DNA of 64,000 nucleotides from Prevotella sp. (GTDB taxonomy: Bacteria; Bacteroidota; Bacteroidia; Bacteroidales; Bacteroidaceae), in contig JAFPWS010000032.1 in assembly GCA_017412705.1 (NCBI GenBank), positions 83,804 through 147,803 on the forward strand. Direction: 5' to 3'. Each line of letters starts with the position of its first letter. The first letter of the stretch is position 1. The notes under the pieces are model-generated. The model was not told the origin of the DNA and searched no databases. It saw only the letters and a program-made list of their open reading frames with translations. The translations under genes and the position numbers were made by a program. This document shows, piece by piece, positions 1 through 64,000 of the stretch.

Positions 1-226
1 GGGAGTGCTCTGCCGAGAGGCCGCACATGCTGACGTCACCAGCCAACGCCGGCTGGAAGGCCGACAGGGTGCGCAGGAGAGTCGACTTGCCAATACCGTT
101 CTGCCCCAACAGACACGTCAACTCGCCCCTGTTGATGGCCGCATTGAGGCGCGTGGCCACCACCTTCTCGTTGCCCTTGGCAGCGTAGCCTATGCTGAGG
201 TCGTGTAGGATGACGGTTTCTAACAT
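1..226 (-). CDS. ABC transporter ATP-binding protein, N-terminal part (runs off the window)
   Basis: The first 75 codons read on the minus strand begin MLETVILHDLSIGYA and contain a clear Walker A motif, GQNGIGKST, about residues 42-50. This is the start of an ABC ATPase, most like the iron-siderophore/cobalamin import class (FecE/BtuD type), which drives periplasmic-binding-protein dependent uptake. The rest, including the signature and Walker B motifs, lies beyond base 1. The start codon follows the stop of the upstream nuclease gene by 24 bases, so it is probably the last visible member of the operon that begins with the GH3-like gene. Substrate cannot be deduced. Confidence 0.85.
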   Translation of the reverse strand, partial: MLETVILHDLSIGYAAKGNEKVVATRLNAAINRGELTCLLGQNGIGKSTLLRTLSAFQPALAGDVSMCGLSAEHS

Positions 227-250
227 ATCAGTTCACAGTTCACAGCTGGG

Positions 251-1087
251 TTAAACATCTAATAGCCTGAAGCCCAACGCCTCTTCCTTGCAGATGGTTA
301 CCATCTGGCGCATCAGCCCGTCCATGACGGGAACGCTGACCAGTCGATAGTCGTCGTAGTCAGGACAAAGCACCACCAGGTTCATGGCCTTCACCCGGAT
401 GCCGTAGTGCTGCTGGAGCATGTAGCGATAGAGGTTCTGCTGGATGCAGTAGTGGTGGAACGAGGTGTCGGGGACGCTGATACCATTGATGGATGTGCGC
501 CCGCCGAAGGCCTGTGTGATGGGGTTCCCCGAGGCATCGACCACCTTGCGACTGCGCTTCCAGTCGTAGATGACAAACTGGCCGTCGTCCTCACGGCATA
601 TCAGGTCGATGGTGCCCGCAATGTTCAGCTCCACGTCGAAGACAGGCCACTCCTGACGATAGGGCCTGATGGCGTAGTCGCGGACGAAATGCAGGAAGTG
701 GTCGCGCTCGCGCCCGACGCTGACAGGCTCCACCTTGCCGTCGTAGCAGAAAGGGCAAACGCTCTCAAACCTTCCGTTCTGGAACCAGTTCTCCGTCTGC
801 TCGTGGACGAAGGTCCCCACCTCGCTGGCCATGGCGCCTATGCGTTTCCACTTGGCCAGCGACTCAGCGACAGGAATGCCATAGCGGGCCTGCTGCTGCT
901 CCGCTGCATACTGGGCGTCGAAAGGCTCGAAGAAATGGGCTATGAGGGTGCTGACGGGCAAGAGGCGACGCTGTCCACGATAGAGGTAGACATGACCTTC
1001 AGGCAGAAAGTCAATGTCATCGTCCTGTGGATACAGGCCTGCGTCGGTGAAGCAACGCATCTTCCGTGTCATGGCCTCTGTTCTCAT
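251..1087 (-). CDS. PD-(D/E)XK superfamily nuclease (RecB/Cas4-like fold)
   Basis: 278 residues. The central part shows the RecB-type nuclease pattern: a conserved His in GTFVHE, then VELNIAGTIDLI (metal-binding Asp in GTID) followed after a short hairpin by the YDWK lysine motif, and further on QQNLYRYML, which matches the Q-x-x-x-Y helix of this family. It is a stand-alone domain with no helicase and no visible Cys cluster of the Cas4 type (only a CPFC pair near residue 113). The start ATG overlaps the stop of the preceding DUF3108 gene in an ATGA, so translation is likely coupled. Why a nuclease sits in an operon with envelope proteins is not evident. The family call is firm; the biological role is unknown. 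Confidence 0.75.
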   Translation of the reverse strand: MRTEAMTRKMRCFTDAGLYPQDDDIDFLPEGHVYLYRGQRRLLPVSTLIAHFFEPFDAQYAAEQQQARYGIPVAESLAKWKRIGAMASEVGTFVHEQTENWFQNGRFESVCPFCYDGKVEPVSVGRERDHFLHFVRDYAIRPYRQEWPVFDVELNIAGTIDLICREDDGQFVIYDWKRSRKVVDASGNPITQAFGGRTSINGISVPDTSFHHYCIQQNLYRYMLQQHYGIRVKAMNLVVLCPDYDDYRLVSVPVMDGLMRQMVTICKEEALGFRLLDV

Positions 1088-2016
1088 TTCACGTGCGACT
1101 CCATGGGGTTGCGCAGTCCCTTATAACCTGAAAGATAGGCCTTGGCCGAGCCAAAGGAGAGGAACATGTCCAGACGAACGGGCATGTGGTTCTTGTCGTC
1201 AGTGATGTAGAAGCGTATCAGCTCGTGGTTCTTGCCGTTCTCGCGCTCGATGAACGAGAAGACCAGACAGCGGTACTTGTCGTTGCTGTTCTTCATCTTC
1301 AGCGTAGTCTTGCCTGTGTACTTCAGCCACGAGTTGTTCAGACGACGGGCGTCGCTGATGGGCATGGGGATGTTGTCGCCCTCCTTCAGCTTTGTCACAT
1401 CGAAGTTGCGGGCACGCAGGAAGACGCTCATCATGTCATAGATGCAGTCCTTGTACTCCGCGTCCTTCCAGTGCACCTCTCCGTCGGCATCAATGCGGTG
1501 CATCTTCAGATGGCAGTTGCCGTTGGGATAGCTGTACCACAGCTCGTCCACGTAGTAGCGCTCGCCCTCGCGGGCCCCCTTGCGGAAGTAAAGGGGCGAG
1601 AGGTCCGTGTCGGTATAGCAGAGCAGTGTGTCACGCATGACGAAGACATTGTCCAGCTGGCTGTTGCCCCTGGTGATAAGACTGCTGCGGAAGGCCTTCT
1701 GACCCTTGTAGTTGGACTGTACCGTCGACATCGAGGCCGTGCCTACCTTCACCCATACGAACTTCCAGTTGAAGTAGAGGTCGTAGCTGAGGAACTCGCC
1801 CGACTGGAACGCCGTATTCTCTATGCCACAGGGGGCAGGGGGCAGGGGGCAGGGGGAATTCGCATTGCAACGCCACACTCCCAAAGGGAGAACGCCACAC
1901 TCTGCAAAGCAGAGAAGGGGCAGGGTGCAGGGTGCGAGGAGCAGCATGCCCACCAGCATCCTGCGCACCCATGTATTGTTCATCGTTCTCATATTCTTTC
2001 TCATTCTCATTGTCAT
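1084..2016 (-). CDS. DUF3108 family exported protein with a repeat-encoded N-terminal insert
   Basis: 310 residues. From about residue 65 (ENTAFQSGEFLSYDLYFNWKFVWVKVGTA, given here only as a start point at base 1820) the sequence matches the Bacteroidota DUF3108 proteins, exported beta-rich envelope proteins of unknown role. The N-terminus has a hydrophobic export signal (MLVGMLLLAPCTLPLLCFA). The segment just after it, residues about 39-63 ([18 protein letters not shown] and on), is not family sequence: it is translated from an interspersed DNA repeat (bases 1829-1937). Part of the signal peptide itself is also repeat-derived. The reading frame stays open, so the protein is probably made. 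Start overlaps the stop of the lipoprotein gene (ATGA). Several near-by Met codons make the exact start uncertain. Confidence 0.7.
   Translation of the reverse strand: MTMRMRKNMRTMNNTWVRRMLVGMLLLAPCTLPLLCFAECGVLPLGVWRCNANSPCPLPPAPCGIENTAFQSGEFLSYDLYFNWKFVWVKVGTASMSTVQSNYKGQKAFRSSLITRGNSQLDNVFVMRDTLLCYTDTDLSPLYFRKGAREGERYYVDELWYSYPNGNCHLKMHRIDADGEVHWKDAEYKDCIYDMMSVFLRARNFDVTKLKEGDNIPMPISDARRLNNSWLKYTGKTTLKMKNSNDKYRCLVFSFIERENGKNHELIRFYITDDKNHMPVRLDMFLSFGSAKAYLSGYKGLRNPMESHVK
1829..1937. repeat. Interspersed palindromic repeat inside the DUF3108 coding sequence
   Basis: Bases 1831-1856 are a G-rich microsatellite (GGGGGCA units). Next come two copies of AACGCCACA at 1869-1877 and 1891-1899, exactly 22 bases apart, each followed by a small hairpin: CTCCC-aaa-GGGAG (1878-1890) and CTCTGC-aaa-GCAGAG (1900-1914). 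The same AACGCCACA-hairpin unit, again at 22-base period, occurs at 21890-21920, and single units occur at 25217 and (reversed) 25347. Here it lies in frame between the signal peptide and the mature domain of the protein. Confidence 0.8.
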
Positions 2017-3962
2017 TTCACCATTTGTTTCTTCACATATTCTATACCTAAATCCTTGGCTCGCTGTGCATTGCGGTTCCGGAGCTTCTTCTTCTCCTTT
2101 TCCGACTTCTGCTTCACCAGCTCGCCGGGCTTCTGCTGATAGCGCTTCTTGGCGACGAGGTTCCAGGGCAGGGTCACGTCAAACTTCTCCTTACACTCTA
2201 TCTCACGCGAGTAGTAATACACGTCCTCGGCCTGCAGGTCGGCATCGTAGAGTCCCGTGTCCCACTCGTTGTTGCCGTTCCTGTCCACGAAGGCGCGGGC
2301 ATAGTACGAGCCTGGCGTGACGTAGTAGAAGGTGGCAGAGCGGTCCTTGGCCGTCCTGACCTGATAGGCCACCTGGTCGCTCTTGTTGATGAGCTGCACC
2401 ACGATGCCCGTGTCGGCCACGCCGCTCAGCTGCAGCTCCAGGGTCGAGAACTCGTCGAGCGACTTCACCTTGATGCCCTGCTTGTAAGGCAGCGACGAGA
2501 GTCCGTAGATGTCGGTAAAGGCCAGCGTATCCACCTCTAAGCTGTACTCTGTGTCAGGATGCCAGTCGGCTACTATCTGGTATTGCCGCAGCATGGAGTC
2601 GCACTGCTGGAAGACGAAGGGTGCCCTATACCACAGCGAGTCTATCTTCGAGTAGAGGTGGATGGCCGCCGTGTCAAGCCCGGCCAGGGGCGTGGGCATC
2701 TCCACCCGGACTATGCTGGTAGGCGTCATAGTGCTGGGGATGTAGTATTTGGGCTCCAGCGCCTTAACGGGATAGATGCTGTCATACTTCTCCCCCTTCT
2801 TCTTTTTCTTGTCCTGCTCCTTCTGCCAGTCCTCAAACTCCTTCTGCCGCGCCTTCACGCGCTTCTCGTAGGGCGTCTTGGCCAGCATCTCCAAGGTGTC
2901 GGTCTGGACGGTCAGCTCACCCAAAGTGTCCGTGACGAGGTACTCCAGCGAGAGCTGCAGCGTGTCCTTGTTCACCAGCGCCGTGTCGCGCAGCCAGTAG
3001 GTCAGCGTGTCCTTCTTCTGGCTGGCCTCCAGGACGAAGGCCGAGTCGGCGTCGAAGTTCAATCCCCTGATGACGGGCAGCCGGTCGATGCCATAGCTGA
3101 AGTAGACCGTCAGCCTGTCGGGGTCCTGGCGCTCCGTCTTCAGCAGGTAGCGGTCCGTCTGCGTCTCCTGGAAGGCCAGCAGCACGATGTCGTCAGGGTA
3201 GAAGTGCGTATAGGGCACCCGGACTATGTTGTCGATGTGCAGCGTGTCGCGCCAGATGGTGTCCTGCCGGATGTCGGGACCCGCCGTGGGCGTGAACTTC
3301 TCGTGCGAGAAGGCTATCATCTCGCTCTTCTGGCTGAATATGAAGTTCCCGTCGGCGTCCTGCAGGGCATAGACGCGATACTCGCCCGGCGCCACGCCCT
3401 TGATGACAAAGTGGCCCGTGCCGTCCGTACGCGAGATGCGCATCAGCGGCTCCTTGCGGAAGACGGTGTCGGAGAGGTTGTCGTAGAGACCCACCGAGAT
3501 GCCCTTGACAGGCTCCAGGTTGGAGGCGTCGAGCACGTAGCCGCCCACCTCGAAGGTGTCTATCCGCTCGCCCGTCGAGAACGTGAAAGTGTAGTTGCCC
3601 ATCGGGTTGTCCTCGTTGTTGTCCGTGATGGCGTCGCTGAAGTCGATGGTATACGTGGTGTTGGGCTTCAGGCTGTCCTGCAGCTCCACGACAATCTTCT
3701 TTCCCGCGCTCTTTATCTCGGGCATCTCCAGCTGGGGAGGCGACACGATGACGTTCTGCGTAGGGTCGGCCAACTTGATATACTCGTCGAAGTAGATGGT
3801 GATCTTCCGCTGGTCCACGTTAACAGCCTGATCAGCCGGCGAGGCGCCAATGACACGCGGGGGGTCGTCGTCGTACCACCCGCCGTCGGGCGAACCCATG
3901 CGGGCGCAGCCGATAGCCGTCAGCAGACAGCCAAGAGCCAGGAGATACACTAACCTCTTCAT
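2013..3962 (-). CDS. Lipoprotein with N-terminal SbsA-type Ig-like domain
   Basis: 649 residues. The N-terminus is a lipoprotein signal, MKRLVYLLALGCLLTAIGC, with Cys19 as the lipidation site. Residues about 34-130 form a Big_5/SbsA Ig-like domain (PRVIGASPADQAVNV...TYTIDFSDAITD), followed near 140-205 by a carboxypeptidase-regulatory-like beta sandwich (VGGYVLDASNLEPVKG ... GVAPGEYRVYALQD). A charged Lys/Glu stretch (about 375-392) and a long beta-rich remainder follow; the C-terminus is very basic. Such proteins sit at the outer membrane of Bacteroidota; function is not known. The gene overlaps its neighbours by 4 bases on both sides (ATGA at 3959 and 2013), so it belongs to the GH3-nuclease operon. 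Confidence 0.8.
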   Translation of the reverse strand: MKRLVYLLALGCLLTAIGCARMGSPDGGWYDDDPPRVIGASPADQAVNVDQRKITIYFDEYIKLADPTQNVIVSPPQLEMPEIKSAGKKIVVELQDSLKPNTTYTIDFSDAITDNNEDNPMGNYTFTFSTGERIDTFEVGGYVLDASNLEPVKGISVGLYDNLSDTVFRKEPLMRISRTDGTGHFVIKGVAPGEYRVYALQDADGNFIFSQKSEMIAFSHEKFTPTAGPDIRQDTIWRDTLHIDNIVRVPYTHFYPDDIVLLAFQETQTDRYLLKTERQDPDRLTVYFSYGIDRLPVIRGLNFDADSAFVLEASQKKDTLTYWLRDTALVNKDTLQLSLEYLVTDTLGELTVQTDTLEMLAKTPYEKRVKARQKEFEDWQKEQDKKKKKGEKYDSIYPVKALEPKYYIPSTMTPTSIVRVEMPTPLAGLDTAAIHLYSKIDSLWYRAPFVFQQCDSMLRQYQIVADWHPDTEYSLEVDTLAFTDIYGLSSLPYKQGIKVKSLDEFSTLELQLSGVADTGIVVQLINKSDQVAYQVRTAKDRSATFYYVTPGSYYARAFVDRNGNNEWDTGLYDADLQAEDVYYYSREIECKEKFDVTLPWNLVAKKRYQQKPGELVKQKSEKEKKKLRNRNAQRAKDLGIEYVKKQMVK

Positions 3963-5461
3963 CTGTTCAGCGTCAATAGTTGGTCCATGTGTTCACGCCC
4001 GTTGCTCAGTCTGGGCACCTTGTTCTGGCCACCCAGCTTGCCGCGCAGCCTCAGCCAGTCGTTGAAGAGCCCCCGGCGGGCCTTGACTATCTCCAGAGGC
4101 TGCAGCGTGATGTCCTTGTACCGCTTCGCCTCGTAGTCGCTGTTCAACTGCTGCAGCCTCTCGTCGAGCAGCCGTGCGAAACGGGCCATGTCCTGGGGCT
4201 CCCTCGAGAACTCGACGAGCCACTGGTGGCGACACTTGGCGTTGGCATCCATGAAGACCGGCGCCGCCGTGTATTCCAACACCTCCGCCCCCGTCTGCTC
4301 GCAGGCGTAAGCCAGGCCCTGCTCGGCATTGTCCACGATAAGCTCCTCGCCAAAGGCGTTGATGAAGCTCTTCGTGCGTCCGCTGATGACGAACTTGTAG
4401 GGGTTGGTCGAGGTGAAGCGCACGGTGTCGCCTATCATGTAGCGCCACAAGCCGCACGACGTGGAGATAAGCATGGCGTAGTTCCTGTCCTTCTGCACGC
4501 CCCACAGCGGGACTATGGCGCCTCCGCTTTCGCCGGAGAGCTCCTGGAACTCGTAGAACACGCCATAGTCCAGCATCAGCAGCATTGCCTTGTCGGCAGG
4601 GTCGTCCTGCAGTCCGAAGAAGCCCTCGCTGGCGTTGTACGTCTCCATATAGTGCATGTCGGGCTTGCCAATGAGCTGCTCGTACTGCTTCCGGTAGGGC
4701 GTGAAGGCCACACCCCCGTGGAAGAACACCTCCAGGTTGGGCCACACCTCCTCCACGCGGCTCTTGCCCGTCATCTCCATCATGCAGTCCAGCACTGAGA
4801 GCATCCACGACGGCACGCCGCTGATGTTCGTCACATTCTTCGTCATGGCCTCGCGGGCTATGCGCTCGCGCTTCACCTCGAAGTCCTGCAGCAGGGCCGT
4901 CTCCTTCCTCGGCACACGCACCAGGTTGGCCAGGGGGTTGATGTTCTCTATCAGTATGGCAGACAGGTCGCCCACCAGCGAGCCCGGTAGGTTGTAGTTG
5001 GGCGCATGGCTGCCGCCCAGTATCAGCGCACGCCCGTCGAAGAGGCGGCTCTGCGGGTTGTTCCTCAGATAGAGCGCCACCGTGTCGTAGCCGCCCGCAT
5101 AGTGCACCCTCTGCAGACCCTCGCTGCTGACGGGTATGAACTTCGACTTGTCATTCGTCGTGCCGCTCGACTTGGCATACCACCTGACGCGTCCCGGCCA
5201 CAGCACGTCGTGCTCACCGTGGCGCATGCGGTCTATCCGTCCCTTCAGCTCCTCGTAGGTGTTCACCGGGTTGAACCTCGCAAAGTCCTCGTAGCCCTTC
5301 GTCGTCAGAAAGCCGTGTTCACGGCCGTACTCCGTGTCCCTGGCCACACGCAAAAGATGGTGCAGCACCCTGCGCTGCAACTGCTCGCCCTGCGTCTGGT
5401 GCTTCTCCAGTTCCCGCATGCGCGAGGTGAATATATGTCTTACTAAACCCGTTAAGTTCAT
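3959..5461 (-). CDS. GH3-like acyl-adenylate-forming enzyme
   Basis: 500 residues, full length for the bacterial GH3 family (auxin-responsive promoter GH3-like). The ANL-superfamily adenylation motifs are visible: SSGTTNDKSKFIP near residue 98 (phosphate-binding loop), YNASEGFFG near 288 and the GDTVRF aspartate motif near 345. These enzymes activate a carboxylate with ATP and usually join it to an amino acid; the bacterial substrates are unknown. It is the first gene of a five-gene overlapping operon with an Ig-like lipoprotein, a DUF3108 protein and a nuclease. A promoter box lies 24 bases upstream (5485-5492). Confidence 0.85.
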   Translation of the reverse strand: MNLTGLVRHIFTSRMRELEKHQTQGEQLQRRVLHHLLRVARDTEYGREHGFLTTKGYEDFARFNPVNTYEELKGRIDRMRHGEHDVLWPGRVRWYAKSSGTTNDKSKFIPVSSEGLQRVHYAGGYDTVALYLRNNPQSRLFDGRALILGGSHAPNYNLPGSLVGDLSAILIENINPLANLVRVPRKETALLQDFEVKRERIAREAMTKNVTNISGVPSWMLSVLDCMMEMTGKSRVEEVWPNLEVFFHGGVAFTPYRKQYEQLIGKPDMHYMETYNASEGFFGLQDDPADKAMLLMLDYGVFYEFQELSGESGGAIVPLWGVQKDRNYAMLISTSCGLWRYMIGDTVRFTSTNPYKFVISGRTKSFINAFGEELIVDNAEQGLAYACEQTGAEVLEYTAAPVFMDANAKCRHQWLVEFSREPQDMARFARLLDERLQQLNSDYEAKRYKDITLQPLEIVKARRGLFNDWLRLRGKLGGQNKVPRLSNGREHMDQLLTLNR

Positions 5462-5484
5462 TGTTCTGCCTGTCTATCGAGGTG

Positions 5485-5492
5485 CAAAGATA
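5485..5492 (-). promoter_or_regulatory. Promoter -7 box of the GH3 operon
   Basis: Read on the minus strand this is TATCTTTG, an exact match to the Bacteroidota primary-sigma -7 consensus TAnnTTTG, 23 bases before the GH3 ATG. No clean TTTG is visible at -33. Confidence 0.7.
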
Positions 5493-5582
5493 AACATAAA
5501 CTTCCGTAACCACCGAAGTTTTTACGTTTTTTTTGCTTAATAAGGCAAAATAAACGGGCAGAAGCCCCAGTTTGCCCGGTTT

Positions 5583-6698
5583 TTACTTGTTAAGATACAT
5601 GCGAAGCCCGAACTCGATGGAGGGGGCGAAGCGATGTTCCTTGTAGTAGTGCTCCAATTGAGTGCCGTCATTGAAGAAATAGCCTAAGGAGGGCTCTAAG
5701 TACAAACCGAACTGGCGGGTGATGCCAAATTCAGCACCTAACGCTGCTCCCAGTGACCATTGCCAGGGCTTTTCGTTCAAACACTTCTCCAGCATCACCT
5801 GACCTGAGACGTAAAAGCTGAATCGACTCGTTGACCACAAGTTCCAGCTTATGCCAAGAGGAATGCCTAAATAACAGAGTTTCTGTGTTAAGGAGAAATT
5901 TTTATAAAGGTTGGAACTGAACTCAGAATATAGATAAGTGTAGTTGAGTCCGCTGAAGAGTGACAGTCGATTGTTCAACTGGTACTGTATGCTCAGGCCC
6001 AGACGGATGGGCAGACGATGGTTGACCAACGCGCCAGTCTGTTCTTCGTGTTGACTTGATTGTTCTTGCTCATAATGAGAGTTTGCCATTTGCGCTTTTA
6101 CATTGCTGATCATATCTGTTCTCCCAAAGGTTCGTGCAGCAAGAAGTCCGCCTGAAGCATTCACACCAAGCGACCACTTTGCAGACGATGACTTCAAGAT
6201 AGGGCCACTGTCCCTGTTAGGTGTTAAGCGAAGGGACTGCTGATGACCTTCAACATGGTCTTGCTGCTGCTCTGTGACTTGATCTTGGGGAACAGGTTGT
6301 TGATGCTCCGTTAAAGCTGTATCTTGGAGGATAGTTTCCGATTTATCCTGACGTAAAGAATGCGAGGGGCGTGCCATCTCTTCGGCTCTCAGATTCTGAC
6401 AGACAGCATCGTCAGCTTTCTGAGTCTGGTGAACGACGCTGAGTGGTTGCTTTTGCTGGATGACATTATGTATCCTATTGTCATGATGGTTATCGAAGTG
6501 ATAAACGGTAAAGAGTCCGACAAGTGCCAGAAGGATAGCCGCTATTGCCCAGCGATGCCAACCAATGACTGCTGGCTGACGAACAGGCTCCGTCTGGAAG
6601 CCCATCTGCTTGCTGATGTCTTCCCAAAGTCCTGCTGGGGGCTCTGCCTTGTGCCCCTCGAGTCTTTGTCTAAGTTGGTCTGTCCAGTCTTCTTTCAT
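5583..6698 (-). CDS. Dual-membrane anti-sigma factor: cytoplasmic tail, one TM helix, C-terminal outer-membrane beta-barrel
   Basis: 371 residues. Residues 1-46 are a polar cytoplasmic segment, 48-68 (HRWAIAAILLALVGLFTVYHF core) a single inner-membrane helix, about 70-165 a Gln/His-rich low-complexity periplasmic linker, and about 172-371 an outer-membrane beta-barrel of the PorT/OMP_b-brl class ending in FGLRMYLNK. The gene directly follows an ECF sigma factor with a 4-base overlap. This architecture matches the dual membrane-spanning anti-sigma factors (Dma) described in Bacteroides thetaiotaomicron, which hold an ECF sigma factor at the inner membrane while sensing the outer membrane. That it restrains the sigma factor encoded upstream is inference from position and architecture. 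Confidence 0.75.
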   Translation of the reverse strand: MKEDWTDQLRQRLEGHKAEPPAGLWEDISKQMGFQTEPVRQPAVIGWHRWAIAAILLALVGLFTVYHFDNHHDNRIHNVIQQKQPLSVVHQTQKADDAVCQNLRAEEMARPSHSLRQDKSETILQDTALTEHQQPVPQDQVTEQQQDHVEGHQQSLRLTPNRDSGPILKSSSAKWSLGVNASGGLLAARTFGRTDMISNVKAQMANSHYEQEQSSQHEEQTGALVNHRLPIRLGLSIQYQLNNRLSLFSGLNYTYLYSEFSSNLYKNFSLTQKLCYLGIPLGISWNLWSTSRFSFYVSGQVMLEKCLNEKPWQWSLGAALGAEFGITRQFGLYLEPSLGYFFNDGTQLEHYYKEHRFAPSIEFGLRMYLNK

Positions 6699-7237
6699 CG
6701 TTGTTTGTCTGTTATTTCCTTAATTCGTTTTGCCAATAGCCGTTTGGCGTAAAAGAGTTGTGAGGCTGATGTGGCCTCGCTGATTCCCAGTAGTTCTGCA
6801 ATCTGCCTGTGTGAGTAACCCTCGAAGACGAAGAGGTTCAGCACCGTTCGATAGCCGTTAGGAAGTTCACGAATCAGCTGGTGCAGATCGTCAGGCGATA
6901 TCCTTTCCGGTTCTGGTTCCTCTTCGAACTCAGCTTGCAGGTTTACTGCCTCGTGTTCTATAAACAGCAGTTTCCTTCTGTTTTTCAGATAACTAAGAGC
7001 CTCGTTTGCCACAACCTTCTTCATCCAGCCTCTGAAAGATGCTTCACCTTGATACTCCAGACTTTCGACGGATGTGAATATCTTCACGAAACTATTTTGT
7101 AGCACGTCCTTGGCATCGTTCTCCTGAGGCACATAACGATAGCAGACCGATGAAAGCTCCTCAACGTACCGCTGATAAAGCTCCGTCATCGCCCTTTGGT
7201 CTTTCTGCCGTATGCGTTCGACGAGTTGTCTGACCAT
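6695..7237 (-). CDS. ECF sigma factor (RpoE-like)
   Basis: 180 residues, normal for the group. Region 2 is visible in DAKDVLQNSFVKIFTSVE (residues about 42-59) with GWMKKVVANEALSYL next to it, and region 4 in ELPNGYRTVLNLFVFEGYSHRQIAELLGIS (split here at residues about 122-151), the helix-turn-helix that reads the -35 element. It directs RNA polymerase to a small regulon. The stop overlaps the start of the anti-sigma gene (6695-6698), so the pair is co-translated. It is divergent from a lipoprotein and a serpin, and both promoters carry the same 12-base element (see 7268-7360), which suggests it may control that pair as well as itself. Confidence 0.9.
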   Translation of the reverse strand: MVRQLVERIRQKDQRAMTELYQRYVEELSSVCYRYVPQENDAKDVLQNSFVKIFTSVESLEYQGEASFRGWMKKVVANEALSYLKNRRKLLFIEHEAVNLQAEFEEEPEPERISPDDLHQLIRELPNGYRTVLNLFVFEGYSHRQIAELLGISEATSASQLFYAKRLLAKRIKEITDKQR

Positions 7238-7267
7238 TAGTTTTCTCTTACGTCTACATTATTAATT

Positions 7268-7360
7268 CAAAATTACGCAAATCTTGTATGCCTTAGCTTG
7301 CTTTTTAGATTCTTTAACGCGTCGACATACAAGATTTTCCCCATTTCCGTATTATATTTG
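7268..7360. promoter_or_regulatory. Divergent promoter region with a 12-base inverted repeat
   Basis: On the minus strand TAATTTTG (7268-7275) is a -7 box for the sigma factor operon; on the plus strand TATATTTG (7353-7360) is a -7 box for the lipoprotein-serpin pair. Between them lie AAATCTTGTATG (7279-7290) and its perfect reverse complement CATACAAGATTT (7326-7337), 35 bases apart. Each promoter therefore has CATACAAGATTT upstream in the same orientation relative to transcription, 3 bases from one -7 box and 15 bases from the other. This looks like a shared operator or sigma-recognised element. Confidence 0.6.
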
Positions 7361-7376
7361 CAAAACATTTGAAAGT

Positions 7377-7937
7377 ATGAAGAAGATAAACATCATTTGG
7401 ATAAGCGCGCTTCTGCTGATGCTGACAGGATGCAGCAGCGATGATGAAATTGTAATTGAAAAAGATGAGCATGGCGGTATTGTGTATAGTGGATATGCAT
7501 ATCAGGACATTGATGAATCTGACCCTTTGTCTGTATTCTTCGGAGAGGAACTGCATAACCCTTATTGGGACGACTCTGGAAATGAATACAAAACCTTCTT
7601 CGAGCAAGGCAAGTGGGATGACGAAACTATCCTAGTCATCAATAACCAAAAAGAGTTTCAAGAAGCTTATATGGGAACAAAGAATCTGCCTATTGTGGAT
7701 TTCAACGAGTATACACTCGTTATTGGAAGAACCTGGGGTTACGCTTGTTCAAGTAAGCTATCTGAAATCATCTTGAATGACAATAGTCTCAACTATGAAC
7801 TGGAGACAAAAATATATCACTATGTTGATAGGCTTGCTCCTGCTGCAATAGAAGATATTTTTTATTGGCGTTTGTATCCTAAACTTGCACTAAAACCAAT
7901 TATTCCCAAACGTACAATGATAGACGTGCATGGATAA
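7377..7937 (+). CDS. Small lipoprotein of unknown function
   Basis: 186 residues from the ATG at 7377. The N-terminus MKKINIIWISALLLMLTGC is a lipoprotein signal with Cys19. The reading frame is open further upstream but the promoter box at 7353-7360 and the signal peptide decide this start. The second half (VDFNEYTLVIGRTWGY ... YYWRLYP-like FYWRLYPKLALKP) resembles a recurrent family of Bacteroidota lipoproteins without known function. It lies 20 bases before the serpin gene and is probably co-transcribed with it. Role unknown; a link to protease control is only suggested by the neighbour. Confidence 0.7.
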   Translation: MKKINIIWISALLLMLTGCSSDDEIVIEKDEHGGIVYSGYAYQDIDESDPLSVFFGEELHNPYWDDSGNEYKTFFEQGKWDDETILVINNQKEFQEAYMGTKNLPIVDFNEYTLVIGRTWGYACSSKLSEIILNDNSLNYELETKIYHYVDRLAPAAIEDIFYWRLYPKLALKPIIPKRTMIDVHG

Positions 7938-7957
7938 CCATAAACAATGAATTGAAT

Positions 7958-9274
7958 ATGAAAGAGAATCTGTTATTGATTTCAGTAGCCATGTTGGGCA
8001 GCATGATACTGTCGTGTTCGTCTTCAGACGATGCAACAGAAGATCTTGGGGAAGCCAAGAAGGTGGTTAATATGCTGTCAGAGTCCCAGCCCATCCAACT
8101 GACGGAGGCGCAGATTGTGTTTGCCAATGATAACAATCAGTTTACGCTAAACTTCCTCAACACCGTTAACAATGCCGACAAGAGTGGCAAGAGTTTCATC
8201 TACTCGCCGCTGAGCATCACCTACGTATTAAGTATGGTGAACGATGCAGCCATAGGGCAGACAGAACAGGAGTTGGAGCAGACATTAGGCTTCCACGAGG
8301 GAGGAATAAAGGCTGTAAACGACTATTGCAAGAAGCTCATCGAGGGCCTGCCAAAGGTAGACAGCAATGTGAAACTCGACATCGCCAACGCCATTTTCCT
8401 GAACAAGAACTACACGCTGAAGGAGCAGTTCCAGAAGGATATGCAGACCTACTACGACGCGAAGGCTGAGGCCCTCGACTTCTCATCGCCACAGACTCTC
8501 AGCCACATCAACGGCTGGTGCAACGAGAAGACCAATGGCATGATTCCCACTATACTCGACAAGGTAAAACCCAATATGGTGTCTTATCTGCTCAATGCCA
8601 TTTATTTCAAGGCTGACTGGGCTTCGAAGTTCGATGTCCAGAATACCAAGACGGAGACCTTTACAACTGAAAACGGCTCTACCCAGCTGCCCCTGATGCA
8701 CCAGAACGTGCTCATCAGCTATCTGAAGACCGGCAAATACTCTGCTGTCATCATCCCATACGGCTCAGGACTTTGGAACATGACTGTCCTGCTACCAGAG
8801 AATGGCAAGACTACGGACGACGTCATCAAGGACATCACGCAGAACAATCCCTCCATGCTGAACAATCGTGGATGGTGCGGTACAGGCAGCGATACTTTTG
8901 CTGCCTACGAGGTGGACCTGAAACTGCCTCGCTTCGAGACCAGATCTGATACTGACGATTTTGGAGTTAACGGTCTTATCGACCTGCTGAAGCCGATGGG
9001 CATCCAGCTGGCCTTCGACTCTTATCATGCAGAGATTCCGAATATGGCCAATGTACCCGTCTATGTCGCCATGATGCGACAGAAGGCTGCCATCAAGGTC
9101 AACGAGGAAGGCTCTGAGGCCACAGCAGTCACGGTGGCAGGGATGATGGAAAAATCAGCTGGTCCAATAGAATATCCCAAGGCCACGTTCCACGCCAATC
9201 GTCCCTTCGTCTACGTCATTCGAGAACAGTCTTCTGGCGTCATCCTCTTCGTAGGTAAGTTCACAGGAAAATAA
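7958..9274 (+). CDS. Serpin-family protease inhibitor, surface lipoprotein
   Basis: 438 residues. MKENLLLISVAMLGSMILSC is a lipoprotein signal with Cys20; an in-frame TTG six bases upstream was not chosen. The rest is a full-length serpin fold: NDNNQFTLNFLNTV (helix A), YSPLSITYVLSMVNDAA (helix B), NAIYFKADW, PRFE and the C-terminal NRPFVYVIRE and GVILFVGKF strands. The reactive-centre loop begins EEGSEATAVTVAG near residue 382, with the small-residue hinge required for inhibitory serpins. Counting P17 at the first Glu of EEGSEA places Lys-Ser at P1-P1', which would favour trypsin-like proteases; this is an inference. Serpins trap proteases irreversibly; a gut or oral surface-exposed one could block host or competitor proteases. 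Confidence 0.9.
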   Translation: MKENLLLISVAMLGSMILSCSSSDDATEDLGEAKKVVNMLSESQPIQLTEAQIVFANDNNQFTLNFLNTVNNADKSGKSFIYSPLSITYVLSMVNDAAIGQTEQELEQTLGFHEGGIKAVNDYCKKLIEGLPKVDSNVKLDIANAIFLNKNYTLKEQFQKDMQTYYDAKAEALDFSSPQTLSHINGWCNEKTNGMIPTILDKVKPNMVSYLLNAIYFKADWASKFDVQNTKTETFTTENGSTQLPLMHQNVLISYLKTGKYSAVIIPYGSGLWNMTVLLPENGKTTDDVIKDITQNNPSMLNNRGWCGTGSDTFAAYEVDLKLPRFETRSDTDDFGVNGLIDLLKPMGIQLAFDSYHAEIPNMANVPVYVAMMRQKAAIKVNEEGSEATAVTVAGMMEKSAGPIEYPKATFHANRPFVYVIREQSSGVILFVGKFTGK

Positions 9275-9490
9275 ACAGGAAGCCGCATCATTTTGTGATT
9301 ACCTCCGTTTCGAAACCATTTCCAAACGTACCAATAAGGGGTAAAGGTGGTAGCATCGAGGGACAAAGGTACGCCCTAAGCATCGTTTGCCTATGGCCAA
9401 AAGATCGTACGCCTATAGGCAAAAAATATTTCGCCTGCAGGCAAAAGTTGTTATGCCTGTAGGCAAAATCAGACATACCATCGCGGGATT
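9275..9490. repeat. Intergenic 22-base-period array between serpin and rnc
   Basis: Bases 9389-9476 hold four units of exactly 22 bases. Each has a 14-base core, GCCTnnAGGCAAAA (GCCTATGGCCAAAA in unit 1, then GCCTATAGGCAAAA, GCCTGCAGGCAAAA, GCCTGTAGGCAAAA), followed by 8 bases that differ in every unit. Eight to ten bases of each core are palindromic. The genes on both sides converge on it. The remaining bases 9275-9388 hold nothing recognisable and no clear terminator. Confidence 0.85.
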
Positions 9491-10483
9491 CTATCCTTCA
9501 GCGAACGCTGCTGCCTCGGCTTCGGCGATGATGTCCTCACGGGACTTCTGGCGGGGTGTGGCGGTGGCGTCGTCGAGGGTCGGCGGGGGGTCGGCGTCGG
9601 GGGTCGTCTGGCTGGCAGGCGCTGGCGTGGGCTGGCGGACGATGAGGTCGACTTGTTCCTTTTCCGGGTCGGGGACGCTCATGACGGGCTGCTCCTCCAT
9701 CTTGGTGCGGTTGCCCTTGGCGGCAAAGACGGCATCGATGAACTGGGGCTCGCGGCGCAGGCGCTGCAGGGTGTCCTTGGAGGCTTTCTGGTGGCTCTCC
9801 TTCTTGGAATAGCCGGTGCCGGTGCACCCCTCGATGTCCTCGATGAACACCTGGGTGGTGAAGACGGGGCTGCCGGTCTCACGGTCCTTGTCTTGTGCGA
9901 GCTCGCGGAACTCAAGCCTGACGCGGTTCTTCTGGCTCCACTCTAACAGCTTGGACTTGAAGTTGACTTCCTTGTAGGCCACCTTGTCGATGTTGATGAG
10001 CTGCGCCAGGATGCGCTTCTCCATGAAGCGCATGCAGGCGTCGTAGCCGCGGTCCAGGTAGATGGCTCCCACCAGGGCCTCGAAGGCGTTGCCGCTCTTG
10101 TAGCTGTTGTGCGAGGTGGAGTGGTCGGCGGACTTGACCAGGCGGTCGATGCCCATCTCCTGGGCCAGCTTGCCCAGCGTGTTGCGGCTGACGAGCTTGG
10201 AGCGGGTGTTGGTCAGGAAGCCCTCGCGCTTGCCGTCGAAGTGGCGGAAGACGATGTCGCCCACCACGGCGTCGAGGATGGCGTCGCCCAGGAACTCCAG
10301 ACGCTCGTTGTTGACGGGGCGCCCCTTCTCGTTGCGCCGTCCGGCGCTCTTGTGCAGCAGGGCCTGCTTGTAGACGTCGATGTTGCGGGGGTAGAAGCCC
10401 AGGATGTCGTAGAGGGTTGAGAAAAGCTCCTTCTCCTTGCGGAAAGGGAGCTTTACCCGGTCAATAATGTCTGTCAGGTTCAT
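9491..10483 (-). CDS. rnc: Ribonuclease III
   Basis: 330 residues. The RNase III signature NERLEFLGDAILD is at about residues 57-69, with the second catalytic Asp/Glu region in GNAFEALVGAIYLD near 130. A double-stranded RNA-binding domain covers about 170-245 (FKSKLLEWSQK ... KKESHQKASKDTLQRL). The enzyme cuts dsRNA in rRNA precursors and structured mRNAs. About 70 residues at the C-terminus (MSVPDPEKEQVDL ... PPPTLDDATATPRQ) form a Pro/Thr/Asp-rich tail beyond the usual end of the family. Only 3 bases separate it from fabF; acpP-fabF-rnc is a conserved operon order. Confidence 0.95.
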   Translation of the reverse strand: MNLTDIIDRVKLPFRKEKELFSTLYDILGFYPRNIDVYKQALLHKSAGRRNEKGRPVNNERLEFLGDAILDAVVGDIVFRHFDGKREGFLTNTRSKLVSRNTLGKLAQEMGIDRLVKSADHSTSHNSYKSGNAFEALVGAIYLDRGYDACMRFMEKRILAQLINIDKVAYKEVNFKSKLLEWSQKNRVRLEFRELAQDKDRETGSPVFTTQVFIEDIEGCTGTGYSKKESHQKASKDTLQRLRREPQFIDAVFAAKGNRTKMEEQPVMSVPDPEKEQVDLIVRQPTPAPASQTTPDADPPPTLDDATATPRQKSREDIIAEAEAAAFAEG

Positions 10484-10486
10484 TGT

Positions 10487-11749
10487 TTACGCTGTGTACT
10501 TCTTGAATACCACGCAGGCGTTGTGCCCGCCGAAACCGAAGGTGTTGCTGAGTGCTGCACGGACCTCGCGCCTCTGGGCCTTGTTGAAGGTGAAGTTGAG
10601 GTTGTAGTCTATCTCCTCGTCACGGTCGTCGTCGTCGTGGTTGATGGTGGGGGGGACGATGTCGTTCTGTACGGCCAGGACGGCGGCCATGGCCTCTACG
10701 GCACCGGCAGCGCCCAAGAGGTGGCCCGTCATCGACTTGGTCGACGAGATGTTCAGCTTGTAGGCTGCATCGCCGAAGACGTCCTTGATGGCCTTTGCCT
10801 CGGAGATGTCGCCGACATGGGTGGAGGTGCCGTGCACGTTGATGTAGTCAATGTCCTCGGGCTTCATGCCGGCATCCTCAAGGGCGTTCTGCATCACCAG
10901 CTTGGCTCCCAAGCCCTCAGGATGGGAGGCGGTGATGTGGTGGGCGTCGGCACTCATGCCTGCTCCGACCATCTCAGCATAGATCTTGGCACCGCGGGCC
11001 TTGGCATGCTCCAGCTCCTCGAGAATGAGACAGCCTGCTCCCTCGCCCATGATGAAGCCGTCGCGGCTGGCGCTGAACGGGCGGCTGGCCTTCTGGGGCT
11101 CGTCATTGCGGGTGGACAGGGCCTTCATGGCGTTGAAGCCGCCGACGCCCGTCTCGCAGACGGCGGCCTCGGCACCACCGGCAACGATAACGTTGGCCTT
11201 GCCCAGGCGAATGAGGTTAAAGGCGTCGGCCAGTGCGTTCGACGACGAGGCACAGGCGGAGGCCGTGATGTAGTTGGGGCCGTGGAAGCCGTACATGATT
11301 GATATCTGACCGGCAGCGATGTCTGCTATCATCTTGGGAATGAAGAAGGGGTTGAACTTGGGGCCGTCCTCGCGATGGGCGCCATAGTAGCCCACCTCTT
11401 CCTCGAAGGTCTTGATGCCCCCGATGCCTACGCCATAGACGACACCGATGCGGTTCTTGTCTTCCTGCTCCAGGTCCATGGCGCTGTCGTCGACAGCCTG
11501 CTTGGCGGCAATGATGGCCAGCTGCGTGTAGCGGTCCATCTTGCGGGCCTCCTTGCGGTCGATGTATGCGTTGACGTCGAGGTTCTTCACCTCGCATGCA
11601 AACTGTGTCTTGAACTTCGAAGCGTCGAACAGGGTAATAGGAGCGGCGCCGCTCTTACCCGCCAGCATGGACTCCCAGGTCTCCTTGGAGCTGTTGCCCA
11701 GCGGCGTAACGGCACCCATGCCTGTTACTACTACTCTTTTTAATTCCAT
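10487..11749 (-). CDS. fabF: 3-oxoacyl-[acyl-carrier-protein] synthase II
   Basis: 420 residues, normal length. The nucleophile Cys lies in TASACASSSNALADA near residue 165; the catalytic His pair is in NVHGTSTHVGD near 305 and SSTKSMTGHLLGAAG near 340; the glycine-rich C-terminus SNTFGFGGHNACVVF is typical. It extends acyl-ACP with malonyl-ACP during fatty acid synthesis in the cytoplasm. It lies between acpP (64 bases upstream) and rnc (3 bases downstream) in one transcription unit. Confidence 0.97.
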   Translation of the reverse strand: MELKRVVVTGMGAVTPLGNSSKETWESMLAGKSGAAPITLFDASKFKTQFACEVKNLDVNAYIDRKEARKMDRYTQLAIIAAKQAVDDSAMDLEQEDKNRIGVVYGVGIGGIKTFEEEVGYYGAHREDGPKFNPFFIPKMIADIAAGQISIMYGFHGPNYITASACASSSNALADAFNLIRLGKANVIVAGGAEAAVCETGVGGFNAMKALSTRNDEPQKASRPFSASRDGFIMGEGAGCLILEELEHAKARGAKIYAEMVGAGMSADAHHITASHPEGLGAKLVMQNALEDAGMKPEDIDYINVHGTSTHVGDISEAKAIKDVFGDAAYKLNISSTKSMTGHLLGAAGAVEAMAAVLAVQNDIVPPTINHDDDDRDEEIDYNLNFTFNKAQRREVRAALSNTFGFGGHNACVVFKKYTA

Positions 11750-11813
11750 AAACTGACTTTAAAGCATAAGGGTTGCTTCGAACCCGAAGCAACCCCTATG
11801 TTGTTACTGATAT

Positions 11814-12050
11814 TTATTTTGCGTTCTCCTCGATGTAGGCGATAGCGTCGCCAACGGTACCAATCTTCTCAGCCTTGTCGTCGGGGATAGAGATACCGAA
11901 CTCCTTCTCAAACTCCATGATGAGCTCTACGGTATCCAATGAGTCAGCACCCAGGTCGTTGGTAAAACTTGCCTCGGGCTTGACCTCTGCTTCGTCCACA
12001 CCGAGCTTGTCCACGATAATTGTCTTTACTTTGCTTTCAATTTCTGACAT
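11814..12050 (-). CDS. acpP: Acyl carrier protein
   Basis: 78 residues with the phosphopantetheine site Ser in [18 protein letters not shown] (Ser about residue 38). It carries growing acyl chains in fatty acid synthesis and is the first gene of acpP-fabF-rnc. The region upstream (12051-12244) contains a weak -7-like box on the minus strand at 12128-12135 (TTACTTTG) and, at 12187-12211, an inverted repeat TGCACAA...TTGTGCA that may mark the 3' end of the pdxB transcript. Confidence 0.97.
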
Positions 12051-12244
12051 AATCTTTCTCTTTAAAATGTTAATAATTGATTTCTCTTTTTAACTGACGC
12101 CAACCCGAAAAAGCGGCTTAGCGGGTGCAAAGTAACACATTTTTATGGAATTACGCAAATAAAATGAAGAAAAAAGCGCATTTTTTTGCACAACACCCCC
12201 CACATTGTGCACTTTTCATACATCAAAAAAGTACTTTTCCAACA

Positions 12245-13249
12245 TTATTTGACATAAAACTCGCGCCTTAAGGGATAATGGTTACGTAATTTCTCGAAGT
12301 CTTGCGGAGCCTGTCTGAGGTGCCTGGTATCCACCAAAGGGTCATACAATTGGAGGGACTCTCCCGTATAGATGAAGCCGTCAGGCAACGAGGGTGCCTC
12401 GATGTGTCCTGGATGAGGAAGACGGAAGTGACGACACAGGGCTTCTATCACCATGTTGTCAGCATTCACCTTACCATCAGCAGAGTAGCCTGCTATATGA
12501 GGAGTGCCTATGAAAACGCGCTGTAGCAGACGTTCGTCCAACTGGGGCTCATTTTCCCAGACGTCAATGACAGCATCCACCACCCTACCCTCTTCAAGAG
12601 CAGACAGCAGGGCATCGTTATCCACCACCTCGCCACGACTGGTATTTACTATATAAGGTACGCGAGAGAGCCGATGGAAGAAAGCCTCATCAGCCATGTG
12701 GTAGGTAGCATAGGGTCCTTCATGGGTTAAGGGAACGTGAAAAGTAATGACATCTGCCTCACGTTCTATCACCTCCAAGGGTACGAAACCCGCGTGTCCC
12801 AACGGAGGGTCGCACACCAGGACGCGCATGCCTAAGCGTTCTGCTACAGCTTTAACCTTGGAACCCACATGGCCACAACCCACAATACCTATTGTGGAGC
12901 CATGAAGAGCGAGCCCTTTCCTCTGCCCGAGCAGCAGAAGCGAACACTCGACATACTGGGCCACGGAGCCTGAGTTGCAGCCGGGACAGTTGGTCCACCT
13001 GATGCCTGCCTGCCGCAGATAGTCGGCATCTATATGGTCAAAGCCGATGGTTGCCGTCGCCACAAACTGCACCCGGCTGCCTTCCAGGAGCTGCCTGTCG
13101 CAACGGGTACGGGTCCTGACGACGAGAGCGTCGGCGTCGCGGACGTCATCAGCACAAATCGCGGCACCTCGCAGCGCCACCACCTCATCGGCCAGCAGCG
13201 CCAGCTTTTCACGAATATACGGTATCTTATCGTCGACCACTATCTTCAT
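12245..13249 (-). CDS. pdxB: 4-phosphoerythronate dehydrogenase
   Basis: 334 residues from the ATG at 13249 (MKIVVDDKIPYI). The NAD-binding site GIVGCGHVGSKV is near residue 120, and the D-2-hydroxyacid dehydrogenase catalytic Arg, Glu and His are in NTSRGEVVDNDAL, DVWENEP and GTPHIAGYSADGK. It oxidises 4-phospho-D-erythronate in the DXP-independent branch of pyridoxal phosphate synthesis. The frame stays open for 40 further codons into a repeated promoter cassette, but the homologous N-terminus and the promoter at 13259-13266 fix this start. The mRNA leader would be only about 3-5 bases, nearly leaderless. It is a little short for the family at the C-terminal dimerisation domain. Confidence 0.9.
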   Translation of the reverse strand: MKIVVDDKIPYIREKLALLADEVVALRGAAICADDVRDADALVVRTRTRCDRQLLEGSRVQFVATATIGFDHIDADYLRQAGIRWTNCPGCNSGSVAQYVECSLLLLGQRKGLALHGSTIGIVGCGHVGSKVKAVAERLGMRVLVCDPPLGHAGFVPLEVIEREADVITFHVPLTHEGPYATYHMADEAFFHRLSRVPYIVNTSRGEVVDNDALLSALEEGRVVDAVIDVWENEPQLDERLLQRVFIGTPHIAGYSADGKVNADNMVIEALCRHFRLPHPGHIEAPSLPDGFIYTGESLQLYDPLVDTRHLRQAPQDFEKLRNHYPLRREFYVK

Positions 13250-13258
13250 AACCGCGGA

Positions 13259-13372
13259 CAAAGATACGAATAAGTGAGCACAATGCCAAAGAAAAGCCCG
13301 ATTTTCTTTTGCATTGTCGAACGCGAGTATCTTCTCCAAGAGGGGAGAAAGATACGAATAAGTGAGCAAAAA
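13259..13372 (-). promoter_or_regulatory. Repeated promoter cassette upstream of pdxB (two modules)
   Basis: Read on the minus strand, two -7 boxes, TATCTTTC (13347-13354) and TATCTTTG (13259-13266), are each preceded by GCTCACTTATTCG. Between them are the hairpin CTCC...GGAG, the string CGCGTTCGACAATGC and an inverted A/T-rich hairpin AAAAGAAAA...TTTTCTTT. The same arrangement recurs before mutS, fic and leuS. Confidence 0.75.
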
Positions 13373-13426
13373 GCCAAATTGATACCAAAAAATTGTGAAT
13401 TGTAGGGGATATTAAGAATTATTTCG

Positions 13427-13434
13427 TATCTTTG
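13427..13434 (+). promoter_or_regulatory. Promoter -7 box for the DUF4254-heptosyltransferase operon
   Basis: TATCTTTG, exact match to TAnnTTTG, 24 bases before the ATG of the DUF4254 gene. Confidence 0.7.
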
Positions 13435-13458
13435 CAGCAAATAAAAACAATTTCGTGT

Positions 13459-14061
13459 ATGGCTTTTACAAAACAGGCAAACCAAATCTTCGTGCAGGCT
13501 ATCCGTGACTACCACCTGACGGACCGTGTGGATACCGACATCAACAATCCCTACCGGCACGACAGCATTGAGTACAAACTCTACCTGAAATGCTGGATAG
13601 ACACCGTACAGTGGCACTTGGAGGACATCATCCGCGACCCCCACATCGACCCCGTTGAAGCACTGGGGCTGAAGCGTCGCATAGACCGTTCCAACCAGGA
13701 CCGCACCGACCTGGTGGAAGAGATAGACAGCTACTTCCGTCAGCTGTACAGTGAGGCAAGGCCCCTGCCCGACGCCCGCCTGAACACGGAGAGCCCCGCA
13801 TGGGCCGTCGACAGGCTGAGCATCCTGGCACTGAAGATATGGCACATGCAGGAGCAGACGGAGCGCAAGGATGCCGACCAGGCCCACCGGAACCGCTGCC
13901 AGGCCAAGCTCGACGTGCTGCGCGAGCAGCAGGCAGACCTCTCGACAGCTATCGACCAGCTGTTGGAGGACATCGAGGCAGGCCGCAAGTACATGAAGGT
14001 TTACCGCCAGATGAAGATGTACAACGACCCCAGCACCAACCCCATCCTTTATAAAAAGTAA
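13459..14061 (+). CDS. DUF4254 domain protein
   Basis: 200 residues, mostly charged alpha helix with no signal peptide (MAFTKQANQIFVQAIRDYHL). It matches the DUF4254 family, which in Bacteroidota is regularly found immediately before a family 9 glycosyltransferase, as here (4 bases between stop and next start). Conserved-looking features are NPYRHDSIEYKLYLKCWIDT and SPAWAVDRLSILALKIWHM. Function is not established; context points to lipopolysaccharide core or glycolipid synthesis. An in-frame TTG at 13432 lies inside the promoter box and was rejected. Confidence 0.75.
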   Translation: MAFTKQANQIFVQAIRDYHLTDRVDTDINNPYRHDSIEYKLYLKCWIDTVQWHLEDIIRDPHIDPVEALGLKRRIDRSNQDRTDLVEEIDSYFRQLYSEARPLPDARLNTESPAWAVDRLSILALKIWHMQEQTERKDADQAHRNRCQAKLDVLREQQADLSTAIDQLLEDIEAGRKYMKVYRQMKMYNDPSTNPILYKK

Positions 14062-14065
14062 AGAA

Positions 14066-15115
14066 GTGAAGAAAGAGCATATCCTCGTCATACGTTTTTC
14101 AGCCCTTGGCGATGTGGCCATGACCGTCCCCGTGATATGGTCGCTGGCCCGCCAATATCCTGATTTGCGCATCACCGTGCTCAGCCGTAACTCGTCGCGA
14201 CCCTTGTTTGAAGACCTGGCGCCCAACGTGGGATTCATGGGCGCCGACCTCAAATGCGAATACAGAGGCATCAAAGGACTTAACGCCCTTTACCGGCGAC
14301 TCACTGCCAAGCAGTTTACGGCTATCGCCGACCTGCACAACGTGCTGCGCTCGGAGTTTCTTCGTATGCGCTTCAACCTGGGACGCTATCGGGTGGCCCA
14401 TATCAACAAGCATCGCAAGGGGCGCAGACGGCTGACCTCGCAGAACAACAAGCTTCTCGTCCAGCAGCCTACCTCCTTCGAAAACTATGTCGAGGTGTTC
14501 CGCCGGCTGGGCTATCCCGTCACCATCGACTTCCACAGCATCTTCCCGCCGGAGGGTGGCAACCTCAACCTGTTGCCGGGGCCCATCAACGTAAAGAACT
14601 CGTTCGAACAGTGGATAGGCATCGCTCCCTTTGCTGCCCACAAGGTCAAGGTGTATCCTCCCGAGCTAATGCAGCAGGTGATAGAGCAGCTCTGCCGACA
14701 ACACCCCAAGGCCCGCATCCTGCTCTTCGGACGCGGGGCGGAGGAGGAGAAGTGGTTCAACGTCTGGTGCCGGCAGTATGGCCAATGCCTCAACGTAGGA
14801 CAGTATGCCGACTCCATGCACCAGGAGCTCATCCTCATGAGCCATCTGGACGTCATGCTCTCCATGGACTCCGCCAACATGCACCTGGCCTCGCTGACAG
14901 GCATTCCCGTGGTCAGCGTATGGGGAGCAACCCATTCCTACGCAGGGTTCATGGGATGGAACCAGTCAGAGCAGAATGCCATCCAGCTGGACCTTGACTG
15001 TCGCCCGTGCAGCATCTTCGGACAGAAGAACTGCCGGCGCGGCGACTATGCCTGCCTGTATCAAATCAGACCAACGACAATCGTTGAGAAAATCAATACA
15101 TTTATTACTAACTAA
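14066..15115 (+). CDS. Family 9 glycosyltransferase (ADP-heptose:LPS heptosyltransferase-like)
   Basis: 349 residues starting with GTG. The N-terminus [19 protein letters not shown] is the typical acceptor-binding loop of GT9 enzymes; the C-terminal half carries the ADP-heptose binding region, [12 protein letters not shown] and [20 protein letters not shown] (nucleotide-sugar His and Gly residues), then [13 protein letters not shown]. It transfers a heptose or similar sugar to the LPS core on the cytoplasmic face of the inner membrane. It forms a two-gene unit with the DUF4254 gene. The exact sugar and acceptor are not known. Confidence 0.85.
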
Positions 15116-15129
15116 ACACGTTTAAGATT

Positions 15130-15291
15130 ATGAAAAAGTACATCTGCGACACTTGTGGTTATGTGTATGACCCCGAAGTAGGCGATCCCGACAGCGGCAT
15201 CGCTCCCGGCACCGCCTTCGAAGACATTCCTGAGGATTGGGTATGCCCCATCTGCGGAGTGGGCAAGGACGACTTCTCGGTAGAGGAGTAA
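15130..15291 (+). CDS. Rubredoxin
   Basis: 53 residues, translated directly from the sequence: [20 protein letters not shown], then [20 protein letters not shown] and [13 protein letters not shown]. The two CxxCG-type pairs (Cys6, Cys9, Cys39, Cys42) bind one iron. It is a small cytoplasmic electron carrier, in anaerobes usually feeding rubrerythrin or peroxide reductases. It starts 14 bases after the glycosyltransferase stop and is followed at once by a strong terminator, so it is the last gene of that unit. Confidence 0.95.
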
Positions 15292-15294
15292 GTG

Positions 15295-15330
15295 AAAAAG
15301 TGAGCTTACCGTTTGGTCAGCTCACTTTTT
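15295..15330. terminator. Bidirectional hairpin terminator after rubredoxin
   Basis: A perfect 12-base stem, AAAAAGTGAGCT (15295-15306) and AGCTCACTTTTT (15319-15330), with a 12-base loop. The T run of the right arm gives a rho-independent terminator on the plus strand. Confidence 0.85.
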
Positions 15331-15343
15331 CTTCGTAACTTTG
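15312..15343 (+). promoter_or_regulatory. Promoter of ychF embedded in the preceding terminator
   Basis: TTTG (15312-15315) and TAACTTTG (15336-15343) are separated by exactly 20 bases, the ideal Bacteroidota promoter. The -33 element lies in the loop of the rubredoxin terminator, so the terminator ends one unit and the promoter starts the next within the same 50 bases. Confidence 0.75.
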
Positions 15344-15370
15344 CAACCCGAAGTTAATACGTATTAAGAC

Positions 15371-16471
15371 ATGTCATTAAAATGTGGTATTGTGGGACTG
15401 CCCAACGTGGGTAAGTCTACTTTGTTCAACTGCCTGTCGAGTGCCAAGGCACAGGCGGCAAACTTTCCTTTCTGTACGATTGAGCCCAACGTGGGTGTGA
15501 TTACCGTTCCCGACGAGCGCCTGACCAAGCTGGCAGAGCTGGTGCACCCGGGACGCATCGTTCCTGCCACCTGTGAAATCGTGGACATTGCAGGACTCGT
15601 CAAAGGTGCCTCGAAGGGCGAAGGGTTAGGTAACAAGTTTTTGGGTAACATTCGCGAGACGGACGCCATCATCCATGTGCTGCGCTGTTTTGAGGACGAG
15701 AATATAACCCATGTTGACGGTACCATCGACCCCATCCGCGACAAGGAGATTATCGACACGGAGCTTCAGCTGAAGGACCTGGAGACCATCGAGAGCCGAC
15801 TGGCCAAGACGGAGAAGGCTGCTGCCGCCGGCAACAAGGACGCCAAGGTGGAGGTCACCGTGCTGAAGGCTTACAAGGAGGTCTTGGAGCAGGGCAGGAA
15901 CGCCCGTATCGTGGAGTTCGAGAGCAAGGACGAGCAGGACTGCGCCCGTAACCTCTTCCTGCTGACGGCCAAGCCCGTGCTGTACGTCTGCAACGTCAGC
16001 GAGGCTGATGCCAAGAGCGGCAACGACTTCACCCAGAAAGTCGAGGCGCTGGCCAAGGAAGAGGGTGCCGAGTCGATGGTCATTGCCGCCAAGACGGAAG
16101 AGGACATCGCCGAACTCGAAAGCTACGAGGACAAGCAGCTGTTCCTGGAAGAGTTAGGCTTGGAGGAGAGCGGTGTCAACCGCCTCATCAAGAAAGCCTA
16201 CGCCCTGCTGAACCTCGAGACCTTCATCACCGCTGGCGAGATGGAGGTGAAGGCCTGGACCTACAAGAAGGGCTGGAAGGCGCCCCAGTGTGCCGGCGTC
16301 ATCCATACCGACTTCGAGAAGGGCTTCATCCGCGCCGAGGTCATCAAGTACGACGACTATATCCAGTATGGCTCAGAGGCCGCTGTCCGCGAGGCAGGCA
16401 AGATGGGCATCGAAGGCAAGGACTATGTGGTGCAGGACGGCGACATCATGCACTTCCGATTTAATGTTTAG
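15371..16471 (+). CDS. ychF: Ribosome-associated GTPase/ATPase YchF (Obg family)
   Basis: 366 residues, full length. The G1 motif GLPNVGKSTLFN is at residues 8-19, with FPFCTIEPNVGV (switch region) and DIAGLVKGASKGEGLGNKFL (G3) next. The C-terminal TGS domain covers about 280-366 and ends DYVVQDGDIMHFRFNV. YchF (OLA1 homologue) prefers ATP and acts on ribosomes and stress responses. It has its own promoter and is followed after 41 bases by lgt; the spacer contains a short GGAATAAYG tandem repeat (16479-16507). Confidence 0.97.
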   Translation: MSLKCGIVGLPNVGKSTLFNCLSSAKAQAANFPFCTIEPNVGVITVPDERLTKLAELVHPGRIVPATCEIVDIAGLVKGASKGEGLGNKFLGNIRETDAIIHVLRCFEDENITHVDGTIDPIRDKEIIDTELQLKDLETIESRLAKTEKAAAAGNKDAKVEVTVLKAYKEVLEQGRNARIVEFESKDEQDCARNLFLLTAKPVLYVCNVSEADAKSGNDFTQKVEALAKEEGAESMVIAAKTEEDIAELESYEDKQLFLEELGLEESGVNRLIKKAYALLNLETFITAGEMEVKAWTYKKGWKAPQCAGVIHTDFEKGFIRAEVIKYDDYIQYGSEAAVREAGKMGIEGKDYVVQDGDIMHFRFNV

Positions 16472-16512
16472 GAGGTCGGAATAACGGAATAATGGAATAA
16501 CGGAATATAGAA

Positions 16513-17328
16513 ATGTCGAACCTACTATACATCATCTGGAACCCTAACGAGGGCTTTGGGCCCTTTCGCTGGTACGGGCTGTGCTGGCTGATAGGATTGG
16601 CGCTGGCGTACTTTGTAGTGAAAAGGCTCTATAAGGAGCAGAACATCAAGGACGAATTGTTCGACCCCCTGTTCATCTATTGCTTCTTCGGCATCCTGCT
16701 GGGAGCGCGTCTGGGACATTGCATCTTCTATGAGCCCGACTATTTCCTGACTTCCTTCAAGGGATTTGTAGAGATGTTCGTGCCCATCCGTTTCTTGGAA
16801 GAAGGTGGGTGGAAATACATCGGCTATCAGGGCCTGGCCTCGCATGGTGGCACGCTGGGCTTGATTATCGCCCTGTGGCTGTATGTCCGTAAGAGCAAGC
16901 TCAGCATCTGGCGTGTGTTGGACAACATTGCCATTGCCACAGGCACCACAGCCTGCTTCATCCGCCTGGGCAACCTCATGAACTCAGAGATAATCGGTAA
17001 GGTGACCGACGTGCCCTGGGCCTTTGTCTTTGAGAAGGTCGACCTGGTGCCCCGCCACCCAGGACAGCTCTACGAAGCCATTGCCTATGGCATCCTGTTC
17101 TTACTGATGTGGTGGCTGCACAAACGCATGCCCCAGAAAATCGGCACAGGCTGGTACTTCGGCTTCTGCCTGTTCTACATCTTCACCTTCCGCTTCTTCA
17201 TCGAGTATACGAAGGAAATCCAGGAGGCCTTCGAAGCCTCGATGCCCCTCGACATGGGACAAATCCTGTCTATCCCCTTCATCATCATCGGACTCGTCTG
17301 CATGTTCAGAAAAACGAAACAAGTATAA
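16513..17328 (+). CDS. lgt: Prolipoprotein diacylglyceryl transferase
   Basis: 271 residues with about seven hydrophobic segments. The Lgt signature region is [13 protein letters not shown] near residue 155 and the essential His motif is [12 protein letters not shown] near 114. It transfers diacylglyceryl from phosphatidylglycerol to the lipobox Cys in the inner membrane and so serves the several lipoproteins encoded in this window. Followed after 26 bases by a histidine kinase gene on the same strand. Confidence 0.95.
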
Positions 17329-17354
17329 GTCTGTCGCCTACCTCCTATTGCCCT

Positions 17355-19169
17355 ATGAGACCTAAAACCTTCTTCCTGCTATTAACCCTGTTGTTGTGCT
17401 GTCTGGGAATAAATGCCCAGCAACAACAGGATACGGCGTTTAGAAAACTGTATCAGCAATATTTTAAACTGTACAACAAGCCTGAGAAGGAGAAGGAATT
17501 CTGGGAAACGTCCAAGAAAGTAGAGGCTTACTACAAAAAACAAGGACGGCAGCGCTCTTACTATAAGATGCGTCAGAACGAAGTGCTGTATTTGGTAGAT
17601 CACGGCAGGGCCTATCAGGCCATCAAGCGCTCCAATGAAATCCTGGAAGAGATGAAAGCCGAGGGTGCCAAGCACTTCGACATCGTCTACACGTCGCTGG
17701 CTACGGTCTATGAGTCGCGAGGCAACTACCGCATGGCGAAACACTACTTCATGGAGTCGATGAAGAATGTCAACATGGCCGACAGCGGAGCCCTGATCAG
17801 CATCTATTCCCGTATAGCATCGCTACAGTCGACCCGCGAACCCAAGGAAGCCTGGGAATGGAACGAGAAGTTTGGCTCGCTCGCCATCGTTTATCCAGAC
17901 TATTACAAGATGTATCTGGCCCAGAAAGGGCAAATCAGCTTCTTCATGAACGACAAGGCCAGATTCACAAAGGCTAAGGCGGAGTTCGACGACTATCTGA
18001 AGCAGCACAATTTCGTCGACAGCGTGGGAATGGTATCCATGAGCATCTTCCAGAAGACCTTCAACGAACAATATGACGAGGCTCTGGCGCTACTGGACCA
18101 AAAGGAGGTGCCAGGATTGGACATCATCACCATTCACGACGTGAAAGGCCGCATTTATGAGACGATGGGTCGCTACGACCTCTGTCTGAAGGAGTCGGCC
18201 ATCCGTCGCGACTTGCGCGACTCGCTGAACAGCGACCTGCTCTACGACAACATCAACGCCGTCAATGCAGAGGCCGGACTGACGCTGTTGACCGAGAAGG
18301 CGGAGAAAGACCATGAAGCCATGATAAGGGAAGCCGCCAAAGAACGGGAACGCTGGTTTGCCGCTGTCATCGGACTGCTGGCTGTAGCCCTCGGACTGGT
18401 GGCTTCGCGTTATCTGCAGAAACGCCGCTATCAGAAGAAACTGCTGAAGCAGAACAAAGAGCTGGAGATAGCCCTCGACCGTGCCCAGGAGTCTGACCGC
18501 ATGAAGTCCTCGTTCATCGAGCACGTGAGCCACGAGATTCGCACCCCGCTGAACGTCATTACCGGCTTTGCACAGATTATTACCAACCCTGACTACGAAC
18601 TGGAGGACGACGAGCGCAACACCATGCTCAACGACATCAGCAAGAACACTATCGAGATTACCAACATCGTCAACGAACTGTTGGAGGTTTCCGAGGACGA
18701 GAGTCGCGAGCACTACGAGCTTACGGACAACGTCAACATCCACCAGTTGTGCCAGGAGGTTGTCAACAATGCATCTGTCGTGAATAATGGTCGCCTGGAA
18801 CTGAGCTATAAGAATATGCTCGACCAGAACTATACCCTCCTCACCAACAAGCAGGCGCTGAGGAAGATTCTGAACCAGCTGATGAAGAACGCCCTGAAGT
18901 TCACCCAACAGGGAGAGATTGAGCTGAAGGTAAGAGAGCGTGCCGCTAACGGGGGCCTGGAGTTCACCATTACCGATACGGGCATCGGCATCGACGAACA
19001 GTACCACGAGAAGGTTTTTGAGCGTTTCTTCAAGGTAGACCCCTTCAAGCAGGGCTTGGGCCTGGGTCTCACCATGTGTCGTAAGATGGCAGAGCTGATG
19101 GGTGGTTCGCTGACTATCGATTCCTCTTATAAGAAAGGTACGCGCCTCGTCCTGGTACTACCTACCTGA
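17355..19169 (+). CDS. TPR-containing membrane sensor histidine kinase
   Basis: 604 residues from the ATG at 17355; the open frame extends back over lgt but [20 protein letters not shown] is a clear signal peptide. Residues about 25-320 are helical TPR-like repeats in the periplasm, 333-352 ([20 protein letters not shown]) one membrane helix, 355-378 a coiled coil, then HisKA with the phospho-acceptor His393 in [13 protein letters not shown], and HATPase with MKNALKFT (N box), TDTGIGID (G1), FERFFKVD (F box) and [13 protein letters not shown] (G2). No receiver or DNA-binding domain is attached and no response regulator is adjacent. Its 3' end overlaps that of mutS by 12 bases. Confidence 0.9.
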
Positions 19170-21782
19170 TACGATGCGCTTGATGTCGTTCAGCTTGTTG
19201 AGTGCCTCCAAAGGTGTCAGGTTGTTGACATCCAGTCCCAGTATCTCATCGCGAATCTGACTAAGCACAGGGTCATCCAACTGGAAGAACGACAGCTGCA
19301 TACCCTCACGAGAGGCGGCAATTTCCGCCGTAGGCTTGCCTACGGTGCCTACCTGGGCGTTTTCGGCCTCTAACTGCTTCAGTATCACGTTGGCACGCTT
19401 CACTATCGAGCGGGGCATGCCTGCTATCTCGGCCACATGGATACCGAACGAGTGCTCGCTACCTCCCTTTTCCAGTTTGCGCAGGAAGATGACCTTGCCC
19501 TCCACCTCCTTGACGCTGACGTTGTAGTTCTTGATGCGCTTGAAGTTCTTCTCCATCTCGTTCAGCTCGTGGTAGTGGGTGGCGAAGAGTGTGCGGGCAT
19601 GGGCCTTAGGCTGTTCGTGCAGGTACTCCACAATAGCCCAGGCAATGGAGATGCCGTCATAGGTAGAGGTGCCCCGGCCCAGCTCGTCGAAGAGTACCAG
19701 CGAGCGAGGCGTCACATTATTCAATATATTGGAGGCCTCCGTCATCTCGACCATGAAGGTCGACTCGCCCAGCGAGATGTTGTCTGAAGCCCCTACCCTC
19801 GTGAATATCTTGTCCACCAGGCCTATGCGTGCACTCTCCGCCGGCACGAAGCTGCCTGTCTGGGCCAGCAGGGTGATGAGTGCCGTCTGGCGCAACAGGG
19901 CCGACTTACCAGCCATATTAGGACCTGTGATGATGATGATCTGCTGGCGCTCGTTGTCCAAATAGATATCGTTGGGGACGTAGCGCTCTCCTATAGGCAG
20001 CTGGGTCTCTATGACAGGGTGGCGGCCCTGCTTGATGTCGATAGTCTCCGACGAGTCGATGACGGGACGCACATAATGGTTCTCCTCTGCTGTCTTTGCC
20101 GCGCTGAGCAGGCAGTCAAGACGGGCAATGACGTTGGCGTCCTGCTGCACCTGCGAGATGAAAGCCTGCGCTGCAACCACCAGATTCATGAAGAGCTGCT
20201 GCTCCAAGGACAGTATCTTGTCCTCAGCACCCAGAATCTTCTCCTCATACTCCTTCAGCTCCTGCGTGATATAGCGCTCTGCCTGCGCCAAAGTCTGCTT
20301 GCGAACCCACTCCTGGGGCACCTTGTCCTTATAGGTGTTGCGCACCTCTAAATAATAGCCGAAGACATTGTTGTAGCCTATCTTCAGCGAGCTGATGCCC
20401 GTCTGCTGGGCCTCGCGCTCCTGAATCTGCAACAGGTAGTCCTTGCCCGAATAGGCGATATGCCGGAGCTCGTCAAGCTCTGCGTTCACGCCGTCGCGGA
20501 TGACACCTCCCTTCTGCACCTGCTGGGGAGGGTCGTTAGTAACCTCGCGCTCTATACGGTCACGAAGCTCCTCGCAGAGACTCAGGCGCTCCCCTACCCT
20601 CTGCAGCGACTCGTTGGTGGCCTCCATGCAAGCGGCCTTGATGGGCGCAATGGCCTTGAGGGCTGTCTTCAGCTGAACCATCTCACGGGGCGACACTCGT
20701 CCTGTTGCCACCTTCGAGACTATGCGCTCCAAGTCGCCGATGCGCTGCAGGTGGTCGTCGATGGTCAGCCGGAACTGGGGCTCGCGGAAGAAGTAGTCCA
20801 CGATGTCCAGACGCTGGTTGATGGGCTTCTCGTCCTTCAGGGGGAACACGAGCCAGCGGCGCAGCAGCCGGCCACCCATGGGCGACACCGTGCGGTCAAT
20901 GACGTCGAGCAGACTTCTACCGTCTTCCTGCATGGGGCTGACGAGCTCCAGCGAGCGGACGGTGAACTTGTCCAGACGGACATAGCGTTCCTCCTCTATG
21001 CGGGAAAGCGTGGTGATATGGGCTATCTGCGTGTGCAGCGTCTGCTCCAGGTACTGCAAGATGGCACCTGCGGCAATGACGCCGCTCTTCAGGTGGTCCA
21101 CGCCAAAGCCCTTGAGCGACTTGACGTTAAAATGCTTGTAGAGCTTCTGGTGGGCCGTCTGCTCGGTAAACACCCACTCGTCAAGCTCGAAGGTCACCAG
21201 ACGCGTACCGAAATAGCGCTCGAAGTCGTGCCTGCGCTCCCTGTCGAAGAGCACCTCCTTGGGTTGGAAGTTGCCAATAAGCTTCTCCACATAGTCGTAA
21301 GTGCCCTCGCCCGTCAGGAACTCGCCCGTCGAAATGTCGAGGAAGGCAACACCACAAGCAGCCTTGCCAAAGTGGACAGCACAGAGGAAGTTGTTCTCCT
21401 TGTAGTTCAAGACCGTATCCTGCATGGCCACACCAGGCGTCACCAGCTCCGTAATGCCGCGCTTCACCAACTTCTTGGCCAGCTTCGGGTCTTCCAGCTG
21501 GTCGCAGATGGCCACACGCTTGCCTGCCCGGATGAGCTTGGGCAGATAGGTGTCCAGCGCGTGATGGGGGAAACCCGCCATCTCGTCGCCCTTCACCCCT
21601 GCCCCATTGTTACGATGCGTCAGCGTGATGCCCAGTATCTGAGCCGCTATGACGGCATCGTCGCAATAGGTCTCGTAGAAGTCGCCACAACGAAACAGCA
21701 GCAAGGCCTCAGGGTATTTAGCCTTGAAGTCGAAAAACTGTTTCATCATGGGAGTAAGCTCCTTGCCGTCCTTCTTCGCCAT
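19158..21782 (-). CDS. mutS: DNA mismatch repair protein MutS
   Basis: 874 residues from the ATG at 21782 ([20 protein letters not shown]). The mismatch-reading Phe-x-Glu motif appears as CGDFYETY near residue 33; the ATPase has [15 protein letters not shown] (Walker A, near 615) and [16 protein letters not shown] (Walker B/signature). It binds mismatches and recruits MutL. The frame is open 81 codons further into a repeat (through bases 21783-22025) with no stop, so automated calls may give a 955-residue protein; the promoter at 21808-21815 shows that extension is not transcribed from the nearest promoter. The gene's end overlaps the convergent histidine kinase. Confidence 0.97.
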
Positions 21783-21795
21783 CTTCGTCACACTT

Positions 21796-22068
21796 GCTTT
21801 TGAACTGCAAAGATAAGAATAAGTGAGCAGAATGCCAAAAGAAAAAGAGAATTTTTTCTTTTGCATTCTCGAACGTGAGATTGCATTGCAACGCCACACT
21901 CCCAGAGGGAGAACGCCACACTCTTCACCTTTAGGTAAGAGAATTTTCGAGCGAAGCTCAAAGATAATGAAAACCGAGTGAAATGCAAAGAAAAAAAACG
22001 TTTTTCTTTCATTTCCGAGGTGCATCTTACCTTCTCCAAAGGAGAAAGATAATGAAAACCGAACGAAA
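21796..22068 (-). promoter_or_regulatory. Three tandem promoter cassettes upstream of mutS
   Basis: Minus-strand -7 boxes TATCTTTC (22044-22051), TATCTTTG (21959-21966) and TATCTTTG (21808-21815). The first two are preceded by CGGTTTTCAT, the last by CTCACTTATTC; each lies downstream of an A/T-rich inverted repeat (AAAGAAAAA...TTTTTCTTT). The first two run straight into small hairpins (CTCC-ttt-GGAG, GAGC-ttc-GCTC). Two AACGCCACA-hairpin units, 22 bases apart, sit at 21890-21920 between promoters. The box nearest mutS gives a 26-base leader. Confidence 0.7.
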
Positions 22069-22440
22069 AAACAAATTTATTTTTTGAAAATAATAAAATC
22101 GTCCTTCATCCTTCACTCCGAGAAAGCTAACTTCTTGTGCCATAAAGTGTTAAATGACTATAAAAGCAGCGTCAATCCTTCACTTTTCTTTCACTTTTCC
22201 TTCACTTATCCTTCACTTTTTGGTTTGATGGCACCTGAAGGGTAGTTACATTACGACTGAGCACCCTTTACTCGGCATGTAACTGGTGCTTTGTCGGCAT
22301 GTAAATCATGCTTTCTCGGCATGAAAGTGAAAGATAAGTGAAGGAAAAGTGAAAGAAAAGTGAAGGATAAATGAAGGATGAAAGATGACTTAAACCATTG
22401 TAACACAATCATTTAATCTAAAAAAGTGAAGGATGAAGGT
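22069..22440. repeat. 22-base-period array enclosed by a 42-base inverted repeat
   Basis: Left arm 22175-22216 and right arm 22327-22368 are reverse complements at 41 of 42 positions; both are built of CCTTCACTTTT-like units. The 110-base interior contains units at exactly 22-base spacing starting at 22228, 22250, 22272, 22294 and 22316; the last three begin TCGGCATG, the second begins ATTACGACTGAG. TTACATTACGA at 22246-22256 is also the core of the separate array at 44.1 kb. More CTTCA/TGAAG units lie outside the arms. No coding sequence is seen in this stretch. Confidence 0.8.
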
Positions 22441-22445
22441 GGATT

Positions 22446-22640
22446 TCATGATTTCGCGAGAAGATTTTCGTTGAGCAGTTTGACAAATTTGAGCCCGATG
22501 AAGGCATTCTTGAGCCGGGCAGTGACCTGTCGCGAACCGTCCGCAATCTGGCAGCGCCCGGCTTGCTGCCAGTCACCGCCCCGTCCAATCCTCCACTCCG
22601 CCTCCTGTCCGAGTGAAACTTTTTCACGGAAATCCTTTGC
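22446..22640 (-). other. Possible gene remnant without start codon
   Basis: On the minus strand one frame reads GTAKDFREKVSLGQEAEWRI, then GRGGDWQQAGRC ... LKNAFIGLKFVKLLNENLLA to a TGA at 22446. The composition looks protein-like but there is no ATG before the in-frame TAG near 22675, and the GC content is higher than in the flanks. I do not recognise the family; it may be a fragment left by a rearrangement. Confidence 0.2.
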
Positions 22641-22658
22641 AGTTCCAAAAATAATTCT

Positions 22659-22666
22659 TATCTTTG
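22659..22666 (+). promoter_or_regulatory. Promoter -7 box of the MNT-HEPN remnant locus
   Basis: TATCTTTG, exact TAnnTTTG match, 21 bases before the nucleotidyltransferase ATG. Confidence 0.65.
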
Positions 22667-22687
22667 CCGTCGTGATGTACTAAGGAT

Positions 22688-23011
22688 ATGGAACAAGCGA
22701 AGGTGATTGACAGTATAAGGAGAGTGGCACAGCGTGTGCTGCCCAAGGGTAGTACCCTCTACCTTTATGGCTCAAGGGCCCGGGGCGACTATCGCGAAGA
22801 CTCTGACTGGGACCTCTTGTTGTTGCTTGACAAAGCTAAGAGAGAGGATTCTGACTTTGCCAACTATGCCTATCCCATCATGGAACAAGGTTTTGATATG
22901 TGGCAGTACTTCAGTGTTCACACTTACACCAAAGCCGAGTGGAACAATGCTCCACACTCCATGTTCTACTTCAATGTTGAACAAGACAAACAACTGATAT
23001 ATGAGTCTTAA
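22688..23011 (+). CDS. MntA-like minimal nucleotidyltransferase (antitoxin of a HEPN/MNT pair)
   Basis: 107 residues. The polymerase-beta type motif LYGSRARGDYREDSDWDLLLLL gives the GSxAxG...DxD signature (Gly28-Ser29, Asp40/Asp42 region). Such stand-alone MNT proteins pair with HEPN RNases and inactivate them, in the studied cases by adding AMP to the toxin. Its last codons overlap the start of the next frame, as usual for these pairs, but that toxin gene is gutted (23001-23099), so this is probably an orphan antitoxin. Confidence 0.8.
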   Translation: MEQAKVIDSIRRVAQRVLPKGSTLYLYGSRARGDYREDSDWDLLLLLDKAKREDSDFANYAYPIMEQGFDMWQYFSVHTYTKAEWNNAPHSMFYFNVEQDKQLIYES

Positions 23012-23099
23012 GGAAGAAGACAAAGAGGTTGTTGCACGTATTGAGCCAACCCGCCAGCTGATAGAAAAGAACAAACAGTATATTGCAAGTAATGTCTAA
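23001..23099 (+). pseudogene. Truncated HEPN toxin gene
   Basis: A 32-codon frame, MSLKEEDKEVVARIEPTRQL followed by IEKNKQYIASNV, overlaps the antitoxin stop by 11 bases at the place where a HEPN partner is expected. The first 14 residues look like a HEPN N-terminus and the last 18 like the C-terminal helix, which suggests an internal deletion that removed the middle, including the RX4-6H nuclease site. The exact deletion is an inference; the frame itself is read directly. Confidence 0.5.
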
Positions 23100-23157
23100 C
23101 CCATAAAACAGGTATGCCCATGATATAGAAAAGAAGCATAAAGACATATAGAAATAG

Positions 23158-23299
23158 AAGCGTCCGCTTGAATCTTGCTTATCGAAATTCGCCAAATTAA
23201 AGTAAGCATACAAGAGTAAAAGCATGGATGCTCACGCCGACCGGCGTGGGCTTTTACTCGGATATGTATGCAATGGTGTTTGGCGATACCTCGATAAGC
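23158..23299 (+). ncRNA. Structured element 1: long bulged hairpin upstream of the LRR protein
   Basis: Nested pairings read directly: AAGCG/CGCTT (23158-23169); GCTTATCGA/TCGATAAGC (23177-23185 with 23291-23299); CGCCAAA/TTTGGCG (23190-23196 with 23279-23285); GCATAC/GTATGC (23206-23211 with 23266-23271); GAGTAAAAGC/GCTTTTACTC (23214-23223 with 23250-23259); apical CACGCC/GGCGTG (23233-23248). The same order of stems, with different sequences, is found at 52980-53124. Whether it acts as RNA or DNA, and on which strand, is unknown. Confidence 0.55.
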
Positions 23300-23404
23300 G
23301 TAGACGAAGTAATCAGTCCACGTTTTCTTTTTCTGTCTTCTCACAAGCATTTTGGACTGTAGAGACTATTCACATTCAAACTAACAATTCAAAGAACAAA
23401 CAAT

Positions 23405-25072
23405 ATGATGAGAAGATTTTACGCATTAACACTACTTCTATTTGCAACCATTTCTATTTATGGTTTTGATTTTGTAGTAGATGGCATAAAGTATCAAACA
23501 AGCGATAATAATGTCGTTTATGTAGAAGGACTTGAAAATCCGAACTACAGTGGGGAATTGATAATTCCGGAGAAGGTTACCTATAAAGATAAGGAATATG
23601 TCGTGAAAGGTATCGACAGTGAGGCATTTATGGGATGTGAAGGCCTTACATCTTTAGTTTTAGGTAACTCTATTGAGGACATTTACTATTGGGCATTCAA
23701 AGATTGTACAAATTTGGCATCATTCAGCATTCCAAATTCAGTTGAATATATTGACGAGGAGGTTTTTGTCAATACAGCTTGGTACAATGCTCTTCCTGAT
23801 GGTCTTATATACAAAGATAACGTTCTGCTTGGCTTCAAAGGGAGTAAAGAAGGCTTTGAAGGCCATTTAGACATAGCTGATGGTACAAGAATCATTGCTG
23901 GGGGAGCGTTAAAGTACACAATGAGCATCTCATCCGTGAAGATTCCCAATACAGTGACTTCGATTTGCCAGGGTGCTTTTTTTCAGTCTGGAATCACCTC
24001 TCTTATCATTCCAAATTCGGTTAAAGGAATATATCACCAAGCTTTTCATTGGTGTAACAAATTAGAAAAGATAGAAGTGGAAAGTGGTAATCCAGTCTAT
24101 GACTCACGTAACAACTGTAATGCCATTATTGAAACAGGAAAGAACCAACTGGCATTTGGATGCAAAAATACAGTTATACCGAATAGTGTCACTTCAATAA
24201 AAGAATTTGCTTTCCGCGGACATTGGATGAAATCTATAGTTATCCCAAAATCTATTATATCTATAGGTTCATGGGCATTTATGGATTGTTGGAGATTAGA
24301 AACAATTTGTTCAGAGATTGAAGAACCTTTCAAAATTAGTAATGATGTATTCGAAGATTATGACGAAAAAACTCTCTATGTCCCCGTCGGCACAAAAGCA
24401 AAGTACGAGGCGACCGAGGGATGGAAGGACTTCAAGAACATCGTGGAGATGGCTATGCTTGATCCGATAACTGGAGAAACGACAGTTAATACGGAAGGTC
24501 TCGGTAACGAGAACTTATCTGACAATGTGGTGAACGACGTTTACTACAATGTCGGTTCGGAAGGCTATGATGCAAGCGACAAGAGCGTGGTCATCAGCCA
24601 GACAACCAACATGGGGCAGATTACGGACGCCACGCCAGGGTCAAGCGAGGTGAAGGAGAACTTCAACGGCCTGATTCTGAAGGTGGCCGCAGGCAAGGGC
24701 ACCATCACGGTGAACGTGAAGACTACGGGTAATGCGCAGTTAGTAGTGCAGGTGGGCAACCAGACACCTATGATTGCCTCAAAGACTGAGCAGGGCGACG
24801 TGGTGGTGAGCTACGACGTGGCCGAGGACACCTATGTCTATATCTACGCCATCATCGGCTCGAGTGCGGCTCCCGCACATCGTGCAGCACCTGCCGATGC
24901 TGTGAAGATATACAGCATCAAGGTTACTCCCGGTGCAACAGGCATTGATACAGTTCATAGTGCACAATCCACAGTTCATAGTTGCTATACCCTTGACGGT
25001 CGTAAGCTGGAAGGCCTGCCTACGAAGAAGGGCGTGTACATTGTCAATGGCAAGAAGATAGTAGTGAAGTGA
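23405..25072 (+). CDS. BspA-type leucine-rich repeat surface protein with secretion tail
   Basis: 555 residues; start MMRR, either of two adjacent ATGs. Residues 1-20 are a signal peptide (FYALTLLLFATISIYG). About 55-320 are LRR_5/BspA repeats (TSLVLGNSIEDIYYWAF, SIPNSVEYIDEEVF, ITSLIIPNSVKGIYHQAF and others). After a Thr-rich beta domain the C-terminus ends CYTLDGRKLEGLPTKKGVYI and VNGKKIVVK, the short sorting tail common on Prevotella secreted proteins. BspA-like proteins bind host or bacterial surface ligands. A linker near residue 518 (TVHSAQSTVHS) is translated from a tandem DNA repeat, cagttcatag twice. Upstream lies structured element 1; downstream a terminator. Confidence 0.85.
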   Translation: MMRRFYALTLLLFATISIYGFDFVVDGIKYQTSDNNVVYVEGLENPNYSGELIIPEKVTYKDKEYVVKGIDSEAFMGCEGLTSLVLGNSIEDIYYWAFKDCTNLASFSIPNSVEYIDEEVFVNTAWYNALPDGLIYKDNVLLGFKGSKEGFEGHLDIADGTRIIAGGALKYTMSISSVKIPNTVTSICQGAFFQSGITSLIIPNSVKGIYHQAFHWCNKLEKIEVESGNPVYDSRNNCNAIIETGKNQLAFGCKNTVIPNSVTSIKEFAFRGHWMKSIVIPKSIISIGSWAFMDCWRLETICSEIEEPFKISNDVFEDYDEKTLYVPVGTKAKYEATEGWKDFKNIVEMAMLDPITGETTVNTEGLGNENLSDNVVNDVYYNVGSEGYDASDKSVVISQTTNMGQITDATPGSSEVKENFNGLILKVAAGKGTITVNVKTTGNAQLVVQVGNQTPMIASKTEQGDVVVSYDVAEDTYVYIYAIIGSSAAPAHRAAPADAVKIYSIKVTPGATGIDTVHSAQSTVHSCYTLDGRKLEGLPTKKGVYIVNGKKIVVK

Positions 25073-25094
25073 AGATTTAACTTGTAGGCTTTAA

Positions 25095-25125
25095 GGGCGC
25101 AGAGGGGGAACCTTTGCGCCCTTTT
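25095..25125 (+). terminator. Terminator of the LRR protein gene
   Basis: GGGCGCA (25095-25101) pairs with TGCGCCC (25115-25121) and is followed by TTTT. The right arm and everything after it is part of an 85-base sequence repeated after fic, but the left arm is not. Confidence 0.7.
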
Positions 25126-25185
25126 CGTGTGTTTTCCTGCTAATTTCTTTGTCGTTCCAGTTTTTCTTCTTATCTTTGGCTTCGC
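25101..25185. repeat. 85-base direct repeat, copy 1 (before fic)
   Basis: Identical to 26274-26358 except for one base (t/c at 25138 against 26311). It contains the terminator right arm and a promoter-like pair TTTG (25148-25151) and TATCTTTG (25171-25178) spaced by 19 bases. The two copies bracket the fic gene and its promoter cassette. Confidence 0.85.
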
Positions 25186-25214
25186 TTGCTTCAGTTTAGG
25201 GGCGAGGGGAATTC

Positions 25215-25357
25215 GCAACGCCACACTCTGCAGAGCAGAGAAGGAGCAGGGGGCAAGAGAAAAATTCTCTTTTTCTTTTGGCATTCTGCTCACTTATTCG
25301 TATCTTTGAGCTTCGCTCGAAGATTCTCTTACCTAAAGGTGAAGAGTGTGGCGTTGC
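25215..25357 (+). repeat. 143-base element with 15-base terminal inverted repeats carrying a promoter
   Basis: GCAACGCCACACTCT (25215-25229) and its exact reverse complement AGAGTGTGGCGTTGC (25343-25357) bound a segment that holds CTCTGC/GCAGAG hairpin, an A/T-rich AGAGAAAAATT...CTTTTT hairpin, TTTG (25277-25280), 20 bases, TATCTTTG (25301-25308), the hairpin GAGC-ttc-GCTC and a CTCTTACC...GGTGAAGAG hairpin. It looks like a small non-autonomous mobile element or the parent form of the repeats seen at 1.9, 13.3, 21.9 and 26.4 kb. Transcription would run toward fic. Confidence 0.6.
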
Positions 25358-25443
25358 AATGGCTGCATCTCGAAAATAAATCGCGATTCTGAAGATTTTA
25401 ATTAGATTAACAATTAAAATCGTGTATTTTGCTCGATTTGCAC

Positions 25444-25451
25444 TATCTTTG
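25444..25451 (+). promoter_or_regulatory. Proximal promoter -7 box of fic
   Basis: TATCTTTG with the ATG only 6 bases behind the box, which predicts an almost leaderless mRNA. The repeat-borne promoter at 25301-25308 lies 150 bases further upstream and could also read the gene. Between the two (25358-25443) nothing else is recognisable. Confidence 0.6.
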
Positions 25452-25456
25452 CAACG

Positions 25457-26236
25457 ATGTTCGAGAAAGAGATTGAGCAATACGAGCGCATCAGAGAGGA
25501 GTATCAGCAAAAGATAGCCGATAGGATGGGGGAGAAGCAGTGGATGGAGTATAATGAGATTCTGTTCTCTGCGCATTCCTGCGCCATTGAGGGAAACTCG
25601 TTTACTGTAGACGATACGCGTATTCTCAGAGAGCAGGGAATGGCGATGATTCCCGTTGGGCGTTCCATATTGGAATGTACAGAGATGGCAGACCATTTCC
25701 GTGCCTTCGACTATATGGTGAGCCATTTGGATCATTCCTTCGATGAGGCTTTGCTAAAAGAGGTCAATCGCCTGGTAACTGAGCATACGCTCAGCTTTCG
25801 CGCTCCAGGGGCTATCGCTGGCGAATACACCACAGAAGATATGGCCGCTGGCGATACCATCTTTGGAGACCACGAGGCTTTGATTGCTCGCGTTCCCAAC
25901 CTGATGGCTTCGACTCAAAAAGCCCTCGATGAAAGCCAGCACCCATTAATCGTTGCAGCCAAATGGCACGGATACTATGAATATCTGCATCCCTTCCGTG
26001 ACGGTAACGGCAGAACGGGCCGCCTTCTCTCCAACTTCATCCTTCTCAGAGCCCATCATCCCCTGCTTATCATCCGCCTTGAAGACAGGGCAGCCTACAT
26101 CTCTGCCTTGAAGCAAATCCGCACAGATGGTACTGACGAGCATTTGATAGCTTTCTTTTTCCAAACAGCTATCTCCCGCTTGAAGTCAGAACTCTTACAG
26201 AAACACACAAATTCTCTGCCCCTGCTGTTCTTCTAA
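25457..26236 (+). CDS. Fic family protein (class II, autoinhibited AMP transferase)
   Basis: 259 residues. The Fic active-site loop HPFRDGNGRTGR begins at His178 and matches HxFx(D/E)GNGRxxR in full. An inhibitory helix motif (S/T)xxxE(G/N) is present N-terminally as SCAIEG (Ser41, Glu45), which marks a class II Fic protein kept inactive by its own glutamate. These enzymes transfer AMP to target hydroxyls, or remove it. No signal peptide; the target is cytoplasmic and unknown. The gene and its promoter cassette lie between 85-base direct repeats, a sign of acquisition as a unit. Confidence 0.9.
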   Translation: MFEKEIEQYERIREEYQQKIADRMGEKQWMEYNEILFSAHSCAIEGNSFTVDDTRILREQGMAMIPVGRSILECTEMADHFRAFDYMVSHLDHSFDEALLKEVNRLVTEHTLSFRAPGAIAGEYTTEDMAAGDTIFGDHEALIARVPNLMASTQKALDESQHPLIVAAKWHGYYEYLHPFRDGNGRTGRLLSNFILLRAHHPLLIIRLEDRAAYISALKQIRTDGTDEHLIAFFFQTAISRLKSELLQKHTNSLPLLFF

Positions 26237-26273
26237 ACATTTCGCGTATGATACAAAGCCGATAGAATACGTT

Positions 26274-26358
26274 AGAGGGGGAACCTTTGCGCCCTTTTCG
26301 TGTGTTTTCCCGCTAATTTCTTTGTCGTTCCAGTTTTTCTTCTTATCTTTGGCTTCGC
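26274..26358. repeat. 85-base direct repeat, copy 2 (after fic)
   Basis: Second copy of 25101-25185 with one mismatch. The GGGCGC left arm of the terminator is missing here, so the hairpin cannot form; the copied unit started inside the terminator. It is fused directly to the promoter cassette of leuS. Confidence 0.85.
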
Positions 26359-26438
26359 CGAAGATATTCACGTTCGAGAATGCAAAAGAAAAAATTCCCT
26401 TTTTCTTTTGGCATTCTGCTCACTTATTCGTATCTTTG
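26341..26438 (+). promoter_or_regulatory. Insulated promoter cassette upstream of leuS
   Basis: A -7-like palindrome TATCTTTGGC-ttc-GCCGAAGATA (26345-26367), then TTCACGTTCGAG, then an inverted repeat (left arm 26377-26393, AGAATGCAAAAGAAAAA; right arm 26400-26417, TTTTTCTTTTGGCATTCT). The right arm contains TTTG (26407-26410), followed after exactly 20 bases by TATCTTTG (26431-26438). The hairpin ends in a T-rich arm like a terminator, so the unit could stop read-through and restart transcription. The leuS leader is about 40 bases. Confidence 0.7.
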
Positions 26439-26483
26439 CACTCTCGATATTAATGTACGGAAACAATTAAATTAAGAGATACA

Positions 26484-29396
26484 ATGGATTACAATTTCAG
26501 AGAAATCGAACAGAAATGGCAGAAGCGATGGGTGGAGAACGGCACTTATCGCGTGGTTGAGGACGAGAAGAAGAAGAAATTCTATGTGCTCAATATGTTC
26601 CCTTACCCCTCGGGGGCTGGTTTGCACGTAGGTCATCCTCTTGGCTATATCGCCTCGGATATCTATGCCCGCTACAAGCGCCAGCAGGGCTTCAACGTGC
26701 TGAACCCGATGGGCTACGATGCCTACGGATTGCCCGCCGAGCAGTATGCCATCCAGACTGGTCAGCACCCAGAGAAGACGACCTTCGAGAACATCGACCG
26801 CTATCGCTCGCAGCTCGACAAGATCGGTTTCTCGTTCGACTGGGAGCGCGAGGTGCGCACGTGCGACCCCATCTACTACAAGTGGACGCAGTGGGCTTTC
26901 CAGCGCATGTTCAAAAGTTATTTCAGCCTGTCGTCGAAGAAGGCTCAGCCAACTATCAAGCTGATAGAGCACTTCGAGCTGATGGGTACTGAAAACTGTC
27001 ACGCTTTGGGCACCGAAGAGCTTCACTTTACTGCTTCCGACTGGGCAGGCTTTACAGAACGAAAGAAGCAGGAAGTGTTGATGAACTATCGAATCGCCTA
27101 TTTGGCTGATACGATGGTGAACTGGTGCCCAAAGCTCGGGACGGTTTTGGCCAATGATGAGGTCGTCGACGGTGTCTCAGTTCGTGGCGGCTATCCTGTG
27201 GTACAGAAGAAGATGCGCCAGTGGTGCCTCAGAGTATCTGCATACGCCCAGCGTCTGCTCGACGGCTTGGAGGAGATCGACTGGACGGACTCGCTGAAAG
27301 AGACGCAGCGCAACTGGATTGGTCGCTCTGAGGGTACTGAGGTAGAGTTTAAGGTAGCCCACCCCCAACCCCTCCCCAAGGGAGGGGAGAATGGAGATAC
27401 TGAATCCCCCTCCCTTGGGGAGGGGCAAGGGGTAGGCTCCTTTACGATCTTTACGACTCGTGCTGATACCATGTTTGGCGTTACCTTCATGGTGCTGGCT
27501 CCTGAGAGTGACCTCGTGGCTGAGTTGACGACTCCCGACCAGAAGGAAGAGGTAGAGAAATACCTCGACTATGTGAAGAAACGCACAGAGCGTGACCGTC
27601 AGATGGATCATAAGGTGACGGGCGTGTTCTCTGGTTCTTATGCCATCAATCCGTTTACAGACGAGAAGATCCCCATCTGGATTGCTGAATACGTATTGGC
27701 TGGCTATGGTACTGGCGCCATCATGGCCGTACCTGCCCACGACTCTCGCGACTATGCCTTCGCCAAGCACTTCAATCTGCCGATTATCCCTGTAATCGAG
27801 GGTGCTGACGTATCAGAGGAAAGCTTTGATGCCAAGGATGGTATCATGTGTAACTCTGCATCAGATAAGTTCTCGCTCAATGGCTTGACTGTCAAGGAGG
27901 CCATCGCTGCCACGAAGAAATTCGTGACTGAGCAGGGCCTGGGCCGCGTGAAGGTGAACTATCGTCTTCGCGATGCCATCTTCTCCCGCCAGCGTTATTG
28001 GGGCGAGCCGTTCCCTGTCTACTACAAGGACGATATGCCTTACATGATTCCAAAGGAGTGTCTGCCCTTGGAGCTGCCTGAGATTGACGAGTACAAGCCT
28101 ACGGAGACTGGCGAGCCCCCATTGGGTCGTGCCAAGATGTGGGCTTGGGATACCAAGTTCGACAAGGTGGTCAGCAAGGACGAGATCGACAATAAGACCG
28201 TCTTCCCCTTGGAGCTGAACACGATGCCTGGCTTTGCTGGCTCGTCGGCTTATTATCTGCGCTATATGGATCCGAAGAACGAGAAGGCCCTCGTAAGCCG
28301 TGAAGCTGATGAGTACTGGCGCAATGTAGACCTCTATGTTGGTGGTACTGAGCACGCTACTGGTCACTTGATCTATTCTCGTTTCTGGAACAAGTTCCTC
28401 TATGACTCTGGTTACTCTTGCGAGGACGAACCCTTCAAGAAGCTCGTGAACCAGGGTATGATTCAAGGGCGTTCAAACTTCGTGTATCGTGTTGAGGACG
28501 AGGGAGCAGACAAGGGCAAGTTCGTCAGCTTCGGTCTGAAGGACAAGTACACTACGACACCTATCCATGTAGATGTGAACATCGTCAGCGCTGATATCCT
28601 CGACATCGATGCCTTCAAGGCTTGGCGCCCTGAGTATGAGAATGCTGAGTTCATTCTGGAGAATGGCCAGTATAAGTGTGGCTGGGCTATCGAGAAGATG
28701 TCAAAGTCGATGTTCAACGTGGTCAATCCGGATATGATTGTAGAGAAGTATGGTGCTGATACACTCCGTCTTTATGAGATGTTCCTGGGTCCTGTAGAAC
28801 AGTCGAAACCTTGGGATACCAACGGTATCGACGGTTGCCACCGCTTCCTGAAGAAGTTCTGGGCATTGTTCTACGGCAATAGTCGTGAGAATCCTGAAGG
28901 CAGACTTTTAATCGACTACAAACAACCCACTAAGGAGGCCTTGAAGAGCGTCCATAAGCTTATCAAGAAGGTAACGCAAGACATCGAAGTATTCTCGTAC
29001 AACACCTCTATCTCGGCCTTTATGATCTGCGTCAACGAACTGGCTCAGCAGAAGTGTAATAACCGCGACGTCCTTCGCATATTGATTACCCTTATCGCTC
29101 CTTTTGCACCCCATATCGCTGAAGAGCTGTGGGAGGCAATAGGCGAGCAGGGTAGTGTCTGCAACTCCAAGTGGCCCGAATGGAACGAGGAATACCTCGT
29201 TGAGGACAGCGTCAAGTTGGGTGTGGCCTTCAACGGCAAGACCCGCTTCGACATGGAGTTCCCTGCTGATGCTGACAACCAGACGATTCAGGATACCGTC
29301 TTGGCCGACGAACGCGCCAAGAAATACATCGAGGGAGACATCATGAAGGTTATCATCGTCCCGAAGCGTATGGTGAACATCGTTTTCAAGAAGTAA
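26484..29396 (+). CDS. leuS: Leucine--tRNA ligase
   Basis: 970 residues. Class I motifs: [15 protein letters not shown] (HIGH, near residue 43) and EKMSKSMFN (KMSKS, near 737). The editing domain is recognised by [12 protein letters not shown] and [18 protein letters not shown]. It charges tRNA-Leu and hydrolyses mischarged tRNA. About 27 residues near 292-318 ([15 protein letters not shown] ... [11 protein letters not shown]) have no counterpart in the family; they are translated from a palindromic DNA repeat inserted in frame where the strand leading into the editing domain begins. No stop or frameshift results. Confidence 0.97.
27361..27432. repeat. In-frame palindromic repeat inside leuS
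   Basis: Left arm 27362-27387 (contains CCTCCCCAAGGGAGGGG) and right arm 27406-27432 (contains CCCTCCCTTGGGGAGGGG) are near-perfect inverted repeats with a spacer of about 18 bases. It is a different family from the AACGCCACA repeat. Its length keeps the reading frame. Confidence 0.85.
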
Positions 29397-30911
29397 ATGA
29401 TACTGAATCATAAAACAATATGGAACGAAGCCAAGGACTATCTTTTCATAGCCCTTGGCCTCGCCATCTATACGGTAGCCTTTACCGTTTTCCTGATGCC
29501 TTATCAGATAGTGGCAGGAGGCGTGACAGGTCTGTCGGCCATCATCTACTATGCCACTGGGTTCCACTTGGAGAACACCTATATCATCATCAACGGCATC
29601 CTGCTGGTCGTAGCCTTGAAGATATTGGGTGTGAAGTTCCTGATGAAGACCATCTTTGCCATCTTCACGCTCTACTTCATGCTGATGTTCGCCCAGGAGA
29701 TTATTCCCAAGCAGGACAACGGACTGCCTTTCAAGCTGATGGGCGAGGGTCAGGACTTCATGTCGATGATTATCGGCTGTGTGCTGACAGGTCTGGCTTT
29801 GGCCACTGTGTTTATGAACAATGGTTCTACGGGTGGTACCGATGTCATTGCCGCCTCGGTCAATAAGTTCCATCCTAACGTATCATTAGGCAACGTGCTG
29901 ATAGCCGCTGACTTCTGCATCATTGGCTCGTGTATGTTCTTCCCCCAGTTTGGCACCTATCTGGAGCGAGCCCACAAGGTGATGTTCGGCTTCTGCGTGA
30001 TGGCGATGGAGAACTATACCCTTGACTACATCATGAATGCCCGTCGTCAATCTGTACAGTTCATGATATTCAGCCAGAAATGGCAGGAGATAGCCAATGC
30101 CATTGGCACCGAGATGAACCATGGTGTGACGATTCTCGACGGACACGGCTGGTATACGGGCAAGAAGAGCAAGGTGCTCTGTATTCTGGCCAAGAAGAAC
30201 GAAAGCGTTTACATGTTCCGACTCATCAAGATGATAGACCCACAGGCCTTTGTCAGCCAGTCGAGCGTCATCGGTGTCTATGGCGAGGGCTTCGACGAAA
30301 TGAAAGTAAAGGTGAAACAAGAAAAGAAAAAGATGAAAATAGTTTTTGCTACCAACAACCAGCATAAGCTGTCTGAGATACGCAACATTCTGGGCAACCG
30401 CTTTGAAGTGTTGTCGCTGACAGACATAGGATGCCAAAAGGACATTCCCGAAAACGGACAGACGCTGAACGAGAATGCCTTGATAAAGGCCAAATACGTG
30501 TACGACACCTACCGCATCAATTGCTTCTCCGACGATACCGGCTTGGAGGTGGAAGCGCTGGGTGGCGCTCCAGGCGTCTATAGTGCACGCTATGCCGGTG
30601 GCGAGGGTCATGATTCGGAGGCCAACATGCAGAAACTGCTGCATAATCTGGAAAACAAAGACAACCGCAAGGCCCGTTTCCGCACCGTCATCGCACTTAT
30701 CATCGACGGGAAGGTGAAGACCTTCGAAGGCATCGTCAACGGAGAAATCATCCGCGAGAAAAGGGGAGGGGAGGGCTTCGGCTACGACCCCATCTTCCAA
30801 CCTGAAGGTTATAACCAGACATTTGCCGAGCTGGGTGTCGACATCAAAAACCAAATCAGCCATCGCGCTAAAGCCAGTCAGAAATTAGCAGAATACCTCA
30901 AGACCCTATAG
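29397..30911 (+). CDS. Fusion of a YitT-family membrane protein and RdgB-type XTP/dITP pyrophosphatase
   Basis: 504 residues in one open frame. Residues 1-300 are a YitT/DUF161 protein: about six membrane helices ([34 protein letters not shown] and others) and a cytoplasmic DUF2179 domain. After a charged linker ([10 protein letters not shown]) residues 313-504 are a complete RdgB/Ham1 enzyme, [39 protein letters not shown] and ISHRAKA, which removes deaminated purine triphosphates. The ATG at 30333 is preceded by GAAAAGAAAAAG and could also start RdgB alone. The leuS stop touches this start codon, so the genes are one operon. Confidence 0.85.
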
Positions 30912-30914
30912 AGT

Positions 30915-32921
30915 ATGAAGAAAGTCGTTATCGCCCTTTTATTATGCATGATGAATAATGCCTTATGCATTGCTCAGATTGGCACGTGGCACAACTATCT
31001 GGCCTACCACGACGTGCAGCAGATACAGGTTGCCGGTAACGACCTCTTCGTATTGGCTTCCAACAACCTCTATCAGTATAACAAGAACGACCAGAGTATC
31101 GTCACCTACGACAAGATAAACGGACTCAGCGACACTCATATCACCCATATCCGTTGGTGCCAGCAAGCCAAGCGCCTGATAGCTGTCTATAGCACCTTGA
31201 ACATCGACCTGGTGGAGACCAATGGCAACATTACCAACATCAGCGACATCTACTCGAAGGCCATCACAGGCGACAAGACCCTGAACAGCATTTATGTCTA
31301 CAACCAGTATGCCTATCTGGCCTGTGGCTTTGGCATTGTCAAGCTGAATGTCAAGGATGCTGAAATCAGCGAGAGCTATATTTTTGGCTTCCCCGTCACA
31401 GCCATCACCATCAGCGGCACCACCATCTACGCCCAAACCAGTCAGGGCATCCTTGAAGCAAGCCTTAAAGACAACCTGATAGACACCTCTAACTGGCATG
31501 CTACAACCTCTGCACCTTCTTTCGACCAGGACAATACAGACTACGACAACAATATCCAGCTGGTCAAGACGCTCAATCCGGGAGGACCCCATCACAATCT
31601 CTTTGGCTACATGAAGTTCGCCAACAACCAGCTCTATACCGCCAATGGCGACTACAACAGCACCGCTGCTATCCAAATACTCAACAATAACGAATGGAAC
31701 ATCTATGACTACGAAGGTATCAGCGAATCGACTGGAGTGTCGTATGTAGGAGCTTTCTGCTTTGATATCGACCCGACAGACAAAAACCATCTCTTTGCCG
31801 GAGCCAGAAACGGACTCTATGAGTACCAAAACGGGAAATTCGTCAAATACTATGACAGGAGCAACAGCCCTATAGTACCCTACGACAACGTAAATTTGGA
31901 ATATCAAATGGTGACGGGTACGAAGTTTGACAAAAATGGTAATCTATGGTTTCTGAACAGTTCAGCACCTAATACAGCATTCGTCAAATATTCAAACGGT
32001 ACGTTTACAAAACTAAACCATTCTGAACTGATGAAACTAAATACCAAACAGCAGTTTCCCAACAGAAGTAATGCTGAACTGAGTAACATCATCATCGACA
32101 GTCAAGAAAGGATGTGGTTTGTAAACAACAACTGGGTCACACCTGCCCTCTACCAATACGATATGGACAATGACCATATCATTGCATACGAGAGCTTCAT
32201 CAACCAGGACGGCACTTCCTTGGTTATCAATGAAGGTGTACGTTGCGTTGTGGAGGACTTGGAGCATAATATATGGATAGGAACAAGTGCAGGTCCGCTG
32301 ATGCTGGAAAGAAGCCAAATCAACCAAGACGGCTCTCCCTTCACCCAGGTTAAAGTACCTCGCAACGATGGTACGAACTATGCTGACTATCTGTTGTCAG
32401 GCATCGATATTAACAGCATAGCCATAGATGGCGGAGGACGAAAATGGTTTGGCACCAGCAGCAATGGTGTCTACCTGATAAGTGCCGATAACATGACCCA
32501 GCTGCAGCACTTTACGACAGACAACAGCCCGCTGCTGTCGAACAGCATACTGTCTGTTGCTATTAATTCAGCAACGGGAGAAGTATTCTTCGGAACGGAG
32601 AACGGCCTCTGCTCGTACATGAGCGACGCCACAGAAACCAATACGGAGATGACCAAGGACAATGTCTGGGCTTATCCTAACCCTGTAACGCCAGGCTATA
32701 CAGGACCTATTACCATTACTGGTCTTACCTATAATGCTGACGTCAAAATCCTATCCTCCAATGGTGCCCTGATTCACGAAGGCCGTAGCAATGGCGGAAC
32801 CTATACATGGGATGGTAGCGATACAAAGGGTAGGAGAGTGGCCTCTGGCGTCTATATGGTAGTAACAGCCACTAATACAGGCGAAAAAGGAACAGTATGC
32901 AAGATAGCTATCGTCAACTAA
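30915..32921 (+). CDS. porZ: PorZ-like component of the type IX secretion system
   Basis: 668 residues. Residues 1-21 are a signal peptide (ALLLCMMNNALCIAQ). The start of the mature protein, IGTWHNYLAYHDVQQIQ, and the series of propeller blades (LYQYNKNDQSIVTYDKING, GFGIVKLNV, GNLWFLNSS, ERMWFVNNN, HNIWIGTSAGPLML, RKWFGTSSNGVYL) match PorZ, which has two beta-propellers and a C-terminal domain. The end, NVWAYPNPVTPGYTGPI ... SGVYMVVTATN, is a type IX sorting-type domain. PorZ works in the outer-membrane attachment complex that links secreted proteins to A-LPS. Follows the YitT-RdgB gene by 3 bases. Confidence 0.8.
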   Translation: MKKVVIALLLCMMNNALCIAQIGTWHNYLAYHDVQQIQVAGNDLFVLASNNLYQYNKNDQSIVTYDKINGLSDTHITHIRWCQQAKRLIAVYSTLNIDLVETNGNITNISDIYSKAITGDKTLNSIYVYNQYAYLACGFGIVKLNVKDAEISESYIFGFPVTAITISGTTIYAQTSQGILEASLKDNLIDTSNWHATTSAPSFDQDNTDYDNNIQLVKTLNPGGPHHNLFGYMKFANNQLYTANGDYNSTAAIQILNNNEWNIYDYEGISESTGVSYVGAFCFDIDPTDKNHLFAGARNGLYEYQNGKFVKYYDRSNSPIVPYDNVNLEYQMVTGTKFDKNGNLWFLNSSAPNTAFVKYSNGTFTKLNHSELMKLNTKQQFPNRSNAELSNIIIDSQERMWFVNNNWVTPALYQYDMDNDHIIAYESFINQDGTSLVINEGVRCVVEDLEHNIWIGTSAGPLMLERSQINQDGSPFTQVKVPRNDGTNYADYLLSGIDINSIAIDGGGRKWFGTSSNGVYLISADNMTQLQHFTTDNSPLLSNSILSVAINSATGEVFFGTENGLCSYMSDATETNTEMTKDNVWAYPNPVTPGYTGPITITGLTYNADVKILSSNGALIHEGRSNGGTYTWDGSDTKGRRVASGVYMVVTATNTGEKGTVCKIAIVN

Positions 32922-34324
32922 AAGAACACTGGAGCATAATCCTTGTCATTGTTCTAAGCCCATTATTGCTATATGCTGCTATTCAGATTCTGCCTACACA
33001 CGACGACTGGGCAGGAACAACCAAACCTGATTTCAGTGCTTTTTTCACTAAGGAGCATTTCCTTTTTTATGGATATCATTGGCGACCCTTTGACACCTGG
33101 ATAGGATATATAGTAGGCAGAAATCCGCAATTGCTTTATCCTACATTCAACCATGTGCTTGTCATTGTAGGACATGTCATCTGCTCTTTATTAGTATACA
33201 GACTTTTGAAAACATTAGGGTTCAATAGCACATCGTGCAATATAGCAACCTTCTTCTTTTTTATTGCACCTGCCACGATGGCTACAGTCTTGGCTGTAGA
33301 CAGTCAGAACCAGACCTATGCCCTTGTTTGGGGCATCATAGCCTTTCTATACTATATCAACAACGGCAGATGGAAATATTTTATCTGGCCTTTCCTTATC
33401 TTCATGGCCACACTCTCTAAAGAAAACGGTTTGATGTGGGCGCTTATTTGTCCTATCCTGGCCTTTGGATTTCACTTCATAGACAAACGTACATTAAGGA
33501 AAGATCTGCTGATAGGAATTAGTATTATGGTGGTTTACGCTTTGGCCATTCTACTCTTACCAAAAGACATCATCATTCATCCGGAATATGTGCCTGAGGA
33601 CCTGAAGACCGTAAAGAATATCGTTAAATTCTTTTTTTCCACATTCATTACTGTTGACTACATCTACTTACTGCACCAGCCCAGCAGAAACCTTCTGTTA
33701 GCCTTGATAACATTGGCATTGTCAATGCCATTCTTCTACTATGTCTTTGTCAAGAAATTCAGGTTGATGACTGATAGGAAAATGATATGTACCTTCATAG
33801 CACTCATCATAGCTGTAGGTCCTCATATCGCTACTGTTTTCAGCATGATGCACACTTATGCGGGTTTGGCATTGTTATCCATCATCATTGCAAACTCCAT
33901 ACATCATTATGAGCAACTTAAATTCCTATTTATATCGTTCGTATTTTTCGTTCTTTCTGCTATCTTCATAGACACTCATCTCTGGTATGAATCATGGATG
34001 TCAGGACTGGTAGGAAAGAATATGTCCATAGAAGCTATTCAAAAAACAGGTGAACCAGTCAATAGTGTCTTAGTGATTATAATTGAAGACGACTATCCAA
34101 AGCTGTCTTCCTTTTGTGTCATTCCCAATGAAGCTTTCGGATGGGGAATGGCTGCACAATACGAAACGAATTATCAATGGCCGAAAATAATTCAAGATAC
34201 TACGATTGTACGTTCTTCAGATGCTATGGAAAAAGCTCAAAGAATGGCCTCCGAAATGCTGATTACTGATACTATTGATTGTGTATGGATTGTAAATCAT
34301 GACAAGATTGATGTCGTTAAATAA
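32897..34324 (+). CDS. Polytopic membrane protein, glycosyltransferase-like
   Basis: 475 residues with about ten hydrophobic helices (SIILVIVLSPLLLYAAIQIL, IATFFFFIAPATMATVLAV, LLIGISIMVVYALAILLL and others) and a soluble C-terminal domain of about 110 residues. An early extracytoplasmic loop has THDDWAG and HWRPFDTW, placing acidic residues where lipid-linked-sugar (GT-C type) transferases have their catalytic Asp. This is only a resemblance. The start lies inside the end of porZ (25-base overlap), so it is in the same operon, which hints at a role in glycan or LPS delivery. Confidence 0.5.
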   Translation: MQDSYRQLKEHWSIILVIVLSPLLLYAAIQILPTHDDWAGTTKPDFSAFFTKEHFLFYGYHWRPFDTWIGYIVGRNPQLLYPTFNHVLVIVGHVICSLLVYRLLKTLGFNSTSCNIATFFFFIAPATMATVLAVDSQNQTYALVWGIIAFLYYINNGRWKYFIWPFLIFMATLSKENGLMWALICPILAFGFHFIDKRTLRKDLLIGISIMVVYALAILLLPKDIIIHPEYVPEDLKTVKNIVKFFFSTFITVDYIYLLHQPSRNLLLALITLALSMPFFYYVFVKKFRLMTDRKMICTFIALIIAVGPHIATVFSMMHTYAGLALLSIIIANSIHHYEQLKFLFISFVFFVLSAIFIDTHLWYESWMSGLVGKNMSIEAIQKTGEPVNSVLVIIIEDDYPKLSSFCVIPNEAFGWGMAAQYETNYQWPKIIQDTTIVRSSDAMEKAQRMASEMLITDTIDCVWIVNHDKIDVVK

Positions 34325-34328
34325 ATAC

Positions 34329-35789
34329 ATGATGAAGAAGAATATCACGATAATCATTTTTATTATCAGTACTTGGTATGTACTGCCTATTCTCTCACAA
34401 ACAATCATTACACTCAATAAGGTAAAACAGGCCGGATTACTCATCGTAGAAATAACAACTCAAAACAACGAAGAACCAGAAGGAACTATTGTTGAATCAC
34501 CATTATTTCCTGGTTCATATAACATGGTTTACAAAAACAAGGTACCATGCAGAATAGTCATCAGTAAAGATGGAGAAACCATGTATGACAGTGGTGAGTA
34601 TATCAAGAAAACTTCTGGTGCCACCATACGTATTAATGGTAATACGACGGCTTATTATTCTGATCCGTTGAATATGCCATATAAACTGAAATTAGAAAAG
34701 GCGGCTGACTTGTTATGCAGAGGAAACGACAGTAAATACAATGATAAAGAATGGCGACTACTCAAGGATGCAGTGTCTTTGAATACCATTGTAGGCCTAA
34801 AAGTAAGTCAAATTATAGAACTTGAATGGACATCTTCATATATACCATGCAACGTGATAATCAATGGTGATTATCGTGGCTGTTATTTGTTGATGGAAAC
34901 CATGAAACGAAATGAATCGTGTCGTATAGACTGTGATAAACAGACAGGATATATCATAGAAAAAGATCCATATTGGTGGAAAGAAGACAAATACTTTTCT
35001 TCTAACTGGTATAAAGATGATAATGTTTACCGATGGACATGGAAATATCCTGATGCAGACGATATAAATGATGAACAGGAAGCATACATCAAACAATACA
35101 TAGAATCCATGGAGGAAAGCCTCGCTAATGACAACTATGAACCATATATTGACATAACATCATTTGCCAAATGGATATTAGTGCACGACATAGTTGGCAC
35201 ACGGGATTCATGGGGTTCTAATATGTATATAAAGAAGTATGATAATACTGACAATAGTAAACTAAAGCTACCTTGTGTATGGGACTTTGATTCCAGCAAT
35301 GATATCGCACCTGGGAGTTTTTCATTATTACATATACAAGAAAACGAATATTTCTATGCTCTTTTCAATAGTAATAATCGTGCTTTTGCCAATACATACG
35401 TTCAATTATGGAACAATAAAAAAAAGGCTGTCGTTGAGCAAATATCAGCTTTTCTAAATCAATATGCAGACAGTGAGGAAGGAAAGGCTTTAGATGCTTC
35501 GAGATTATTATATAACAGAAGATTTGGATATTCATACACTACTGTCTCCAACAATGTGAAACAACAACAGCAATGGTTTAAAAATCATATTCAGTTACTC
35601 GATGATAATATACAATTAATTGAAACCAATAGTTCCAATATACAAAATATATCTGATGAGCCAACTGACATACAAAAAGTCTATACTATAACAGGTATAG
35701 AGACAGATAAAAACAATAAATTCGGTATAACCGTCTATAGGTTAAATAATGGCAGATGTCTTAAGGTATTTAATGCAAACAAAAGATGA
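34329..35789 (+). CDS. CotH-family secreted protein kinase-like protein
   Basis: 486 residues from the ATG at 34329; MMKKNITIIIFIISTWYVLPILSQ is a signal peptide, and an earlier in-frame ATG at 34299 lies in the previous gene. The CotH pattern is visible: KLEKAADLLCRGNDSKYNDK (spaced lysines and the disordered loop), RGCYLLMETMKRNESCRI, TGYIIEKDPYWW and the metal-binding DFD in PCVWDFDSSNDI. CotH proteins are atypical kinases that phosphorylate spore-coat or surface proteins. A short C-terminal segment (KVYTITGIETDKN ... RLNNGRCLKVFN) resembles a type IX sorting tail. The gene overlaps gtrA by 4 bases. Confidence 0.75.
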   Translation: MMKKNITIIIFIISTWYVLPILSQTIITLNKVKQAGLLIVEITTQNNEEPEGTIVESPLFPGSYNMVYKNKVPCRIVISKDGETMYDSGEYIKKTSGATIRINGNTTAYYSDPLNMPYKLKLEKAADLLCRGNDSKYNDKEWRLLKDAVSLNTIVGLKVSQIIELEWTSSYIPCNVIINGDYRGCYLLMETMKRNESCRIDCDKQTGYIIEKDPYWWKEDKYFSSNWYKDDNVYRWTWKYPDADDINDEQEAYIKQYIESMEESLANDNYEPYIDITSFAKWILVHDIVGTRDSWGSNMYIKKYDNTDNSKLKLPCVWDFDSSNDIAPGSFSLLHIQENEYFYALFNSNNRAFANTYVQLWNNKKKAVVEQISAFLNQYADSEEGKALDASRLLYNRRFGYSYTTVSNNVKQQQQWFKNHIQLLDDNIQLIETNSSNIQNISDEPTDIQKVYTITGIETDKNNKFGITVYRLNNGRCLKVFNANKR

Positions 35790-36217
35790 AAAGGATCAAT
35801 TACTTTGTAAGACTATTTACCGACAAGACCTTTATGAAATTTGTAATGGTGGGTGTCATCAATACCATTGTGGGTACTACTATTATGTTTGTGTTCTACA
35901 ACGTATTCCATCTGAGCTATTGGATATCCTCTGCATCGAATTACTTCTTCGGAAGTATATGCAGCTATATTCTGAATAAGCATTTCACGTTCCAGTATCA
36001 TGAGCAAGGATGGGCATCCTTGCTTCGATTTACCATCAATATACTTATTTGTTACCTATTGGCATACGGAATAGCAAAACCCTTGATGCAATGGATTCTC
36101 TCTGACTATAGCAAGACTATCCAAGAGAATATTTCCATGCTGCTGGGTATGTGTCTTTTCATTGTATTCAATTATTTAGGCCAACGATTTTTTGCCTTTA
36201 AGAAAAAGAACAATTGA
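35786..36217 (+). CDS. GtrA family membrane protein
   Basis: 143 residues with four membrane helices, typical GtrA size: FVMVGVINTIVGTTIMFVFY, WISSASNYFFGSICSYILNK, LLRFTINILICYLLAYGI and LLGMCLFIVFNYLGQRFF. The conserved NKHFTF motif follows helix 2. GtrA proteins help move polyprenol-linked sugars across the inner membrane. Its ATGA overlap with the CotH gene and the upstream membrane protein and PorZ suggest a shared surface-glycan role; this is inference. Confidence 0.85.
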   Translation: MKRINYFVRLFTDKTFMKFVMVGVINTIVGTTIMFVFYNVFHLSYWISSASNYFFGSICSYILNKHFTFQYHEQGWASLLRFTINILICYLLAYGIAKPLMQWILSDYSKTIQENISMLLGMCLFIVFNYLGQRFFAFKKKNN

Positions 36218-36226
36218 ACAAACAAA

Positions 36227-36258
36227 GAATGCTGGAGATTAACTTAACTCCAGCATTC
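36227..36258. terminator. Hairpin between convergent gtrA and nadA
   Basis: GAATGCTGGAG (36227-36237) and CTCCAGCATTC (36248-36258) form an 11-base perfect stem. The right arm is the last codons of nadA. The T content after the stem is higher on the minus strand, so it best fits a nadA terminator. Confidence 0.5.
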
Positions 36259-37228
36259 TATTGATAGGCTTGACAGCATCTTTGGCTATCTTAGGATCTA
36301 CTTCTACGTTAGGCCATTCGTATTTAAGGCAGTTGTAGATTTTCAAGAGCGTATTCATCTTCATGTATTGGCACTCGTTACAGCTGCATTCCAAGCCGCT
36401 CTCGCTTATTTCTGGAGGCACTGGGATAAATTGCTTGTCGGGGCACGAACGTTGCATCTCGTGCAAAATACCGGCCTCTGTGGCCACTATATATTGTGTT
36501 GCACGGTTCTGCCGTGCAAACTTCAGCATATCAGCCGTACTTCCCTTAACATCAGCAAGGGCCAAAACAGGACCTTTACACTCCAGATGAGCCATCACAA
36601 CAGCATCGGGATACTGCTTCTTCAACTCTACTATCTTTGCTACTGAGAAACGTTCATGCACATGACAGCCACCATTCCAAAGCAACATCTGCCGTCCTGT
36701 CACCTCATTGATGTAGTTACCTAAGTTATAGTCAGGACCAAAAATAAGTTTGGCATCCTTGGGCAGCTGGTCGACCACCTTCTTTGCATTACCACTGGTA
36801 ACGACTACATCAGTAAGAGCCTTGACAGCTGCTGTGGTGTTGACGTAAGAGATGACTTGATAGCCAGGATGCTCCTCCTTGTATTTCTTTAGATCTTCAG
36901 CCTTACAACTGTCAGCCAAAGAGCAGCCAGCATTCAAGTCTGGACATAATACTGTCTTGTCAGGAGAAAGCAGCTTACACGTCTCTGCCATAAAATGCAC
37001 ACCACACATGACCATCATCTTCGCATCCGTCTCTGCAGCCTTACGAGCCAAAGCCAGCGAATCGCCTACGAAGTCGGCTATGTCCTGGATATCACCTATC
37101 GTATAATAGTGAGCCAGGATAATAGCGTCTTTTTCCTTACACATTCTACGTATTTCAGCTTTCAGATCAATGTCTTTCTCTACAGGTTCGTCAATGAATC
37201 CCTGCTCTTTCCATTCAGTTTTCAACAT
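36239..37228 (-). CDS. nadA: Quinolinate synthase
   Basis: 329 residues from the ATG at 37228 (MLKTEWKEQGFIDEP); the frame continues 39 codons upstream without homologous sequence. NadA motifs are present: ILAHYYTIGDIQDIADFVGD, the [4Fe-4S] cysteines in VMCGVHFMAETCK, HLECKGPV and CSCNECQYMKMN. It condenses iminoaspartate and dihydroxyacetone phosphate to quinolinate for NAD synthesis. No nadB or nadC is adjacent. A -7 box on the minus strand at 37438-37445 gives a long leader of about 200 bases. Confidence 0.95.
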   Translation of the reverse strand: MLKTEWKEQGFIDEPVEKDIDLKAEIRRMCKEKDAIILAHYYTIGDIQDIADFVGDSLALARKAAETDAKMMVMCGVHFMAETCKLLSPDKTVLCPDLNAGCSLADSCKAEDLKKYKEEHPGYQVISYVNTTAAVKALTDVVVTSGNAKKVVDQLPKDAKLIFGPDYNLGNYINEVTGRQMLLWNGGCHVHERFSVAKIVELKKQYPDAVVMAHLECKGPVLALADVKGSTADMLKFARQNRATQYIVATEAGILHEMQRSCPDKQFIPVPPEISESGLECSCNECQYMKMNTLLKIYNCLKYEWPNVEVDPKIAKDAVKPINRMLELS

Positions 37229-37437
37229 CGCAATATTATTATTTTTCTTTTTTATTTTTTCTTTAAAAAGAGAAATGATTAGGATGATACAGCGTTGATA
37301 TGTGCAAAACTTACCAGGCTTTGTCTTGCCAGATATTTTATTCACTTATGATACTTCAATGCTCACATCTTTCGTGAATACTTATTTATTGATTGTTAGT
37401 CAAATAAGCAGTTTATCCACTATTCTCTTTTTCGGTG

Positions 37438-37445
37438 CAAAATTA
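37438..37445 (-). promoter_or_regulatory. Promoter -7 box of nadA
   Basis: TAATTTTG on the minus strand, fits TAnnTTTG; 209 bases before the nadA ATG. Confidence 0.5.
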
Positions 37446-37562
37446 ATAAGTTTATATCTTTTTTCCTAAAAAAACGGTGGAAAAGTGATGTATAAGCCTG
37501 TAATTTATGAAGAATATCCACTTTAATCATACCCACAGATTTATTAATTGTGATTTATTTCG

Positions 37563-37570
37563 TAACTTTG
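37563..37570 (+). promoter_or_regulatory. Promoter -7 box of the TrmH-family gene
   Basis: TAACTTTG, 30 bases before the start at 37601; the leader overlaps two of the DnaA-box-like sequences. Confidence 0.6.
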
Positions 37571-37600
37571 CACACGTTATCCACGTAGTTATCAACACTT

Positions 37601-38131
37601 ATGCGAAAGATTAGAACCATAGAGATGAAACGCCTCACTGTCGAGGAATATCGTGAAGCAGAAAAACTGCCACTGATAGTAGTATTAGATGATGTGCGTT
37701 CGATGTATAATGTGGGAAGTGTCTTCCGTACCTGTGACGCATTTCGTGTAGAAGCGGTATATCTTTGTGGTATCTGCCAGACACCTCCATCTACGGAAAT
37801 TCATAAGACGGCCCTCGGTGCAGAGGAAAGTGTCAGCTGGAAATACTTTAAGACAGCTTTAGAGGCTGTAGAGGAACTGGAAAAACAAGGCTATATGGTA
37901 TTTTCAGTCGAACAGGTAGAACATAGTACCAAACTGCAGACATTCGTGCCTCAGCGGGCTCAGAAATACGCTGTAGTGCTTGGTAACGAAGTAAAAGGCG
38001 TCCACCAGGAGGTAGTAGACGCCTCAGACGGCTGCTTAGAGATACCTCAGTTAGGAACAAAGCACTCTATGAACGTCAGCGTTACCGCTGGGATAATCAT
38101 CTATAAATTTGCTGAAGACCTGATACTTTAA
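37601..38131 (+). CDS. TrmH/SpoU family RNA 2'-O-methyltransferase
   Basis: 176 residues. The three SPOUT motifs are clear: NVGSVFRTCDAF near residue 37, VVLGNEVKGVHQEVVD near 127 and IPQLGTKHSMNVSVTAGI near 149, which form the knotted SAM site. It methylates a ribose in tRNA or rRNA; the target cannot be told. Its length is that of the short single-domain members. The 3' end overlaps the convergent polA by 4 bases. Confidence 0.85.
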   Translation: MRKIRTIEMKRLTVEEYREAEKLPLIVVLDDVRSMYNVGSVFRTCDAFRVEAVYLCGICQTPPSTEIHKTALGAEESVSWKYFKTALEAVEELEKQGYMVFSVEQVEHSTKLQTFVPQRAQKYAVVLGNEVKGVHQEVVDASDGCLEIPQLGTKHSMNVSVTAGIIIYKFAEDLIL

Positions 38132-40893
38132 TGTGCCTCTAACCAGTTCGCGCCGAAGCCGGAATCGGCTACCAAAGGTACCTGCATCTGGAAGGCATTC
38201 TGCATCTCTTCTAATACGATTTGCTCTACCTTTTCTTTCTCTTCTGGGAGGACCGAGAAGTTGAGTTCGTCGTGTACCTGGAGAATCATCTTGCTCTTGA
38301 TGCCATCAGTCTTAAAGCGCTCAAAGATGTGTATCATGGCAACCTTAATAATATCGGCAGCGGTACCTTGGATGGGAGCATTGATGGCGTTGCGCTCGGC
38401 AAAACCTCGAACCACACTATTGGCACTATTGATGTCCGGCAGGTAGCGGCGGCGACCGAATAGGGTAGTGACGTAGCCTTTCTGACGGGCTATTTCCTTC
38501 GACTGCTCCATGTAGTCGTGTACCTGTGGGAACGTCTGGAAGTACCCATCAATCAACATTTTAGCTTCCTCGCGAGTGATGTCGAGACGCTCTGCAAGTC
38601 CGAAGACCGTAATGCCGTAGATGATGCCAAAGTTGGCACGTTTAGACTTAGTACGTTCATCGCGAGTGACTTCGTCGATAGACTTCTTATAGATGTTGGC
38701 AGCGGTGGCAGCATGCAGATCCTTACCCTCACGGAACACCTTTATCATATTCTCGTCGTTCGAGAGATGAGCCATCACGCGAAGCTCTATCTGACTGTAG
38801 TCGGCAGAGAAGAACAAACAACCAGGCTCAGGTATAAAGGCCTTGCGAATCTCCTTGCCATCTTCACCACGAATGGGAATATTTTGCAGGTTGGGATCAG
38901 ACGACGACAAACGACCTGTGGCAGTCACTGTCTGATTAAACGAAGTATGGATATGGCCTGTACGTGGATTGATCAGTTTGGGCAGGGCATCGATATAGGT
39001 ACCAATGAGTTTCTTCAGTCCTCGATGGTCGAGAATCAGTCCTACTATCTCGTGTTTATGACGCAGCTGTTGTAGGACTTCTTCCGAGGTGACGAACTGT
39101 CCTGTCTTGGTCTTCTTAGGCTTCTCGATGATCTTCATTTTGGCAAAGAGGATATCGCCCACCTGTTTCGGCGAAGCAATATTAAACTGTTCGCCAGCCA
39201 ACTCATAGATACGCTTTTCGATGTCAGTCATGCGCTGAGTAAACTGGCTTGATGTTTCTGCCAATACGTTGGTATCGATACATACACCATTCATCTCCAT
39301 CTCAGCCAAGACCGGCATCAAGGGCATCTCTATCTGATAGAAGAGGTTTTCGCACTCGTGTTTCTTCAGTTCGGGCTCCAACTTGTTTTTCAGCTGCAAG
39401 GTGATGTCAGCATCCTCGCAGGCATATTCATAGACATCGACGGGTGAGAGGTCGCGCATGCTCCGCTGGTTCTTGCCACGAGGTCCTATAAGCTCATCAA
39501 TATGGACAGTCTTATAGTGAAGGTAAACTTCAGCCATATAGTCCATGTTGTGCCGCAGCTCAGGTTGGATGAGGTAGTGGGCTATCATGGTGTCCCACAT
39601 CTGGCCTTTCAGTTCGATGTCATAATTGTGCAACACTTCAAGGTCGTATTTTAGGTTCTGCCCAATTTTGAGTATGGAGGGGTCTTCGTAGAGAGGTTTA
39701 AAGATATTAACAATTCGCAACGCTTCTTTACGATTGGCCGAGATAGGCACATAAAACGCCTCATGTTCCTTCACCGAGAAGCTCAAACCCACCAATTCAG
39801 CATCGATGGCAGAGGTAGAAGTTGTTTCCGTGTCTAAAACGAGAAAATCTTTTGTCCTAAAATAATCATAAAGATTTCTCAAATCTTCCTCATTTTCAAC
39901 GAGTTTGTATTCATGAGGTACTGTTTTTAAGGTCTCAAAACTCGAAAATTCCGGCTCGTTCGACCCCTCGTTGGCGAATTCTGCAAAGAGATCGAGTTGT
40001 CCATTCACAGGTTTTTGCTTTGTTTCAGTTTTTTTAAGAATTTTCGTTGCCAGGCTTTTGAACTCCAATTCCTCCATGAGTTTTCCAAGTTCGGCTTCGT
40101 TGGGTTTGCTGACCTTCAGCTCATCCATCTTCAACTCGATAGGAACATCGGTTTTGATAGTCGCCAGGAATTTCGATAGCTTGATATCGTCAACGTGTGT
40201 CTCAACTTTCGTCTTGAGTGCTCCCTTGATTTCATCCACCCGACTCAGCATGTCCTCTATCGTTCCGAATTCATTGATGAGTTTGACGGCAGTCTTCTCG
40301 CCCACACCGGGACAGCCGGGGAAGTTATCAGCTGAGTCGCCCATCAGCGCTAACAAGTCGATGACAGCTGCTGTCGATGGAATGGCATATTTTGCTTTCA
40401 CCTCGTCAGGACCCATTACTTCATAGCCGCCCCCATGACGAGGACGATAAATATAGACATGATCACCCACCAGTTGTCCGTAGTCTTTGTCTGGCGTGAG
40501 CATATAGGTATCGATGCCCTGCTGACCTGCCTTGGTGGCTAAGGTGCCGATGACATCGTCGGCTTCGAAACCCTCGACCTCCAGGATAGGAATGTTCCAG
40601 GCCTTCAAGAGGTCTTTGATGATGGGTACGGAACGCTTGATATCCTCAGGTGTCGCTTCGCGTTGGGCTTTATAGGCAGGATAGGCCTCACTACGGAACG
40701 TAGGACCATGAGGGTCAAAAGCCACACCAAGATGGGTAGGCTGCTCTTTGGTGAACACTTCCTGAAGGGTATTGACAAAGCCCATAATGGCACTCGTGTT
40801 GAGTCCCTTGGAATTGATTCGCGGGTTTTTGATGAAGGCATAATACGACCTGTAAATGAGGGCGTAGGCGTCTAAAAGGAAGAGTTTATCCAT
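38128..40893 (-). CDS. polA: DNA polymerase I
   Basis: 921 residues from the ATG at 40893 (MDKLFLLDAYALIYRSYYAF). The 5'-3' exonuclease domain covers about 1-290 (EVEGFEADDVIGTLA, TPDKDYGQLV, MGDSADNFPGCPGVG). The 3'-5' proofreading domain keeps its acidic residues (LVLDTETTSTSAIDAE near 352). The polymerase domain has FSADYSQIELRVMAH (motif A), KRANFGIIYGITVFGLAERL (motif B) and LQVHDELNF (motif C). It fills gaps and removes RNA primers. All catalytic residues seem intact. Starts divergently from the prenyl synthase gene. Confidence 0.97.
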   Translation of the reverse strand: MDKLFLLDAYALIYRSYYAFIKNPRINSKGLNTSAIMGFVNTLQEVFTKEQPTHLGVAFDPHGPTFRSEAYPAYKAQREATPEDIKRSVPIIKDLLKAWNIPILEVEGFEADDVIGTLATKAGQQGIDTYMLTPDKDYGQLVGDHVYIYRPRHGGGYEVMGPDEVKAKYAIPSTAAVIDLLALMGDSADNFPGCPGVGEKTAVKLINEFGTIEDMLSRVDEIKGALKTKVETHVDDIKLSKFLATIKTDVPIELKMDELKVSKPNEAELGKLMEELEFKSLATKILKKTETKQKPVNGQLDLFAEFANEGSNEPEFSSFETLKTVPHEYKLVENEEDLRNLYDYFRTKDFLVLDTETTSTSAIDAELVGLSFSVKEHEAFYVPISANRKEALRIVNIFKPLYEDPSILKIGQNLKYDLEVLHNYDIELKGQMWDTMIAHYLIQPELRHNMDYMAEVYLHYKTVHIDELIGPRGKNQRSMRDLSPVDVYEYACEDADITLQLKNKLEPELKKHECENLFYQIEMPLMPVLAEMEMNGVCIDTNVLAETSSQFTQRMTDIEKRIYELAGEQFNIASPKQVGDILFAKMKIIEKPKKTKTGQFVTSEEVLQQLRHKHEIVGLILDHRGLKKLIGTYIDALPKLINPRTGHIHTSFNQTVTATGRLSSSDPNLQNIPIRGEDGKEIRKAFIPEPGCLFFSADYSQIELRVMAHLSNDENMIKVFREGKDLHAATAANIYKKSIDEVTRDERTKSKRANFGIIYGITVFGLAERLDITREEAKMLIDGYFQTFPQVHDYMEQSKEIARQKGYVTTLFGRRRYLPDINSANSVVRGFAERNAINAPIQGTAADIIKVAMIHIFERFKTDGIKSKMILQVHDELNFSVLPEEKEKVEQIVLEEMQNAFQMQVPLVADSGFGANWLEAH

Positions 40894-40954
40894 AACATTG
40901 TTCAATTTTCGCGTAAAATTACTAAAATAATTCGTCATAATGCAATATTTTCAC

Positions 40955-40962
40955 TAATTTTG
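40955..40962 (+). promoter_or_regulatory. Promoter -7 box of the prenyl synthase
   Basis: TAATTTTG, fits TAnnTTTG, 19 bases before the ATG at 40982. Confidence 0.6.
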
Positions 40963-40981
40963 TAACGAAAATCTGCGAATT

Positions 40982-41959
40982 ATGGATTATTTATCACTTA
41001 TAAGACAGCCTATTGAGCGTGATTTGAATGATTTCATCACGATGTTCAACCAGAGTTTAACATGCGACGATGGCTTGCTCTCGCAAGTCTTATCGCATAT
41101 ACGTCAGCGTGGAGGCAAGCGCATGCGTCCTATCTTGATGCTGTTGATGGCTAAGAACTATGGCGAGGTGTCAGAGGTGACGCAGCATTCAGCTGTTGGT
41201 TTGGAATTGTTGCATACGGCATCGTTGGTACACGACGATGTGGTAGACGAGAGTAGTGAGCGACGCGGGCAAGCTTCGGTCAATGCTACCTATAATAATA
41301 AGGTGGCTGTGTTAGTGGGTGACTATATCCTGTCAACGGCTTTGCTTCATGTGTCGTACACCAACAACCAGCATATCGTGCAGACGTTGTCTGAGCTGGG
41401 TCGTACGTTGGCAGCAGGTGAGATTCTGCAATTGTCGAATATTCAGAATCAGGAGATAAAGGAGGAAGTTTACTATCAGGTCATTCGTCAGAAGACAGCA
41501 GCTCTCTTCGAGGCTTGTGCCTCTATAGGTGCCATTTCTGGTGGTGCCTCTGACGAGGAGATCAAGAAGGCTGCCATGTTTGGTCAGAACCTGGGTATCA
41601 TGTTCCAGATTCGCGATGATATCTTCGATTATTTCGACTCCAGGGAGATAGGTAAGCCTACGGGCAACGATATGGCTGAGGGTAAACTGACGTTGCCTGT
41701 CATCTATGCTCTGAACAATACTGATTTCGATGCTATGCACACCCTAGCCAAAAAGGTTAAGACAGGTACGATTAACACGGATGAAATCGCTGTTTTGGTA
41801 GAGTTTACCAAGCAACATGGTGGCATTGATTATGCTGAGCAGAAGATGGATGAGTACAGCCAGCTATGCCTCGATTTTATTACTGAAAGCGTCAAAGAAA
41901 GGGCCATCAGGGATGCCCTGACAGCCTATGTCGATTACGTTGTGCAGCGTAACTATTAA
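40982..41959 (+). CDS. Long-chain polyprenyl diphosphate synthase
   Basis: 325 residues. First Asp-rich motif LVHDDVVDESSERRG near residue 83, second MFQIRDDIFDYFD near 210, and GGKRMRPILML near 45. The residue positions before the first motif are small-to-medium (HTAS), typical of long-chain (octaprenyl or similar) synthases for menaquinone side chains rather than farnesyl synthases; the product length is inferred. Monocistronic; a weak inverted repeat (GGGGTAAC/GTTACTCC, 41971-41988) follows between it and convergent deoC. Confidence 0.85.
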   Translation: MDYLSLIRQPIERDLNDFITMFNQSLTCDDGLLSQVLSHIRQRGGKRMRPILMLLMAKNYGEVSEVTQHSAVGLELLHTASLVHDDVVDESSERRGQASVNATYNNKVAVLVGDYILSTALLHVSYTNNQHIVQTLSELGRTLAAGEILQLSNIQNQEIKEEVYYQVIRQKTAALFEACASIGAISGGASDEEIKKAAMFGQNLGIMFQIRDDIFDYFDSREIGKPTGNDMAEGKLTLPVIYALNNTDFDAMHTLAKKVKTGTINTDEIAVLVEFTKQHGGIDYAEQKMDEYSQLCLDFITESVKERAIRDALTAYVDYVVQRNY

Positions 41960-42002
41960 TAGGGGGTAGTGGGGTAACGACGTGTTACTCCATTAATTCG
42001 TT

Positions 42003-42890
42003 TTAGAAGAACTTCGTTTCGTGACCTACGACCTCGCTGAGCAGCAGGTTTGCCAAACGCGAAGTACCCATGCGGAACCATTGGTTGGTGAGCCATTGTT
42101 CGCCCAGAACCTCTTTAACGATGGTGTACATAGTGATGGCATCCATCACGCTGTTGAGCCCGCCGGCAGGCTTGAAACCTATCTGAATGCCTGTTTTCTC
42201 GTAGTATTCCTTGATGGCCTGACACATGACGTAGGCAGCTTCAGGCGTTGCTGCTGGCTCCAGCTTCCCGGTAGAGGTCTTGATATAGTCGGCACCGGCA
42301 TACATGGCAAGGATGGAGGCTTTCTTGATGTTTGAGGCAGTTTTCAGACAACCTGTCTCCAAGATGACCTTCATTTTCCGTTCGCCACAAACGGCTTTCA
42401 ATTCGCTGATTTCATCGGCTACGGTTTCGTAGTCGCCACTCAGGAACTTGCCTACGCTCATGACAATATCAATTTCTGTGGCACCATCCTTCACGGCAAG
42501 GGCTGTCTCGGCTATCTTGACCTCTATAAGGGCCTGAGACGATGGGAAGGAACCACTGACGCAGGCAACCTCGACACCTTCTATCTCGAGGGTCTGTGAG
42601 ACGGTCTTGGCAAAACAGGGGTAGACACAGATGGTGGCCACGTGGGGCAGTTCAGGATACTGCTCGTCGAAGGCGTTGACGCGCTCTGTAAAGGCCATCA
42701 CACTCTCTTCTGAATCGGTTGTCTTCAGGGTGGTCAACTCAACGCTTCCCATCAGGAATTTCTTTACTTCCAGGGTATCGTTCTGGTGTACCTTCTCAGT
42801 AATAATCTTGCGAACGGCCTCGCGCACCTCGTCGTCGGAAAGGTTGCAGTTGTAAAGGCTCAGCGTCTTTTTGTATTTGTTTTCTTCCAT
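42003..42890 (-). CDS. deoC: Deoxyribose-phosphate aldolase
   Basis: 295 residues from the ATG at 42890 (MEENKYKKTLSLYNC). The Schiff-base lysine is in ADYIKTSTGKLEPAAT near residue 200, with the second active-site lysine region in IGFKPAGGLNSV near 240. It splits 2-deoxyribose 5-phosphate into glyceraldehyde 3-phosphate and acetaldehyde. It lies 4 bases after the MazG-like gene at the end of the dtd operon. Confidence 0.95.
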   Translation of the reverse strand: MEENKYKKTLSLYNCNLSDDEVREAVRKIITEKVHQNDTLEVKKFLMGSVELTTLKTTDSEESVMAFTERVNAFDEQYPELPHVATICVYPCFAKTVSQTLEIEGVEVACVSGSFPSSQALIEVKIAETALAVKDGATEIDIVMSVGKFLSGDYETVADEISELKAVCGERKMKVILETGCLKTASNIKKASILAMYAGADYIKTSTGKLEPAATPEAAYVMCQAIKEYYEKTGIQIGFKPAGGLNSVMDAITMYTIVKEVLGEQWLTNQWFRMGTSRLANLLLSEVVGHETKFF

Positions 42891-42894
42891 AGTT

Positions 42895-43218
42895 TTATTT
42901 AAGTTTTTTGTTGTTCTTATGTCGCTCTTTGTCGCGCAGAGTCTTCTTCTCAATGCTCTTCTGTAGCTCTTTGGTTAGGTCGACACCGGTCTGATTTGCC
43001 AGACAGAGCAGCACCCAGAGTACATCGGCCATCTCTTCGCCCAGGTTGTCTTTTTCGCCTGGCTTGAAGCTCTGGTCGCCGTACTTACGAGCCATCACGC
43101 GTGCCAGCTCGCCTACTTCCTCCGTCAGCACCGCCATGTTGGTCAGCTCTGAGAAGTAGCGTACACCGTATGTCTTAATCCATTGGTCTACAGCCTGTTG
43201 CGCTTCCTTGATGGTCAT
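42895..43218 (-). CDS. MazG-like nucleotide pyrophosphohydrolase
   Basis: 107 residues of the single-domain MazG/dCTPase-like type. The metal-binding helices are visible as LTEEVGELARVMARK (ExxE) and NLGEEMADVLWVLLCLANQ (ExxD). It removes pyrophosphate from non-standard nucleoside triphosphates. It overlaps the preceding small membrane protein gene by 4 bases. Exact substrate unknown. Confidence 0.85.
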   Translation of the reverse strand: MTIKEAQQAVDQWIKTYGVRYFSELTNMAVLTEEVGELARVMARKYGDQSFKPGEKDNLGEEMADVLWVLLCLANQTGVDLTKELQKSIEKKTLRDKERHKNNKKLK

Positions 43219-43463
43219 AGCCTCAATATCATTTGTGCAAATAGAATCAGAATGGCGATAAGTAGAATCATGATGTTCTGTCGATTCTCACGCTCGTATT
43301 CTTTCCAATGGAATGCCTTGTACAGAAAGGTAACAAGCCATAGAAGCAGTCCTACCAGACAGGGCCACATGCCAAACCGGCTGCCCCAAATCCACGAACA
43401 GACAATGCCGATAATAACCAATATCAGCCCCGAAACTTCCAGTTCTCTGAGATATTTATTCAT
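43215..43463 (-). CDS. Small membrane protein of unknown function
   Basis: 82 residues with three hydrophobic segments (LILVIIGIVCSWIWG, FGMWPCLVGLLLWLVTFLY, IMILLIAILILFAQMIL) and a charged KEYERENRQN loop. I do not recognise a family. It lies one base after dtd and overlaps the MazG-like gene, so it is in the dtd-mazG-deoC operon. Confidence 0.7.
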   Translation of the reverse strand: MNKYLRELEVSGLILVIIGIVCSWIWGSRFGMWPCLVGLLLWLVTFLYKAFHWKEYERENRQNIMILLIAILILFAQMILRL

Positions 43464-43464
43464 A

Positions 43465-43917
43465 TTATTCCTTGTTCTTGGTGTCCATGCAGATAGTTAC
43501 AGGACCGTCATTTAATAATTCCACCTTCATGTCGGCTCCGAACTCTCCTGTGCCAACTGGTTTTGCCAGTTGGTCACTCAGCGCCTTACAAAACGCCTCG
43601 TAGAGTGGGATAGAGTGCTCGTGAGAACCCGCACGGAACCAACTCGGGCGATTACCTTTCTTATAGGAGGCGTAAAGCGTGAATTGGCTTATAACTAAGG
43701 CTTCGCCCCCTACATCGAGGATGCTGCGATTCATCACATCGTTCTCGTCGCCAAAGACGCGCAGATTGGCGATTTTCTTCACCAGCCAATCCACATCCTC
43801 CATCGAGTCTTCGTCGCAGATGCCCAAAAGAATCAGGTATCCCTGTCCGATTTCCGACTTCTTGAAGCCCTCGATGGTGACGCTGGCGTGAGTGACTCTT
43901 TGTATGACTGCTCTCAT
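43465..43917 (-). CDS. dtd: D-aminoacyl-tRNA deacylase
   Basis: 150 residues from the ATG at 43917 (MRAVIQRVTHASVTI); seven codons of open frame before it lie in the promoter. The two signature motifs are VISQFTLYASYKKGNRPSW near residue 78 and NDGPVTICMD near 138, the cross-subunit Gly-cisPro motif. It removes D-amino acids (and glycine from tRNA-Ala) in translation quality control. First gene of the four-gene operon to deoC. A -7 box, TATCTTTG on the minus strand, is at 43936-43943. Confidence 0.95.
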   Translation of the reverse strand: MRAVIQRVTHASVTIEGFKKSEIGQGYLILLGICDEDSMEDVDWLVKKIANLRVFGDENDVMNRSILDVGGEALVISQFTLYASYKKGNRPSWFRAGSHEHSIPLYEAFCKALSDQLAKPVGTGEFGADMKVELLNDGPVTICMDTKNKE

Positions 43918-43935
43918 TCGTTCTACATTTTGCGG

Positions 43936-43943
43936 CAAAGATA
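43936..43943 (-). promoter_or_regulatory. Promoter -7 box of the dtd operon
   Basis: TATCTTTG on the minus strand, 18 bases before the dtd ATG. Confidence 0.65.
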
Positions 43944-44012
43944 CAAACTTATTTTTATTTATCCAAAGAATTAACCGTGAATTGTAAATCTGTGAATTGA
44001 AATACCCTTCTC

Positions 44013-44230
44013 TTGTAAAGAAATTTCGCCAGCATTTCTTTCTTTCTCCCAGAAAATCTAAACCTTTGATTTATAAGCAATTATATAACCACAGAGTTTC
44101 CTTACGAGAAACTCATGGTTTCCTTACGAGAAAAGGGTACTTACATTACGAGAAACCCATGCTTACATTACGAGAAACTCGAAGTTTGTTCTGTTTACAA
44201 CTCGGTTTTATTCCCGTTGTAAAGAAATTT
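44013..44230. repeat. 22-base-period array flanked by 14-base direct repeats
   Basis: Four units of exactly 22 bases start at 44097, 44119, 44141 and 44163. The shared core is TTACGAGAAA; units 1-2 begin TTTCC and units 3-4 begin TTACA, and the last 8 bases differ. TTGTAAAGAAATTT occurs at 44013-44026 and again at 44217-44230, 190 bases apart, like a target-site duplication; the second copy overlaps the end of uvrC. No coding sequence is seen between 43944 and 44228. Confidence 0.8.
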
Positions 44231-46061
44231 ACTCTTCTCCAGTGTGAAAGTGCTCAAAGACGATTTTGGCTTTCGACGCACCGATGACCGCTGACAGCGC
44301 TGACAGCTCCGCCTCACGTATTCGTTTGACCGATTTGAATGCCTTTAGAAGCTCGTCACGTGTCTTGGGACCAATGCCCTTGATATCATCCAGCTCAGAG
44401 TGTAAAGCGTGCTTAGAACGCTTCTCTCTGTGGAATGTGATGGCAAAGCGGTGTACTTCGTCCTGCAGCTGGGTCAATACGCGGAACAGCTCGGATGTAT
44501 CCTTGATGCCTATCACCCTGGGAGGGAAGCCATATAGCAGTTCGTTTGTGCGGTGACGATCGTTCTTTGCCAGGCCTGCAATGGGAATATCGAGCCCTAA
44601 CTCGTCTTGAACAGCTTGGCGGATGACCTCCATCTGACCCTTTCCACCGTCGGCAACGATAAGGTCGGGTAGGGGTTGTTGTTCTTCTATAAGCCGATGG
44701 TATCGCCGGTACACTACCTCCTTCATCGATGCATAGTCGTCAGGTCCCACAACGGTCTTGATATTATACTTGCGATAGTCTTGTTTCGATGGCTTCATCT
44801 TCTTGAACACCACACATGCTGCAACAGCATCGGTGCCTGAGATATTCGAGTTGTCGAAACACTCTATCTGGTATGGCATCTTAGGCAGGTGCAGCAGGTC
44901 TTGCAATTCCTTCATCAGACGGACCTGTTTTTGCTCTGGGTTGAGCTTTTCTGCTTGCTTCAGACGGTCAAACTTATACTGCTTGCCATTCATCAGCGAT
45001 AGTTCCAACAGCGTCTTTTTATCACCTCTTTGAGGCACGGTTATGGTAACTCCCTCAAGGTCTATATCTACCTCTTCGGGCAGGATGATTTCCTTGGCGT
45101 GGCTCTGGAAACGCTCTCTCATCTCGACAATGGCCAGCTGTAGGAGTTCGCTGTCAGTTTCTTCCAGACGCTTCTTATATTCGAAGGTAAACGACTGGTT
45201 AATCTGTCCGTTTGACACATGGATATAGTTCACGAAAGCCACCTTATCGTCGTTGGCTATGGTCAGCACATCGACGTTGTCAATGGTATGGCTCACCACC
45301 TCGCTACGTGCTACAAACTGCTCTAAAAGCAAGTAGCGCCGCTTGACTTCCTCGGCCTCCTCAAACCTGAGCTCATCAGCCAGACGAAGCATCTCTTCCT
45401 TCAAATTGCGTTGAACCTCACGGGTGTTTCCTTTTAGTATCTCGCGTGCCTGTTGGATGCTCCTCTGATAATCGTCCCACGTCTGTTTCCTGATGCAAGG
45501 ACCTCCACAATTCTTAATATGATACTCAAGGCAGACCTGATACTTTCCGCTTTCAACACCCTCCTGCGTCATAGGTTGTTTGCAAGGCCGTGGATGGTAG
45601 AGTTTTTTGATGAGGTCCAACACACCATGCATGGCTCCGACATGCGAGTAAGGTCCGTAGTAGGTTCCCCATTTCTTATTGATGGTGCGGGTGGAAAAGA
45701 TACGTGGCAGGTACTCCTTCGTGATGCAGATGCTGGGGTAGGTCTTGCCGTCTTTCAGCAAGACATTATAGCGTGGGTTGTACTTCTTGATGAGTGCGTT
45801 CTCCAAGAGCAACGCATCTTCTTCCGTATTCACCACTGTATAGGTGATGTCCCATATCTTTGAGACCAGAACCTTTGTTTTGAAACGGTCTACCTCCGAG
45901 TGGAAGTATGACGAGACACGGTTTTTCAGGTTCTTGGCCTTGCCCACATAGATAATGGTGCCCTCAGCATCATAATACTGATAGCTACCCGGCTTCTTAG
46001 GTAATGCTCTGACTATAGCTTTAAGCTTCTCTAAACGTGCCTCGTTTTCTTCCTTTGTCAT
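44229..46061 (-). CDS. uvrC: UvrABC system protein C
   Basis: 610 residues, full length. N-terminal GIY-YIG nuclease (PGSYQYYDAEGTIIYVGKAK), UVR region near 205-240 (LADELRFEEAEEVKRRYL), RNase H-like C-terminal nuclease (ECFDNSNISGTDAVAACV; LIVADGGKGQMEV) and two helix-hairpin-helix motifs at the end (LDDIKGIGPKTRDELL). It makes both incisions around bulky DNA damage with UvrB. It follows apt by 25 bases that contain a parS-like site. Confidence 0.97.
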   Translation of the reverse strand: MTKEENEARLEKLKAIVRALPKKPGSYQYYDAEGTIIYVGKAKNLKNRVSSYFHSEVDRFKTKVLVSKIWDITYTVVNTEEDALLLENALIKKYNPRYNVLLKDGKTYPSICITKEYLPRIFSTRTINKKWGTYYGPYSHVGAMHGVLDLIKKLYHPRPCKQPMTQEGVESGKYQVCLEYHIKNCGGPCIRKQTWDDYQRSIQQAREILKGNTREVQRNLKEEMLRLADELRFEEAEEVKRRYLLLEQFVARSEVVSHTIDNVDVLTIANDDKVAFVNYIHVSNGQINQSFTFEYKKRLEETDSELLQLAIVEMRERFQSHAKEIILPEEVDIDLEGVTITVPQRGDKKTLLELSLMNGKQYKFDRLKQAEKLNPEQKQVRLMKELQDLLHLPKMPYQIECFDNSNISGTDAVAACVVFKKMKPSKQDYRKYNIKTVVGPDDYASMKEVVYRRYHRLIEEQQPLPDLIVADGGKGQMEVIRQAVQDELGLDIPIAGLAKNDRHRTNELLYGFPPRVIGIKDTSELFRVLTQLQDEVHRFAITFHREKRSKHALHSELDDIKGIGPKTRDELLKAFKSVKRIREAELSALSAVIGASKAKIVFEHFHTGEE

Positions 46062-46067
46062 GCCAAA

Positions 46068-46083
46068 TGTTTCACGTGAAACG
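46068..46083. other. parS-like ParB binding site 1
   Basis: TGTTTCACGTGAAACG matches the bacterial parS consensus TGTTTCACGTGAAACA in 15 of 16 positions and contains the full 14-base palindrome. It lies in the apt-uvrC gap. Confidence 0.8.
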
Positions 46084-46086
46084 TAC

Positions 46087-46614
46087 CTACATTACCATCA
46101 ATGTGGTCAGGTCGATGTCTTTAAATAAATCTCGTCCGTGGAGTCCTTCGTCGGTAATCTCAATGATGAAGTTCATATAGATTTGCTTCGGATGGAAGTA
46201 CTTCACCAGCTTGTACACGGCTTTTGCTGTTCCACCTGTTGCCAACAGATCGTCATGGATGAGCACCACATCGTTAGGTTCGATGCAGTCCATGTGCATT
46301 TCAATAGTGTCTACGCCATATTCTTTGCTGAATGATTCCTTGATAACCGTTGCGGGCAACTTTCCTGGTTTTCGTGCAAGCACCAAACCACATCCTAATT
46401 TACCTGCTAAAGCTGCTGCCATGATGAATCCTCTGCTTTCTATACCCACGATTTTCGTGATGCCTTTGTCTTTATATAACTCGTACATCTCGTCGAGCAT
46501 GATCTTCATGCACTCTGCATCTTGGTATAGGGTTGTCACATCGCGAAAGTTGATTCCCGTTCGTGGGAAGTCAGGAAAGCATCTTAGATGCTCCATCAAA
46601 ATCTTGTTGTTCAT
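46087..46614 (-). CDS. apt: Adenine phosphoribosyltransferase
   Basis: 175 residues. The PRPP-binding motif VVLIHDDLLATGGTAKA is near residue 120; FPRTGINFRDVTTLY near residue 16 and ESRGFIMAAALA are typical of Apt. It converts adenine and PRPP to AMP. The first ATG (MNNKILMEHLRCF) was taken; the second at 46596 is possible. It lies between mnmG and uvrC on the same strand, and both intergenic gaps carry a parS-like site. Confidence 0.93.
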   Translation of the reverse strand: MNNKILMEHLRCFPDFPRTGINFRDVTTLYQDAECMKIMLDEMYELYKDKGITKIVGIESRGFIMAAALAGKLGCGLVLARKPGKLPATVIKESFSKEYGVDTIEMHMDCIEPNDVVLIHDDLLATGGTAKAVYKLVKYFHPKQIYMNFIIEITDEGLHGRDLFKDIDLTTLMVM

Positions 46615-46658
46615 AATTCTTGGTTTTAACGTTATTATTGTTCTTGTCTTTGCTCCGT

Positions 46659-46674
46659 AGTTTCACGTGAAACA
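46659..46674. other. parS-like ParB binding site 2
   Basis: AGTTTCACGTGAAACA matches the parS consensus in 15 of 16 positions with the intact GTTTCACGTGAAAC palindrome. It lies in the mnmG-apt gap, 591 bases from site 1. Confidence 0.8.
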
Positions 46675-46685
46675 TCAGCACCCGT

Positions 46686-48575
46686 TTATCTTCCCATCAG
46701 CACTAGCATGGCATTGATGTCGCTGGGTGATACACCGGGAATGCGACTGGCTTGTGCAAGTGTTTCGGGCTGAATCTTCTCTAATTTCTGACGGGCTTCT
46801 GTTGAGATGGCCGAAAGGTTGGGGTAGTCGAACTTGCCCTTAATCTTGATGTTCTCCAGGCGGTGCATCTTTTCGGCTACCATCTGCTCCCGTTCTATAT
46901 AGCCTTTGTACTTGATATGTATCTCGGCTGCCTCGGCTATTTCTTCTTTTCTGTTGGGCAGCCGCTCGATAATGTCGTGCAGTTCAGGCACAATCTTATA
47001 GAGTTTCTCGAAGTTCAGTTCTGGTCGTGCCACGAGGTCTTCCAACTTACAACCGTAGACAAGTGGGGTAGAGCCTGCTGCTTCCAATGCTCCATTTACC
47101 ACCTTGGGTTTGATGGCGAAAGTTTTGCAGAATTCTTCGATTTCTTCGATATGCTTCTTCTTCTCTATCCACCAGTCGTAACGATCGCGTTTGGCAATGC
47201 CTATCTTGTAGGCTTTCTCGGTCAGTCGGGCATCGGCATCGTCTTGACGAAGCAGGATTCTGTATTCGGCTCTTGAGGTAAACATCCGATAGGGTTCGTC
47301 GACCCCTTTCGTCACCAGGTCGTCAATGAGCACGCCAATGTACGCCTCGTCGCGATGTAGCACAAATGTCTTTTCACCAGTATCGCCTCCTGCAGCACCT
47401 GCCTTCATGGCTGCATTGATGCCAGCCAGCGTACCTTGTCCTCCTGCTTCCTCATAGCCTGTGGTGCCGTTCACCTGTCCAGCCATGAAGAGTCCGTTGA
47501 TGATTTTCGATTCCAGCGAATGTTTCAGTTGGGTGGGGTCGAAGAAGTCATACTCGATGGCATAGCCGGGACGATACACCTTCAGGTCTCTCAAGGCGGG
47601 TATCTTCTTCAGCGCTTCTATCTGCACATCTATGGGCAGCGACGACGAGAAGCCGTTCAGGTACATCTCGTTTGTGTTCTCGCCTTCTGGTTCCAGGAAG
47701 AGCAGGTGTTGGGGACGGTCAGGGAAGGTAACCAGCTTGGTCTCTATCGATGGGCAGTAGCGTGGCCCTATGGATTGTATCTGTCCGTTGTAGAGTGGTG
47801 AGTCGGGAAGTCCGCTACGCAGAATCTCGTGCACCTGCTCATTGCTGTAGCACACCCAGCAGGGTAGCTGTTGCAGGGGTCGCTGCTCGCCCATGTAGGA
47901 GAATTTATAGTAGCCGTTTTCACCGTCCTGACGCTCCATATCCTCGAAGTGAACGCTTCGCTTGTCGATGCGGACGGGTGTTCCTGTCTTCATTCTGGCA
48001 GAGCGGATGCCATGACGGGTAATGCTCTCGGTCAGGTGCTCAACGGCAGGTTCGGCTATGCGTCCGCCAGCGACCATCTTGCGTCCGATGTGCATCAGCC
48101 CGTGGAGGAAGGTGCCTGCTGTGATGATGACGCACTTGGCCCTCAGCTCACAACCCCAGATGGTCTTTACACCAGCTACCTGGCCTTCTTCCACCAAAAG
48201 CTCTTCAGCTTGGTCTTGCCAGATGTCGAGGTTGGGGGTGGCATCCAGCATGGCGCGCCATTTCCAGATGAACTTCCCTCTGTCGCATTGGGCACGAGGA
48301 CTCCAAACGGCAGGACCCTTCGAACGGTTCAGCATGCGAAACTGGATAGCTGTGGCGTCGGTGACAAGACCCATCTGACCTCCTAAGGCGTCAATCTCGC
48401 GAACTATCTGTCCCTTGGCAATACCACCAACGGCAGGATTGCATGACATCTGGGCTATCTTGTTCATGTCCATCGTCACCAGACATGTCCGGGCTCCCAT
48501 ATTGGCGGAGGCACAAGCTGCCTCGCAGCCAGCATGGCCACCACCTATCACAATAACGTCGTATTTCAGAATCAT
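46686..48575 (-). CDS. mnmG: tRNA uridine 5-carboxymethylaminomethyl modification enzyme MnmG
   Basis: 629 residues. FAD-binding VIVIGGGHAGCEAACASANMG core (shown in part: GGGHAGCEAACASA) at the N-terminus, MSCNPAVGGIAKGQIVREID, and the C-terminal LSAISTEARQKLEKIQPET and ASRIPGVSPSDINAML helical region. With MnmE it modifies the wobble uridine of several tRNAs. The gene often lies near the replication origin in bacteria, in line with the parS sites next to it. The gap upstream (48576-48849) has a minus-strand CAAAGATA (-7 TATCTTTG) at 48584 region and the sdh promoter. Confidence 0.97.
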   Translation of the reverse strand: MILKYDVIVIGGGHAGCEAACASANMGARTCLVTMDMNKIAQMSCNPAVGGIAKGQIVREIDALGGQMGLVTDATAIQFRMLNRSKGPAVWSPRAQCDRGKFIWKWRAMLDATPNLDIWQDQAEELLVEEGQVAGVKTIWGCELRAKCVIITAGTFLHGLMHIGRKMVAGGRIAEPAVEHLTESITRHGIRSARMKTGTPVRIDKRSVHFEDMERQDGENGYYKFSYMGEQRPLQQLPCWVCYSNEQVHEILRSGLPDSPLYNGQIQSIGPRYCPSIETKLVTFPDRPQHLLFLEPEGENTNEMYLNGFSSSLPIDVQIEALKKIPALRDLKVYRPGYAIEYDFFDPTQLKHSLESKIINGLFMAGQVNGTTGYEEAGGQGTLAGINAAMKAGAAGGDTGEKTFVLHRDEAYIGVLIDDLVTKGVDEPYRMFTSRAEYRILLRQDDADARLTEKAYKIGIAKRDRYDWWIEKKKHIEEIEEFCKTFAIKPKVVNGALEAAGSTPLVYGCKLEDLVARPELNFEKLYKIVPELHDIIERLPNRKEEIAEAAEIHIKYKGYIEREQMVAEKMHRLENIKIKGKFDYPNLSAISTEARQKLEKIQPETLAQASRIPGVSPSDINAMLVLMGR

Positions 48576-48744
48576 GTGTGCAAAGATAGTGCAAAATTTC
48601 GATTAAGCGAAGGGATTGAGAATATATTTTCATTTCTGAGCGATAGAATTGCCAAAAGTGAACGAAAAACCTCAAAAAAAGGTTTTTTCAGAAGGAAAAC
48701 CTATATGATAATTTGTATAAATAGCGCATTTTCTCACGAAAACG

Positions 48745-48776
48745 TTTGCGGAATTCATAATTTTATAGTAATTTTG
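48745..48776 (+). promoter_or_regulatory. Promoter of sdhCAB
   Basis: TTTG (48745-48748), 20 bases, TAATTTTG (48769-48776): ideal Bacteroidota spacing. The leader to sdhC is about 70 bases and A/T-rich, with an AACCT...AGGTT-type hairpin further upstream at 48666-48690. Confidence 0.75.
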
Positions 48777-48849
48777 TAGCCTAAAATGTACGCGCGGTAC
48801 CTACTATCAAGTATTTTTAGTTCATATTATTAATAATTTAAATTCATTT

Positions 48850-49554
48850 ATGTGGTTATTTAATTCATCAATCGGTCGAAAGGTTGTAATGTCCGTAACG
48901 GGTATTGCGCTGATTTTGTTCCTGACATTCCACTGTTGCATGAACATTGTCGCGCTGTTCTCGGGCAAGGCTTACAACATGATTTGCGAACTGCTGGGTG
49001 CCAACTGGTATGCCGTTCTGGCAACGCTGGGTCTGGCAGCACTGGCAGCGTTTCACATTGTCTATGCGTTCATCCTGACGGCTCAGAACCGTAAGGCTCG
49101 CGGCGACAATCGTTATGCTATTGCTACGGAGGTAAATCCTGGCAAGGTAGAGTGGGCTTCTAAGAACATGCTCGTGCTGGGTATCATCATCCTGCTGGGC
49201 TTGCTGCTCCACTTGTTCAACTTCTGGTACAACATGATGTTTGCAGAGATTGTGGGCTTCAGTGCCGGTCATCTGCCCTCTGACGGCTTTGCCTTCATCA
49301 TTGACACCTTCGGCAATCCTGTCTATGTTGTATTGTATGTTATCTGGATTTGCGCCATCTGGTTCCATCTGACTCACGGTTTCTGGTCTGCCATGCAGAC
49401 GCTGGGTGTGAGTGGTAAGGTGTGGTTCTGCCGTTGGAAGGTCATTGGCTTTATCTACACGACCCTGCTCATGCTGGGCTTCCTGGTAGTTGTGCTGGCT
49501 TTCGCTTTCAAGTGTGCACCAAGCCTTTACTGTTATGCTGGTAGCTGCTGTTAA
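48850..49554 (+). CDS. sdhC: Succinate dehydrogenase/fumarate reductase cytochrome b subunit
   Basis: 234 residues with five membrane helices, the length of the single-subunit di-haem cytochrome b type found in Bacteroidota. Potential haem ligands are the helix-embedded His residues in [33 protein letters not shown] and [17 protein letters not shown]. It anchors the complex and exchanges electrons with menaquinone. First gene of sdhCAB, 29 bases before sdhA. In an anaerobe the complex mainly reduces fumarate. Confidence 0.93.
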
Positions 49555-49583
49555 TTGTTAACTTTAAAAATCTGAAAGAAATT

Positions 49584-51563
49584 ATGGCTAAAGTAATTGA
49601 TTCTAAGATTCCCGCAGGTCCAGTGCCTGAGAAATGGAAGGAATATAAGGCTCATCAGCGTCTCGTAAACCCGAAGAACAAGCTGAAGCTCGACGTGATT
49701 GTGGTTGGTACCGGCTTGGCTGGTGCTTCTGCTGCTGCTTCACTCGGTGAGATGGGCTTCAATGTGATTAACCTGTGTATTCAGGATTCTCCCCGTCGTG
49801 CTCACTCTATCGCCGCTCAGGGTGGTATCAACGCTGCCAAGTGCTATCAGAACGATGGTGACTCTGTCTATCGTCTGTTCTACGATACCGTAAAGGGTGG
49901 TGACTATCGTGCTCGCGAGGCCAACGTCTATCGTCTGGCTGAGGTATCAAACAATATTATCGACCAGTGCGTAGCTCAGGGTGTTCCTTTTGCTCGTGAA
50001 TATGGTGGTATGCTGGCTAACCGTTCATTCGGTGGTGCTCAGGTAAGCCGTACTTTCTACGCCAAGGGTCAGACGGGTCAGCAGCTGCTGCTGGGTGCCT
50101 ATAGTTCGCTGAGTTGTCAGGTAAATGCCGGCAAGGTGAAGCTCTACACCCGTTATGAGATGGAGGATGTAGTCATCGTTGACGGACGCGCTCGTGGTAT
50201 CATCGCCAAGAACCTTTGTACAGGTAAGCTGGAGCGCTTCTCAGCCAATGCCGTTGTTATCGCTACTGGCGGTTATGGTAACACCTACTTCCTCTCTACC
50301 AACGCTATGGGATGTAACTGCACGGCTGCCGTTCAGTGCTATCGCAAGGGTGCTTACTTTGCAAATCCCTCTTACGTTCAGATTCACCCCACCTGTATCC
50401 CCGTTCATGGCGACAAGCAGTCTAAGCTCACGCTGATGTCTGAGTCGCTGCGTAACGACGGACGTATCTGGGTGCCGAAGAAGATAGAGGATGCTAAGGC
50501 TCTGCAGGCAGGAACCAAGCAGGGTTGGGAGATTCCCGAGGAGGATCGTGACTACTATCTGGAGCGCCGTTATCCTGCATTCGGTAACCTCGTTCCTCGT
50601 GACGTTGCTTCTCGTGCCGCTAAGGAGCGTTGCGACAAGGGCTTCGGTGTCAACAACACGGGTCTGGCTGTATTCCTCGATTTCTCTGAGTCTATCAACC
50701 GCCTGGGTCTCGATGTTATCATGCAGCGTTATGGTAATCTCTTCGAGATGTACGAGGAGATCACCGATGTATTCCCTGGCGACGTAGCCAACGAGATCAA
50801 CGGTGTGAAGTACTACAAGCCCATGATGATCTATCCCGCTATCCACTACACGATGGGTGGTATCTGGGTAGACTACGAGCTGCAGACTACTATCCCAGGT
50901 CTGTTCGCTATCGGTGAGTGTAACTTCTCTGACCACGGTGCTAACCGTCTGGGTGCCTCTGCTCTGATGCAGGGTCTGGCCGATGGTTACTTCGTACTGC
51001 CTTATACCATCCAGAATTATCTGGCTGATCAGGCTGTATGGCCGAAGGTCTCTACCGATCTGCCTGAGTTCGCTGAGGCAGAGAAGGCTGTAGATGCTGA
51101 GGAGGACCGCCTGCTGAAGATCCAGGGTAAGCGTTCTGTTGACTCTATCCATAAGGAACTTGGCCACATCATGTGGGAGTATGTTGGTATGGGTCGCACA
51201 GCTGAGGGCCTGAAGACTGGTCTGAAGAAGATGCACGAGCTCGAGAAGGAGTTCGATACCAACCTCTTCGTTCCTGGCACTAAGGAAGGTCTGAATGTGG
51301 AGCTCGACAAGGCTATCCACCTCCGTGACTTCTTCACAATGGGCCAGCTTGTTGCCTTCGATGCCCTCTCTCGTAACGAGTCTTGCGGTGGTCATTTCCG
51401 CGAGGAGTACCAGACAGAGGAAGGCGAGGCCAAGCGCGATGACGAGAACTACTTCTATGTAGGCTGCTGGGAGTACAAAGGCAAGGGTAACGAGCCTGAG
51501 CTCATCAAGGAGCCGCTGGAATATGAAGCAATCAAAGTACAAACCCGTAACTATAAGAACTAA
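49584..51563 (+). CDS. sdhA: Succinate dehydrogenase/fumarate reductase flavoprotein subunit
   Basis: 659 residues. FAD-binding [19 protein letters not shown], the covalent-flavin His in [16 protein letters not shown], substrate loop [10 protein letters not shown], catalytic Arg region in [13 protein letters not shown] and [11 protein letters not shown]. It interconverts succinate and fumarate on the cytoplasmic side. Codon use is strongly biased, as expected for a highly expressed gene. Six bases separate it from sdhB. Confidence 0.97.
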
Positions 51564-51569
51564 GGAATT

Positions 51570-52328
51570 ATGGCAAAGAATATTTCATTTACGATTAAAT
51601 TTTGGCGTCAGAATGGTCCGAAAGATGCGGGTCACTTCGATACGCACGAAATGCACGACATACCCGATGACACCTCATTCCTTGAGATGCTCGACATCCT
51701 GAACGAGGAGCTCATCAACGAAGGCAAGGAGCCATTCGTATTCGATCACGACTGCCGCGAGGGTATCTGCGGTATGTGTTCTCTGTATATTAACGGAACG
51801 CCTCACGGCAAGACAGAGCGTGGTGCTACCACCTGTCAACTCTACATGCGCCGCTTCAACGATGGCGACGTGATTACTGTAGAGCCTTGGCGCTCAGCTG
51901 CCTTCCCCGTGATTAAGGACTGTATGGTAGACCGTAATGCCTTCGATAAGATCATCCAGGCTGGTGGCTACACCACAATCCGTACTGGTCAGGCTCAGGA
52001 TGCCAACGCTATCCTGATTCCGAAGGAGGATGCCGACGAGGCTATGGACTGCGCATCTTGCATCGGCTGTGGCGCTTGCGTAGCTGCTTGTAAGAACGGT
52101 TCTGCCATGCTCTTCGTTTCGTCTAAGGTATCTCAGCTCGCCCTGCTTCCACAGGGTCGCGTAGAGGCTGCCCGTCGTGTGAAGAACATGATTGCCAAGA
52201 TGGACGAGCTCGGTTTCGGTAACTGCACCAACACTCGTGCCTGCGAGGCTGTCTGCCCGAAGAACGAGACCATCGCCAACATCGCCCGCCTCAACCGCGA
52301 GATGATCAAGGCCAAGCTGGCAGACTAA
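51570..52328 (+). CDS. sdhB: Succinate dehydrogenase/fumarate reductase iron-sulfur subunit
   Basis: 252 residues. The [2Fe-2S] cysteines are in [16 protein letters not shown] with a distal Cys in [10 protein letters not shown]; the two ferredoxin-type clusters use [15 protein letters not shown] and [14 protein letters not shown]. It passes electrons between the flavin and the haems. Last gene of the operon, followed by a hairpin terminator. Confidence 0.97.
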
Positions 52329-52341
52329 TATTATTATTAAT

Positions 52342-52377
52342 AAGGTAGTGAGGCTCACATTGGGCTTTCACTACCTT
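52342..52377 (+). terminator. Terminator of sdhCAB
   Basis: AAGGTAGTGA (52342-52351) and TCACTACCTT (52368-52377) form a 10-base stem with a 16-base loop, followed by AATGTTT. Confidence 0.65.
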
Positions 52378-52403
52378 AATGTTTACAATAAAAGGAATAA
52401 CTT

Positions 52404-52604
52404 ATGCATACATCATCTGAAAAGGTTCAGTTAACACTGCCTAATAGCGATATTAGTTTTCTGCGTACTATTTCAAAGAAAATGGGCTGGACAATTCATA
52501 TGCCTCGAAAAAGCGGTATAGAGAAAGGATTGGATGACATTCGTAGTGGTAATGTGTTCCACGCCAAGGATTCAAAGGACTTGGTGAAACAAATATTTGG
52601 CTAA
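52404..52604 (+). CDS. Antitoxin-like protein of a YafQ-type pair
   Basis: 66 residues: MHTSSEKVQLTLPNSDISFL, then a basic stretch KKMGWTIHMPRKSG and a C-terminal helix ending HAKDSKDLVKQIFG. This small-antitoxin layout (N-terminal strand/helix for DNA binding, C-terminal toxin-binding tail) and the adjacent YafQ-like frame 4 bases after its stop support the call. The family was recognised by context more than by motif. Its toxin is frameshifted. Confidence 0.6.
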   Translation: MHTSSEKVQLTLPNSDISFLRTISKKMGWTIHMPRKSGIEKGLDDIRSGNVFHAKDSKDLVKQIFG

Positions 52605-52608
52605 TGTC

Positions 52609-52880
52609 ATGTATGAGGTCATTTATACTGGTCAGTTCAAGAAATCGCTGAAATTGTGTGTCCGACGTGGCTTGGATATTCAGGCTTTCATGGATGTACT
52701 TGACATTCTGCAAGAGAAAGGCGAACTGCCACCCCAATATCTGCCGCACAAATTACAAGGCAAATACAAGGGCTGTTGGAATGTCATATCCAGCCAAACT
52801 GGTTGCTCATCTGGCAACAGGATAACAATCAGTTGAGGTTGATATTAGTAGATACGGGCACGCATGCGGACTTGTTCTGA
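52609..52880 (+). pseudogene. YafQ/RelE-family toxin, frameshifted
   Basis: From ATG 52609 the frame reads MYEVIYTGQFKKSLKLCVRR ... YLPHKLQGKYKGCW, then departs and stops at 52836. If one base is added after the TGG at 52777-52779 the frame continues ECHIQPNWLLIWQQDNNQ, LRLILVDTGTHADLF and stops at 52878-52880, which is the normal YafQ C-terminus with its catalytic His/Asp residues. So one G has been lost. The truncated product lacks the ribonuclease site residues. A true mutation or a sequencing error are both possible. Confidence 0.75.
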
Positions 52881-52892
52881 TTTCTCTCATCT

Positions 52893-52910
52893 CCACCGCT
52901 CAGACGGTGG
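52893..52910 (+). terminator. Short hairpin after the toxin pseudogene
   Basis: CCACCG (52893-52898) and CGGTGG (52905-52910) form a 6-base stem without a T run; a weak terminator at best. Confidence 0.3.
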
Positions 52911-52979
52911 TTGAATACACATTATAAATATTATAAACTTACAGATCAGCGTTTCTGTTCGTACTTATATATAGATATT

Positions 52980-53124
52980 GAGCTTCTCGCTCTTGTTCTT
53001 AGGAAATCGAATACCACCAACATTCGCACGAAAAGAACAAGCAGATGAAAGTTCACGCTTGATAGGCGTGGACTGTTCGTGCTTGTTTTCGTGCTTGGTC
53101 GCTTGGCGGTAACCAGATTCCTAA
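52980..53124 (+). ncRNA. Structured element 2: long bulged hairpin upstream of a secreted protein
   Basis: GAGC/GCTC (52980-52992); TTAGGAAATC with GATTCCTAA (52999-53008, 53116-53124, one bulge); TACCACCAA with TTGGCGGTA (53012-53020, 53103-53111, 8 of 9); GCACGAAAAGAACAAGC with GCTTGTTTTCGTGC (53026-53042, 53081-53094); apical GTTCACGC with GCGTGGAC (53051-53058, 53066-53073). Order and spacing of the stems match element 1 at 23158-23299 although most stem sequences differ, which is what compensatory change would produce. Confidence 0.55.
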
Positions 53125-53158
53125 TAAGCATCGAATAGTTCCGCCTTTTTTAAATATA

Positions 53159-53605
53159 ATGAGAAAAATATTATTTCTTTTATTTCTATCCGTTTCTGTG
53201 ATTATGAGTGCCGAAAGCATTACCATTAAACAGAAAAGCGGCAATGAAACGATTTTAGATTTATCTACAAATCCTATCATTACTTTTTCTGGTGAAAATA
53301 TGGTAGTAACCAATGATTTCACCAGTATTATGCTTCCTCTTGACGATATTGACAGTTATGTTGTAGGCAATGTCAACACTGGGATTCTTGAGATGGCCGA
53401 TACTCCTGAATATCATGATGGACATGTTATGTTCAAGGGCATAGTTGAAGGAACGACAGTTTTTGTGCACTCTATTGATGGTAAGATGATACATAAGTTT
53501 ACATCGGATGGTTCAGGTATCCTAGACGTTAATATTGGATTATTTCCCAAAGGAGTTTATATTATCACCACACCGGAAAATCAAATTAAAGTCATTAATA
53601 AATAG
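53159..53605 (+). CDS. Small secreted protein with C-terminal sorting-like tail
   Basis: 148 residues. MRKILFLLFLSVSVIMSAES is a signal peptide. The N-terminal half (ITIKQKSGNETILDLSTNPI, TSIMLPLDDIDSYV) resembles short Prevotella proteins that keep only the region before the sorting domain; the C-terminal half (VHSIDGKMIHKFTSDGSG ... FPKGVYIITTPENQIKVI) is like a type IX sorting domain. I cannot assign a function. It is followed after 12 bases by another secreted protein, so the two may be co-expressed. Confidence 0.6.
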   Translation: MRKILFLLFLSVSVIMSAESITIKQKSGNETILDLSTNPIITFSGENMVVTNDFTSIMLPLDDIDSYVVGNVNTGILEMADTPEYHDGHVMFKGIVEGTTVFVHSIDGKMIHKFTSDGSGILDVNIGLFPKGVYIITTPENQIKVINK

Positions 53606-53617
53606 AAATTAAACATC

Positions 53618-54154
53618 ATGAAAAGGATTATAGTATTATTTGTAATGGTCAGTATGTACCATATAGTGTTATTCGGACAAAGAAAATATGAAATGGTTAT
53701 TGAGAAGACCGATGGTTCCGAAGTTGTTATTAAGACAGAAGATATAAGTCGTACTTATTTTCGTGAAATAAGTGAGGGAGGCGGCAATGATAACCAAGGT
53801 GGTGGAAATGATAATCAAGGAGGTAACGACAGTGGTCAAATAGACAATGCACTGGTAGGGGTATGGCATTGCGTGGTCTATGAAACCAATTCTTATTACA
53901 CAATGGGTTGGAAGTTTGATGCTGATGGCAATTGTTATTATGATGAATGGGGGAATAGCAGAAACGAAGGTGAATGGGACGTTCCTGGAAGTTGGAGTAT
54001 ATCAAATGATCAACTTTTCATAACATGGACTGACGAAGAAGGCTCAGATATTGAAACTTATTCTTATAGCCTGTCAAATAACAACACCACACTAATTTTA
54101 ACCCAAATTTCGAAAAATGGCTATACAAAGACTTACGAATTCACCAGGCAGTAG
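53618..54154 (+). CDS. Secreted protein with Gly/Asn repeat linker, unknown function
   Basis: 178 residues. MKRIIVLFVMVSMYHIVLFG is a signal peptide. The first 45 residues repeat the KYEMVIEKTDGSEVVIKTED / FREIS pattern typical of small Bacteroidales exported proteins. Residues about 54-74 are a repeat linker (EGGGNDNQGGGNDNQGGND). The C-terminal 100 residues (LVGVWHCVVYETNSYY ... LFITWTDEEGSD ... YTKTYEFTR) look like a lipocalin-type beta barrel domain (WxF and WxI strands). Function unknown. A terminator follows at 54222. Confidence 0.6.
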   Translation: MKRIIVLFVMVSMYHIVLFGQRKYEMVIEKTDGSEVVIKTEDISRTYFREISEGGGNDNQGGGNDNQGGNDSGQIDNALVGVWHCVVYETNSYYTMGWKFDADGNCYYDEWGNSRNEGEWDVPGSWSISNDQLFITWTDEEGSDIETYSYSLSNNNTTLILTQISKNGYTKTYEFTRQ

Positions 54155-54221
54155 GGCTACGTCCTGAGTGGTAGTTCCTCTTTAGTCATGGGAACAGGCA
54201 CTTGACCCGCTAACAATCAAG

Positions 54222-54273
54222 ACCTCAGTAGATAGAGAGCAAAGTTTTTCTTGTCTGCTGAGGTTTCTTTTTT
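54222..54273 (+). terminator. Terminator after the secreted protein pair
   Basis: ACCTCAGTAGA (54222-54232) pairs with TCTGCTGAGGT (54254-54264, one G-T pair), followed by TTCTTTTTT. Confidence 0.7.
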
Positions 54274-54323
54274 CATGTTTCATTTGGGAGTTTCCAGAAT
54301 ATTGTTTATCTTTGCAACTTAGA

Positions 54324-54389
54324 ATGAGTTGTAGCACCTATTCGATGAAGACGACAAGTGAATATATTGACCTAGCACACAGAATCTGA
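54324..54389 (+). pseudogene. Promoter plus 21-codon frame, probable gene remnant
   Basis: A -7 box TATCTTTG (54307-54314) is followed by MSCSTYSMKTTSEYIDLAHR and one Ile codon to a TGA. MKTTSEYIDL resembles the N-terminus of small MNT-type nucleotidyltransferases of this group, so it may be a truncated antitoxin gene. The rest of the gap (54390-54450) holds nothing recognisable. Confidence 0.3.
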
Positions 54390-54450
54390 CCTTTTATGTG
54401 GTTTGCGAAAATATGCGCAACGAAAAATTTCGCATAAACTTTTCCATTTG

Positions 54451-54482
54451 TTTGTCAGTATCATATTTAAGTATTATCTTTG
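54451..54482 (+). promoter_or_regulatory. Promoter of the first ATPase gene
   Basis: TTTG (54451-54454), 20 bases, TATCTTTG (54475-54482); the ATG follows 18 bases later. Confidence 0.75.
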
Positions 54483-54500
54483 TAGGCAAAATGAAGATAA

Positions 54501-55568
54501 ATGAAGAATCCATTTAAGTTTGGTGTACTTGTTGATAACGAGTTTTTCACCGATAGAAACGAAGAGTTGAAGGAGGTTCAGAGGACGCTGGACAGTGAGA
54601 ATCATCTGATAATGATTAGTCCACGAAGATTTGGAAAGTCGAGCCTTGTGGCTAAAGCTGTTAAAGCCTCAGGGCGGCCATGTATCTCTCTCAATATGCA
54701 AAACATTCTGAGTGTCGATGATTTTGCTTCCAAACTTTTACGTGAATTGTTCCGTCAATACCCTATGGAGAGAATCAGACACCTCATGTCTCACTTTAGA
54801 ATTGTACCAACGATCTCTACTAACCCGATGACGAATGGTGTTGATGTCTCTTTCCAACCAGTGTTAAACAGCATGGTATTGTTGGAGGATGCGATGGCTT
54901 TGATAGAAAAGGTGAGCACGGAAGACAAAAGGCTGATAGTGGTGTTCGATGAATTTCAGGAGATTCTCAATATCCGCAAGGGTTTGGACAAGCAACTGCG
55001 TTCTATCATGCAGCAGCAGGAGCACCTGAATTACGTCCTGTTGGGAAGTCAGGAGTCAATGATGACGGAGATATTCGAACGGAAGAAATCACCATTCTAT
55101 CATTTTGGCAAGCTGATGCACCTGAATAAGATACCATACGATGATTTCAAGGAATATGTGTCAGCTCGATTGCCATTGAAGGAGCAGGATAAGCTGAATG
55201 TCATTGTAGAAGAGATACTTTCCTTTACAGGGCTCCACCCATACTATACGCAGCAGTTGTCGGCTCAAGTCTGGGAAATGATGACTTACGAAGGGCTGGT
55301 TGATGGGGTTGTAGCGGAGGCTATCAGCAACATCGTGCGTACGCATGACTTGGATTTTGAACGTCTCTGGCTGAGCTTTAACCGTACTGACCGCTCTATT
55401 ATGATGAACTTGAGTAAGGGCATCAACCCTTTGAAGAATCGCCAAGTGGCCACAAGTACGTCGTTCAGTGGAATAAAGAGGTTGATGAAATACGGGTACG
55501 TAATACGCGTTACGGATTATGAGATAGAAGACCCGTTCTTCAAACGATGGATTATAGGTTTGAGGTAA
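54501..55568 (+). CDS. ATPase of the archaeal-type AAA (ATPase_2) family
   Basis: 355 residues. Walker A MISPRRFGKSSLVAKA near residue 40, Walker B LIVVFDEFQEIL near 148, sensor region YVLLGSQES near 180, and a C-terminal winged-helix part (SGIKRLMKYGYVIRVTDYEIEDPFF). These proteins are widespread in Bacteroidales accessory regions, and their role is not established; some resemble STAND NTPases of defence or mobile elements. Solitary, with its own promoter. It is not closely similar to the second ATPase at 58462. Confidence 0.75.
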   Translation: MKNPFKFGVLVDNEFFTDRNEELKEVQRTLDSENHLIMISPRRFGKSSLVAKAVKASGRPCISLNMQNILSVDDFASKLLRELFRQYPMERIRHLMSHFRIVPTISTNPMTNGVDVSFQPVLNSMVLLEDAMALIEKVSTEDKRLIVVFDEFQEILNIRKGLDKQLRSIMQQQEHLNYVLLGSQESMMTEIFERKKSPFYHFGKLMHLNKIPYDDFKEYVSARLPLKEQDKLNVIVEEILSFTGLHPYYTQQLSAQVWEMMTYEGLVDGVVAEAISNIVRTHDLDFERLWLSFNRTDRSIMMNLSKGINPLKNRQVATSTSFSGIKRLMKYGYVIRVTDYEIEDPFFKRWIIGLR

Positions 55569-55655
55569 TTTTCCCCAACCACATTTGCCAATTCAGAAAT
55601 AATTATCATATTTGCAGTCGGAAACTTATTGTTGAACCCCTTAGGGACGAATATT

Positions 55656-56504
55656 CTATGATTTCTCTTTTCCCTTGAACGACTTTACTTTCATGCCAAG
55701 CTTGACGGGCATGATGGCATTGAGGAAGATTCCTACGATGGCTGCTATGGCAAGGCCGGAAAGATGGATGGGGCCGATGGCGATGTCGTCGTTGGCACCA
55801 TATTTCACGCCGATGGCAAGCACCAGGATGAGTGCTGCTACAAACACGTTGCGCGAGCTCTTCAGATTCACTTTCTCCTCTACGAGGTTACGCACACCGA
55901 CAGCAGAAATCATGCCATACAGAATCAGACTGACACCACCAATAGTTGCAGCTGGCATCAGCTGTACCAGGCAGGCAAACTTGGGACAGAAAGCCAGGAT
56001 GATGGTAAGACATGCTGCAATTCTGATTACTTTCGGATCGAACACCTTGGTAAGGTTCAGCACACCAGTATTCTCGCCGTATGTGGTATTGGCAGGGGCG
56101 CCGAAGATGGATGCAACGGCAGTAGCCACGCCATCGCCCGTCAACGTGCGATGTAAGCCTGGACTGGTGAGATAATCCTTGCCAACCGTTGAGCTGATGG
56201 CAAACATATCGCCTATGTGTTCCATGATAGTAGCAAAGGCAATAGGCATGATGGCAAGAATGGTTGAGACCATCAGTGTTGAGTTGCCGTCCTCAAACAC
56301 GGCCAGTATTGTCTGCTCCCTATGTATGGGGAATCCCAGCCATGCTGCCTGACTGAGCGGCGAGAAATCTACATCGCCAAGACATGCTGCAATGACATAG
56401 GATACTATCACACCCAGAAGTATAGGGATAATCTTGATGATACCCTTGCCCCAAACAGACGATACAATGACGGTGACGATGGAGATGATGGCCAGCAGCC
56501 CGTA
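55656..56504 (-). pseudogene. Uracil permease (UraA family), N-terminus missing
   Basis: From the stop at 55656 back to about 56504 the minus strand encodes 282 residues of a nucleobase:cation symporter: YGLLAIISIVTVIVSSVWGK at the top, then GKGIIKIIPILLGVIVSYVI, IAFATIMEHIGDMFAIS, the substrate motif FGAPANTTYGENTGV and ATIGGVSLILYGMI. About the first 150-170 residues expected for the family are absent. Upstream of 56504 the sequence switches abruptly to an unrelated gene on the other strand (carboxylesterase), so there is no native start. The frame remains open through the antisense of that gene. Confidence 0.75.
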
Positions 56505-57917
56505 GGCGACCTGCGCTGGAAGGCCCCTGTAGATGTTACTCCCGACAGCGGTATCTATGAGGCCTGTTACTATGGCAAAAGCCCTGTACAGGCACCTGGC
56601 GACCCTGCCTCCCTCTATCCTATGGGCGAGGACTGCCTCTATCTGAATATCTGGCGGAGTGACGACGCTACGCCGAAGAAGCCGGTCATCGTGTGGATCT
56701 ACGGTGGCGGCTTCGAGGTTGGCGGAACGACCGACCCGCAGTACGACTGCCACAACCTGGTGACGGAGAACCCTGACGTCGTCTTTGTCACCATCACCTA
56801 CCGAGTCAGCTTCTTCGGATTCTTCCATCTGTCGCATCTGTCTGACGGCAAGGACTATCAGGATGCGCCTAATCTGGGTCTCATGGACCAGATGATTGCG
56901 CTGAAGTGGATTCACGAGAATATTGCAGCCTTCGGCGGCGACCCCGGCAACGTGACCATCTGGGGCGAGTCGGCAGGCGGCGCCAGCACAACCTTCCTGC
57001 CGCTCATCAAGGGTTCGCATCAGTATTTCAAGCGTGTCATCACGCAGAGCGGTGCGCCCGGACAGACGAGGAGTCCGGAGCAGGCCATCACATGTACCGA
57101 CAAGGTGATGGAGGCCCTCGGCTGCAAGACCGTGGCCGATTTGAAGAAGGTAAGCGCTGAGAAGCTGGCGGAAGTATGGACAGACTTGTACGGATTCTAC
57201 CAGAAGCTCGGCATACGCACATTCCCTGAGAGGGACGGCCGCTACCTGCCTCTGAACACATGGGAGGCCTACGCCAATGGCGCTGCGAAGGACATCGAAT
57301 TCCTGCAGGGCTGCAACAAGGACGAGATGAACACCTTCCTGGGCGTAATCGGAGAGGATGTGTGGAATGCGTGGGCCGAAGGGCGCCTGGCCGAGAAGCT
57401 CACCCAGCTGACCGACAAGGAAAAGGAACTGGTGGAGAGCTACTGCCGTGACATCGAGAGCCCGCGCTATGAGGCCACCGTCCGCCTGTTCAGTCAGATC
57501 ATGTTCATCGCACCGCAGATCCGACTGTCGGAGGAGCAGACCAAGGCCGGCGGCAAGTCGTACACCTACTATTACTCAGTGGAGTCCGCCCTGCCCATGA
57601 TTAAAAGCGGGCACGCATCAGAACTGTCGGTCGTATTCAACCATCCGGAGCTCAACGACTTCACAGGAAGAGCCTACGACGAGACTTTCTGCAAGACCAT
57701 GCGCCGCATGTGGGTGCAGTTCGCCAAGACCGGCAATCCCTCGCTCACGGCTGAGCAATCGCCCGACGGCAAGGCGAAGGAGTGGCCGCTCTACGATCTG
57801 GAGAACAAGCAGGTGATGGTGCTCGACGAGCATGACATCCATCCGGCCAAGGAGTCTGAAGTGAAGATTGTAGACTGGGAGCGCAGCTACTTCCTGACCA
57901 ACTATTATATGCCTTGA
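56499..57917 (+). pseudogene. Type B carboxylesterase, N-terminus missing
   Basis: 472 residues starting at PVGDLRWKAPVDV, which in the family follows a signal peptide and the FKGIPYA motif; about 60 residues are lost. The catalytic Ser is in TIWGESAGGAST; the oxyanion-hole region VIVWIYGGGFEVG, CLYLNIW and the catalytic His region (SGHASELSVVFNH) remain. The G/C content is visibly higher than in the permease half. The join at 56499-56504 is head to head. An upstream ATG in frame at 56322 would add antisense-permease residues and is unlikely to be real. Confidence 0.75.
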
Positions 57918-57970
57918 CAGAACGTCAAAAGTGGCAGCGTCAGGCTTGCGCTTCAGCAGGAGCCTCTTCT

Positions 57971-58006
57971 AATGATTATCCGCCCATTGCGGATAATCAT
58001 TTTTTC
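57971..58006 (+). terminator. Strong terminator after the carboxylesterase
   Basis: AATGATTATCCGC (57971-57983) and GCGGATAATCATT (57989-58001) form a 13-base perfect stem with a 5-base loop, followed by TTTTTC. Confidence 0.9.
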
Positions 58007-58041
58007 TTGCGGCGAAAACGATGGACATTCATATCTTTTCG

Positions 58042-58148
58042 TAACTTTGCACGCACTAAGGACAGATATGTACAATCAGATTCGGGGAGATACCCTCTTT
58101 ACGATATTATATGCTGTAGTGGCGGCTATGGCCATGATAGCTGGCTGA
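58042..58148 (+). pseudogene. Promoter plus 26-residue hydrophobic frame (truncated regulator or small peptide)
   Basis: TAACTTTG (58042-58049) is a -7 box. The ATG at 58068 opens MYNQIRGDTLFTILYAVVAA and MAMIAG, then TGA at 58146-58148. The sequence resembles the first membrane helix of Bacteroidales membrane-bound AraC-type regulators, which suggests a truncated gene. A perfect terminator follows 13 bases later, so a transcript of about 155 bases with a small hydrophobic peptide could still be made. Confidence 0.45.
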
Positions 58149-58161
58149 TTAATATTTAAAT

Positions 58162-58204
58162 AGGCAGACCTCACAAAGTGTCAAACACTTTGTGAGGTCT
58201 GCCT
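58162..58204. terminator. Perfect 19-base-stem hairpin terminator
   Basis: AGGCAGACCTCACAAAGTG (58162-58180) and its exact reverse complement (58186-58204) with a TCAAA loop, followed by TTCCTCTC. Confidence 0.8.
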
Positions 58205-58317
58205 TTCCTCTCGTCTCCATCGCTTTGATGCTATAAACTGCTATAATAAGAATAAGGAGAACTAACCGCTTCTTTTATTCTTTTCTGTAGAAATAAGCCT
58301 TTCTGTTTCGCAAATGA

Positions 58318-58441
58318 TGCTTATTTTTACATTTTTGCAAGAATAAGGGCATAAATATGTGCTTATTTTGACAATTTTGTAAAAATAGGAATAATTTTTA
58401 TGCTTTATATTTGCACGCATCAATTATTCTTTGTATATTTG
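58318..58441 (+). promoter_or_regulatory. Duplicated promoter region of the second ATPase
   Basis: TGCTTATTTT(T/G)ACA(T/A)TTTTG occurs twice, at 58318 and 58360, 42 bases apart. Two -7 boxes TATATTTG follow at 58406-58413 and 58434-58441; the ATG at 58462 is 20 bases after the second. An inverted repeat AATAAG...CTTATT (58343-58367) overlaps the second copy. From 58211 to 58317 nothing else is recognisable. Confidence 0.5.
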
Positions 58442-58461
58442 CCCCCAAATTACTTAAACTT

Positions 58462-59910
58462 ATGAAGATAGAACAAAAAGAATTGGAAAGGCAAGTCGTA
58501 GAAAGAATGCGTATGGACAATCCGTGGTGGACAACAGGCATAATCCCTCCTGATATTCATCAAATGAGGAGACGTTTGTATCTTGATTCTTTTTATGCAA
58601 AAGTGAAAGAAAGTAAAGTCAGGCGTGGAATCGTCCTGATGGGTCCAAGACGAGTTGGTAAAACAATTTTGATATATCATACGATAGAACGTCTGTTATC
58701 GGATGGTGTTAAACCACAAAATATTATCTACCTTTCCATAGATACACCTATTTATAATGGTATGGCTTTGGAAATGCTGATGAATATAGCAAAGCAATCA
58801 CTCCAGAAAGTTCCTACAGACGAGGATCTCTACGTTTTCTATGATGAAGTACAATATCTGAAAGATTGGGAAATTCACCTGAAGTCATTGGTGGACACTT
58901 ATCGTTTTACCCGTTTCATAGTCTCTGGGTCTGCTGCTGCAGCGTTAAAAATGAAAAGTAATGAGAGTGGGGCTGGCCGTTTTCATGACTTCACCTTACC
59001 ACCACTCACGTTTAATGAGTATATCCATTTGCAGGATTTGAATAACTTGATAGTTCCTAAGAAGATAGAGTGGAATCATCAAGAAATAGATGCTTTTGAT
59101 ACCATAGATTTGCCAAAGTTAAATCAGTATTTTATACAATACATCAATTTTGGCGGTTATCCGGAAGTAGTATTCTCAAAAGAAATACAACAAGATCCAG
59201 GGCGTTATATGCGACGAGATATTGTAGATAAGGTTATGCTTAAGGATCTACCTGGTCTATATGGTATAAGTGATACGCAAGAATTGTATAGACTATTTAT
59301 TCATATAGCATATCGTTCGGGTTGCGAATTCTCGTATGAAGAAATGTCTCAGGAATCAGGTATTAGGAAGGGGGATATCAGAAAATACATTAGTTATTTA
59401 GAGAGTGCTTTTCTCATAAAAGTTATTCATAGGATAGACGCAAACGCAAAACGAATGCAACGTATCACCCAATTTAAGATATATCTTACAAATCCCTCGC
59501 TTCGTTGTGCCCTTTTCTCCCCACTAACAGAGACGGACAAGGCATTAGGAAGTATGGTAGAGACGGCTCTATTTGCCCAACGTATTCAACGAGATGACGA
59601 AGAAATATTTTATGCCAATTGGAAAATGGGTCGTGCTAATGGCGAGGTGGATATGATAGGATTGGATCGTCGCAATCAGAAACCTTCTTGGGCAGTTGAG
59701 ATGAAATGGTCTGATCGGTATTTTGATGCTCCTGGTGAATTAAAGTCTCTCCTTGCATTTATGGATAAAAACCATCTTCCTGCAGCAATCGTTTCATCAC
59801 GTACAAAGTATGGAACGAAGAACTTGGAGAATGTGAGCATGACTTTTATTCCCTCAGCCCTTTACGCTTATTTGTTAGGGCATAATACCATTGAACAAAG
59901 AAAAAAGTAG
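58462..59910 (+). CDS. AAA_14/DUF4143 family ATPase
   Basis: 482 residues from the ATG at 58462 (MKIEQKELERQVVERMRM); 17 open codons before it lie in the promoter. Walker A VLMGPRRVGKTILIYHTIER is near residue 62, Walker B DLYVFYDEVQYL near 115, sensor RFIVSGSAAAAL near 140. The C-terminal DUF4143 part has a PD-(D/E)XK-like tail (GRANGEVDMIGLDRRNQ ... WAVEMKWSD: Glu/Asp, ExK). This is a very common Bacteroidales family of unknown role, often variable between strains. Solitary. Confidence 0.85.
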   Translation: MKIEQKELERQVVERMRMDNPWWTTGIIPPDIHQMRRRLYLDSFYAKVKESKVRRGIVLMGPRRVGKTILIYHTIERLLSDGVKPQNIIYLSIDTPIYNGMALEMLMNIAKQSLQKVPTDEDLYVFYDEVQYLKDWEIHLKSLVDTYRFTRFIVSGSAAAALKMKSNESGAGRFHDFTLPPLTFNEYIHLQDLNNLIVPKKIEWNHQEIDAFDTIDLPKLNQYFIQYINFGGYPEVVFSKEIQQDPGRYMRRDIVDKVMLKDLPGLYGISDTQELYRLFIHIAYRSGCEFSYEEMSQESGIRKGDIRKYISYLESAFLIKVIHRIDANAKRMQRITQFKIYLTNPSLRCALFSPLTETDKALGSMVETALFAQRIQRDDEEIFYANWKMGRANGEVDMIGLDRRNQKPSWAVEMKWSDRYFDAPGELKSLLAFMDKNHLPAAIVSSRTKYGTKNLENVSMTFIPSALYAYLLGHNTIEQRKK

Positions 59911-60037
59911 CGGTGTACAAATATGCTTCTTCTCTTTCCGTGCGCAAAAAAAACGGCTGTCCAATTGTCAGGCTAAGCGTAAAAAACTCATAAAAGGATG
60001 GACTGTTAGTTAAGAGAAAAAAGTTTAAGTGCGCAGA

Positions 60038-60068
60038 GGGCGCAGAAGTGCCTACCTCTTCTGCGCCC
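60038..60068. terminator. Hairpin between the ATPase and the DUF3843-like gene (convergent)
   Basis: GGGCGCAGAAG (60038-60048) pairs perfectly with CTTCTGCGCCC (60058-60068). No T run follows on the plus strand. The GCGCAGAGGG motif just before it also occurs in the terminator at 25095. The rest of 59911-60123 shows nothing else. Confidence 0.55.
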
Positions 60069-60123
60069 TAATCAGATTTGTCGGCTTTTGTTAATGAAAT
60101 GTCCCACATCATTTATTTTAGCT

Positions 60124-62037
60124 TCAGATTCTTGAATATTCATGAGTATATTTCCGCAGGTTGTTGAAGGCTTGCCCTTGACCAACGATATTGTAGAGCA
60201 GGGCTGAGGCTGCAGAAGCATTCTCCTTGCCAACAAATGGGGCTACTGTAGATATCTGGATTTCGTCTTTCTCCAGATGGAGATGTGCTTCGTAAAGGTC
60301 TCGTGTACTCATTTCATAATCTTTCCGGTTATCCACGTCGCGGATGGTGGTTCTGGTGTTGTCAACTCTTACCACCTGCCATTCTTTGCGTGCTTTGCTC
60401 AACACGATATTTTCTTCATCAATGGCGTCGATAAAGTTGTCGTATGAGAGTTTGGATTGATAATTGCCAATAGGTAGGGCATCCATGCCTTCATTCTCAT
60501 TCCAATTTGTGCGCTTGCGGAAAACCTTTGTACTCTTGATGTCACGACGCATGCAGCGAGCTACGAACTCCAGGTTTTCCTGCATCAGTTTACGCCCATG
60601 CTGCCGGCCTTTGATATCGTTGAACATCGCATCGGGCAGCAGGTTGTGCTCCAGCATATAGAGAAGCATGTCAGGGCTACAACTTCCAGTACCGCCAATA
60701 AACGTGAGGGAGTTTTCTTCGGCATACGATTTGTCGTAACTGGGGTTGTCGGGGTGCTTGATGTTCTCGGCGTCAAAACAGCAGGTGGTCTGTCCGTTGT
60801 ACTCGAAGAAACAGGCCATAGGCTCTTTACGGTTTTCGATGCCGGACATTATCTCTGTGTCTTTCATCCCCATTTCGTCTTTGACCCATCTGAGATACTC
60901 CTTGGCGTTGCGGAAGAAATAGAGCCTCTCGCCGTGATGCTTGTCGATGAGCCAGTCATATTGTCCCACATAGTCGTGCATCCAATGGTGATGCTTCTGT
61001 AAATCGTCAAGATACATCTGAGAGTGTTTCTTGCTGGGATTCATCCAGAGGCTTGGGCCATTCAGCTCCCATCTTTTGTGCAATTTGATGAACGAGGCCA
61101 GAATATGGGTGTGTTTCTTCGCCAGCTTACGAACATCACCCACGAAGTCGCCATATTCCACTCTGAAAGTCTTCCCCAGAAAGTCTTTCAGCTTGATGCC
61201 CATATTATCGCCGCCTACTATTTCAAACATTTCATAGGGCTTGTTTTCGATTTTTTCGATGGAATTGGCGATTTCATCATCTGGGTCATCCATATCGATG
61301 CGTATCATTTCAGCATAAATCTGCTGTGGAGTAAGCGACAGGGGCCATGTTTGTATTTTGAACACGATGTGACATTCGTTGGCATATTCCAGGGTTTCCT
61401 TGTCACTTTGCCCAGTTTGACTGAACAGTTTTCCAAGACCGGCCTCGTCATCTTTCGGATTGGGGTTGCTGTACCATCTTCCCAAGAAACTATTCAGACT
61501 GAGCCAGATGAGCACCATCTTCACCTCATTGGCACTTTCCTGCGTCTCTTCCGAATAGAGATAGTCAGCCAGTTCCTCGTTGGGCTGTATTTCGTCCTTT
61601 CTTTCGTCCCACAGTTTCAGCAGTCTCTCTGCCATCTTGGCCAAGCCCAGGTTTGTAGGGTTAAGCATCATGCCGTCGCGCTCAGCAGCAATGGAGTGCC
61701 ACAACATGAATTTCATCGCATCAAGCCGAGCCTGAGGCGAATCTGCATTCTCTGAAGAATAATAAGGTACGTATCGCCCGAACATCTCCTTATAAAGCTT
61801 GGTGAAAGTCTCAAAGAGGTGTGTATTCGAATGGAGATCCTCGAAATAGAGTGCGAGGCTGATGCTGGAATGTTTAATCCCCACATCATCCATGAAGTTT
61901 AGTTCATCATGGAGCAAATCGTAGATATCCTTTGCCAACTCAGCGTATTGCTTATCAGTCTCACAATGTAGGTAGTGTGGGTGACGTTTCTTGATGTCGC
62001 CTACACTAATTGCATTTGCATGTAGTTTCTTTGCCAT
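60124..62037 (-). CDS. DUF3843-like protein
   Basis: 637 residues, no signal peptide or membrane helix. The N-terminal third (DKQYAELAKDIYDLLHDE, SLALYFEDLHSNTHLFETF, YKEMFGRYVPYYSS, AMKFMLWHSIAAERDGMML) resembles the DUF3843 family of Bacteroidales, whose function is unknown. The remaining part has a Cys/His-rich middle (ACFFEYNGQTTCCFDAEN) and GGTGSCSPDMLLYMLEHNLLPDAM, which I do not recognise. It starts 12 bases after the ferritin stop, so it is probably co-transcribed with ferritin. Confidence 0.6.
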   Translation of the reverse strand: MAKKLHANAISVGDIKKRHPHYLHCETDKQYAELAKDIYDLLHDELNFMDDVGIKHSSISLALYFEDLHSNTHLFETFTKLYKEMFGRYVPYYSSENADSPQARLDAMKFMLWHSIAAERDGMMLNPTNLGLAKMAERLLKLWDERKDEIQPNEELADYLYSEETQESANEVKMVLIWLSLNSFLGRWYSNPNPKDDEAGLGKLFSQTGQSDKETLEYANECHIVFKIQTWPLSLTPQQIYAEMIRIDMDDPDDEIANSIEKIENKPYEMFEIVGGDNMGIKLKDFLGKTFRVEYGDFVGDVRKLAKKHTHILASFIKLHKRWELNGPSLWMNPSKKHSQMYLDDLQKHHHWMHDYVGQYDWLIDKHHGERLYFFRNAKEYLRWVKDEMGMKDTEIMSGIENRKEPMACFFEYNGQTTCCFDAENIKHPDNPSYDKSYAEENSLTFIGGTGSCSPDMLLYMLEHNLLPDAMFNDIKGRQHGRKLMQENLEFVARCMRRDIKSTKVFRKRTNWNENEGMDALPIGNYQSKLSYDNFIDAIDEENIVLSKARKEWQVVRVDNTRTTIRDVDNRKDYEMSTRDLYEAHLHLEKDEIQISTVAPFVGKENASAASALLYNIVGQGQAFNNLRKYTHEYSRI

Positions 62038-62049
62038 ATACTGGGCAAT

Positions 62050-62541
62050 TTATTCTTCCTTGACGTTGCCTACGATGTCGTCGATGGTGGCTACGGTGTG
62101 GCCGTCGCGGTGGCGGAAGAGGTTGAGGATGTCGCGGACGGTCTTCTCTTCCTCTACCTGCTCGTCTATGAATTGGTCTACGAAGTTGATGCTGGCGCGG
62201 TCGTGCTCTGCGTCGGCTGCGTCAGCCAGCTCGTTGATTTTCTCTGTCACCCACTCCTCGTGCTTCAGCGTCTGCTCGAAGATGTCCTTGGGGTCCTTGA
62301 AGTCTTGAGTGGGGGCATCGATGGCGGTTACTACGGCCTCGCCCCCGCGGTTCAGTACGAAGTCGGCCATCTTCAGGGCATGCTCCTTCTCCTCGTTCGA
62401 GTGGTCGAACATCCAGGCAGCAAAGCCCTTCCAGCCCTCCTTGCGGAACCAGAATGCCATCTGCAGATAGAGGTTTGACGAATACAACTCGGCTGTGATC
62501 TGTGCGTTGAACGCATCTTGCATTTTCTTTGAAATTTTCAT
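62050..62541 (-). CDS. ftn: Non-haem ferritin
   Basis: 163 residues, four-helix bundle. The ferroxidase ligands are visible: ITAELYSSNLYLQMAFW (Glu17), FDHSNEEKEHALKMADF (Glu50, His53 region), Glu in TLKHEEWVTEKINEL and FVDQFIDEQVEEEKTV (Gln/Glu). It oxidises and stores iron in the cytoplasm. First gene of a unit with the DUF3843-like gene. A -7 box TATCTTTG on the minus strand is at 62573-62580. Confidence 0.95.
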   Translation of the reverse strand: MKISKKMQDAFNAQITAELYSSNLYLQMAFWFRKEGWKGFAAWMFDHSNEEKEHALKMADFVLNRGGEAVVTAIDAPTQDFKDPKDIFEQTLKHEEWVTEKINELADAADAEHDRASINFVDQFIDEQVEEEKTVRDILNLFRHRDGHTVATIDDIVGNVKEE

Positions 62542-62572
62542 AATTGCTATAGTTTTAAATGTTATCGTTGTG

Positions 62573-62580
62573 CAAAGATA
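62573..62580 (-). promoter_or_regulatory. Promoter -7 box of ferritin
   Basis: TATCTTTG on the minus strand, 31 bases before the ferritin ATG. Confidence 0.65.
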
Positions 62581-62614
62581 CTACTTTTTTTTCAGACTTT
62601 GTTCGTTTATTCAA

Positions 62615-62653
62615 AAAAATAGCACGAAGCCTGTTGAGCCTCGCGCTATTTTT
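62615..62653. terminator. Terminator of the surface-protein gene
   Basis: AAAAATAGC (62615-62623) and GCTATTTTT (62645-62653), extended by CGA/TCG inside, with A/T runs on both sides; works on either strand and lies just after the stop at 62683 of the minus-strand gene. Confidence 0.75.
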
Positions 62654-62682
62654 CTTACCTTTTTACTTGTCAATAGTCTCTG

Positions 62683-64000
62683 CTACTTGACGACCACCTT
62701 TTTACCATCAATGATGTATACACCTTTCTCTGTGATGGTTGTCAGCTTGCGTCCACGCATATCGTAGATCTTGTGGTCTCCCGTCAGACTCCCGGCATTG
62801 ATGGTTCTGATGCCCGTGGCAGTCACCATATATACGTCTGCACCTTGCTGTACCAGTTCCATTCCGTCTATGCCCACCAGCTCATATTGGTCGGCGTGAC
62901 CCTCCTTTACCAGCACGCCTGCTTCGCGGTTGCTGTCAACCATGACCTTGATAGGTGTGGTGTGGTTAGCCTCCGAGCCGTCCAAGCTGTTCTTCTTCTC
63001 CACATAGATATGGGTGGGGCAGTCCTCGAAAGTGTTATTGCCTACCAGCTTCACATTGTTCGTACCCACGAAGACGATACCCTTCGACGTGTCGGTGCTT
63101 GCAGCGCGTCTTGCTGCGATGTTGCTTGCTTCTGCGACAATCATCTTGCAACCTACGAACTTCACGTCGTTCAAGGTAAGTTGGCCGTTGCTCTTGTTGA
63201 CGATTACGCCACTGGCCGTCGTGTTGCTGTTCTGCACGGTGACGTTCTTCAGCGTTGTCATGCCCTTGTTGCCAGCCTCTATCATGGCTGCTGTCGTTTC
63301 GATGCTGCCGTCATCGAGTGTCACATCCTCAAGGGTCAGCACTGCCGTCTCGTCCTTGGTCAGGAACAGCAGTCCGTTGGTGTATTTTTCAGCACGGCTG
63401 ATTTTGACACTGCTTGTGGCACCCTTGATGGTCACGCTCTTGCTCTCGATATTGATACGGCTCGACACTTCCTGGTCGGCTGTCAGCGTGATGGTCTCGC
63501 CGTCTTGCACTGCTGCCAGTGCCGCCGTCAGGTTCTCGTATGTCGTGTCGCCAATCTTTGCCGTAGGCACTACGGGTTTCGCCAGCTTCAGGTCGCTGTC
63601 CTTCAGCGACAGCAGCCAGTCGGCATTCGTTACTGCGAAACGGTCGGCAAATGTGCTGTTTACGCCTACCACTACCGTTATGCCCTCTATCATGACATTC
63701 TTCTCGGCATTGTTGCTGGCCCAGTTGATGCTTATCACGTTAGATGCTGTGAAGTTCTCATCGTCCACCTTGATGCGACCGTTCACCTGTGTATCGCTCT
63801 TGTACTCAGCCAGTGCATAGATAGCTGTTCCGGGACAGTCGCTGTCGATGTTCAGATAACCCTTCAGCACGAGGCGGTCGTTGGTGACGCGAGCCTTGTA
63901 GATGTAGGCACCAGCAGGGTTCGTACAGTTCTTGAAGGTCACCTTGTCGAGAATCATCTGTCCCTCGTTGGCTTTCGAGCCTACCAGGTGGCCTTCGTTA
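62683..64000 (-). CDS. Secreted surface protein with beta-helix-like repeats and sorting tail (N-terminus outside window)
   Basis: The C-terminal 438 residues are visible, read in frame to the window edge. The sequence is Thr/Ser/Asn/Val-rich with repeated short strands (AVLTLEDVTLDDGSIETTA, GMTTLKNVTVQNSNTTASG, GQLTLNDVKFVGCKMIV, NNVKLVGNNTFEDC), typical of right-handed beta-helix surface proteins. YENLTAALAAVQDGETITLT is the common start of such a domain. The end, HKIYDMRGRKLTTITEKGVY and IIDGKKVVVK, is the Prevotella sorting tail. Role unknown; probably an adhesin or carbohydrate-binding protein. Confidence 0.7.
   Translation of the reverse strand, partial: NEGHLVGSKANEGQMILDKVTFKNCTNPAGAYIYKARVTNDRLVLKGYLNIDSDCPGTAIYALAEYKSDTQVNGRIKVDDENFTASNVISINWASNNAEKNVMIEGITVVVGVNSTFADRFAVTNADWLLSLKDSDLKLAKPVVPTAKIGDTTYENLTAALAAVQDGETITLTADQEVSSRINIESKSVTIKGATSSVKISRAEKYTNGLLFLTKDETAVLTLEDVTLDDGSIETTAAMIEAGNKGMTTLKNVTVQNSNTTASGVIVNKSNGQLTLNDVKFVGCKMIVAEASNIAARRAASTDTSKGIVFVGTNNVKLVGNNTFEDCPTHIYVEKKNSLDGSEANHTTPIKVMVDSNREAGVLVKEGHADQYELVGIDGMELVQQGADVYMVTATGIRTINAGSLTGDHKIYDMRGRKLTTITEKGVYIIDGKKVVVK

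Follow-up and report, generated by a model that had tools for sequence, protein, structure and literature searches.

A hairpin-bearing promoter of Prevotella that may belong to a propagating family joined to DNA at -7 boxes

The promoter ahead of leuS in a Prevotella genome appears to be one copy of a propagating promoter family whose units join DNA at -7 boxes, a reading to which we assign a probability of about 0.5. The copy lies in a 64-kb stretch of DNA (hereafter the window) from a 3.42-Mb assembly, G000. Units differ between relatives at orthologous sites, the same units stand between unrelated flanks, their stems covary, and they point almost without exception at gene starts.

Results

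Promoter copies in the window

The first-pass annotation described a module of hairpin and promoter at 13.3, 21.8-22.05, 25.3 and 26.4 kb, and our pattern list places it at 13.3, 21.8-22.07, 25.3 and 26.4 kb (Table 1). The spacing it gave, with the box 20 bases after TTTG, was also recovered: a type A core, TTTG-N20-TATCTTTG with spacer CATTNTGCTCACTTATTC, occurs at four window sites. Folding of the + strand of 26341-26438 yields two hairpins (26344-26353/26357-26366 and 26377-26393/26400-26417), and the second, with 17 pairs and one bulge, is the A/T hairpin said to supply the -33 TTTG. The fold energy is -19.2 kcal/mol as DNA (z -6.1) and -29 as RNA (z -5.8); such z-scores set the copies only slightly apart from generic promoters.

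For two genes the description needed refinement. Three boxes do stand before mutS, as claimed, but only one is type A, the other two belonging to a sister type, B. Similarly, fic has a type A copy upstream, but its nearest promoter is type B. The mutS copy (21806-21878) is 97% identical over 73 nt, in inverted orientation, to the leuS copy (26368-26440). In the TTCTTATCTTTG of this mutS copy, the T before the box is also the base that precedes the type B box at mutS, so that the box may derive from the target or may reflect a point change. At leuS, the upstream promoter is probably the older, native one. At pdxB, the left arm before the first promoter of the pair is present in a relative, G111, and missing in G000.

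For the first 330 residues of the respective proteins, the top NCBIfam matches are LeuS, MutS and PdxB, with scores under the full-length cut-offs because the queries were cut to 330 residues; Fic matches PF02661 (E 5.8e-15).

Table 1. Promoter copies and associated features of the window
Feature	Positions	Strand	Basis
Type A promoter before pdxB, second of a pair with an 88-nt period	13259-13290	-	BLAST, pattern searches
pdxB unit, -7 box to -7 box; same as the ffh unit (other contig) save 3 loop bases	13259-13346	-	
First promoter of the pdxB pair, box TATCTTTC, ending TTTC; core 13347-13375	13347-13378	-	
Type A promoter before mutS; TTCTTATCTTTG in place of family TTCGTATCTTTG	21808-21839	-	pattern list
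mutS type A unit, left arm and hairpin 2	21840-21878	-	repeat comparison
Type B promoter before mutS; type A segment behind it here, missing in G111	21959-21989	-	
Additional type B core before mutS, box ending TTTC	22044-22067	-	
85-bp direct repeat, copy before fic	25101-25185	+	repeat D3, 99%
Type A promoter; end 148 nt upstream of fic ATG	25277-25308	+	pattern list
Type B promoter core closest to fic, spacer GCTCGATTTGCAC	25428-25451	+	G000:C34:109231-109254
85-bp direct repeat, copy between fic and leuS	26274-26358	+	repeat D3, 99%
Upstream leuS promoter, TTTG-N19-TATCTTTG; -7 box is left junction of leuS unit	26321-26351	+	pattern list, sequence
Box palindrome (hairpin 1), TATCTTTGGC-ttc-GCCGAAGATA	26344-26366	+	pattern list, folding
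leuS unit, long form, 87 nt, from after upstream -7 box to end of own -7 box	26352-26438	+	sequence; putative junction rule
A/T hairpin (hairpin 2), -33 TTTG within right arm	26377-26417	+	folding as DNA and RNA
Type A promoter before leuS, TTTG-N20-TATCTTTG	26407-26438	+	pattern list

Other repeats share the window. The fic gene is flanked by the two 85-bp direct repeats (99% identical), as though the gene had landed in the older leuS promoter region or been duplicated along with it. Inside leuS, at 27350-27444, lies a G/C-rich 38-nt inverted repeat that is in frame; LeuS has 970 aa here vs 938-949 in five aligned relatives, with about 22 extra residues at this repeat, which looks like a palindromic repeat tolerated within a coding region. 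Between mutS and an LRR gene, a 45-nt inverted repeat (22175-22219/22324-22368, 98%) encloses a 104-nt loop, and Rfam matches to 22175-22368 are sub-threshold only, to miRNA models. Across 21500-26700, Rfam gives 7 matches at E <= 1, none over the gathering threshold. A second dispersed string, GAGTGTGGCGTTGCAA with AACGCCACACTCTGCA, is found at 1862-1929, 21883-21927, 25213-25255 and 25344-25359, adjoining promoter units and also elsewhere.

Anatomy of the unit

The unit is a non-coding, imperfect hairpin with a short form of 73-74 bp and long forms of 84-88 bp. From 5' to 3' it consists of an upstream -7 box (when present), a small stem, GAAGXTAC, the nine bases TYNCGYTCG and an inner stem, which in the short form is GGAAANNCTCAAAT-AA-ATTTGGNNTTTC and has longer A/T arms at leuS, mutS and pdxB. 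The inner stem is followed by thirteen bases, GCTCACTTATTCG, and then by TANCTTTG. Tandem units repeat with periods of 73 (contigs C4 and C49), 74 (C27), 84 (C90) and 88 bases (pdxB, ffh).

Promoters read by the primary sigma factor of Bacteroidota have the consensus TTTG, about 19-21 nt, TANNTTTG. The right half of the unit is a complete -33/-7 promoter of this kind, with 20 bases from TTTG to TANNTTTG; unit cores match the consensus, and generic boxes upstream of units peak at spacing 19/20. It is quite likely that the unit promoters function in the cell. The left half looks like a decayed inverse of the right-half promoter, and the unit should not fire backwards because, on the opposite strand of the left arm, the place of the box reads TTC- and not TTTG. 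The -7 box was said often to run into its own palindrome, which proves frequent but not general: the palindrome is present in 50 of 111 left-arm-matched copies, compared with 3.6% of shuffles.

At locus L129 (G000:C89:17500-20500), a 72-nt tandem pair keeps the unit frame with a G/C stem and has no -33 TTTG; these may be units with a dead promoter that nonetheless went on duplicating.

Paired changes in the stem

Among 55 short-form copies, 98.0% of 550 cells are paired, compared with 88.3% in shuffles, and 59 cells carry double changes vs 19.7 in shuffles; none of 500 shuffles reaches either value, with the reservation that only 4 of the 10 stem pairs are free to vary, the other columns being fixed by the retrieval pattern, and that the shuffles ignore relatedness. 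The covarying pairs are these four, and sliding one stem arm by 1-3 columns abolishes the signal. A separate, register-based count took the place of an ungapped stem score because of the bulge. From 195 copies with the motif, 57 share this register; 56 distinct ones have 311 of 336 cells in Watson-Crick pairs (mean 260 and maximum 274 in 1000 shuffles).

Pairing extends to the unit ends. The left end of a unit pairs with its own right end in 45 of 50 cases (23.5 expected) and in 31 of 35 (17.0 expected), including 14 of 14 units whose two flanking boxes differ; under the strict left arm the figure is 72 of 76.

Selection at the RNA level was considered through wobble pairs. In the short form U.G exceeds A.C, mostly at two bulge-adjacent pairs, and hairpin 1 has 40 G.T vs 25 A.C; neither is decisive.

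Copy number and distribution

A genome-wide search, proposed as a check on dispersal, returned 86 matches in G000 for the core TNNGCTCACTTATTCGTANCTTTG with <=3 mismatches and none for the reversed pattern. BLAST of the 98-nt 26341-26438 against its own genome gives at least 27 matches including itself (40 of 65 candidates scored). Type B, with spacer GCTCGRTTTNCAN, has 22 matches in G000, 29 in G111, 18 in G007, 15 in G018 and 26 in G051, and controls have 0.

Of 40 sampled genomes, 10 contain a shorter core (<=1 mismatch), and these 10 belong to the same genus as G000; no match was found in 14 of the 24 same-genus genomes or in any of 16 from other families of the order. At E <= 1e-4, a family model has matches in 106 of 150 genomes sampled from the genus, with <=36 candidates scored per genome and several genomes represented by one weak match. 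In the named genome collection, a 34-base promoter pattern is found in at least 119 stretches; among the 80 titles listed, Prevotella or Prevotellaceae is named in 70, the remaining 10 give another Bacteroidales group or none at all, and many titles among the matches listed name rumen or other fore-stomach samples. Contigs of the cultured Prevotella aff. ruminicola Tc2-24 and Prevotella sp. P6B1 are among those with the core. Viral spread was also considered: in viral_contigs the short-form pattern has 0 matches and the promoter core 4 stretches.

Searches of open-access papers found no Prevotella literature on start sites, promoter motifs or dRNA-seq, and no title on this unit family under Prevotella miniature inverted repeats.

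Unit differences between relatives and loci

We matched 34 of the 71 own sites of G000 with G111 and read them by eye. At least 6 of the 34 differ by whole units or by type, while upstream sequence at the others ranges from almost identical to unrelated. For example, G000 has 74 bp more than G111 at L119, inside TATCTTT and exactly between -7 boxes; three more 73-bp units at L028 and one more unit at L053, again exactly between -7 boxes. At mutS, the G111 promoter ends at a type B box, behind which G000 carries a further type A segment. The second unit at L112 is type A in G000 and type B in G111, with a similar first promoter ahead, and at L118 it is G111 that is longer, by ~95 bases. Both copies of the pdxB pair carry GCTCTCTTATTCG in G111 and GCTCACTTATTCG in G000, i.e. 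a concerted change.

The rsmG gene has no unit in G089, one in G111 and two in G000, next to the same divergent neighbour gene in all three; these were read from the sequences, as the loose left-arm pattern gives chance matches there. G089 has a plain promoter in a poorly aligned intergenic region, and its zero state may also reflect the loss of a unit. Among 24 rsmG loci with a located start (6 of 30 without one were dropped), the type A pattern is found in 5 (G000, G111, G098, G090 and G078), while in G049 and further genomes the promoter is plain or the neighbouring gene is a different one.

Shared units also stand at unrelated loci. The ffh and pdxB units show 3 loop differences, right of the -7 box their flanks are unrelated, and to the left they differ past the previous promoter. 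Reading one of the loops as inverted leaves 1 difference in place of 3, a single case that requires one extra substitution. In G051, the neighbouring genes leuS and mutS share an identical 90-base block that ends two bases beyond the -7 box. These comparisons suggest that gains, losses and swaps involve whole blocks bounded by successive -7 boxes, and we consider it very probable that the units are mobile. At most sites gain and loss look alike, and the precise removal of a unit would also be expected from recombination between direct promoter copies.

The -7 box junction

A -7 box stands at the expected upstream place in 94 of 167 left-armed units, 42 with a family-type spacer and 52 generic; the remaining 73 (50 of 130 under the strict arm) have no upstream box. 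The junction rule is thus seen in only a part of the units. The loose left-arm pattern matches by chance in 5 of 102 generic promoters, and its reverse in 12 of 195 copies; the main counts were therefore repeated with a strict left arm.

The first-pass annotation had asked whether a native promoter lies further upstream, and an older promoter does stand just upstream at a part of the sites: TTTG precedes 19 of the 52 generic upstream boxes at a spacing of 19 or 20, and no further spacing between 8 and 32 has more than 2. With the strict arm and near-identical sites collapsed, 16 of 40 have TTTG at 19/20 (<=2 elsewhere) and the other 24 have none.

The bases after the upstream box are mostly GAC, TCG, CTC, GGC or GAA, and those after the final box are GCA in 123 of 154; because the two differ, the small stem probably arrives with the unit. 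The box letter is the same on both sides in 40 of 50 units (25.7 expected), and the right box mostly travels with the unit, which argues against the simplest version of the rule, in which the recipient keeps its box.

Genes behind the units

Among the 167 distinct left-armed units, 124 point toward a gene start and 5 toward a gene end (129 scored); the remainder comprises 12 with no gene called, 18 inner array members and 8 too close to the locus end. The strict arm (<=1 mismatch, n=130) gives 97 vs 4. Copies also adjoin tRNA genes for Arg (L012), Leu (L051 and L165), His (L180) and Ser (L008), and at L198 a copy without a left arm is directed at the 3' end of a tRNA-Arg gene.

The window genome has 28 unit sites of its own, 25 with a testable protein, four of these without a family match. 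The genes include ffh, metK, leuS, mutS, pdxB, dxs, secA, a pheT-like gene, rsmG and a Der-like GTPase, together with a glycosyltransferase, a Cache sensor and a carboxypeptidase-regulatory-domain protein. The promoter-like copies are indeed dispersed before unrelated genes, as first proposed, but judging by the 25 tested sites "housekeeping" was too narrow a term for them. The unit-bearing genes form no single regulon.

Discussion

The module was originally read as an insulated cassette, i.e. a terminator hairpin and promoter selected as a shield from upstream transcription. Two stable hairpins do lie ahead of the promoter, U.G pairing is allowed at TTTG:CGAA, and one box palindrome (21946-21962) is called terminator-like. 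The A/T hairpins have no T-tail, however, and are uncalled when 12900-26700 is scanned for terminators; the scan has 13 sites, the box palindrome among them, compared with 13.6 in shuffles. Nor is there a co-directional excess among neighbouring genes: left-armed copies include 33 co-directional, 48 divergent and 19 undecided cases (28, 44 and 17 with the strict arm), compared with 33, 38 and 8 for copies without a left arm and 28, 27 and 8 for generic promoters. Genes were called for this with our own codon-usage caller. Of the 195 copies, 16 were dropped for short flanks; of the 102 controls, 8 were dropped on this ground and 31 because no gene lay ahead, a filter applied to the controls alone. 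Neither part of the reading, terminator or insulation, is supported by these data, and we regard a shielding cassette as very improbable.

The units could instead represent a vertically inherited promoter type at growth genes, with spacer and hairpin under selection as a binding site, cruciform switch or RNA element. In line with this, the spacer or a near form without the left arm recurs at orthologous promoters, namely those of leuS (L146, L201, L271, L273 and L276) and those of frr and others between G000 and G111, and several genes behind the copies are translation genes or tRNAs. Whole-unit gain or loss and type swaps among close relatives, common units at non-homologous loci and the mixed gene set all speak against it, and make descent of this kind improbable. 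More can be said for a MITE with ends GAAGXTAC...GTANCTTT, moved in trans by a transposase or recombinase whose targets, -7 boxes, resemble the element's own ends, the flanking box being a target duplication. The units are short, non-coding and multicopy, their covarying ends would be terminal inverted repeats, copies stand between unrelated flanks with polymorphic presence at orthologous sites, and the box letter tends to be equal on both sides. Against it, random insertion would need selection to give the near-universal orientation toward gene starts, and the enzymes searched for do not follow the units in the 16 genomes scanned. A Y1 transposase (REP/RAYT) matches in 11 of the 16, with no match at E 1e-3 in the unit-rich G110, G079, G048 and G051 and matches in the unit-free G010, G016, G061 and G077, and it is not supported as mover; nor is the integron integrase, with TIGR02249 over the cut-off in 0 of 16. 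Weaker tyrosine-recombinase matches occur in all 16. A MITE served by a dedicated enzyme is, on balance, rather unlikely.

The reading we prefer is that of promoter-bearing, MITE-like units with the -7 box as junction, spread perhaps by template switching. A unit would join directly behind an existing -7 box and bring its own -7 box at its end, so that the gene leader is kept and the newly added promoter becomes the nearest one; repetition would produce tandem arrays. During replication, the 8-base -7 box would serve as microhomology for a jump to another promoter, fold-back of the hairpin would repair the stem, and selection would retain insertions that leave a working promoter. Homologous recombination is unlikely behind a generic promoter because little beyond the eight-base box is common with the donor. 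A transposase preferring its own ends or microhomology-guided template switching would each suffice. Template switching would account for both the arm correction and the loop inversion, and arm homogenisation and spacer inversion have been named as marks of this process (PMC8604942), which reportedly can create and maintain hairpins with paired changes (PMC8794818). We put it forward as the route of spread only tentatively. It is doubtful that the hairpin promoters spread with no dedicated enzyme at all, by -7 box microhomology and a fold-back that keeps the hairpin paired.

Several known systems resemble the units in part. Integron attC sites and the hairpins of IS200/IS605-REP elements have conserved outer parts, unpaired stretches, a bulge and a variable tip. 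The Prevotella units have the same hairpin traits, but carry no cassette, the integron integrase is below cut-off and the Y1 transposase is unassociated. Putative mobile promoters are promoters that appear before unrelated genes; so do the units, for which unit, junction and fold are resolved here. The concept is cited in PMC4596501, where BrickBuilt, a MITE of Porphyromonas gingivalis, is proposed as a putative mobile promoter. BrickBuilt is likewise from Bacteroidota and intergenic, with promoter activity and internal tandem repeats; unlike the Prevotella units, it comprises a leader, 23-nt repeats and a tail and is bidirectionally active in E. coli, and the portion of that account used here describes no -7 box junction (PMC4596501). 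Correia repeat enclosed elements, a MITE of Neisseria, are likewise short, non-coding, multicopy inverted repeats, mostly upstream of genes and promoter-carrying, whereas the Prevotella units of 73-88 bp differ, as far as the portion of the source used here extends, in having a whole promoter as one arm, -7 box junctions, arrays running from -7 to -7 and covarying arms (PMC10969869).

Paired changes within a hairpin, as found here, need not imply an RNA function. The rsmG locus provides natural variants with 0, 1 and 2 units at one gene, at which the effect of adding a promoter is measurable. If our reading is true, unrelated genes in a common gut and rumen genus would exchange promoters in discrete, repeatable steps, each marked by a recognisable junction, and the selfishness of promoters would become directly testable.
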